Shown here: piece after piece, positions 1-32,317 of the stretch
How the letters are laid out: every line of letters starts with the position of its first letter
Numbering within the stretch: position 1 is the stretch's first letter
Virus record (IMG/VR): IMGVR_UViG_3300024335_000717
Coordinates: 1-32,317 of that record
DNA length: 32,317 bases
Source of the DNA: a virus
Reading direction: 5' to 3' (one strand)
Translations under genes and position numbers: made by a program
The notes under the pieces: generated by a model
The model's input: the letters and a program-made list of their open reading frames with translations, nothing else
Databases searched by the model: none
Told to the model about the DNA's origin: nothing

Positions 1-1
1 G

Positions 2-328
2 TGTTTCTTAAAAGGTATTTTAATGAAATGTAAAGATGTACCGCAATACCAAGAAGGCGTTCCATTTAAAGATGTATTTAAAACCTTTAAAGAAATTAAT
101 CAATTAGAATTAGTAAAACAAGCAGGTGTTAGACAACAATATGTAGACCAAGCAGTATCTTTAAATCTTGCTTTTCCTAAAGAAGCTACACCAAAATGGA
201 TTAACCAAGTTCATTTAGAAGCATGGAAACAAGGAATTAAAACCTTGTATTATATGAGAACTGAATCTGTGTTAAGAGGTGACATTGCTCAAAAGGCAAT
301 GGAAGACTGTATTAGCTGTGACGGATAA
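2..328 (+). CDS. nrdA: Ribonucleotide reductase class I large subunit, C-terminal part (partial at left edge)
   Basis: C-terminal end of the large (alpha) subunit of class Ia ribonucleotide reductase, which reduces ribonucleoside diphosphates to deoxyribonucleotides for phage DNA synthesis. The stretch from SLNLAFPKEAT through QGIKTLYYMRTES is the conserved end of the catalytic barrel, where the LYYMRT tyrosines lie on the radical-transfer route in this family. The protein ends in EDCISCDG; this CxxC pair matches the mobile C-terminal tail that re-reduces the active site. The frame is open upstream of the ATG at 23 to the window edge, so I read it as the 3' end of a longer gene rather than a separate 101-residue protein. 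The AAAAGG before that ATG could suggest a local start, but other genes here do not use Shine-Dalgarno sites. It lies 9 bases before kdsA. Confidence 0.88.
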   Translation, partial: CFLKGILMKCKDVPQYQEGVPFKDVFKTFKEINQLELVKQAGVRQQYVDQAVSLNLAFPKEATPKWINQVHLEAWKQGIKTLYYMRTESVLRGDIAQKAMEDCISCDG

Positions 329-337
329 AAATAAATT

Positions 338-1084
338 ATGAAAGACTATACTTATATACTTGGTCCTTGTAGTATTGAAAACGAGGAAAACTTCTTAACT
401 GTAGCAAAAGCTTTGGATGCTTGGATGGGAAATAAAAATTGGTACTTAAAAGGTTCTTTTGATAAAGCAAACAGAACTTCTATACATTCTGATAGGGGTC
501 CTGGGTTAGAAGAAGGAATGGAAATCATGAGAACTATTAAGCATCATTATCCTAATATTAAAATTGTAACAGATATACATGAAACTAGCCAAGCACTACC
601 GTTATCAGAAGTAGTAGATGTTATTCAAATACCAGCATTCTTATGTAGACAAACTGATCTTTTAATTGAATGTGCTAAAAACTTTAATGTTATTAATATT
701 AAGAAAGGGCAATGGTTATCGGCTGAGGCAATGGAGCATGCAGTTACTAAAATAAAAGAAGTAGATCCAACATGCGAAGTATGGGTAACTGAAAGAGGGT
801 CTAATTTTGGTTATGACAGACTTATTGTAGATTTTAGAGGAGTTGATGTAATGAAACAATTTGCAGATAAAGTTATTTTAGATTGTACTCATTCAACACA
901 AATGGCTGGGGATGGTATAACTGGAGGAAGTCGCAAATTGGCTAAGCAGTATTCACAAGCTGCAAAGATATTTGAATACGATGGAGCTTTTATTGAAACT
1001 CACCCAGATCCAGACAATGCAATATCAGATGCAGGAAGTCAAGTAGAATTAGATTGGTTAATATCTAATATTACAAATATATGA
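338..1084 (+). CDS. kdsA: 3-deoxy-D-manno-octulosonate-8-phosphate synthase (KdsA), metal-dependent type
   Basis: Condenses phosphoenolpyruvate with arabinose-5-phosphate to give Kdo-8-phosphate, the first committed step to Kdo in lipopolysaccharide core or capsule linkers. Family landmarks are all present: LGPCSIEN (8-15), KGSFDKANRTSIHS (38-51), the RGPGLEEG loop, IPAFLCRQTDLL (98-109), TERGSNFGYD and ETHPDPDNA. Cys11, His185, Glu220 and Asp231 sit where Aquifex-type enzymes bind the catalytic metal, so this is the metal-dependent class rather than the E. coli class, which has Asn in place of the Cys. At 248 residues it is somewhat shorter than cellular enzymes (about 260-285), but no motif is missing. 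Its stop overlaps the next start (ATGA at 1081), so the two are probably translated together. No KdsB or KdsC is recognisable in the window, so the product must be used by host enzymes or by phage genes elsewhere. Confidence 0.93.
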   Translation: MKDYTYILGPCSIENEENFLTVAKALDAWMGNKNWYLKGSFDKANRTSIHSDRGPGLEEGMEIMRTIKHHYPNIKIVTDIHETSQALPLSEVVDVIQIPAFLCRQTDLLIECAKNFNVINIKKGQWLSAEAMEHAVTKIKEVDPTCEVWVTERGSNFGYDRLIVDFRGVDVMKQFADKVILDCTHSTQMAGDGITGGSRKLAKQYSQAAKIFEYDGAFIETHPDPDNAISDAGSQVELDWLISNITNI

Positions 1085-2154
1085 ATTTAGCAAACATATT
1101 ATCAGAAAGTCTTAAATCTGAGAATAATGTTTATTTTCATATTGAGGATTTAGTTGAATGGTCTAAGAAGGTTATATCTAAAGGGCACGTTGAATATACT
1201 ACAAATAAAGAAGGTGAAGTAATTTCCTATGTAGCTTATTACAAAAACAAAGAAAGTTATTTTATTACAATGGTTTGGACTCACCCTGATTATAGAGGTA
1301 AAGGTCTTTCGAAAAAAATTATTAAAGATATTGTAAATTCTACCGAATTACCTATAGACTTAGAAGTTCATAAAGATAACCCTGCTTACAATTTATATAG
1401 GTTATTAAAATTTGAAACTATTGATTTTCGTGGTGATCAAATAATAATAATGAGAAGGTGTAAGAAGTTAGCTATAATGCAACCTTATATCTTTCCTTAT
1501 GTAGGTTACTTTAGTTTAATTAATTCATCTGATAAAATTTTATTTTATGATGATGTTAACTTTATTAAAAGAGGATGGATTCATAGGCAAAGAATTCTTA
1601 TAAACGGTAAGGATCATTTATTTACCATTCCTTTAAACAAACCATCACAGAATAAAAAGATAAATCAAATAGAAATATCTGAAAATGAAAGCAGGTTAAA
1701 AATCATAAAGAGTATTGAAGGTGCGTATAAAAAGGCACCATACTTTAAAGAAGTTTTTCCAATTATTGAAAAAGTTATATTAGGCAAGTATACTCATATT
1801 GATGAAATGGCTATATCTTCTTTAGTTGCAGTATGTAAATATTTAAACTTAGAGATTAATTATGATAGGACATCAAAGGCTGATCCTGGTTCTCAAGGTC
1901 AAGAAAAATGTGAAAGGTTAGCATCTATAACAAAAACATTAGGTTTTTCTAATTATGTAAATGTAATAAATGATATGTATGATAAGGAAACTTTTAAATC
2001 AAAGAATGTTAATTTATTTTTTAATGATCATAAAATAAAATCATACAACCAATTCGGTAAACCTTTCGTATCTCATCTATCAATTATTGATGTTTTAATG
2101 TTTAATTCAATAAGAGACACTAAGAAATTAATATTATCATATCATATCATTTAA
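1081..2154 (+). CDS. GNAT acetyltransferase-WbqC-like two-domain protein
   Basis: Two-domain protein of 357 residues. Residues about 1-123 read as a GNAT N-acyltransferase: HPDYRGKGLSKKIIKD is the acetyl-CoA pyrophosphate-binding signature (R/Q-x-x-G-x-G/A), followed by a typical C-terminal part containing NPAYNLYRLLKFE. Residues about 128-357 match the WbqC-like family found in O-antigen and capsule clusters, beginning LAIMQPYIFPYVGYFSLI and continuing with the DDVNFIKRGWIHRQRIL block. WbqC chemistry is not established as far as I know; the pairing suggests acylation of an amino-sugar or amino-acyl group on a glycan. It overlaps kdsA by 4 bases. An in-frame ATG at 1450 (Met124), after an A-rich stretch, lies at the domain junction and might yield the WbqC domain alone, but this is weak. 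Domain calls are fairly firm, function is inferred. Confidence 0.8.
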   Translation: MNLANILSESLKSENNVYFHIEDLVEWSKKVISKGHVEYTTNKEGEVISYVAYYKNKESYFITMVWTHPDYRGKGLSKKIIKDIVNSTELPIDLEVHKDNPAYNLYRLLKFETIDFRGDQIIIMRRCKKLAIMQPYIFPYVGYFSLINSSDKILFYDDVNFIKRGWIHRQRILINGKDHLFTIPLNKPSQNKKINQIEISENESRLKIIKSIEGAYKKAPYFKEVFPIIEKVILGKYTHIDEMAISSLVAVCKYLNLEINYDRTSKADPGSQGQEKCERLASITKTLGFSNYVNVINDMYDKETFKSKNVNLFFNDHKIKSYNQFGKPFVSHLSIIDVLMFNSIRDTKKLILSYHII

Positions 2155-2158
2155 TGAA

Positions 2159-2170
2159 TATATAATAAAA
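2159..2170 (+). promoter_or_regulatory. TATATAATAAAA box upstream of the GT2 gene
   Basis: AT-rich box TATATAATAAAA ending 13 bases before the start codon at 2184. It resembles the T4 late promoter core (TATAAATA) and similar boxes before other genes here. The upstream TTAAAC box seen at the replication genes is absent. The call rests on recurrence and position only. Confidence 0.4.
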
Positions 2171-2183
2171 TTAGAAAACCAAT

Positions 2184-3071
2184 ATGTTACAGTCATATGA
2201 TACTTACTTATTACTAGAATCTTTTATTGATGATAAAAACTTTGAAATCTTAAATGAAAAGAATCTCTCTAGCAAGATTAACAATGATATAAAATTTGCT
2301 GTAGTTATGCCAACTTATAAAATTAAGAGTGATGCAGGTGTACATAAGACAAGAGCAAATCATATGTCTTCGGTTGATGTTCTTAAGGATTCTTTAGGAT
2401 CTATTAAAAATCAAAAATTTAAAAATTGGAAATTATTTATAGTCGGTGATAAGTATGAAGAAGATCAAGAATTAAAAGATTTACTATCTTCTATGTTTAA
2501 GCCTGGTCAATATGAATATTTTAATTTACCTAAACCTGGTGAAAGAGAATCTAATATATCTTCAGAAGAAAAGAGATTAACCGGAGGAATTAAAGCAGTT
2601 AATAAAGGATTAGATATGGCAGCATCTGCAGGTTTTGATTATGTTACAAGATTAGATCATGATGACAAATGGGCACCTAATCATTTAGAGCTTTTAGCAA
2701 AAGCATATTCACAATTTCCTAACCTAGGATTTGTATTTACACAAGGTAAGAAAAAGATAGATGCTACTAATTCTTCTGGTGGTTATATGATGATGCCTGA
2801 TGCGACTCCTGAATTAGATATTAATAATAAAGGTTATGCAACTGGTCAAACCGCTGCTAGTTCCGTTTCATGGTGTCCTAAGCTAATAGGTAAATTTAAA
2901 TACCGAGATGCATCAGCACAAAAAGGAAGTGAACCAAAACAAAAGAAAACTATTGCTGGTGATGTTGACTTATTTCAACGAATGATGAAAGCAATAAAAG
3001 ACAAAGAACATAAATACATGTTTATACCTAAGATGACTGTATATCACAGAAACAGAAAAGGTAAATTTTAA
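2184..3071 (+). CDS. Glycosyltransferase family 2 (GT-A fold)
   Basis: Inverting GT-A glycosyltransferase of 295 residues, expected to move a sugar from a nucleotide-sugar donor to a glycan acceptor. After a roughly 35-residue N-terminal extension the GT2 pattern begins at FAVVMPTYKIKSD, followed by the LKDSLGSIKNQKFKNWKLFIVGD unit (donor-binding beta-alpha-beta). GGIKAVNKGLDMA comes before RLDHDDKW (156-163), whose Asp residues 158-161 are the DxD-type metal/nucleotide site. A C-terminal part with AGDVDLFQRMMKA fits the acceptor/catalytic-base region (ED/DxD-like). No membrane segment is visible, so it is probably a soluble cytoplasmic enzyme. Donor and acceptor cannot be predicted. Its leader carries a TATATAATAAAA box, so it may start its own transcript after the kdsA pair. 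Confidence 0.8.
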   Translation: MLQSYDTYLLLESFIDDKNFEILNEKNLSSKINNDIKFAVVMPTYKIKSDAGVHKTRANHMSSVDVLKDSLGSIKNQKFKNWKLFIVGDKYEEDQELKDLLSSMFKPGQYEYFNLPKPGERESNISSEEKRLTGGIKAVNKGLDMAASAGFDYVTRLDHDDKWAPNHLELLAKAYSQFPNLGFVFTQGKKKIDATNSSGGYMMMPDATPELDINNKGYATGQTAASSVSWCPKLIGKFKYRDASAQKGSEPKQKKTIAGDVDLFQRMMKAIKDKEHKYMFIPKMTVYHRNRKGKF

Positions 3072-3076
3072 GTGAA

Positions 3077-3088
3077 TATATATTAAAA
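3077..3088 (+). promoter_or_regulatory. TATATATTAAAA box upstream of the histone-like gene
   Basis: AT-rich box just after the GT2 stop codon, 18 bases before the start at 3107, of the same general type as other TATATAA boxes here. With the terminator at 3303 it would delimit a single-gene transcript for the H1-like protein. Supported by position and recurrence only. Confidence 0.35.
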
Positions 3089-3106
3089 CAATAAAAAATA
3101 ACTATT

Positions 3107-3283
3107 ATGGAAAAATTTGAAGAAATCAAAGCTCTTATTGAATCAGTAGGAGAAGACGTAGATAAATTCTATGTGAAGGGAAACAAGGCTGCAGCTGTTA
3201 GAATTAGAAAAGCAATGCAAGATGTTAAAAATTTAGCACAAGAAGTAAGACTACACGTCCAAGAGACAAAGAACAATATGTAA
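3107..3283 (+). CDS. Histone H1-like DNA-binding protein
   Basis: A 58-residue basic, helical protein starting MEKFEEIKALIESVGEDVDK. The core FYVKGNKAAAVRIRKAMQDV, followed by KNLAQEVR, matches the short histone H1-like (Hc1-type) proteins that many Bacteroidota encode. In that family an acidic N-terminal helix precedes a K/G-N-x-A-A-x-R-x-R-K-A-M-Q helix thought to bind DNA. The usual Lys/Ala-rich tail is missing; the protein ends QETKNNM. It has a TATATATT box upstream and a strong intrinsic terminator 20 bases downstream, so it is probably transcribed as a single gene. It could help package or protect phage DNA, or act on the host nucleoid; no role is shown. Its presence also supports a Bacteroidota host. 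Confidence 0.78.
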   Translation: MEKFEEIKALIESVGEDVDKFYVKGNKAAAVRIRKAMQDVKNLAQEVRLHVQETKNNM

Positions 3284-3302
3284 TTTTACATAACTTCTAT
3301 TT

Positions 3303-3336
3303 AAAAGGACTATCTTTAACTAGGTAGTCCTTTTTG
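3303..3336 (+). terminator. Intrinsic terminator after the histone-like gene
   Basis: Arms AAAAGGACTATCT (3303-3315) and AGGTAGTCCTTTT (3322-3334) pair over 13 base pairs with one G-U, around a 6-base loop, and run into a T tract. It separates the GT2/H1 block from the HAD operon. Confidence 0.85.
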
Positions 3337-3359
3337 TTTGTATAATGTCCTGTTATACT

Positions 3360-3394
3360 TGAAACTTTTTTAAAAACTTCTATATAATAATAAA
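3360..3394 (+). promoter_or_regulatory. Two-part promoter-like element before the HAD operon
   Basis: TGAAACTT box starting at 3360 and TATAATAATAAA starting at 3383, 23 bases apart. The same spacing occurs before the clamp, polymerase, uvsX and gene 55. The upstream box matches the TTAAAC consensus at five of six positions. It lies directly downstream of a terminator and 13 bases before the start codon at 3408, as expected for the promoter of the HAD-kinase-nucleotidyltransferase operon. Confidence 0.6.
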
Positions 3395-3407
3395 TCAAAC
3401 AGATTAT

Positions 3408-3959
3408 ATGGAAAGGTGCTTAATATTAGATTTTGACGATACTTTAGTTTCTACTATAGAAACCCACGCAGATTCATGGAGGCATGCACTAGAAAGAGTC
3501 TTAAACCGAGATATACCGCTAAGTACTATAATGGCGGATATTAATTATGGAATGGATGTTCTATTAAAAAAGTATCAATTATCAGAAAAGGAATCTGAAT
3601 TAGCACAAGATTATAAAAGAGAAATATTTTCTAAAAATCTTTATAAAACAAAAGTTAATCAATTACTATTATGGGTAATTAAAAATTCTCAATTTGATAA
3701 GGTTATTATAGCATCTAATTCTTCTAGAGAAAACGTAGATAGAATTATGGCTTATCATAATATTAATCATAATTTATTTGATCTAATTGTAACAAGAGAT
3801 AATGTTTTAAACAAAAAGCCACATTCTGATATGGCAGATTTAATATTTAAAACATTTCCTGAATATGAACCAACTGATTTTTTAATGGTTGGTGATTCAG
3901 AAGTAGATTCAACATTCGCACTTAAAAACAAAATGAAATGCATACTGGTAAAGTTTTAG
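3408..3959 (+). CDS. HAD-superfamily phosphatase
   Basis: Haloacid dehalogenase-type hydrolase of 183 residues, most likely a small-molecule phosphatase. Motif I is LDFDDTL (nucleophile Asp8, acid/base Asp10); motif II is IIASNSSR (Ser/Thr-type); the motif III lysine is in NKKPHSDM; motif IV is VGDSEVDS with the Mg-binding Asp. Helical sequence between motifs I and II is the small alpha-helical (C1) cap seen in phosphoglycolate-phosphatase-like enzymes. KdsC, which would act directly after KdsA, is capless and has a different motif I, so this is probably not KdsC. The gene overlaps the kinase gene by 22 bases and heads a coupled HAD, kinase, nucleotidyltransferase set. That set suggests a pathway making an activated (NDP-linked) building block. 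Confidence 0.85.
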   Translation: MERCLILDFDDTLVSTIETHADSWRHALERVLNRDIPLSTIMADINYGMDVLLKKYQLSEKESELAQDYKREIFSKNLYKTKVNQLLLWVIKNSQFDKVIIASNSSRENVDRIMAYHNINHNLFDLIVTRDNVLNKKPHSDMADLIFKTFPEYEPTDFLMVGDSEVDSTFALKNKMKCILVKF

Positions 3960-4684
3960 TAGGAAATAGTGGAGACAGAGTATATCTCCAGGATAACAAA
4001 GTTATCAAAGAAGCAGGTGTTTATCCTATAAAGTTTAAACAACAAATGGATTGGTTACAAAATTGTACTCATCCTAATTTTATAAAGATTAAGCCTATTT
4101 CAGATACCTCATTTGAAATGAAAAAGCATCCTACTTGGTATGATAAAATCTGTGAACAACCTTTGATTAAATCAATTGATCAATTAGACGATCTCATTCA
4201 TATAATAAATGACTTTGATGGTTATGGTGCTGATGTAGATGTAAGATCTTATTTAGATAAATTAGAAGGTAGGACTGGGTATAAATATGAAGGTGAATTA
4301 AATGCATCATCCGGTTGGGGATTTGTACATGGAGATTTAACGGTAAGTAATATCTTATATGATAATGATTTTATTTTTATTGACCCACGAGGTACTGAAG
4401 AACAGAATTATTATGATTATGGAAAACTGATGCAATCCTTTGTAATGAAATATGAGGCCCATATATACAATGAAAGGAATTCCAAATACCTTAAGTTCTG
4501 TAGAGAAGCAGAAAACATAATGTATGAATGGTACGATGAATATCAATTAAAATTCTTTTTAGCGGTCCACTTATTAGGTGCAGTGCCTTTCTTTGAATTA
4601 AATGAAAGATATGAATTAGCTGGTATGTTCCTTAAAAAAGGCCATGAATTATTTGACGAATTAGAAATTAAATATAGCAAATGA
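3938..4684 (+). CDS. APH/choline-kinase-type small-molecule kinase
   Basis: Protein of 248 residues with the phosphotransferase core of the aminoglycoside/choline kinase superfamily. FVHGDLTVSNIL (129-140) is the Brenner motif, with catalytic Asp133 and Asn138. FIDPRGT (147-153) carries the metal-binding Asp149, and YYDYGKLMQSF follows as in capsule-cluster members of this family. The N-terminal lobe is short: GNSGDRVYLQDNKVIKEAG looks like a reduced nucleotide loop with Lys24. It overlaps the HAD gene by 22 bases and the nucleotidyltransferase by 4 (ATGA), so the three are made together. Phosphorylation of a sugar, amino alcohol or polyol before nucleotide activation is a reasonable inference; the substrate is unknown. 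An antibiotic-resistance role is unlikely in this setting. Confidence 0.75.
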   Translation: MHTGKVLVGNSGDRVYLQDNKVIKEAGVYPIKFKQQMDWLQNCTHPNFIKIKPISDTSFEMKKHPTWYDKICEQPLIKSIDQLDDLIHIINDFDGYGADVDVRSYLDKLEGRTGYKYEGELNASSGWGFVHGDLTVSNILYDNDFIFIDPRGTEEQNYYDYGKLMQSFVMKYEAHIYNERNSKYLKFCREAENIMYEWYDEYQLKFFLAVHLLGAVPFFELNERYELAGMFLKKGHELFDELEIKYSK

Positions 4685-5388
4685 GCAGAGTAAGAAAAGC
4701 AATAATCTTAGCAGCCGGAAGGTCTACTAGGTATGGATCAAATAAACTTATAGATCCAATTTTAGGAAAATCAACAATTCAGTACTGTATTGAATTCTGT
4801 ATTGAGAATGGAATAGAGGATGCATATGTTACTATAAGCAAATCTGACTTCTTTTTTAAGAATAGGAATACAAAGTTATCTCATCCTATTATTGAAAGCT
4901 TATCTAAGTATAAAGAAAAGATAAACATTTGTTATGAATTCCAAAAAGATGATGAATATGGACCGGGAGCTGCAATTAAAGCATGGGAAGGTAAATTTTA
5001 TGAACCTTTCTTATGTCTCTTTGGTGACAATTATTATCAAGGTAATATTGGTTTAGAATACCATGATCCAAATAACACTGTTGTTACTTATAAAGATTAT
5101 GAAACTAGAGCAAGAAATTTACAACTTGCTACTATCCTAGAGGATGTAGTTATTGAAAAGCCTCATGGTGTAGTGAGCGGTAGATATTTTTGTGGATATA
5201 TGATATTTGGTAAAGAGGCTTTTGATAACTTAAGCAGTATTAAATTATCAAATAGAAATGAATATGAAATTACTCATCTTATAAACTCGATGGATAATTT
5301 GAAATTTGAAGAATTAAATATATGTTGGTATGATTTAACATACGAACAAGATAAACAAGTAATAGAAGATATTATTCAAAATTGTTAA
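4681..5388 (+). CDS. Sugar (or polyol) phosphate nucleotidyltransferase
   Basis: NTP-transferase family protein of 235 residues. AIILAAGRSTRYG (7-19) is the nucleotide-binding signature, followed by the conserved lysine in SNKLIDPILGKS. YGPGAAIKAWEG and LCLFGDNYYQGN give the base/sugar-binding region and a metal-binding Asp. The length fits single-domain sugar-1-phosphate nucleotidyltransferases or LicC/HddC-type enzymes and is shorter than RfbA-type enzymes (about 290). The N-terminus does not resemble KdsB, so I do not assign CMP-Kdo synthesis. Coupled to the kinase upstream (ATGA), it would activate the kinase or phosphatase product for a neighbouring glycosyltransferase. The next gene begins one base after its stop. 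Confidence 0.85.
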   Translation: MSRVRKAIILAAGRSTRYGSNKLIDPILGKSTIQYCIEFCIENGIEDAYVTISKSDFFFKNRNTKLSHPIIESLSKYKEKINICYEFQKDDEYGPGAAIKAWEGKFYEPFLCLFGDNYYQGNIGLEYHDPNNTVVTYKDYETRARNLQLATILEDVVIEKPHGVVSGRYFCGYMIFGKEAFDNLSSIKLSNRNEYEITHLINSMDNLKFEELNICWYDLTYEQDKQVIEDIIQNC

Positions 5389-5389
5389 T

Positions 5390-6655
5390 ATGAAAGAGAA
5401 TGTAAAAAAGATTGGTTTTTTTAAATTAGGTAAAGCCATAAAGTTTAACGAAAACAGTTGGAGTGCAATCGGTGGAGATTGTGAACCTAAGCAATTAATT
5501 TGCTCAATTGCAAACCGAAACCCTAATATTGAATATTGGTTATTAAGCCCAAATGATTTAGGTAAGTTTAGAGCAAAACAAAAACCTAAAGTAGCTTCAT
5601 TATTTGGACCTCCACCTACTGATGATCCAATAGTTCCTAATAATATTAAGGAGTTTCATTCAACTATGAAAGAGAGAAAGTCTACGGATGAAACTGTTGA
5701 AATTATTCAAGGTTTAGATTTAGATTTTATTTTCTTTTATACTGGTCCAACAAGTACCGTTAATATTCCAGAATATATTAATAAGAAAGATGGTACTGGT
5801 CAAGTTAAATCATTAGACTTCTTTAAGTATTATGCAGCTCCTATTATTAAATCGATGAATGAGTTGGAAAAGAAAGTTCCTATTGTAGGTTTACTTGTTG
5901 ATAACCGATACGTTCTTGCATGTAAGGATTGGGGAATTAATAATAGACCAACTTATTACTTGGCACAAAATACCTTTACTAAAGAAGAGCAATATTTCTG
6001 CAATCCACCACTAAGAGATGTTAAGACTATTACATCAACTTATGAATATTCCGGTATTGAAACAGTATTCTTATTAGATAAGAAAAGATATAATACCGAT
6101 GAATTATTTAAAATGAAGAAGACTGATTCATTTATGATGCTACAGAATCAAGGTAAAGGATCAGGTGGAATGGACCGATGGGATCCAGTAAAAGAGTACA
6201 TTGTAGATCAAAATATTGAAACTGATATTTATGGAAAATGGGACGATGAGATTAAGGAAAAATATCCTAAATGGTTTAAAGGTGAAACCAGGATTGAAAC
6301 AATGACTGATGAACTACTCAGTACCAAATATACATTCTGTGTTCCTATTAAAGAAGGTATGGTCACTTCTAAATATGCGGAAATGTTGCATTATGGTATA
6401 ATACCTTTCTTACACCCATCTTACGACACTGACTTTAATGTGTTTCCTGAAGGTCACTTCATTAGATGTAAATCACCAGAAGATCTTAAAAAGAAAATTG
6501 AATTCTTAAATGCAAACCCAGAGCATTATAAGAAATTATTTTACAATCTCCAAGAAAAGTATCTTAAAGATTCTTATTATACCGGAGAACATGTAGATAA
6601 CAAAATCTGGGAAGCTTATGAACTTGTAACAAAAACTGAAACAATAAATGTATAA
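5390..6655 (+). CDS. Putative GT-B-type glycosyltransferase
   Basis: Protein of 421 residues with no family I can name firmly. The N-terminal half has a Rossmann-like arrangement (KKIGFFKLGKAIKF; later LDFIFFYTGPTST and VPIVGLLVDNRY). The C-terminal half contains LLSTKYTFCVPIKEGMVTSK, EMLHYGIIPFLHPSYDTD and HFIRCKSPEDLKKKIEFL. This is the donor-site layout of GT-B glycosyltransferases (E-x-L-x-x-G-x-x-P-x-x), ending in the usual C-terminal helix that crosses back. It lies directly after the nucleotidyltransferase and overlaps the epimerase by 8 bases, so it plausibly uses their nucleotide sugar. The acceptor could be a surface glycan, a virion protein or modified DNA, given the methyltransferase two genes downstream. 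The fold call is moderate, the acceptor is open. Confidence 0.55.
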   Translation: MKENVKKIGFFKLGKAIKFNENSWSAIGGDCEPKQLICSIANRNPNIEYWLLSPNDLGKFRAKQKPKVASLFGPPPTDDPIVPNNIKEFHSTMKERKSTDETVEIIQGLDLDFIFFYTGPTSTVNIPEYINKKDGTGQVKSLDFFKYYAAPIIKSMNELEKKVPIVGLLVDNRYVLACKDWGINNRPTYYLAQNTFTKEEQYFCNPPLRDVKTITSTYEYSGIETVFLLDKKRYNTDELFKMKKTDSFMMLQNQGKGSGGMDRWDPVKEYIVDQNIETDIYGKWDDEIKEKYPKWFKGETRIETMTDELLSTKYTFCVPIKEGMVTSKYAEMLHYGIIPFLHPSYDTDFNVFPEGHFIRCKSPEDLKKKIEFLNANPEHYKKLFYNLQEKYLKDSYYTGEHVDNKIWEAYELVTKTETINV

Positions 6656-7670
6656 TTCCGAAACAAAAATCCTAGTCACCGGTGGTGCTGGGTTCGTTGG
6701 TACAAATTTTATTAACGATTTATTAAATAGAGGTCATAACCCTAAATGTATTGCCGTTATTGACAATATGGAACACGGTACTTATATACCAAAGGTACAT
6801 GACCAAATAGAAAATTTTCATAAAGTAGATATTAGAAATCAATATGTAGAAAACATTATTCAAGAATTTTCTCCTGATTATGTTTATCACTTTGCAGGTT
6901 TAGTTTCTATTTATGACTGTCATGAAGATCCGTATGAAGCTGTTGATAATAATATTCTAGGAAGTATTAATGTAATGAATGGCTGTGTAAAGGCTAATGT
7001 AAAAAGAATCATTTTTAGCGAAACTTCTGCTGTGTATGAAAACTGTGAAATGCCAGAAGCTGGGTTTAATGAAACACAATCAGATCCTACTACAATTTAT
7101 TCTACAACAAAAGCATGCTTGGCATTATTAGCAGAATCATATCAGAGAACCAAAGGATTAAATTATACTGCATTAAGATACTTTAATGTTGCTGGGCCAC
7201 TGCAGGATTATAATAGAACTATACCTCCAGTGTTTGCCGGATTTATTTTAAGAATTAAAGGTAATCATAACCCTATTGTGTTTGGTGATTATATGAAGGC
7301 GAGAGATTATATTGATGTATCTGATGTTAATGCATTTCATATTCTTTGTATGGAAAATGAAGACACTGCAAACCAAACTTTTAATTTAGGAACTGGAAAA
7401 ATGACAAATTTAATGGATCTTAAAAATATGATTGGGGAAATCATGGAAGTAGGTGAAGTACCTTTTGATCATTATGATCCAATTGCAGGTGAAGCTCTAA
7501 ATATCAGAGGAGATATTTCTAAAGCTAAATCAATGGGATGGGAACCTAAAAAAGATATTAGAGATACTATTAAAGAAACTATTGTTTACTTAGAAGAAGA
7601 GATTAAACAAGGTACAATTGATCCTCTAACATTTATGGAAGATTTAGAAATTGAAAAAGTAAAAATATAA
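6648..7670 (+). CDS. NAD-dependent nucleotide-sugar epimerase/dehydratase (GalE-like SDR)
   Basis: Extended short-chain dehydrogenase/reductase of 340 residues acting on nucleotide sugars. TGGAGFVGTN (11-20) is the GxxGxxG NAD-binding loop; the VIDNMEHG acidic region at the end of beta 2 selects NAD(H). HFAGLVSIYD holds the conserved H-x-A-G/A, SETSAVY (124-130) supplies the catalytic Ser/Thr, and YSTTK (151-155) the catalytic Tyr and Lys. ALRYFNVAGP and the later YIDVSDVNAF block fit UDP-glucose 4-epimerase-like enzymes. Length matches GalE (about 338). A short acidic C-terminal extension follows the usual end. Exact substrate and stereochemistry (4-epimerase versus 4,6-dehydratase) cannot be read with certainty. 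It sits 2 bases before the methyltransferase, in the same operon. Confidence 0.9.
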   Translation: MYNSETKILVTGGAGFVGTNFINDLLNRGHNPKCIAVIDNMEHGTYIPKVHDQIENFHKVDIRNQYVENIIQEFSPDYVYHFAGLVSIYDCHEDPYEAVDNNILGSINVMNGCVKANVKRIIFSETSAVYENCEMPEAGFNETQSDPTTIYSTTKACLALLAESYQRTKGLNYTALRYFNVAGPLQDYNRTIPPVFAGFILRIKGNHNPIVFGDYMKARDYIDVSDVNAFHILCMENEDTANQTFNLGTGKMTNLMDLKNMIGEIMEVGEVPFDHYDPIAGEALNIRGDISKAKSMGWEPKKDIRDTIKETIVYLEEEIKQGTIDPLTFMEDLEIEKVKI

Positions 7671-7672
7671 AT

Positions 7673-8935
7673 ATGGAAAAAGAGTTAAAATGGGGTACTA
7701 TAATTCCACTTATTGGAGGTAGTGCAATAGGATGTAAAAAATCTGCAGGTAATGAGCCGGCATTTCATTTAAGTTATGATGCATTTGCCGCTAATGAAAG
7801 TCATATTGAAAAGTATTGGCCAGAAGTACCTATGTATAGATTAGACCACGAAGACTTAGATATACCTAAACAAACTTTTAATGAAGTTGACTATGTAAAT
7901 TCAGTATGTCCTTGTGCAGGTTTATCACAATTAAATTCTGCGAAAGGTAGTGCTGCATCTCGAGGATCTGGTGCAACACAGAATCAATGGATGTATAATT
8001 CATCAGAGTATATTTTAGAAAATGTAAAGCCTAAAGTTCTTTGGGGTGAAAATGCGCCTGGTCTTTTTACTAAGATGGGAGAAGGTGTAGTTGATAGATT
8101 AAAAGCTATTGGTGAAAAATACGGATATAGTTTTTCGTTAATTAAAACTAATACTGAATTGCATGGAATACCACAAAGAAGAATGAGAACCTTTTATTTC
8201 TTTTGGAATACTCCAACAGTTCCTATGTTAAGTTGGAAGTTTAGAGAAAAGAAAAATCTTATTGATTATCTTAATGAAATACCAGAAGATGCTACTCATC
8301 AAGATATGTTTATGGTTGAAGGAAAGGTTACAGACCATTTTAAACCTTATGAATATGTTTTAGAAAAAGAAGGTTTAACTCATTCTGAATTTGCTGCTAA
8401 ATTTAAGAAAGGTACTATTGCTCAATATTTAGAAAAAAATGAATTAATACCTGACTGTATTAAGTGGTTAGAGAAGCATTATCCAAAAAGAGGATTTTCA
8501 AATAAAAAATCTACCAAGACCTTTATTGATATGTTAGAACATCAGCAATATAAAACAAGCCAAGGGTTAGGATATTGGGATGCATCACCACACTTCTTTC
8601 ATGATTCCTTTTCTGCTCTTATTGGTAGAAACATGTTTAACGGAGTTCATCCTATAGAAAATAGATACCTCAATGTAAGAGAGATGCTGCACTTAATGGG
8701 ACTACCACTAGACTTCGGTATTGAAAATCCAAAACAAGTAAATCATATTGCACAAAATGTACCAGTGACTACTGCGATGGATATGGCTGATGAAGTAAAG
8801 AAGTTTTGTAGAGGAGAAGCTAAGATGACTAATTATACTTTTCTAAAGCAAGACAATACGAATCATAAAATTATTGACTCCACTGAAATTGGAACAGAAC
8901 CTAAAAAGAAGTATAAAGTAAAAAGTATAATTTAA
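7673..8935 (+). CDS. DNA (cytosine-5) methyltransferase with variant PCA motif
   Basis: C5-cytosine methyltransferase of 420 residues that would transfer a methyl group (or related one-carbon unit) to DNA cytosine. Motif I is degenerate (PLIGGSAIGC, 12-21). SVCPCAGLS (77-85) is motif IV with the catalytic Cys81, but the usual PCQ reads PCA. VLWGENAPG (122-130) is motif VI (Glu126-Asn127), and GIPQRRMR (165-172) is motif VIII (QxRxR). After a roughly 120-residue variable region, YLNVREMLHLMGLP and HIAQNVPVTTAMDM are motifs IX and X. No restriction enzyme is adjacent, so it is an orphan or self-protecting enzyme. It is embedded between an epimerase and a GT8-like gene, which makes a DNA hypermodification pathway a possibility. 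Target sequence unknown. Confidence 0.85.
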   Translation: MEKELKWGTIIPLIGGSAIGCKKSAGNEPAFHLSYDAFAANESHIEKYWPEVPMYRLDHEDLDIPKQTFNEVDYVNSVCPCAGLSQLNSAKGSAASRGSGATQNQWMYNSSEYILENVKPKVLWGENAPGLFTKMGEGVVDRLKAIGEKYGYSFSLIKTNTELHGIPQRRMRTFYFFWNTPTVPMLSWKFREKKNLIDYLNEIPEDATHQDMFMVEGKVTDHFKPYEYVLEKEGLTHSEFAAKFKKGTIAQYLEKNELIPDCIKWLEKHYPKRGFSNKKSTKTFIDMLEHQQYKTSQGLGYWDASPHFFHDSFSALIGRNMFNGVHPIENRYLNVREMLHLMGLPLDFGIENPKQVNHIAQNVPVTTAMDMADEVKKFCRGEAKMTNYTFLKQDNTNHKIIDSTEIGTEPKKKYKVKSII

Positions 8936-8946
8936 TTTTAATAACT

Positions 8947-9963
8947 ATGAAAGATAATGCGTTAGCGATAGGAGTATCAAGCCTTGAATTTACAAACATC
9001 CTATGTAGCTATTACCCTAAAGGTATAAAAGAAAACTTTGATATTTACCTATTTGTAGATGATAGCAAAATAGATTTGGATAAACTTAAAGGTATCTTTA
9101 AAGAACATGATTTAGACATTTTTAAAAATGCAAAAATTATTATTTTAAATGACCTCTATGATTACTATATAGAAAAACATGGATATGAAGGTAAGGCAAA
9201 AGAATTCTTATTAAGCCATGGTTGCTTATTTAAAATCTTAATGCCTATTTATCTAAAAGAAAAATTTGGAGTTAAGAGAACTCTTGTGTCCGATGACGAT
9301 GTGTTTATTTTAAATGACATTAGCTATATGTGGGAGGAGTATGAAGAGTTCGGTATTAAAAAGGAAAATTTATTTTATATTAGAAATAAAGATAAGCATG
9401 AAGTAGTGGCTGCCTTCAATGAAATATTTGAATCAAATTTTACTTTAGAAGAATTAAATGCACTTTCAATAAATGCAGGAAATATAATTTATGGAGAAGA
9501 TCCTAAACTAGAATATTACTTTGAAAGATTTATGAAGCATTCCTTTATTCATCATCAGTATTTTAATTTTACTGGATATACCAGCTGGACCGTAGAACAA
9601 AGATTCCATCATTTCAATATACATAGGTATTTAGCAGAAGGTAGAAAAGTTAAATTTACAGAAAGTAAAGACTTGAGGCTAATGCAAAATAGAGATAAGA
9701 TGATGAAGGCTGGTACTCCACCTGACAAATACCTTAAAGTAGTTGTACCATCAATTATTCATTATGCAATAGGAACTAAAAAAGCATTATGGCTCAATGA
9801 TTTTTTACCTGGTCTTGAATGGAGGTATGGGTTTGTCTATGAAGCTAAATATGAATTAAAAGATATTCTATATAATAAAGATTGGGTTCCACCTTCATTT
9901 AAGAGTGTACAAAAAACCGGATTCAACTTAGAATCAGATTTTACAACTAAGTCTGTATTTTAG
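8947..9963 (+). CDS. GT8-like glycosyltransferase
   Basis: Protein of 338 residues resembling retaining GT-A enzymes of family 8. RTLVSDDDVFIL (111-122) holds the DxD metal site (Asp116-118) after an alpha/beta N-terminus. LSINAGNIIYGED matches the N-A/S-G segment that shapes the donor site. SIIHYAIGTKKALWL (269-283) matches the C-terminal H-x-x-G-x-x-K-x-W motif of GT8 enzymes. The end of the protein has a short tail, FKSVQKTGFNLES (318-330), which recurs almost intact in the WavE-like protein at 10779-11717 although the two proteins are otherwise unrelated. It follows the methyltransferase by 11 bases. No signal peptide or membrane segment is evident. Sugar specificity is not predictable. 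Confidence 0.68.
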   Translation: MKDNALAIGVSSLEFTNILCSYYPKGIKENFDIYLFVDDSKIDLDKLKGIFKEHDLDIFKNAKIIILNDLYDYYIEKHGYEGKAKEFLLSHGCLFKILMPIYLKEKFGVKRTLVSDDDVFILNDISYMWEEYEEFGIKKENLFYIRNKDKHEVVAAFNEIFESNFTLEELNALSINAGNIIYGEDPKLEYYFERFMKHSFIHHQYFNFTGYTSWTVEQRFHHFNIHRYLAEGRKVKFTESKDLRLMQNRDKMMKAGTPPDKYLKVVVPSIIHYAIGTKKALWLNDFLPGLEWRYGFVYEAKYELKDILYNKDWVPPSFKSVQKTGFNLESDFTTKSVF

Positions 9964-9964
9964 C

Positions 9965-9999
9965 TTAAACTAAGTAACAATAATCAATATAATAATAAA
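9965..9999 (+). promoter_or_regulatory. Two-part promoter-like element before the clamp gene
   Basis: TTAAACTAAGTA at 9965 and TATAATAATAAA at 9988, separated by 23 bases start to start, 15 bases before the clamp start codon. This is the best match to the element shared with the polymerase, uvsX, gp41, HAD and gene 55 leaders. Confidence 0.65.
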
Positions 10000-10014
10000 C
10001 AAATAAATTTTTAA

Positions 10015-10764
10015 ATGGAAACAACTATTAACAAAATTGACGGTTATGAACTAAGTTCATTCGTTCGCAAATTACTTCCAATTGACAAATTCATCTTTAT
10101 GAAAATAGCAAAAGAAGGTACAGTATCTTCAGTGTATTTTCCAGAGAGAGATGCTGTAAAATTGGTTAACACCCCAACTTCTGATATCTTTGACGCTGAT
10201 ATTAAAGAACCAGTAAAAGTAAGTTTTTACAATGGTAGTAAAGTTATTGATGCATTAAGCCATTTTAATGGTGATGTAAAAGGTCGCATTAAGTATACTG
10301 AATACGATGGAGAATTAATGGCAAGTGATTTTATTTTAGAAAATGAAGATCTACAAATTAATTTGGCATGTACCGATCCTTCATTATCATTTATGGAAAT
10401 GAGTAAAGAAGAAACTGATAGAGCATTCGGTACTGATTCTAAAATGTTTGATTTTGATTTACTTACAACTCATGTAGATAAAATGAAATCATTATTTAAC
10501 CTTGATAAAGACGAAGATATCTTTACTCTTTATATTGGAGAAAAAGGAATTAATATTAAAGGTACATCTTATGACGCTACATTATGTCATTCTTATGATT
10601 CAAATGTAGAAAAAGGTGCAAAGGTTGTTATTTATAAAAAGTATATTAATCTTTTAGATAAGGAAAATTATAAAGTAAGTGTTTGTGAAAATAAAGTAGT
10701 ATTTAAATCTCTTGATACTAATACACACTTAACTGTTGCTGTTGCTATAACAGACGAAGATTAA
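10015..10764 (+). CDS. 45: Sliding clamp (gp45-like DNA polymerase processivity factor)
   Basis: Protein of 249 residues read as the trimeric ring clamp that tethers the phage polymerase and, in T4, also activates late transcription with gp55/gp33. Primary-sequence identity to T4 gp45 is low, but the order of elements fits. An N-terminal domain ends near residue 120, followed by FDFDLLTTHVDKMKSLFNL with DIFTLYIGEKGINIKG, as in the second clamp domain. The closing strands KENYKVSVCENKVVF and THLTVAVAIT match the T4 pattern of a Gly/Glu-N-Y-K-hydrophobic strand and a final VVALEAD-like strand. It is slightly longer than T4 gp45 (228). Position next to the polymerase fragment and a replication-type promoter element support the call. 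The remaining doubt is the low identity. Confidence 0.75.
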   Translation: METTINKIDGYELSSFVRKLLPIDKFIFMKIAKEGTVSSVYFPERDAVKLVNTPTSDIFDADIKEPVKVSFYNGSKVIDALSHFNGDVKGRIKYTEYDGELMASDFILENEDLQINLACTDPSLSFMEMSKEETDRAFGTDSKMFDFDLLTTHVDKMKSLFNLDKDEDIFTLYIGEKGINIKGTSYDATLCHSYDSNVEKGAKVVIYKKYINLLDKENYKVSVCENKVVFKSLDTNTHLTVAVAITDED

Positions 10765-10778
10765 ATACTATTGTGTTG

Positions 10779-11717
10779 ATGGAAAAAATTGACATTGTAT
10801 TACAAGGTCCATATAATGATTATGTTGATGAGATTGCCTTACATTACTTATCATTAAGCTTTGTCAATAATATAATTATTTCTCATCACACCTCCGATAC
10901 TAAAGAAAGATTAATTCATAAACAGATAAAATTCATTGCTACCGATAAAGTTAAACCTATCGGTAGCGGTAATGAAAATCTGCAAATTATATCTTCTTTG
11001 GCAGGCGTAAAGGCTGCAACTACAGATTTTGTTGTAAAAATGAGAAATGATCAAAAGTATACTTTGGATTCTATGAAGGCTATGTATGACTTTTATAATC
11101 AAAACTCTGATAAAGAAGTTTCTTTTTTAGATGATTCATCTAAGCCATGTAATAGAATCTGTGTAGCTGGTAATTTTTCTCATTTACCATTTCATCCTAG
11201 AGATCATATTTTTTGGGGTAATAAAAATGACTTAATTGATTTATTCAGTTTACCTTTAGATGAATATGATATCTATCAAAGACTAGATAATCGTGATGAT
11301 GATATAGTTGATGTTATTAATAAGAAAGGTGTTGATTGGATTTTAACTGATCCTATACATCCACCTTCCGAAATGGTAAAAAAGCACAACATCTCATGGA
11401 TATTTTATGAACAACCACCAGAAGAAAATTATAGTATGCCGTTAATAAGAACTGAGACAAGGATAGCTTTAAATTATATAGCTAAATTTGATCCAACGGT
11501 AAATGCATTTTTATCTAACCCTAAAGAATATGTACATGATGGTGCTCCTAATTATTATGAAGCATTAAACATAAGTAATGATTTAACACCTAAGGTTTTT
11601 AAATCCTTTCCAAAAACCGGTATTGATTTATCATGTCCAAATAATAATTGGAGTAATTACCCATACGATCAACAATACAATCAATACGGAGAAAGATGGC
11701 ATGAAGATAATGTTTAA
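10779..11717 (+). CDS. WavE-like lipopolysaccharide biosynthesis protein
   Basis: Protein of 312 residues matching the WavE family, named from the Vibrio LPS core cluster and probably glycosyltransferase-like. The N-terminus IDIVLQGPYND gives the family's V-x-Q-G-P opening. GSGNENLQIISSLAGVKAA, followed by TTDFVVKMRNDQ, matches the diagnostic N-x-N-x-Q-I-x-S-x-x-x-G-L-x-x-A block and its K-x-R-x-D end, in which the Asp may bind metal. I chose ATG 10779 over GTG 10773 and TTG 10776 because homologous sequence begins with MEKIDIV. The C-terminal tail FKSFPKTGIDLSC (274-286) nearly repeats the tail of the GT8-like protein. The gene sits between two replication genes, so it travels in the same transcript region but presumably acts in glycan assembly. 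Confidence 0.75.
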   Translation: MEKIDIVLQGPYNDYVDEIALHYLSLSFVNNIIISHHTSDTKERLIHKQIKFIATDKVKPIGSGNENLQIISSLAGVKAATTDFVVKMRNDQKYTLDSMKAMYDFYNQNSDKEVSFLDDSSKPCNRICVAGNFSHLPFHPRDHIFWGNKNDLIDLFSLPLDEYDIYQRLDNRDDDIVDVINKKGVDWILTDPIHPPSEMVKKHNISWIFYEQPPEENYSMPLIRTETRIALNYIAKFDPTVNAFLSNPKEYVHDGAPNYYEALNISNDLTPKVFKSFPKTGIDLSCPNNNWSNYPYDQQYNQYGERWHEDNV

Positions 11718-11749
11718 ACTAAGTATAACTTTACCATATAAAAAATAAA
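11714..11749 (+). promoter_or_regulatory. Two-part promoter-like element before the polymerase C-half
   Basis: TTAAACTAAGTA at 11714 (overlapping the stop of the preceding gene) and TATAAAAAATAAA at 11737, 23 bases apart. Between them TATAACTTTACCA is nearly repeated in the gp41 leader, so the two leaders share about 35 bases. Confidence 0.65.
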
Positions 11750-11751
11750 AA

Positions 11752-12870
11752 ATGACAGAGGAATTACAAAAAATTAACGAGGAGGCTTCAAAATTTTACA
11801 ATTATGAACAGGCTGTAAAATTAATGCTTAACTCTATTTATGGTGCATTTGGTAATCCTTACTTTTATTTCTTCAATGTTGATATTGCAGAAACCATTAC
11901 TCTCCAAGGTAAAGATGCAATTCTTTACACTGAAGATTTAGTTAACAAATATTTTAAAGAATATTGGCATAAAGATAAATCAGCTCATGAAGCTATGGGA
12001 ATAACCGTAACTGGTAAAATTGAAAAACCTGTTGGTATTTATATTGATACAGATTCAGTATATGTAAAGTTTGAGGAACTGATTAAAAAATGCGAGGGGT
12101 GGGAAGGCGATGAAAAAGAATTCATTTTAAAGCTATATGAAGTAAGACTTAAATCTTATATAGAAAAAATTCTACAAGTTTATGCTGATAATAATAATGC
12201 AGAAAACTTTTTATCATTTGAATTAGAAAGTATTGCCAAGAATGCAATATGGTTGGCTAAGAAAAAATACATGCAGAATATTGTTTGGAAGGATCCGGAT
12301 ATTCATTATGATGATCTTTCTAAAATTAGTTCTAAAGGATTTGAAATTATACAGTCATCTACTCCAATTTTTGCTAGAGAAAAACTAAAGGAATTACTAA
12401 CATACATATTCTCGGTTAGCGAATTAGACATGGGAGACTTTGCTGCATTACTTAAAGATATAAAAAGACAATTTAGATTAGCAAATGTTGATCAAATCTG
12501 TTTCTCACGAAAGGTAAATAATTATCAAAAGTATATTGTGAATGATTATGAAAATTTTGAAATTGCATCTAAATGCCCAATCGGTGTAAGATCTGCAGGT
12601 TATCATAATTACCTTTTAAATAATTCTGGACTTAAAGGAAAATATCAACCGTTAGGAAATGGTGAAAAATGTAAAATGTATTTTTCAAATGATACTTCAT
12701 GTGATGTATTTGCATTTGCCCCAGGTGATTATCCTTATGAATTTGCGCCTAAGATTGATTATGATAGGCAATTTGAAAAAACTATATTAGATCCAATTAA
12801 CCGAGTTGTAACTGCAATGGGTTTTAAAGGATTTAATAGAAACTTGATTTACACAACAAGTTTATTTTAA
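11752..12870 (+). CDS. 43: Family B DNA polymerase, C-terminal half (split gp43)
   Basis: C-terminal portion of the T4-like replicative DNA polymerase, 372 residues. It begins just before motif B (KLMLNSIYG, 23-31) and contains motif C (YIDTDS, 97-102; catalytic Asp99 and Asp101). A palm/thumb region follows with AKKKYMQNIVW (KKRY-like) and KGFEIIQSSTP. It ends LIYTTSLF, like the clamp-binding C-terminus of gp43 (SLDFLF). T4 gp43 has 898 residues; this matches roughly its last 350. The 3'-5' exonuclease domain and palm motif A are absent, and the sequence just upstream is an unrelated gene. It has its own ATG and promoter-like leader, so it is a genuine split polymerase rather than a frameshift. 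The N-terminal half must be encoded outside this window. The two parts presumably assemble. Confidence 0.95.
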   Translation: MTEELQKINEEASKFYNYEQAVKLMLNSIYGAFGNPYFYFFNVDIAETITLQGKDAILYTEDLVNKYFKEYWHKDKSAHEAMGITVTGKIEKPVGIYIDTDSVYVKFEELIKKCEGWEGDEKEFILKLYEVRLKSYIEKILQVYADNNNAENFLSFELESIAKNAIWLAKKKYMQNIVWKDPDIHYDDLSKISSKGFEIIQSSTPIFAREKLKELLTYIFSVSELDMGDFAALLKDIKRQFRLANVDQICFSRKVNNYQKYIVNDYENFEIASKCPIGVRSAGYHNYLLNNSGLKGKYQPLGNGEKCKMYFSNDTSCDVFAFAPGDYPYEFAPKIDYDRQFEKTILDPINRVVTAMGFKGFNRNLIYTTSLF

Positions 12871-12884
12871 AATAAAAATTAAAT

Positions 12885-14501
12885 ATGGAGAAGAGATTAG
12901 AAAATCTAAAAGAACAAACAAAGATTATAAATATATGTAAACTTGCATTACAATCTGGTGGTGATATAAGACCTTTAGTTATTCCATCTCATGAAACTGG
13001 TGGCGATGGTTTAACAAACGGAAACATCATTAACGTTGACGGTAAATGGCTATTAAATATTAGAAGAGTTGCATATGCACTATTTCATTCAGAAAAAGAT
13101 CAAAAGTTCCCTTCACCCTGGGGGCCTTTGGTGTATTTTAATCCTGAGGATGATATAACTCTAAGAACTACAAATTACATTTGCGAACTTAACACTGACA
13201 ACTTAACTATGACAAGTTGGAATAAGGTTGATACTAGTAAATTAGACGTAACTCCTATTTGGGAATTTATAGGTCTTGAAGATGTTAGGTTAGCTCATTG
13301 GGATAACACTCTATACCAAACTGGAGTACGTAGAGATACTACACCTAATGGTGAAGGTCGGATGGAACTATCCACGGTTAAAAAATCAGGATGCTGTAAT
13401 TGGAAAGAAACGCAGCGACAAAGAATATCTACACCTGATGGCAAATCTAATGCCGAAGGGGGATCTTATTGTGAAAAGAATTGGATGCCTATTAATGATT
13501 TACCATATCATTACGTTAAATGGACTAACCCAACAGAGGTGGTTAAGACTAATCCTAATGATGGTACAACTGAAATTGTTGCTATGAATACCAACCCTGG
13601 GTTTGATACACCAAGAGATATGCGGGGATCATCTAATGTAATTAGGTATAAAAACATGTGGGTTGCTATAATTCATGAATGTGATCTTTGGTATGACATA
13701 GATGAAAAGAAAGATGCTGTATACCATCACAGAATTGTTTGCTGGGATGATAATTGGAATATCATAAAAATGAGTGATACTTTTAATTTTATGACAGGGC
13801 AAGTTGAATTTACATGCGGTATAGGATTAGAAGACGGTAATTTTTTAATACCGTTCGGCTTCCAAGATCATTCTTCATACATCTTAAAGCTACCAACATC
13901 AGTATTCGATTTTTTAATTGGCGGTTATATGCCCGAGGAAACAGTAGTCACATACAAAGAAAATGCTATTACAAACTTTATAAATGATCCTCATAATGGA
14001 TTAACTGCATTTAATTTAGCCGAGTGGTATTTTAGTAAAGGCCAGTGTTCTTCTGCATTAGGGTTTTATTCCAGGGCTGCTGAATATTCAACTGATGAAA
14101 ATATAATTTACCAAGCAGTATATCAAATGGCCAATTGTTTATCCGGCCTAGGACGGCGAGATAATGCCGAAGAATTAATGTGGATGAAAACTATTGAACA
14201 TGATCCTGAAAGACCGGAAGCTTATTTGGCATTATCAAGATGGTATTCATGGAGAAATCAACCAAATAAAGCATATTATTTTGCAAGCATAGGAATGAAA
14301 GCTAAAAAGAAAGGATTACCTATGACTGAACATTCATCGTATTCTGATAAAGATTTAGAATTTCAATACATTCTGTTTTCAAGTTATGATGGAAAGTATG
14401 ATGCTAAGTTTAAATTGCTACAGGATTCGGTTAATCAAGGGGCAGACTATCCATGGCTTTCATACCACGCAGACAAATGGAATATTAAAAAGAATATTTA
14501 A
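12885..14501 (+). CDS. Beta-propeller (GH130/GH43-like) protein with C-terminal TPR repeats
   Basis: Protein of 538 residues in two parts. Residues about 30-360 look like a five-bladed beta-propeller of the GH43/GH130 glycosidase-phosphorylase type. IGLEDVRLAHWDNTLYQTGV resembles the G-x-E-D-P-R segment of that fold, and the later blocks are NVIRYKNMWVAIIHECDLWY, TGQVEFTCGIGLEDGNFLIP and FGFQDHSSYI. Residues about 370-500 contain TPR-like helical pairs (GLTAFNLAEWYFSKGQCSSA, IIYQAVYQMANCLSGLGRRD, PEAYLALSRWYSWRNQPNKA). A Pro is lacking in the GxED(P)R motif (GLEDVR), so catalysis is uncertain. It could be a glycan-processing enzyme or a glycosyltransferase-associated protein. It lies between the polymerase fragment and uvsX, 14 bases after the former. 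Fold calls are inference; I do not know its substrate. Confidence 0.5.
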   Translation: MEKRLENLKEQTKIINICKLALQSGGDIRPLVIPSHETGGDGLTNGNIINVDGKWLLNIRRVAYALFHSEKDQKFPSPWGPLVYFNPEDDITLRTTNYICELNTDNLTMTSWNKVDTSKLDVTPIWEFIGLEDVRLAHWDNTLYQTGVRRDTTPNGEGRMELSTVKKSGCCNWKETQRQRISTPDGKSNAEGGSYCEKNWMPINDLPYHYVKWTNPTEVVKTNPNDGTTEIVAMNTNPGFDTPRDMRGSSNVIRYKNMWVAIIHECDLWYDIDEKKDAVYHHRIVCWDDNWNIIKMSDTFNFMTGQVEFTCGIGLEDGNFLIPFGFQDHSSYILKLPTSVFDFLIGGYMPEETVVTYKENAITNFINDPHNGLTAFNLAEWYFSKGQCSSALGFYSRAAEYSTDENIIYQAVYQMANCLSGLGRRDNAEELMWMKTIEHDPERPEAYLALSRWYSWRNQPNKAYYFASIGMKAKKKGLPMTEHSSYSDKDLEFQYILFSSYDGKYDAKFKLLQDSVNQGADYPWLSYHADKWNIKKNI

Positions 14502-14532
14502 ACAAACCTCATATCCTCTATATAATAATAAA
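14498..14532 (+). promoter_or_regulatory. Two-part promoter-like element before uvsX
   Basis: TTAAACAAACCT at 14498, which includes the TAA stop of the preceding gene, and TATAATAATAAA at 14521, 23 bases apart. The second box lies 11 bases before the uvsX start codon. Confidence 0.6.
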
Positions 14533-14543
14533 ATAAAACAACT

Positions 14544-15740
14544 ATGGCAAAAGAATTTTCATTCGCAGATTTAAACAAAGAAATGTCAAAGCACTCCACA
14601 TACGGAGAGACATTAGATAAATCGACTATTTCAGAAATAGATCATTATATACCAACAGGAAATTGGCATCTTAACGCATGTTTAACAGGTTCTCTATTTG
14701 GTGGTTATCCTAATAATAGGGCAGTTGCATTAGCTGGGCCATCTGGAACAGGTAAAACTTATCTTATCTTAAACGCAATTAAACAAGCACAAGCACAAGG
14801 ATATAGTATTGTATTTTATGATTCTGAAAATGCTGTAGATAAAACCTTAGTAGAAAAGTTTGGAATTGATCCAACTAAATTCCGATATGAGCCATGTAAT
14901 ACTGTTCAAGAATTTAGAACCTCAGTAACTGCAATTACTGACGTGCTAATTGAACAGAAGGCAAAAGGTATTGCTCTACCTAAAATTATGGTAGTGTTAG
15001 ATTCTGCAGGTAACTTGGCAACTCAAAAAGAAATTGATGATGCTAAAACTGGAAGTAGTAAAGCTGATATGACAAGAGCTAAACTTCTAAAATCTACATT
15101 CCGAATCATTATGACGCAATTTGGTATATGTAAAATACCTTTCTTATTTACTAATCATACTTACCAAACGCAAGATTTATTTTCAAGGCAAGTTGGTGGT
15201 GGTGGGACCGGTCCTGAGTATGCTGCTTCTATTATTCTATTTTTAGGTAAAGCTAAACTAAAAGAAGGTATAGAACAAACCGGCATTATTGTTACAGCAA
15301 AACCAAATAAAAACAGATTTGCAAAACCTACTAATATTAAATTCCATATTTCTTTTAATAAAGGTATGAATCCTTATATTGGATTAGAAGAATATATTAG
15401 TTGGGATACATGCGGAGTTGAGAGAGGAAGGTTTATTAATGCAAATGCTTTTAATAAATTAACTGATATAGGTAAGGCTGAGTGTAGAGAGCATACTTAT
15501 ACAAAGGACGATAAAGAAATTACTATTTATTTTCAACCGGCAGCAACGGCTAGAAAGATTTGTGTAAAACACCTTAATGATACTGTTGATCTTAATCAAT
15601 TATTTACACCTGAAGTTTTAACCGATGATGTATTAAAATCATTAGAACCTATAGTTGCCGCTAAATTTAAATATGGTGATGAAATTGATGTTGAGAATTT
15701 AACCGAAATGCTAGAAGCCGATGTTACCGAAAAATCTTAA
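14544..15740 (+). CDS. uvsX: UvsX RecA-like recombinase
   Basis: Phage RecA homologue that forms filaments on single-stranded DNA and drives strand exchange for recombination-dependent replication and repair. GPSGTGKT (65-72) is Walker A, and the KIMVVLDSAGNL segment (about 147-158) is Walker B. The N-terminal NKEMSKHSTYGETLD followed by IPTGNWHLNACLTGSLFGG (37-55) is the typical UvsX opening. FGICKIPFLFTNHTYQTQDL holds the conserved switch region, and the GGTGPEYAASIILFLGKAK segment the loop-2 region. Length (398) matches T4 UvsX (391). The last bases overlap the next gene by 20, and the leader has the two-part promoter-like element. A firm call. Confidence 0.92.
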   Translation: MAKEFSFADLNKEMSKHSTYGETLDKSTISEIDHYIPTGNWHLNACLTGSLFGGYPNNRAVALAGPSGTGKTYLILNAIKQAQAQGYSIVFYDSENAVDKTLVEKFGIDPTKFRYEPCNTVQEFRTSVTAITDVLIEQKAKGIALPKIMVVLDSAGNLATQKEIDDAKTGSSKADMTRAKLLKSTFRIIMTQFGICKIPFLFTNHTYQTQDLFSRQVGGGGTGPEYAASIILFLGKAKLKEGIEQTGIIVTAKPNKNRFAKPTNIKFHISFNKGMNPYIGLEEYISWDTCGVERGRFINANAFNKLTDIGKAECREHTYTKDDKEITIYFQPAATARKICVKHLNDTVDLNQLFTPEVLTDDVLKSLEPIVAAKFKYGDEIDVENLTEMLEADVTEKS

Positions 15741-16020
15741 TACTGCAAAACTTAAAGTAAAGCACGTATTAGGAAATCATACAACATTACCAAGCTATCC
15801 AGATGCTGAGGATATTATATATGAACTAATACGAGATTATTGCGGAAAGGTTGCACAAGAAATTAAATTCACTAATGTATCCTTAAAGAAAAAATATAGC
15901 CTAGATGATGAAAAGGCTAATGCAATAATCATGAAACTTAGAAATGATAAAATTATTAAAGTATCATTATCTAACTCTGCTTATACTACATATGAAGTCA
16001 TCATAAACCCTTACGAGTAA
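15721..16020 (+). CDS. Small protein coupled to uvsX, possible winged helix
   Basis: A 99-residue protein I do not recognise. Its start lies inside uvsX (20-base overlap), so translation is coupled and a role in recombination or helicase loading is plausible. Residues about 25-90 alternate helices and strands: YPDAEDIIYELIRDYCGKVA, then TNVSLKKKYSLDDEKANAII, MKLRNDKIIKVSLSNSAYTT and YEVIINPY. The KYSLDDEKANAIIMKLRNDK stretch followed by a beta hairpin is compatible with a winged helix-turn-helix. T4 has gene 40 between uvsX and 41, and UvsY is a known UvsX partner of similar size. I see no sequence basis to call it either. It is followed closely by the gp41 leader. Confidence 0.55.
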   Translation: MLPKNLNTAKLKVKHVLGNHTTLPSYPDAEDIIYELIRDYCGKVAQEIKFTNVSLKKKYSLDDEKANAIIMKLRNDKIIKVSLSNSAYTTYEVIINPYE

Positions 16021-16052
16021 ACTAAATATAGCTTTTGCCATATAAAAATAAA
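16017..16052 (+). promoter_or_regulatory. Two-part promoter-like element before gp41
   Basis: GTAAACTAAATA at 16017, including the stop codon of the preceding gene, and TATAAAAATAAA at 16041, 24 bases apart. The intervening TATAGCTTTTGCCA nearly repeats the polymerase leader with one extra T. Confidence 0.62.
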
Positions 16053-16057
16053 CAAAG

Positions 16058-17341
16058 ATGAATTCTAGTACAGACCACGAAAAAATATTTTTTAATTATT
16101 TTCTTAAGAAGCCACATTACTTAAAAAGTACTGGTCCAGGATTCTTTTCAAACAATGATTTAGATCATATAGCAAAATTATCAAAAAAGTTTTATACTGA
16201 TTTTGGTGAAAGCCCTTCAAGAGAACAAATGAAGGCTCTTATCAAAGATGATCCTAATGAAATTCCTGATAGCATAGTATCAAGTGTTTATGATATTAAC
16301 ATTAATGAATATGATCAGGATTGGTTAAAAAGAACTGGTGAATCATGGGTTAAATGGAAACATTTTGATAAACAATTAGTAAGAACTATTGAATATGTAA
16401 AAACTCAAGATGTATCACCAGAAAATGTTGAGGATGTAGTAACTCGTGCTATTGGTATGATCTCTACTGAAGGATCATTAAACTTTGATACTGATATTGG
16501 ATTAGACTTTTTTAAACCGGAAGATCACGTACAGAGAACATCAAAGAAAATAGAAACAGGGTGGACTTTTATAGATAATGTATCAGGTGGTGGTTATGAT
16601 ACAAAATCTTTAATAGTTTATGCAGGTGAACAGAATATCGGTAAATCTATATGGTTAGCCAATGATGCTGCTAACTTTGTTAGGATGGGACATAATGTAG
16701 TTTTTATCACTGCTGAAATGTCGGCACAAAAGGTATTAAAAAGAATAGGTTCTAATTTATTAAGTATTCCAATGCCACAGTATGATGAGAAAACTGGCAA
16801 TAGAGATTTTATGAAAAGGCGCCTTGAGAAAATATCTCGAGGATTATTACCACCTGGTAAACTTTTTGTAAAGGAAATGCCAACTTCACAAGGTACTGTT
16901 TTAGATATAGAAGCATACTTAAAAGATTTAGAAGAAGCACAAGATCATAAAGTAAATGTATTAGTTGTTGATTATATTAACATTCTTGCAAATTATAGAA
17001 ATCCTAATACTGAAAATACTTATATGAAAATAAAACAAATTGCTGAAGATCTCAGGGCATTAGCCGTTAAGAGAGATATGTTAGTAATTTCAGCCACACA
17101 GATTAACCGTGGTGCATGGGATGCCACTGAAGTAAGAATGGAAAACATTGCTGAATCTGCTGGTCTTGCGCATACTGCTGATGTTATGTATGCGTTGATT
17201 CAAGATTCAATGATGCATGCGAATAGAGAATACTGGTTAAAGGTATTAAAAATTAGAGATGGTCAAGGTAAGGGTACTCGATGTAGATTTAATATTGATT
17301 ATGATCACATGAGACTTACTGAAACTGATGATATAAATTAA
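16058..17341 (+). CDS. 41: Replicative DNA helicase, DnaB/gp41 family
   Basis: Hexameric 5'-3' helicase of the phage replisome, 427 residues (T4 gp41: 475). Residues about 1-135 form an alpha-helical N-terminal domain. The RecA-like motor follows: Walker A GEQNIGKS (190-197), FITAEMSAQKVLKRI (the DnaB-family segment just after the P-loop strand), Walker B VLVVDYINIL (301-310), and the sensor/DNA-binding strand SATQINRGAWD. GLAHTADVMYAL with VLKIRDGQGKGTRCRFNIDY carries the C-terminal arginine region. The Walker A is unusual in having EQN where many helicases have AP or RP. It stands immediately downstream of uvsX and its small partner, and before genes 47 and 46, as in other T4-like replication blocks. 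Confidence 0.93.
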   Translation: MNSSTDHEKIFFNYFLKKPHYLKSTGPGFFSNNDLDHIAKLSKKFYTDFGESPSREQMKALIKDDPNEIPDSIVSSVYDININEYDQDWLKRTGESWVKWKHFDKQLVRTIEYVKTQDVSPENVEDVVTRAIGMISTEGSLNFDTDIGLDFFKPEDHVQRTSKKIETGWTFIDNVSGGGYDTKSLIVYAGEQNIGKSIWLANDAANFVRMGHNVVFITAEMSAQKVLKRIGSNLLSIPMPQYDEKTGNRDFMKRRLEKISRGLLPPGKLFVKEMPTSQGTVLDIEAYLKDLEEAQDHKVNVLVVDYINILANYRNPNTENTYMKIKQIAEDLRALAVKRDMLVISATQINRGAWDATEVRMENIAESAGLAHTADVMYALIQDSMMHANREYWLKVLKIRDGQGKGTRCRFNIDYDHMRLTETDDIN

Positions 17342-17356
17342 AATAGAATAGAATAT

Positions 17357-17854
17357 ATGTGGGGTAAAAAGAAAAAACCTAAATTAGATGAAAACGGAAA
17401 ACCAATTCCACCAAAATTAGCAGATAAAGATAAAATCTTTAATAATACTTATGGTGATCAGGATATAACCGAAAACAAAGTAAACTTTACTGTAGCTGCA
17501 ACTTATGGTGATAGTATGGACCCTGATGATAAAATGCATTATGAACTTTTAATAAAAAAGATTGATAAAATTATTAAAGGTAGCGAATTTGAACATTTAA
17601 ATGAAGCAACACCAGAAGGAGTTATTAAGAAATTAAATAAGGTACAAATCAATAGGGTATATTCTCATATCATAGAAAAGATAGGGGACGGTTATACAAG
17701 AGTTGATTTATTTAGTGTCATATCAGATTATTTTGATGTATTTTCCAACAAGTTTTATAATTCACTTTCTAACAAATACAAGGATGAACTTATTAAAGAA
17801 TTAGACGATAAGTACAATATCCTAGAAAAAAGAAAAATAAGAAAATTATTTTAA
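17357..17854 (+). CDS. Uncharacterised 165-residue protein between gp41 and gp47
   Basis: I do not recognise this protein. It opens with a very basic segment (MWGKKKKPKLDENGKPIPPK) and a flexible region with two TYGD motifs (residues about 31-34 and 49-52). A mostly helical body from about 57 to 165 includes HYELLIKKIDKIIKGSEFEH and VDLFSVISDYFDVFSNKFYN, and it ends in a basic KRKIRKLF. No metal site or nucleotide motif is visible. It starts 15 bases after gp41 and ends 1 base before gp47, so it is co-expressed with helicase and nuclease genes and may be a replication or recombination accessory factor. T4 loads gp41 with gp59, but sequence evidence to equate them is lacking. Confidence 0.6.
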   Translation: MWGKKKKPKLDENGKPIPPKLADKDKIFNNTYGDQDITENKVNFTVAATYGDSMDPDDKMHYELLIKKIDKIIKGSEFEHLNEATPEGVIKKLNKVQINRVYSHIIEKIGDGYTRVDLFSVISDYFDVFSNKFYNSLSNKYKDELIKELDDKYNILEKRKIRKLF

Positions 17855-17855
17855 T

Positions 17856-18941
17856 ATGGCAAGAGTTTGGATGGTAAGTGATTCACATTTAGGATGTAGA
17901 TCAAATTCTGTATTATGGTTAAATATTATTGAAGATTACTTTTTTAATTTTTTTATACCTTTAGTAAAAAAGGAATATAAAGAAGGTGATGTTCTATATC
18001 ATCTAGGAGATGTATTTGATAATCGCCAAAGCGTTAACCTAGCAGCACAAGATTTAGCAATTAGAGTATTTGAAGAATTAGGAAAGATATTCCCAGACAT
18101 TCATATTATTGTAGGCAATCATGATATTATGAGAAAGAACTCTAATGATATAGCATCTGTGGATTGTTTAAAATATTTACCTAATGTTACTGTTCATAAG
18201 CAGCCTAAGATTTTAAAGTATGGAGATACTAAATGTTTACTTATGCCATGGAGAAGAGATCATGCTCATGAAAAAGAAACTTTAGATTCTATTAAAGAAA
18301 ATATTGATTATATGTTTTGTCATACCGAAACGAGAGGTGTACAAACTTCTCCTAGTACAAAACATTTACATGAAGGAGGTAATGATGTTGGTATATTTAA
18401 AAGATTTAAAAGAGTATACTCTGGTCATATTCATTATAGACAAGATAAACAAAATTTTGTACTTGTAGGTAATCCTTACCAAATGACAAGATCTGATAGA
18501 GGCAATCAAAAAGGTATCTATGTATTGGATTTAGATACAGGTAAGCATGAATTCTTTATGAATAAGAGGAGCCCAGAATTTATAAGGTATTATATAAATG
18601 ATATCTTAGAGATGCGTATGGAAGATATAAAGAAGGAAATAAAGGATAATTTTGTCGATGTTTTTATCCCATCAAATGTATTAGGTAAATATAACATTAA
18701 TATGTTTATGGATTATTTAGATGGTGTTGCTAGAAAATTAGAACCTAGAATTTATGATGAAGAAAATCCTTATGATAGAGAAGATGGCGAGATGTCAGAT
18801 TTTAACGGAGAACTTAACTTAATGAATATTGCAGCAGAATATATTAATTCTCTAGAATACGAAGAAGATTTAAAAGAAAGGTTAAAGGCATCGGTACAAG
18901 AATTGTACAAAAGAACATTATCACCTAACTATGAAGACTAA
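17856..18941 (+). CDS. 47: Recombination endonuclease subunit gp47 (SbcD/Mre11-like)
   Basis: Metallophosphoesterase nuclease subunit that works with gp46 to resect DNA ends for recombination-dependent replication. All phosphoesterase motifs are present: SDSHLG (Asp9, His11), HLGDVFDNR (Asp52), VGNHD (86-90) and SGHIHYRQ (GHIH 189-192). The CHTETRG segment lies where Mre11-type enzymes carry another metal ligand. Length 361 compares with 339 in T4. The C-terminal part (LEMRMEDIKKEIKDNFVDVF) fits the region that binds the coiled coil of gp46. The gp46 gene follows 8 bases downstream, the same order as in T4. Confidence 0.92.
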   Translation: MARVWMVSDSHLGCRSNSVLWLNIIEDYFFNFFIPLVKKEYKEGDVLYHLGDVFDNRQSVNLAAQDLAIRVFEELGKIFPDIHIIVGNHDIMRKNSNDIASVDCLKYLPNVTVHKQPKILKYGDTKCLLMPWRRDHAHEKETLDSIKENIDYMFCHTETRGVQTSPSTKHLHEGGNDVGIFKRFKRVYSGHIHYRQDKQNFVLVGNPYQMTRSDRGNQKGIYVLDLDTGKHEFFMNKRSPEFIRYYINDILEMRMEDIKKEIKDNFVDVFIPSNVLGKYNINMFMDYLDGVARKLEPRIYDEENPYDREDGEMSDFNGELNLMNIAAEYINSLEYEEDLKERLKASVQELYKRTLSPNYED

Positions 18942-18949
18942 AAAGTAAT

Positions 18950-20620
18950 ATGAAAATAAAATCTGTAGAATTTAAAAACTTTGCAAGTTACGGAAACCGT
19001 ACACAGGTCATTGAATTTGATAAAGATAAAAGTGATCTTTATTTAGTTCTTGGTGGCAATGGCGCAGGTAAAAGTACATTAGCAAAAGTCATAACTTATT
19101 TATGTTACGGTAAAGTAGAAGGTTCTACATTAAAAGATTTACCAAACAGAGTGAATGGTGCCCTTTGGGGTAAGATACATTTAGAATCTAAAAATAACAC
19201 TGTTGAAATAGAAAGAGGAATTAATCCTGGTATTTTTAATGTTAAAATAAATGGATCTGAATATGATGTTGCAGGTAAAGTAAACCTGCAAGATTTTTTA
19301 GAAACAGAAATTTATGAAATACCATATCATGTATTTAAGAATGTAATTATTTTATCTGTAAATGATTTTAAGTCTTTTATTACAATGTCTCCTTATGATA
19401 AGAAAAGAATCATTGATAAGATATTTGGTTTTTCTATTATTAATGAAATGGCTGAATCTGTTAAAGAAAAGCGAAGATCTATTATTGAGGAGATCCGAAC
19501 ATATGATGACGAAATAAGAACTCTTAATGAATCAATAGAATCTGTAATTGATAAGATAAAGCATTTTGAAAAGGTTAGTAAAAATAAAGATGCTGAAAAG
19601 ATTAAAGTTCTTAAGGAAAAGCTATTGCAGTTAAATGAAAATAGAAAAAAATTAAAAGAGCTTACGTCTGCAACAAAAGTTAACTTAGAAAAATTAGATG
19701 AAAATTCAAGAAAGCAAAACAATAAAAAATCAACATTAAATTCTAAGATTAATACTGTTAAGAAAGAGCTTAAGCTTTATGAAAACAATGAATGCCCTAC
19801 ATGTACAGCTCCTCTTAATTCTGATTTTCATCTAGATATTAAAAAGGAAAAACAAGATTCTTTAGATTTATTATTTACTGAATGGAATCAAATAAAAGAG
19901 GATGCTGAAAAGGCAGAAACTGAATTAACCGATCTCAGACAAAAAGGTAGAAAAATACATGTTAAGGTTGGTCAATTAGAAACTCAAATGGAAGCCATTA
20001 AAGATAAGTTAATTGAAATGGCTGATAAGGATGAGTCCGAATCAGGATCACATCTTAAACAACTAGTAAAAGATTTTAAAAACCGAAAAGATGATAAATC
20101 TACTGGTAAGTTAAAAAGTGAAGGTGAGGATTATTACTTAACTATCTTAGAGAACATAATGGGTGAAAACGGAATTAAGAATTTAGCCGTAAGATCTATA
20201 TTACCTTCTTTTAATAACCACATACAATTAATGGGAAGAGAGATGGGAATACCGTTTGGTATTAGATTTAACGAAAAGTTTTATTGTTCTCTCCATCATT
20301 TAGGAACTGAAATTAGTCCTAAGACTCTAAGTACTGGTGAGAAGAAGAAAGTAGACTTTGTAATTATTATGGCATTAATAAAAATGATTAAGGTTAGGTT
20401 CCCTTCACTAAACATTCTTTTTCTAGATGAAATCTTCTCTTCTATTGACTCTGATGGTGTACACCATATAATTAACATACTTCATAATACAATACAAGAT
20501 ATAGGCCTCAATACCTTTGTTATCAATCATACTGTTTTACCGAGTGAATATTTTGATAAAAAAATTGAAATAACCAAAGACGGTGGATTTAGCGAATTTA
20601 ACATTGAATCTATTGGATAA
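18950..20620 (+). CDS. 46: Recombination endonuclease subunit gp46 (SbcC/Rad50-like)
   Basis: SMC-like ATPase partner of gp47, 556 residues (T4: 560). Walker A is GGNGAGKS (35-42). Long coiled-coil arms flank a zinc hook, NECPTCTAPLN (Cys282, Cys285). The ABC signature is LSTGEKKK (460-467), and Walker B is ILFLDEIFSSID (489-500). VNDFKSFITMSPYDKKRIID is the conserved lobe-I segment near a Q-loop-like region. Arms run from about 165 to 280 and 290 to 360. It is adjacent to gp47 and forms the expected gp46/47 complex. Nothing is missing. Confidence 0.93.
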   Translation: MKIKSVEFKNFASYGNRTQVIEFDKDKSDLYLVLGGNGAGKSTLAKVITYLCYGKVEGSTLKDLPNRVNGALWGKIHLESKNNTVEIERGINPGIFNVKINGSEYDVAGKVNLQDFLETEIYEIPYHVFKNVIILSVNDFKSFITMSPYDKKRIIDKIFGFSIINEMAESVKEKRRSIIEEIRTYDDEIRTLNESIESVIDKIKHFEKVSKNKDAEKIKVLKEKLLQLNENRKKLKELTSATKVNLEKLDENSRKQNNKKSTLNSKINTVKKELKLYENNECPTCTAPLNSDFHLDIKKEKQDSLDLLFTEWNQIKEDAEKAETELTDLRQKGRKIHVKVGQLETQMEAIKDKLIEMADKDESESGSHLKQLVKDFKNRKDDKSTGKLKSEGEDYYLTILENIMGENGIKNLAVRSILPSFNNHIQLMGREMGIPFGIRFNEKFYCSLHHLGTEISPKTLSTGEKKKVDFVIIMALIKMIKVRFPSLNILFLDEIFSSIDSDGVHHIINILHNTIQDIGLNTFVINHTVLPSEYFDKKIEITKDGGFSEFNIESIG

Positions 20621-20645
20621 ATAGAATATAAACAAAGACCAATGA

Positions 20646-21605
20646 ATGTCAGCTTATAATCAAGAATTTAATAAAGATAATACTATCCTAAGGTACTTAG
20701 TAGTAGGTATGTTAGCAGAGCTTAGTAAAAAAGTTTATTACTACAATCAGGTAGATGAAGACACTTTAAAGAAAATAGAAGTACCTTTTTTCTATTCAGT
20801 ATCAGGTAATGAAAGGTTTCTTTTAGATAACTTTATGTTTGATGCCGAAAAGGCAGGTAAGGCTGTTGGTGATTATGAGGTAGTTCCTCGTGGTATTATT
20901 CAGATGAATTCAATGTCAATTAATTCTGATGAGCAAACTAATAAATTTACAAGAGCTGAGTTTGTTAGAGAATATGAAGGTGTATTAAAGACATTTTCTT
21001 TAATGACTAATTTTTTACCAATAACTATAGGATTCGGTGTAACTATAATTTGTTCTAATAATTTAGAAATGTTAAAGGTTACTGAATCTGTTATGAGTAA
21101 ATTATATAAAGGTACCTTATTTAATTGTGATTTAGGTATGTTTAGAGTAAACGCTTCAATGTCAGTTCCTGAAGAGTTTTCACAGGAAAGATTATTTGAA
21201 TGGGGATTGAATGATAAAAAAGAATTCCAAGTTACTTTTGACATGGAGTTAAAATCATTTATGCCAGTATTTGAAAGTGGTATTTTATTACCTGAGATTG
21301 ACCTAATAACTAAAGAATCAATCGCAAATAATCCTAATGCAAACGGTGTTGGTCAATTAAGATCAGACAGTAATGGTAATCTAGGAATTCAATTTGGTGG
21401 AGTATTACAAGGTATTTCTCAAAGTCTTACTGATATAAGAATGGCACCAGGAAATACAGGTATTTGGAGTAATGGTGGATTTAATTCTACAACCGATAAA
21501 GAAGTAGGAGGACCTTTTGGCGAAAGTGCAATTAGTTCAGCTCCACCACCAGAAGAATCACAGGATAGTAAAAATTACAGAAATGCTAAAAAGGACGAGG
21601 AATAA
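20646..21605 (+). CDS. Putative tail sheath stabiliser/tail completion protein (gp15-like)
   Basis: Protein of 319 residues, most like T4 gp15, which caps the tail sheath and joins tail to head. The order of elements agrees. A helical start (LRYLVVGMLAELSKKVYYYN) precedes a strand EVPFFYSVSGNERFLLDNF, like the gp15 VPITYASKEHF region. VPRGIIQMNS matches its ILPRINLH, LPITIGFGVTIICSNNLEML matches its KMIYELSIFTRYEDDMFQI, and KEFQVTFDMELKSFMPVFES matches the final sheath-domain strands. The last about 80 residues are Gly/Asn/Ser-rich and disordered-looking, ending in an acidic tail. Start ATG 20646 is preferred over ATG 20642, which is closed after five codons. Gene position after gp46 and before other virion genes fits. 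Identity is low, so this is a moderate call. Confidence 0.5.
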   Translation: MSAYNQEFNKDNTILRYLVVGMLAELSKKVYYYNQVDEDTLKKIEVPFFYSVSGNERFLLDNFMFDAEKAGKAVGDYEVVPRGIIQMNSMSINSDEQTNKFTRAEFVREYEGVLKTFSLMTNFLPITIGFGVTIICSNNLEMLKVTESVMSKLYKGTLFNCDLGMFRVNASMSVPEEFSQERLFEWGLNDKKEFQVTFDMELKSFMPVFESGILLPEIDLITKESIANNPNANGVGQLRSDSNGNLGIQFGGVLQGISQSLTDIRMAPGNTGIWSNGGFNSTTDKEVGGPFGESAISSAPPPEESQDSKNYRNAKKDEE

Positions 21606-21625
21606 TTAACTCTAAGTTCTTAGAA

Positions 21626-21636
21626 TATATAAAACA
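21626..21636 (+). promoter_or_regulatory. TATATAAAACA box upstream of the 630-residue protein gene
   Basis: TATATAAAACA ending 16 bases before the start codon at 21653. A TTAACTCTAAG sequence begins at 21606, 22 bases before the inner TATAAAA, and loosely matches the TTAAACTAAG box of the replication promoters. This leader therefore could belong to either promoter type. Confidence 0.4.
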
Positions 21637-21652
21637 AATCAAATTCTATAAT

Positions 21653-23545
21653 ATGGAAAAAGTTATTAAAGAAGGCCAAACTCAAGTTTACACTGATGGT
21701 TCAATTGACCGTCAATATGGTGTTCAAACTGATGCACCTTACCTTAATGCACCACCACAGCAATTAATTGACATTGTTGGTGTTTTGTTTAACCAAAGCG
21801 GTAAAACAAAGCTAGATGGCAAAAATGGTAAAGTTGTTGAAAGTGGACCTATGACAGAAGAACAAGTATTATCAGTACTAGTTGGAATGGGTACACCTCA
21901 GCAATTAGCAATGAGTGCTATTAATGCCTTCAAAGGAAATCAAACAGAAATTACAGAAAATAATAATAAACAAAAAAATCATAACGAAATGAAATTTACA
22001 ATTGCTGAACTGCACGAAAATGTTATGAAGAGCATTGAAGCTTTAAAGGTAATGAATTCGGATAACTCCAGAGTTTCTTATACAGCTAATAATGCCCTCA
22101 ACATTTTAGAAGAATCTCTTAAGGCATTCCCAATGAGATTCAAAAACGAAGAAACTGAAGTTATCAGTGAAGAAATAGAAAACAGTGTTAATCCATTATT
22201 AAAATTTAACATTGCTAAAAACCTTCATCGAGATTTGGCATCTTCAGATTGGATTAATCCAATTAAAGAATTAAGATCTTATATAGTAGGTGCTTATAAC
22301 GATACTAAATGGTCTTTTAGAATAGCTGAAGCTGTATCACGTACACAAACCCAAAAAGGTAAAATGTTTGAAGGTTTAGTAAATGATCTAGAAAGTTTAT
22401 TAACGGAATCTTCTGATTCTATTAAATCTAAATTTTCTGCAGTTGCTGCAAAGAATCCATGGTCATTAGACTGTAAAAGTATTTTAAATGAAATGAAAGC
22501 AGAAGATGATAAGGCTACTTCAAATGGAGGCGGTACAATTTCTACTATCCTTTCACCAGTTTTAGAATCAGAAAACGGATTAACATTCCACTTACATGGA
22601 AAGAATTATAACTTTGATGGAAAAACAATTACTGAAACTGAAGTTAAAGATTCAAGATTCTTCGATGTATTAGAAGGTTTAGGAATGTTTAAAAATATGG
22701 ATGGAACTTTAGTTACTTTCGGTGAAGGTAATGATAGAACATTAGAATATAACTTAGCTGAAGGAACAATTAAATTAGGAAAGACTGATTTATCAAATGC
22801 TAGTATAATTGAATTAAAAGAATCTTTAATGGCTCTTAACTTTTTCGGTTATAGAAATCAGTGGAAAATAGATAATGTATGTAAATTCTTTGAATCTGCT
22901 GATCTTCTTGCTGAAATGGATAACTTTACAAATATTACATCAACTGAATTTGAAAATTTATTTTTAACCATGATTGCTGTACAAGAAGGAGTCTATGTAA
23001 ATAAAGTTAATTCTGCAATGCATCTAAACGAAATGGTATTAGTATCATCTGCAACTGAAACGGTTAAGTTGGTTAAAGAATTTATTAACTATGATGCTTC
23101 ACCAATTCTTTCTGAAGAATTAATTGCTGAAAATGATGAGGCTGCTAAGATTGAAAAATCAAGAGCTGATATTTCAGATAAGATTACCTTTTTAGAAGAA
23201 AAGAAATCTAAAGTAAAAGATGCTATTAGTAAGCTTGGTGAAACTGAAGAACTTACTGAGGCTATGAATTTATTAGAAGAAGAAATTTCTAAATTTGAAA
23301 AATCTTTACAGGAAACTTATAGTAAATCAATAACAGAAAAAAAAAGTCGTAAAGAGTATTTAGACGACGGTTTTGTAGAAGCTGAGGTTAACAAGAACGG
23401 AAATGGTCTTAAAAAAGGTCAAGAAGTTATGGTAAGTGCTGAAGATTATACTTCATTAGGTGATAATGATTCATTAGAATGTATTGATCCTAAATCTGGA
23501 AAAACTACAATCTGCCCTAAGAGTCAATTAAGTGTTAAGATTTAA
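21653..23545 (+). CDS. Large uncharacterised, probably virion-associated protein with possible internal start
   Basis: Protein of 630 residues that I do not recognise. Residues 1-100 form one region (EQVLSVLVGMGTPQQLAMSA). A low-complexity Asn/Gln/Lys linker (about 101-112) follows, and a long mainly helical body starts at an in-frame ATG, position 21989 (Met113, MKFTIAELHENVMKSIEALK). A coiled coil at about 505-575 (IEKSRADISDKITFLEEKKS) precedes a beta-rich C-terminal domain, KKGQEVMVSAEDY to SQLSVKI, that looks SH3-like. Sites of (L/I)xE type followed by Ser (LLTESS, ILEESL) match the consensus cut by T4-type prohead protease. Together with its place among structural genes, this suggests an internal head or core protein, but that is inference. 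The AATAATAATAAACAAA before Met113 resembles real gene leaders here. A strong terminator follows. Confidence 0.6.
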   Translation: MEKVIKEGQTQVYTDGSIDRQYGVQTDAPYLNAPPQQLIDIVGVLFNQSGKTKLDGKNGKVVESGPMTEEQVLSVLVGMGTPQQLAMSAINAFKGNQTEITENNNKQKNHNEMKFTIAELHENVMKSIEALKVMNSDNSRVSYTANNALNILEESLKAFPMRFKNEETEVISEEIENSVNPLLKFNIAKNLHRDLASSDWINPIKELRSYIVGAYNDTKWSFRIAEAVSRTQTQKGKMFEGLVNDLESLLTESSDSIKSKFSAVAAKNPWSLDCKSILNEMKAEDDKATSNGGGTISTILSPVLESENGLTFHLHGKNYNFDGKTITETEVKDSRFFDVLEGLGMFKNMDGTLVTFGEGNDRTLEYNLAEGTIKLGKTDLSNASIIELKESLMALNFFGYRNQWKIDNVCKFFESADLLAEMDNFTNITSTEFENLFLTMIAVQEGVYVNKVNSAMHLNEMVLVSSATETVKLVKEFINYDASPILSEELIAENDEAAKIEKSRADISDKITFLEEKKSKVKDAISKLGETEELTEAMNLLEEEISKFEKSLQETYSKSITEKKSRKEYLDDGFVEAEVNKNGNGLKKGQEVMVSAEDYTSLGDNDSLECIDPKSGKTTICPKSQLSVKI

Positions 23546-23565
23546 TTAATCCAAATAAACTGAAG

Positions 23566-23598
23566 AGCCGGTAGTAAAATAAACTATCGGCTTTTTTT
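23566..23598 (+). terminator. Intrinsic terminator before gene 55
   Basis: AGCCGGTAGT (23566-23575) pairs with ACTATCGGCT (23583-23592) with one G-U around AAAATAA, followed by a run of seven T. It ends the transcript of the 630-residue protein gene. Its right arm overlaps the upstream box of the next promoter-like element. Confidence 0.88.
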
Positions 23599-23613
23599 GT
23601 ATATAATAATAAA
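23579..23613 (+). promoter_or_regulatory. Two-part promoter-like element before gene 55
   Basis: ATAAACTA starting at 23579 and TATAATAATAAA at 23602, 23 bases apart, ending 15 bases before the start codon at 23629. The upstream box sits in the loop and right arm of the terminator hairpin. The match to the clamp, polymerase and uvsX leaders is good in both sequence and spacing. Confidence 0.6.
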
Positions 23614-23628
23614 CAAAACGTTTACAAA

Positions 23629-23994
23629 ATGGCAAGAAAAAGAAATTACCTAAATAATAGAGATCTTCTTGAACAAATAATTTTATCTAAGGAACAAGAT
23701 GAGCTTACACCAAAGGCATTAGAATTCTTAATGCTATTAGCAGATAAATGTTCTAGAAAATTATCATATGCAAACCCTGATGATAGACAAGATTGTATAG
23801 CATCTGCTTATATGGATTTGTTTAAATATTGGAGAAATTTTAACCCAGAAAAATCTACTAACGCATTTGCTTATTTTACTGAAATATGTAAAAGAGGATT
23901 TGCAAAAGGTTGGAATAAACTACATCCTAGAAAATATGCAGGGACTGTTTCAATTAACGGTAGCGCTGATAGCGATGGTATTTATACAATATAA
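23629..23994 (+). CDS. 55: Late-transcription sigma factor (gp55-like)
   Basis: Protein of 121 residues matching the phage late sigma factor gp55, which binds host RNA polymerase and recognises the simple TATA-like late promoter. The helical core LEFLMLLADKCSRKLSYANP, then DDRQDCIASAYMDLFKYWRN and FNPEKSTNAFAYFTEI (71-86), is the sigma region-2-like block; the NPEKSTNAFAYFT stretch is the most conserved part in T4-like phages. T4 gp55 has 185 residues, so this is a short version similar to those of cyanomyoviruses. The C-terminus (KYAGTVSINGSADSDGIYTI) does not show an obvious clamp-binding motif. It has its own terminator-separated promoter, consistent with separate control before late genes. 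Confidence 0.75.
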   Translation: MARKRNYLNNRDLLEQIILSKEQDELTPKALEFLMLLADKCSRKLSYANPDDRQDCIASAYMDLFKYWRNFNPEKSTNAFAYFTEICKRGFAKGWNKLHPRKYAGTVSINGSADSDGIYTI

Positions 23995-24000
23995 TTTTAA

Positions 24001-24477
24001 ATGAGCATTAAAAAGGTAAAACCTACTTCTAAGTCTGGATTTAAGCAAGGGTATTATAATCCTATTAATCCACGAAAGTATATTGGGGAGCATCCAATTA
24101 TATATAGAAGTAGTTGGGAAAGAAAGTTTTGCCACTGGTGTGATCATAATGAAGAAGTAATAAAATGGGCATCTGAACCTTTCTCTGTAAAATACTTTAA
24201 TATGCTAGACAAAAAGTTCCATAACTATTATCCAGACTTTTATATGAAAATGGATAAAGGTGGAATAATGGAAGAATTTGTTGTAGAGATAAAACCAAAG
24301 GCTCAATTACAAAAACCGAAAGCACCTAAAAGAAAAACCGCAAAGGCATTAAAAAACTTTCAGCATGGATATGAAACATATGTTAGAAACCTTTGTAAAA
24401 CTGAAGCATTAAATAAAATGGCTAAACTAAGAAATTTTAAAGTAATGCTTTTAACAGAAGACTCTAAATTATTCTAA
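24001..24477 (+). CDS. 4: Head completion protein gp4
   Basis: Protein of 158 residues closely following T4 gp4 (150 residues), needed to complete DNA-filled heads before tail joining. GYYNPINPRKYIG, YRSSWERKFCHWCD, KFHNYYPDFYMK, EFVVEIKPKAQL and KPKAPKRKT are in family order. Glu40 (WERKF), Asp79 (YPDFY) and Glu96-x-Lys98 (VEIK) form a PD-(D/E)xK-like set, the arrangement of TnsA-type nucleases, so catalytic residues look intact. The stop codon and the next start share one base (TAATG), so translation is coupled. Confidence 0.9.
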   Translation: MSIKKVKPTSKSGFKQGYYNPINPRKYIGEHPIIYRSSWERKFCHWCDHNEEVIKWASEPFSVKYFNMLDKKFHNYYPDFYMKMDKGGIMEEFVVEIKPKAQLQKPKAPKRKTAKALKNFQHGYETYVRNLCKTEALNKMAKLRNFKVMLLTEDSKLF

Positions 24478-25052
24478 TGGCATTAGTAGGATCCTTCCAA
24501 GAAGACTTAGATATTTACCTTGCAGATTATAAAGGTAGAACCGGCGCATCTAAACAATCAGATAAAGACCTTAAGACTATTGGTAGTATAGCAAAAGGAA
24601 CATTGGATAACGGTAAAATGTATTCCTTTGAATATTTTACACCAGATGAAACTTTTTATGATACTTACCCTTTAGTATTAGGTTTAGGTAAAAGTGATAA
24701 TAATCATCAACTAGGTTTAAATCTACATTACATTCCTTATGATGCTAGATTACCTTTTTTATCTGAAGTATTCAGATCATTTAAAAATGTAATATCTACC
24801 TCAATAAATAAAGCACCAAGTGATCCTGCTAATCAAGCGAGATTAGAACAATTTACTTATGATAATTTAAAAAAATCATTAGGTAGAAAATATAATATTA
24901 CTTATGCTATTAGGCAATATAGATTAGACAGAATAAGAAAACCGAGAATGTTAGGATATGAAGATTGGTACATTGGCGCCGTCAATAATCAGAATCATTT
25001 TTTTGGCGGAAATATTAATGAGGCACAAGCATTATATTACAAGAATATATAA
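24477..25052 (+). CDS. Conserved myovirus virion-assembly-type protein adjacent to gp4
   Basis: Protein of 191 residues of a type I associate with T4-like phages, especially cyanomyoviruses, but whose name I cannot fix. The pattern is GKMYSFEYFTPDETFYDTYP, then LVLGLGKS, LGLNLHYIPYDARLPFLSEV, and a C-terminal part ending EDWYIGAVNNQNHFFGGNIN. In T4 the genes next to 4 are 2 (DNA end protector) and 53 (baseplate wedge). The D-x-Y-P-L-V-L with L-G-L-N-L-H-Y-I-P pattern does not look like gp53. A structural or DNA-end role is therefore only inferred from position. It starts on the last base of gene 4, and the portal gene follows after 20 bases. Confidence 0.6.
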   Translation: MALVGSFQEDLDIYLADYKGRTGASKQSDKDLKTIGSIAKGTLDNGKMYSFEYFTPDETFYDTYPLVLGLGKSDNNHQLGLNLHYIPYDARLPFLSEVFRSFKNVISTSINKAPSDPANQARLEQFTYDNLKKSLGRKYNITYAIRQYRLDRIRKPRMLGYEDWYIGAVNNQNHFFGGNINEAQALYYKNI

Positions 25053-25060
25053 ACAATAAA
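25046..25060 (+). promoter_or_regulatory. TATATAAACAATAAA box upstream of portal gene
   Basis: TATATAAACAATAAA overlaps the end of the preceding gene and stops 12 bases before the portal start. It resembles the T4 late core TATAAATA. No TTAAAC box is present at the 23-base spacing. Confidence 0.45.
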
Positions 25061-25072
25061 AGATAAAACAAT

Positions 25073-26719
25073 ATGGCAGGTTTTACTGATAGAAGAGGAC
25101 CCTTAAGTACAGGTAATCCAGTAAGAAAGATTTTAAAGGATCTTTCTAATTTAGGCATGGCTTACGATGATATGATTATTCGTAATTCACGAGCTGTTGG
25201 GTTTACTGAAAATCAGATGGGTTACACGTTTAATCCAATGGGTTCAGATAGCGATGATATGTATAGCGCATTTGCTGCATTATCATTGACTGATACTACA
25301 ATGAAGAAAAATATTTCTATCTTTGATAAGGACTATGAAAGAAAGAGAGATCAACTTAGAGAGTATGCAGTACAAGATGAGATAGAAGATATCTTAGATG
25401 TTATTACAGATGAGGCTATTGTATTTGATGAATCTAACTTTATGGCATATGCCCATTTTCATGGTCATATTGCAAGTTCCATTGAAGATGAGATTGGTGA
25501 TGTATATAATAACCTTTATAATTACTTTGGATTTAATGATTCAGTTCAGCCATGGAATTACTTTAGAAAATGGTTAGTTGATGGATTCCTTGCCTTTGAG
25601 ATAGTGTATAATGATAAACAGACAGAGATTATAGGATTTAAAGAATTAGACCCTATATCATTAATGCCTGGTATTGATACTGACACTGGAAAGAAACAGT
25701 GGGTACAATATAAAGGACAGGGTGCTAAAGAGAGAAAGTTATGGGATTCACAGATTATATACCTTTCTTATTCTCAAGTTAATTCTCCAATGAGAATATC
25801 CTATGTTGAAAGATTAATAAGATCTTTTAACCTTTTAAGAATTATGGAAACAACTAGAATTATCTGGGCTGTTTCTAATGCTTCATTTAAAACTCAATTT
25901 ATTATACCCGTTGGTGGTAAATCTAAAACTAGAGCAAAACAATCACTTGCACAGTTAATGAATTCTTATAGAGAGGTTGTTGATTTTAACCAAGAAAGCG
26001 GTGAAATTGTAACTAACGGAAAACCAATGATGCCATTTAATAAAGAATACTGGTTACCATCAAAAGATGGAGAGGCGCCAGAGATTAGTACAATTGGTGG
26101 CGATGGACCTGATTTAGGTGATACCGAATCTTTAAAGTATTTTGCTGATAGGTTAAAAATGGCTTCTAAAATTCCTTTCTCAAGATTTGATAAGGAAGGC
26201 GGTAATACTTATGATATGGATGCCAGCGGAATGCTAAGGGATGAAATTAAATTTTCAAAGTTTGTTGATCGTTTAAGATCTATATTTCAGGAAATATTAG
26301 TTAAACCTATGTATCTTCAAATGTGCCTTAACCATCCTGAATTGAAAAATGACGTTGCATTTAAATCAGGATTAGGACTTAATTTTGTTAAAGATAATGT
26401 CTTTGAAGAAATGAAAGAGATGGAATTACAAACAAAACGAGTTGATTTTATTGGTAACTTAAAAACTCAGTTAAGTACGATGACAGCAGAAATGGAGGAA
26501 ATTCCATACTTCGATTTAGGATTCTTGGTTAAGAGGTACGGTGGCTTTACTCGTGAGGATCTGAAGGCTAATGCCAGAGCAAAAGAAAGAGCTGATTTAG
26601 AGAAGGAAAATTACTCTGAAGCCGATATTGAAAAGATCCTTTTAGGTGCTGATAAAGCAGATTTTAAACCAGAGAAGAAAGAAGGTGCAGCTGATGAGGA
26701 TCCATTAGCAGACCTCTAA
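25073..26719 (+). CDS. 20: Portal vertex protein gp20
   Basis: Dodecameric portal through which DNA enters and leaves the head, and which nucleates prohead assembly. It has 548 residues (T4: 524). The EYAVQDEIEDILDVITDEAI region, FRKWLVDGFLAFEIVYND, KELDPISLMPGI, LWDSQIIYLSYSQ and RLIRSFNLLRIMETTRIIWA blocks follow the gp20 order. EYWLPSKDGEAPEISTIGGD with FADRLKMASKIPFSRFD corresponds to the T4 segment running from DYWMP to the VPLSR region. The C-terminal tail is Lys/Glu/Ala-rich (EKKEGAADEDPLADL), as in T4. It stands directly before the protease-scaffold and capsid genes, the canonical 20-21-22-23 order. Confidence 0.94.
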   Translation: MAGFTDRRGPLSTGNPVRKILKDLSNLGMAYDDMIIRNSRAVGFTENQMGYTFNPMGSDSDDMYSAFAALSLTDTTMKKNISIFDKDYERKRDQLREYAVQDEIEDILDVITDEAIVFDESNFMAYAHFHGHIASSIEDEIGDVYNNLYNYFGFNDSVQPWNYFRKWLVDGFLAFEIVYNDKQTEIIGFKELDPISLMPGIDTDTGKKQWVQYKGQGAKERKLWDSQIIYLSYSQVNSPMRISYVERLIRSFNLLRIMETTRIIWAVSNASFKTQFIIPVGGKSKTRAKQSLAQLMNSYREVVDFNQESGEIVTNGKPMMPFNKEYWLPSKDGEAPEISTIGGDGPDLGDTESLKYFADRLKMASKIPFSRFDKEGGNTYDMDASGMLRDEIKFSKFVDRLRSIFQEILVKPMYLQMCLNHPELKNDVAFKSGLGLNFVKDNVFEEMKEMELQTKRVDFIGNLKTQLSTMTAEMEEIPYFDLGFLVKRYGGFTREDLKANARAKERADLEKENYSEADIEKILLGADKADFKPEKKEGAADEDPLADL

Positions 26720-26742
26720 TAAAAACTTTACAGAGATTGTAA

Positions 26743-26750
26743 TATATAAA
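26743..26750 (+). promoter_or_regulatory. TATATAAA late-promoter-like box before gene 21
   Basis: TATATAAA, 18 bases before the start at 26769, close to the T4 late consensus TATAAATA. An AAAAACT sequence starts at 26721 and only weakly resembles the replication-type upstream box. Confidence 0.45.
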
Positions 26751-26768
26751 TCAAATAACTACTAGAAA

Positions 26769-28559
26769 ATGTCAGGAAAAAAATTATTAATTCTTGAAAG
26801 ACAAAAATCAAATTTAGATATAACCACTGGTGAAGACGGTTCGGTTGTATTAGAAGGTGTATTTACCGAGTTTGATGTCAAGAACAAGAATAACCGAATT
26901 TATGAGGAAAAAGAAGTAATGCCTCACATTAACGAATTGCAAGAGAAGGTTAAGACTAATAAGCTTTTAGGTGAATTAGACCACCCTAAAGATTTTGATG
27001 TTAGTTTAGCTAATGTCTCTCATGTTGTAGAATCATTGGATTATGATAAAGCTAAAAAGCAAGTTATTGGTAAAATAAGATTACTAAATACTTCTAAAGG
27101 TAAAGAAGCACAAGCTCTTATCAAAGATGGTATCCCTTTACATATTTCAAGTAGAGCTGCTGGTACAGTAGATGAAAATGGTAAAGTTAAAATTAAAAAG
27201 TTTTTTACTTATGATTTAGTTGCAGATCCTGGTTTTGAGAATGCTGAACTATCAAGAGTAAATGAATCTTTTGGCCTAAGTAATGAAGATGGTATATTAA
27301 TTTACGAAATGGAAGAAACTGAAAATAATAACAACAATAAAAAAGATCTAACAATGGAAAATAAAAACTATGTATCCGTCGAAGATTTTCAAAAGTATAC
27401 TGAATATGTATCTGGAGTTCTAAGTAATGTTAAGGAATCTACTAATTCTAACAATGATGAGGTAATGGAAAAACTTATTAAGTACACCGAGCATATTGCA
27501 GAGAAGGTAAATCAGGTTACTGATTATGCTGAATACTTATCAGAAAACTTAGACAAAAATATTTCTTACTCTGACTACTTAGCAGAGAATGTAAATTCAA
27601 TTAAAGATTATGCTAGTTATTTAGCTGAAGAGCTTGATGGTAGTATTCAATATTCTGAGCATGTTGCTGAAATGGCTGACAAAGGAATTCAATATTCTAA
27701 CTATGTTGCTGAAAATGTAGAGAAGAGTATTGATTATGCAGAGTATGTAGCAGAAAAAGTTGATCAGAATATTGCTTATTCTGAGTATCTTGGCGAAAAT
27801 GTAGATAAGAGTATTAAATATTCTGAATACATTGCAGAAAATGTAAACATCCCTAATGCTGCTTCAATAAATGAAGGTTATGCTAATGAAGGTGCTATGC
27901 CAACTATGGAAGAAGTTTCAAAATGCATGGACGAAGGCATGACTTATGAACAGGTATGTGAAAAGTATCCAGATGCTGATAAAGGCAAACTAAAAGAAAT
28001 GTGTGAATCATGTGGTAAAACTCATGAGACTGTAGATTATAAAAATTCTATTGAAGAAAAATTAGAAAAGTTAATTGCAGCTGCTGAAGTTAAGAATGTA
28101 TCTGAAATGCACTTTATGAATTTCTTAGGAGAATCTAAAAAGAATGAATTTAATTCTTTATCTACAGAGAAGCAAGCTATGATTGTAGAATCAATGAATT
28201 CTAAACCAATTATGTCAACTATACAAGCTGAAAATATTTGGGAATCTAATTTTATTGAAAAGAAAAGAGAATTAGATGTTGTTTCTGATATGCCAGAAAA
28301 ATTCAAAGAAAAATGGAATAACCTTTCTGAGGCAAGAAAAAGCCAAATAGTTTCTGAATCAAGGTTTCACCCAGTTAGCAATCAATATGGAATTAATAAT
28401 TTCTGGGCAACAAGAGACCTAAGGGATACTCAAATTGTTACAGAATCTATTAATGAAAGTAAAACTGCGGCTGAAGCTGCAAATACAGAAGAGCCATTAA
28501 TAAATGAATCATTTAGAAATGACTTAGTAAACAAAATGAAATTCAGATTAGGTAGATAA
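26769..28559 (+). CDS. 21: Prohead protease (gp21) fused to scaffold/core protein (gp22-like)
   Basis: Protein of 596 residues combining functions of two T4 genes. Residues 1-180 are the gp21 prohead protease: FTEFDVKNKNNRIY, LLGELDHPKDFDV with His72, and GIPLHISSRAAG with Ser127/Ser128. FTYDLVADPGFENA follows, in the serine-protease pattern H...S...D. A low-complexity linker (183-195; Glu/Asn/Lys) leads to Met196 (ATG 27354). Residues 239-360 are nine copies of a 14-residue repeat, YSEYxAENVDKSIx. The C-terminal about 200 residues are helical, charged and acidic, as in a scaffolding core. Several (I/L/V)xE-S sites (IVTESINES, LINESF) look like self-processing sites. The A-rich sequence before ATG 27354 resembles gene leaders here, so a separate scaffold of about 401 residues may be made from it. 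It sits between portal and capsid, exactly where T4 has 21 and 22. Confidence 0.87.
   Translation: MSGKKLLILERQKSNLDITTGEDGSVVLEGVFTEFDVKNKNNRIYEEKEVMPHINELQEKVKTNKLLGELDHPKDFDVSLANVSHVVESLDYDKAKKQVIGKIRLLNTSKGKEAQALIKDGIPLHISSRAAGTVDENGKVKIKKFFTYDLVADPGFENAELSRVNESFGLSNEDGILIYEMEETENNNNNKKDLTMENKNYVSVEDFQKYTEYVSGVLSNVKESTNSNNDEVMEKLIKYTEHIAEKVNQVTDYAEYLSENLDKNISYSDYLAENVNSIKDYASYLAEELDGSIQYSEHVAEMADKGIQYSNYVAENVEKSIDYAEYVAEKVDQNIAYSEYLGENVDKSIKYSEYIAENVNIPNAASINEGYANEGAMPTMEEVSKCMDEGMTYEQVCEKYPDADKGKLKEMCESCGKTHETVDYKNSIEEKLEKLIAAAEVKNVSEMHFMNFLGESKKNEFNSLSTEKQAMIVESMNSKPIMSTIQAENIWESNFIEKKRELDVVSDMPEKFKEKWNNLSEARKSQIVSESRFHPVSNQYGINNFWATRDLRDTQIVTESINESKTAAEAANTEEPLINESFRNDLVNKMKFRLGR
27483..27848 (+). 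repeat. Nine 14-residue (42-base) repeats in the scaffold domain
   Basis: Residues 239-360 of the protease-scaffold protein repeat with a 14-residue period: YTEHIAEKVNQVTD, YAEYLSENLDKNIS, YSDYLAENVNSIKD, YASYLAEELDGSIQ, YSEHVAEMADKGIQ, YSNYVAENVEKSID, YAEYVAEKVDQNIA, YSEYLGENVDKSIK and a partial YSEYIAENVN. Two heptads per unit suggest a coiled coil or stacked helix. The DNA copies have diverged, so this is selected protein structure rather than a recent duplication. Confidence 0.92.
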
Positions 28560-28621
28560 TCTAATCTAAAAGATATTAATCGAATGGTTAAGAAGAAAAG
28601 AACCTAGGCGATTAAATAACC

Positions 28622-28637
28622 GGAATTGAAAAATTCC
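28622..28637 (+). promoter_or_regulatory. Small hairpin in capsid gene 5' leader
   Basis: GGAATT and AATTCC pair around a GAAA (GNRA-type) tetraloop, 27 bases before the capsid start codon. There is no T tract, so it is not a terminator. It may stabilise the leader or separate capsid translation from the upstream gene. The 104-base leader holds no other gene I can support. Confidence 0.45.
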
Positions 28638-28663
28638 AAAAATGCGAAAAATAAATTTTTAAA

Positions 28664-30382
28664 ATGTACGCAAATCAATTAATCAACGAGGCTGAGGTTC
28701 AAAAGACCTGGGCCCCTATCATTGAGGAAAGTACTGGTATTACTGAAAAGTCTAAGTTATCTTGGATGTCAAAGTACTGTCACTACCACAACCTTAATGA
28801 AAGTGTATATAATACTGTACACTTAAACCCTAACATGAATGTTCAAGGTATGGGAGCAACTGCTTTTCCAAGCGATCCTACTACAATGAACAACTTCAAC
28901 AACGGAATGACTAACGGTTCTGGAGACAGACCTTTTTCTTTGTTGCCACTTGCTATGCAGGTTGCTGCTCAGACTGTAGGTTTAGACTTAGTACCAGTTG
29001 TACCAATGCAAGGCCCTATGGGAGTATTAACTTACCTAGACTTTGTATACGGTGGAGGTAGAACTAGCGATGCTGGTGGAAAAGTAACTGACTCTGCTCC
29101 TTTGTTAATCAAAGTAGACGCTACATTAGCATCTGGTATTGTACTTGCTGTAGATACTAAATACTATGTTGGTACTGGTACTAACGCTGCTTACGAATTA
29201 ACTTTTGTAGGTAAATCAAGAATCGATGGTTTCCCAATCTTCCGTGTAAGAGGTAGAGGTACAGATACTACTGCTGCTTTTGCACAAGGTCAAGAAGGTT
29301 ATGAAGCAATTTATCAAGCTATCGTAGGTGGTCTAACTCCAACAGATTTATATTCTGATGATCCAGTAGCTACTTCAATCGGTACGTTTGCTGATGGTGC
29401 TGAATATGTTAAAGCTTTAGAAGATCATATTACTGGTTTCTCTGGTAATGCGTTTGAAGCTAACAACCCTGCTCCGTCTCCATTAACGGAATCAATTGCT
29501 GGTAACGATCCTTACCAAAGAGGTGAAGGTGAGTCTACTCCAGATAACATTATGGGACTAAGCTTATTCAATAAGTCTGTTGCTGCTAAAACTTTCCAAG
29601 TTGCTGCTGCCGTGACTAGAGAACAAGTTCAGGATTTAAAACAATTCGGAATCGACGCAGTTGCTCAAGTAGAAGCTGTATTGGTAAATGAATTAACTCA
29701 ATCTATTAACAAATACATCTTGGATAGAATCTTCAGAAATGGAGCTACTAATGCAGGTAATGTAAGTGCTGTTGATGGATTAGTATTATCTGCTTCATTC
29801 GTGGCATCAGGTGCTGCTACAACTTCAATCTCTTTAGGAGCTGGAAATGGTAGTAACGCTAACATTGCTGTAACTGTTGCTGATACATTAGTTGGTGCAG
29901 GTGGTGAAACACAAGGATCATTACAACGTAGGTTGTATACTAAGATTCTTGCTGCTTCTAACCTAATCGCAACAAGAGGAAGAAGAGGACCTGCTAGCTT
30001 CGCAGTATGTTCTGGAGAAATTGCTACGGCACTTCAGGATGTTGCAGGATTCGTACCTTACCCACTATCAAATACAATCAACCAAGCTGGTGGATCTTTA
30101 TATCCAATCGGTGCTTTGGCTGGTGTAACTATTTATGTTGATCCAAACATGGCTTGGACTGACTATAGAGTTGCTGTAGGTAGAAAAGGTGATGGTAATT
30201 CTCCTGGTTTAGTATTCATGCCTTACTTAATGGCTGAATCTGTTGAGACAATCGCAGAAGGAACTATGGCTCCTAAAATCGCGGTTAAATCTAGATTCGC
30301 TTTAGTAGACGCTGGATTCCACCCAGAAACAATGTATTACACATTAGGATTCAACTTTGGTACTGGTGTATCAATCATCTAA
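28664..30382 (+). CDS. 23: Major capsid protein gp23
   Basis: Main head shell protein of HK97 fold, 572 residues (T4: 521). GDRPFSLLPLAMQVAAQTVG, GLDLVPVVPMQGPMGVLTYL, MGLSLFNKSVAAKTFQVAAA with VTREQVQDLKQFGIDAVAQV, RGRRGPASFAVCSGEIATAL and FHPETMYYTLGFNFGTGVSI are the gp23 landmarks in order. The N-terminal about 46 residues are likely a delta domain removed by the protease: LINE-A (after Glu9) or LNE-S (after Glu46) fit the (I/L)xE cleavage rule, and the second is nearer the T4 position. Codon choice is visibly more regular (GCT, GGT, AAC) than in neighbours, as expected for the most highly made protein. A strong terminator follows. Confidence 0.96.
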   Translation: MYANQLINEAEVQKTWAPIIEESTGITEKSKLSWMSKYCHYHNLNESVYNTVHLNPNMNVQGMGATAFPSDPTTMNNFNNGMTNGSGDRPFSLLPLAMQVAAQTVGLDLVPVVPMQGPMGVLTYLDFVYGGGRTSDAGGKVTDSAPLLIKVDATLASGIVLAVDTKYYVGTGTNAAYELTFVGKSRIDGFPIFRVRGRGTDTTAAFAQGQEGYEAIYQAIVGGLTPTDLYSDDPVATSIGTFADGAEYVKALEDHITGFSGNAFEANNPAPSPLTESIAGNDPYQRGEGESTPDNIMGLSLFNKSVAAKTFQVAAAVTREQVQDLKQFGIDAVAQVEAVLVNELTQSINKYILDRIFRNGATNAGNVSAVDGLVLSASFVASGAATTSISLGAGNGSNANIAVTVADTLVGAGGETQGSLQRRLYTKILAASNLIATRGRRGPASFAVCSGEIATALQDVAGFVPYPLSNTINQAGGSLYPIGALAGVTIYVDPNMAWTDYRVAVGRKGDGNSPGLVFMPYLMAESVETIAEGTMAPKIAVKSRFALVDAGFHPETMYYTLGFNFGTGVSII

Positions 30383-30405
30383 TCCTAGTTAGATATATTA
30401 CTTTT

Positions 30406-30437
30406 AAAAAGGTTCGCTTAACGGCGGACCTTTTTTT
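30406..30437 (+). terminator. Intrinsic terminator after the capsid gene
   Basis: AGGTTCGC pairs with GCGGACCT (one G-U), extended by an outer A/T stem, around TTAACG, and is followed by seven T. It lies 24 bases after the capsid stop codon. Confidence 0.9.
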
Positions 30438-30453
30438 GTTTTAATAACCTTAA

Positions 30454-30466
30454 TATATAAAAAAAT
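30454..30466 (+). promoter_or_regulatory. TATATAAAAAAAT box before the coiled-coil protein gene
   Basis: TATATAA-type box between the capsid terminator and the start at 30479 (12 bases after the box). The adjacent terminator makes a fresh promoter here likely. No TTAAAC box is seen upstream. Confidence 0.5.
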
Positions 30467-30478
30467 CAATAACTAGAT

Positions 30479-31645
30479 ATGAAAAGATTAAAATCATACA
30501 ATCAATTTATAACAGAGTCTAATAAAGGTGTAGACGAAGGTATTACCGATATTAAAGGTATTGCAAGTAATCCTGTTAAATATACAAAGATTAAAAATAA
30601 TGCCAAGAAGTATCAACAGACTAAAGTTCAAATAGCTTTAAACAATGTTGATCATGCTAAAAAGAAAGAAAAGTCTGCAGGTAAAATAGATCCTAAGCAA
30701 AAGGAGGTTTTAGATGCTGCAAATAAAGCTAAGAATCAAGCACTAAAAGATAAAGCATCTGCAGTTAGTCAAAGAATGAAAGACTTGGCTACATCTGACG
30801 CTCTTAAAAAGGTGGTAACTATTGCAACTACAAAATCAAACCTAGCGGCAGCAGAAACTGCGCTGAAGGCAGCAGATGGCGAAGAATCAAAACAACTTAA
30901 GATTAGAATTAAAGAATTAGCAGGTAAAGCTGCTGATGCACAACAGGCTTTAAAAGATTATGAATCTACTGGTGATAAAAAAGAAGTTGAATTGCCAGGT
31001 GAAAAGGAAAAGGCTGCAGCTGCAGAAAAGGCAAAGTTAGATAAAGAAAAAGCTGATAAGGCTAAAGAAGCTGTTGAAGGTGAGATTACTAAAGCTAAAG
31101 CTGCGTATGATAAAGTAAAAGACGGCGAAGATGAAAAGGCCAAACTACAAGCAGAAATTAAATTTAAACAAGCCCAACAGAAAAAAGCTAAGCTAGATGG
31201 CAACGATGAATTGCTCAAAAGTTTAGGAAATGACATCGGGGAGATTACGAAAAAGATAAAGGCTATTGATCCGAATGCTGAAACTGAAACAGAGACAGAG
31301 ACTGAAACAGAGACTGAGACTGGTAAAAATGATCCAGGTGCAAAATTAGAAGCTGATATTAAAAGCTTTAATGATAACATAGAAGCTGAAAGAACTACAA
31401 TGAATAAAGCTACCAAAGATTTAGAACAGGCTAAAAGAGATTTAAAGACTGGTAGAGGTTCTGAAGAAAAGGTTCAAAAGCTACAAAAGGCAATTGAAGA
31501 TAGTAAAGAAGATATTGCTGAACTTAAGAAAAAGGAAGCTGATGCTAAAAAGAAACTAGCTGCATTAGTACCAGAATCTTTTAATCCATTAGAAGAATCT
31601 ATTTCTGAAAAGTTTAGAAGGTTAACACAAAATATGCAAAAATAA
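30479..31645 (+). CDS. Lys/Ala/Glu-rich coiled-coil protein, possible internal head protein
   Basis: Protein of 388 residues, not recognised by family. Nearly all of it is Lys/Ala/Glu/Asp-rich and predicted coiled coil (AAAEKAKLDKEKADKAKEAV; EKVQKLQKAIEDSKEDIAEL). A (Glu-Thr)7 tract at residues 268-281 and the following GKNDPG form a flexible hinge between two helical regions. The N-terminus KSYNQFITESNKG has an ITE-S site and the C-terminus has LEESISEKF; both fit the prohead-protease rule. Its position directly after the capsid gene, with promoter and terminator of its own, fits a packaged internal head or core protein. The Ala/Lys-rich character would also suit DNA binding. A tape-measure role is unlikely given its length and place. 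Function is inferred only. Confidence 0.6.
   Translation: MKRLKSYNQFITESNKGVDEGITDIKGIASNPVKYTKIKNNAKKYQQTKVQIALNNVDHAKKKEKSAGKIDPKQKEVLDAANKAKNQALKDKASAVSQRMKDLATSDALKKVVTIATTKSNLAAAETALKAADGEESKQLKIRIKELAGKAADAQQALKDYESTGDKKEVELPGEKEKAAAAEKAKLDKEKADKAKEAVEGEITKAKAAYDKVKDGEDEKAKLQAEIKFKQAQQKKAKLDGNDELLKSLGNDIGEITKKIKAIDPNAETETETETETETETGKNDPGAKLEADIKSFNDNIEAERTTMNKATKDLEQAKRDLKTGRGSEEKVQKLQKAIEDSKEDIAELKKKEADAKKKLAALVPESFNPLEESISEKFRRLTQNMQK
31280..31321 (+). repeat. Seven hexanucleotide repeats coding (Glu-Thr)7
   Basis: Alternating GAA/GAG and ACT/ACA codons encode seven Glu-Thr pairs within the coiled-coil protein. Synonymous variation among units shows the tract is not freshly expanded, but its hexamer nature makes length changes between relatives likely. 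Confidence 0.9.
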
Positions 31646-31653
31646 TTATTAAT

Positions 31654-31719
31654 ATGAAATGTGATTGTAAAGTATGTAACTGTGGAACATCATGTAGCTG
31701 TGAATGTTGCAACTGTTAA
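31654..31719 (+). CDS. 21-residue cysteine-rich mini-protein (metallothionein-like)
   Basis: Short gene starting ATG 31654 and ending TAA 31719. The product has nine cysteines in 21 residues, at positions 3, 5, 8, 10, 14, 16, 18, 19 and 21, in C-x-C, C-x-x-C and C-C spacing (MKCDCKVCNCG then TSCSCECCNC). This is the layout of metallothionein clusters and could bind Zn, Cd or Cu. A-rich leader sequence (AATAATTATTAAT) before the ATG looks like other starts here, and the gene fits neatly between two genes in the same direction with 8- and 9-base gaps. It is much shorter than known bacterial metallothioneins (over 50 residues), so the family is uncertain. A chance reading frame is possible but unlikely with this composition. 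Confidence 0.6.
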   Translation: MKCDCKVCNCGTSCSCECCNC

Positions 31720-31728
31720 ATAGACACT

Positions 31729-32220
31729 ATGTATCGTGTAAGAAAAATTAATTTTGGATGGTATAAAAGGAGGCATGGAATTCTATTGGAGAATCTGCCT
31801 CCTTTGAAGCAAAAACTTTTATTAGAAAATAATCATATGAAATGGTTAGATTCTGATGTAGATGCATTTGAGATTATATTTAAGGTTGAGGATATGAATG
31901 AACATGAAAAAAATCCTAACCGTATACTTTGGAATCCTTTTAGAGAAACCTTTACAAATATTAAAGAATTAGAAAAAGACTCGGATTTAGTAGATTGGAA
32001 TTGTGGTATTTGCAAAACTGAGATTAAATCAAGGATGGATTCCAGAAAGGTTGAAAACTTTGTATGTAATAAGTGCTCAGAGTCTCATAACTCATCAAAT
32101 AAAAGAGTTGATCAAAGAATAATAGATTCGTCAATCAACTTTACTCAACACTGTAAATCATTATTAAAAGGAGAACAAAGGGAATTCATGACTTATGTTC
32201 GTAGATCATCTAAGGGATAA
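31729..32220 (+). CDS. Uncharacterised protein with zinc-ribbon motif
   Basis: Protein of 163 residues that I do not recognise. NCGIC (Cys92, Cys95) and VCNKC (Cys113, Cys116) form two CxxC knuckles 17 residues apart, a typical zinc ribbon. The region before it contains WLDSDVDAFEIIFKVEDMNE and ILWNPFRETFTNI, and the basic tail is KSLLKGEQREFMTYVRRSSK. It may bind nucleic acid or protein. It follows the cysteine-rich mini-protein by 9 bases, so the two metal-binding candidates are likely co-expressed. Its last 26 bases overlap the next gene. Confidence 0.6.
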   Translation: MYRVRKINFGWYKRRHGILLENLPPLKQKLLLENNHMKWLDSDVDAFEIIFKVEDMNEHEKNPNRILWNPFRETFTNIKELEKDSDLVDWNCGICKTEIKSRMDSRKVENFVCNKCSESHNSSNKRVDQRIIDSSINFTQHCKSLLKGEQREFMTYVRRSSKG

Positions 32221-32317
32221 TGCTTCCTCTATTGTTATTATAGGAAATGTATTAAGTCTTGATGTTGGGGATGCATTAAAAATTTTAATGTTCATTCCTT
32301 TAATAGATTCTTTTAGT
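32195..32317 (+). CDS. Start of an uncharacterised gene (partial at right edge)
   Basis: An ATG at 32195 inside the preceding gene opens a frame that stays open for 41 codons to the end of the window. The product starts MFVDHLRDNASSIVIIGNVL and continues SLDVGDALKILMFIPLIDSF. The overlap of 26 bases is similar in style to other coupled genes here, and the preceding frame closes at 32220, leaving this as the only long frame running on. The hydrophobic stretch could be a membrane segment or a folded core. No family call is possible from the fragment. Confidence 0.5.
   Translation, partial: MFVDHLRDNASSIVIIGNVLSLDVGDALKILMFIPLIDSFS

What the first reader, a model, noticed from the sequence alone, without database searches (positions are those of the whole stretch)
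11752..12870. Replicative DNA polymerase split just before motif B
The C-half contains motifs B and C with its own start codon and promoter-like leader, while the exonuclease and motif A half is not in this window. The upstream gene is an unrelated WavE-like gene. The split falls between motifs A and B, so the active site must be rebuilt from two proteins. Splits of gp43 are known in some T4-like phages, usually tied to homing endonucleases; here no endonuclease is next to it, and carbohydrate genes occupy both sides.
Basis: partly seen in the sequence, partly recalled or inferred. Interest (0 to 1): 0.68.

Follow-up and report, generated by a model that had tools for sequence, protein, structure and literature searches.

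The report
Half of a split phage DNA polymerase
The gene really does encode only the back half of a virus's DNA-copying enzyme; the front half sits a few thousand bases away in close relatives, and this kind of split, already known in some T4-like phages, turns out to be a fixed trait of a large family of big phages.

Summary
Observation confirmed. ORF 11752-12870 (372 aa) is a stand-alone C-half of a T4-type family B polymerase (motifs B and C), with its own start, an in-frame stop just upstream, strong purifying selection (dN/dS 0.02-0.07) and 78 related loci. The missing N-half (471 aa: exonuclease, motif A) was found in close relatives beside nrdB/nrdA, 14-17 kb upstream on the same strand; in this phage it should lie about 2.5-4 kb left of the window edge. 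No examined record has a full-length copy, including a complete 541-kb Lak phage. The cut is at the fingers tip (N-halves end near T4 505, C-half resumes near 534), so the two catalytic aspartates are on different proteins and the enzyme most likely works as a non-covalent heterodimer. No intein or intron is at this cut. Homing endonucleases touch the cut ends in several relatives; the window phage has probably lost one. The kind is known: Aeromonas phages 25 and 44RR, and annotated in PAU, PTm1, pT24, MA9V-1. New here: halves 100 kb or more apart on opposite strands in huge phages, the same loop cut at least three times independently, and a second cut by a split intein at motif C in some relatives.

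The parts
11752..12870 (+). C-half of T4-type family B DNA polymerase (gp43B equivalent): second fingers helix, motif B, motif C palm, thumb, C-terminal tail
   Evidence: PF00136, phrog_1918, phrog_262; aligns with RB69 gp43 560-813 and T4 gp43 543-815; Foldseek best matches all RB69/T4 gp43
11755..11838 (+). aa 2-29, predicted single helix that runs into motif B; equivalent of the second fingers helix, so the cut is in the fingertip loop before it
   Evidence: AlphaFold model, overall pLDDT 68 and low after aa 17; alignment of 15 C-halves with intact polymerases
11818..11844 (+). motif B KLMLNSIYG
   Evidence: K23, N27, S28, Y30 and G31 invariant in 42 C-halves
12040..12057 (+). motif C YIDTDS (catalytic Asp); the site cut by a split intein in some relatives
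   Evidence: Y97, D99, T100, D101, S102 invariant; split intein in L123-L125
12259..12270 (+). KKKY (KxY-type motif of family B polymerases)
   Evidence: K170-Y173 invariant
12841..12867 (+). C-terminal tail NLIYTTSLF, conserved; position of the clamp-binding tail of gp43 (function inferred only)
   Evidence: inference from T4/44RR tails
11718..11751 (+). 34-base A/T-rich intergenic leader of the C-half gene, no Shine-Dalgarno
10015..10764 (+). conserved 249-aa gene that precedes the C-half in most relatives and in PTm1, pT24, PAU and MA9V-1; clamp-like by position, homology to gp45 not shown
   Evidence: negative:
10773..11717 (+). WavE-like gene immediately upstream; missing from most relatives at this place
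   Evidence: PF07507
14544..15740 (+). UvsX-like recombinase; follows gene 43 in cyanophage ACG-2014e and phiAS5, and directly follows 43C in part of the relatives
   Evidence: phrog_97
2..328 (+). 3' end of nrdA; in relative L112 the N-half gene ends 1.1 kb before nrdA starts, which places the missing N-half at about -3944 to -2529
   Evidence: L112: N-half 1587-3002, nrdB 3068-4063, nrdA 4057-5859

Best explanation
Shown: this phage lineage encodes its T4-type replicative polymerase as two separate proteins. The N-half (about 470 aa: N-terminal and exonuclease domains, palm with motif A, first fingers helix) and the C-half (372 aa: second fingers helix, motif B, motif C palm, thumb, tail) meet at the tip of the fingers. 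Inferred: the two chains assemble without covalent joining, pairing the two fingers helices and the palm interface. This brings the motif A aspartate (N-half) and the motif C aspartate (C-half) into one active site, as reported for gp43A/gp43B of Aeromonas phage 25. Inferred origin: a homing endonuclease inserted into this permissive loop in an ancestor, freed the two ends as independent genes, and was later lost in the window's lineage. The halves then drifted apart as nucleotide-metabolism and carbohydrate genes accumulated between them.
For: C-half in 78 loci at 41-98% identity. N-half on the same contig in 31 of 43 records, with no full-length copy in any. Of the 12 records with one match, 11 end before the expected place of the N-half, and the twelfth is a 42%-identity relative. 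Motifs: N-half DIE, NYIKFD, YNVID, DFASLYPSI; C-half KLMLNSIYG, YIDTDS. N-half aligns with RB69 102-495 and C-half with RB69 560-813. The ends of all halves fall in one fingertip loop. dN/dS 0.02-0.07 for the C-half, 0.10 for one N-half pair. Co-purification and activity of split gp43 of phage 25: review PMC2988022. Homing-endonuclease-type genes touching the cut ends: after 43N in LR756500 (DUF7487 + REase) and Lak-A2 (DUF7487 remnants); before 43C in PTm1 (DUF7487), L054 (NUMOD3 + weak HNH) and L056 (four NUMOD3 motifs); a small gene between the halves in henriette and a GIY-YIG gene in phage 25. No intein signs at this cut in any half; no Rfam intron in the window or six related regions.
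Against: No direct evidence of assembly or activity for this lineage. The window phage's own N-half is off the contig and is inferred from relatives, the nearest with a 98%-identical C-half. The endonuclease origin is circumstantial: the genes next to the cut belong to different families and could have arrived after the split. The C-half model is of moderate confidence and the N-half model is unusable. The henriette gene between the halves has no significant endonuclease match in Pfam; I read it as HNH/NUMOD-like by eye.
Confidence: 0.9

Rival explanations
1. The halves are covalently joined after expression, by a split intein or by RNA trans-splicing at the fingers cut.
For: Relatives L123, L124, LR756500, Lak-A2 and PTm1 have a split intein elsewhere in the same polymerase, at motif C. 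Phage 25 has an intron in 43B.
Against: N-halves end about 35 aa after the conserved fingers helix start and C-halves begin 25-40 aa before motif B, with no intein block at either end. No Rfam intron family in the window or six related regions.
Confidence: 0.03
2. The C-half is a remnant or a protein with another job, and replication uses a different polymerase.
For: The window alone shows only the C-half.
Against: All catalytic motifs are invariant in 42 C-halves; dN/dS 0.02-0.07; N-half present with exo and motif A residues; no second family B polymerase of full length in records of up to 735 kb.
Confidence: 0.03
3. Assembly artefact near 11740.
For: The record is a metagenomic contig of 32 kb.
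Against: The same start and stop recur in more than 70 contigs from many samples, with different genes upstream.
Confidence: 0.01
4. The split did not come from a homing endonuclease but from tandem duplication and reciprocal loss, or another rearrangement, endonucleases coming later.
For: L122 has the permuted order C-half then N-half, 13 bp apart. The neighbouring endonucleases are of different families.
Against: Cut ends with abutting endonucleases in several deep branches (LR756500, Lak-A2, PTm1) and a gene between the halves in two independent lineages (phage 25, henriette).
Confidence: 0.25

Closest known systems
Split gene 43 (43A/43B) of Aeromonas phages 44RR2.8t and 25
   Same: T4-type family B polymerase cut in the same fingers-tip loop into a ~498-aa N-half and, in 44RR, a 391-aa C-half, each with its own start and stop; halves of phage 25 reported to co-purify and be active (PMC2988022)
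   Different: There the halves are adjacent, separated by an untranslated spacer (44RR) or a seg-type endonuclease (25). Here they are 14-17 kb apart with no endonuclease at the cut. The trees show separate origins.
Split PolB genes annotated in Sphingomonas phage PAU, Tenacibaculum phages PTm1 and pT24, Chryseobacterium phage MA9V-1
   Same: Same cut, same order N-half ... conserved 250-300-aa gene ... C-half; same clade as the window in both trees
   Different: Halves 1.2-2.4 kb apart; PTm1 has a DUF7487 gene at the fingers cut and a further split intein with a VSR endonuclease at motif C
Lak megaphages and uncultured huge phages LR745206, LR756501, LR756502, LR756504
   Same: Same fingers cut, same clade
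   Different: Halves 100-280 kb apart (about 620 kb on the linear LR756501 record) and on opposite strands; Lak-A2 also split at motif C by a split intein. I found no mention of the fingers split in the Lak paper searched (PMC8346664).
PolB split intein of jumbo phage MIJ3 ('fractured gene' type, PMC6892783, citing Dassa et al. 2009)
   Same: Same motif C intein site (block A SVDGST.., end VHN/S) as in relatives L123, L124 and LR756500
   Different: A separate cut, joined by protein splicing; absent from the window phage, whose motif C is uninterrupted
Split minimal DNA polymerase III of group 2.2 jumbo phages (PMC7824862)
   Same: Replicative-type polymerase carried as two proteins from distant genes
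   Different: Unrelated polymerase family; that paper lists these phages as having a classic family B polymerase, and the passages found mention no family B split

Membership tests
T4-type family B replicative DNA polymerase (gp43) | Palm motifs A, B and C present | tested here: met
   B and C in the window; A in the N-half of relatives
T4-type family B replicative DNA polymerase (gp43) | 3'-5' exonuclease domain | tested here: met
   In the N-half of relatives: PF03104 E 2e-14, DIE/NYIKFD/YNVID; the window's own N-half is off the contig
T4-type family B replicative DNA polymerase (gp43) | Single polypeptide of 830-1000 aa | tested here: not met
   Two chains of about 471 and 372 aa
Split gp43 (43A/43B) polymerase | Cut in the fingertip between motifs A and B with both fingers helices kept | tested here: met
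   Alignment of N- and C-halves with T4, cyanophage and Aeromonas proteins
Split gp43 (43A/43B) polymerase | Both halves encoded in the same genome and no intact copy | tested here: met
   31 of 43 records carry both, none an intact copy; also five huge-phage records
Split gp43 (43A/43B) polymerase | Halves adjacent, with a spacer or homing endonuclease between | tested here: not met
   14-17 kb apart in the nearest relatives, no endonuclease at the cut in the window
Split gp43 (43A/43B) polymerase | Halves associate and have polymerase activity | not testable with these tools
   Reported for phage 25 only (PMC2988022)
Fractured gene with split intein | Intein N and C fragments at the two cut ends | tested here: not met
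   No intein sequence at the fingers cut; met only at motif C in L123-L125

The most novel reading that the evidence does not exclude
The two-chain polymerase is not just tolerated but used. In a large clade of big phages the exonuclease/motif A subunit is made with the ribonucleotide reductase genes, and the motif B/C subunit with the conserved pre-43C gene and UvsX. Active polymerase would then form only when both operons are expressed, and the N-half could act on its own as an exonuclease.
Probability: 0.1. Interest if true: 0.7.

Novelty: new member of a known kind. Interest (0 to 1): 0.42.

Why it matters
A replicative polymerase whose two catalytic metal-binding aspartates come from different genes, kept apart over deep evolutionary distance, shows that the fingertip of family B polymerases is a natural and repeatedly used break point. 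It gives ready-made, separable halves for asking how polymerase assembly is controlled. It also warns that annotation of huge phages can miss or double-count the polymerase when it comes in two or three pieces.

Tried and rejected
Assembly artefact: rejected by more than 70 independent contigs. Intein or split intein at the fingers cut: none. Group I/II intron trans-splicing: no Rfam hit in 127 kb. Single origin of all split gp43 genes: rejected, AU p 1e-18 on N-halves and 2e-60 on C-halves. Whether the intact Flavobacterium phage MaF61 polymerase is ancestral or re-fused: not resolved (one clade without it not rejected, p 0.09 and 0.34). ORF 10015-10764 as gp45 sliding clamp: not supported, although it is homologous to the gene before 43C in PTm1, PAU, pT24 and MA9V-1. 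N-half structure model: pLDDT 44, discarded. A dN/dS value for L048 was discarded because the sequences were compared without gaps. The genome-contig scan gave only nine relatives at 29-33% identity and no host clue.

Full report
WHAT IS THERE. ORF 11752-12870 (+) encodes 372 aa that match only the second half of T4-type family B polymerases: PF00136 positions 145-388 of 453 (E 2e-19), phrog_262 positions 498-840 of 856 (E 4e-63), and phrog_1918, a 382-aa C-half family (E 3e-66). Motif B (KLMLNSIYG) and motif C (YIDTDS) are intact, and their key residues are invariant in 42 C-halves. An in-frame stop at 11746 precedes the ATG. Nothing resembling the N-half is in the window. The record is a 32-kb virus contig with T4-type genes (UvsX, gp41, gp46/47, gp55-like sigma, gp2, gp4, gp20, gp21, gp23).

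NOT AN ARTEFACT. A scan of IMG/VR gave 78 distinct loci with the same stand-alone gene at 41-98% identity. In 71 of them the ORF starts 25-40 aa before the conserved N[S/G]xYG, with different genes upstream. dN/dS against close relatives is 0.02-0.07.

THE MISSING HALF. A profile search of 43 records behind these loci found the N-half on the same contig in 31, and a full-length polymerase in none. Of the 12 records with a single match, 11 end before the place where the N-half is expected, and the twelfth is a 42%-identity relative. In the closest relative (L112; C-half 98% identical) the N-half is a 471-aa gene followed by nrdB and nrdA, and 14.2 kb separate the two halves. The window begins inside nrdA, so its own N-half should lie about 2.5-3.9 kb to the left of base 1 (inference). 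The N-half carries DIE, NYIKFD, YNVID and DFASLYPSI and aligns with RB69 gp43 102-495; the C-half aligns with RB69 560-813 and with T4 543-815. The metal-binding aspartates of motifs A and C are therefore on different polypeptides.

WHERE THE CUT IS. Aligned with intact polymerases (T4, Mosig, ACG-2014e, MaF61, Atu_ph04), all N-halves end just after the first fingers helix (about T4 503-511, leaving aside stray alignment ends) and all C-halves start just before the second, at about T4 534 for the window protein. The missing stretch is the fingertip loop, which is also short in cyanophage enzymes. The predicted C-half model (pLDDT 68) has one helix from aa 2 to 29 running into motif B. Its best structural matches are all RB69/T4 gp43 (E 2.6e-9 and weaker), with high rmsd, so the match supports the family and not the detailed fold. 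The N-half model was too poor to use.

HOW IT MOST LIKELY WORKS. The halves most likely pair non-covalently. The precedent is gp43A/gp43B of Aeromonas phage 25, which co-purify and are active according to the review PMC2988022. There is no intein at this cut and no known intron family nearby.

HOW IT AROSE. In the window's clade the C-half often follows a conserved 250-aa gene (window 10015-10764). The same order is seen in PTm1, pT24, PAU and MA9V-1, where the two halves are only 1.2-2.4 kb apart. In the L059/L062 group they are 4-5 kb apart; in the window group 14-17 kb, with nrdB/nrdA and carbohydrate genes in between. In Lak-A2 and four uncultured huge phages they are 100 kb or more apart and on opposite strands. 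In L122 the order is reversed, C-half then N-half, 13 bp apart. Endonuclease-type genes abut the cut ends in several relatives: DUF7487/REase after 43N in LR756500, DUF7487 remnants after 43N in Lak-A2 and DUF7487 before 43C in PTm1, and NUMOD3 genes before 43C in L054 and L056. In two independent lineages a gene lies between the halves: henriette and phage 25, GIY-YIG. This supports insertion by homing endonucleases followed by loss and dispersal, but does not prove it.

HOW OFTEN. Trees of the N-halves and of the C-halves place the Aeromonas phages beside T4 and henriette near the T4/cyanophage group, and the rest in one well-supported branch that holds only one intact polymerase, that of MaF61. 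Forcing all split enzymes together is rejected (AU p 1e-18 and 2e-60). The same loop was therefore most likely cut at least three times. Whether MaF61 is an ancestral or a re-fused form is not settled.

A SECOND CUT IN RELATIVES. In L123, L124 and LR756500 the C-half is cut again at motif C (IDTD/S) by a split intein: intein_Nterm and intein_Cterm models exceed their cut-offs on separate ORFs of L124, and intein_Nterm in L123; LR756500 shows the same sequence. In L124 and LR756500 an endonuclease-like ORF lies between the intein parts. Lak-A2 and PTm1 show the same arrangement. This is the known MIJ3-type PolB split intein (PMC6892783). In these phages the polymerase is encoded in three pieces, two of which should be spliced into one chain.

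NOVELTY. The split itself is known, and isolates of the same clade are annotated as carrying it. The window adds a member, in which the halves are far apart and the endonuclease is gone. The clade-wide, deeply conserved and sometimes distant arrangement, and the repeated use of one loop, were not described in the papers I could search, but most subscription papers, including the key study cited in PMC2993671 (Petrov, Ratnayaka and Karam 2010), were not readable here.

Noticed in passing
L123:1624-3367, L124:15735-18576, L125:1784-5184 (LR756500), L131:11893-14044 (Lak-A2), L154:11522-14328 (PTm1): The C-half is cut a second time at motif C (IDTD/S) by a split intein, with endonuclease-like ORFs between the parts in L124, LR756500 and PTm1: a polymerase encoded in three pieces.
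   Followed up: partly
window 10015-10764: Conserved 249-aa gene that precedes the polymerase C-half across the clade, including cultured Bacteroidota phages; looks like a diverged sliding clamp by position, but no profile or sequence comparison shows it.
   Followed up: partly
window, all 30 predicted start codons: No Shine-Dalgarno-like motif within 18 bases of any start. Together with relatives infecting Chryseobacterium, Tenacibaculum and Prevotella this suggests a Bacteroidota host.
   Followed up: partly
window 3382, 9987, 14520, 16040, 23601 (also a variant at 11739): Recurrent ATATAAWAATAAA element shortly upstream of start codons, more often than expected by chance (8 matches with one mismatch allowed, 1.8 expected); may be a promoter for the gp55-like sigma factor encoded at 23629-23994.
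   Followed up: no
L119:17-2573, - strand: UvsX gene broken into two parts with a 324-aa ORF between, another possible fractured gene.
   Followed up: no
L122:3942-6759: Polymerase halves in permuted order (C-half then N-half, 13 bp apart), which could come from tandem duplication and reciprocal loss.
   Followed up: no
window 1081-11717 and 12885-14501: Variable island of sugar-nucleotide, glycosyltransferase-like and WavE-like genes between nrdA and the replication genes; its content differs between close relatives.
   Followed up: no
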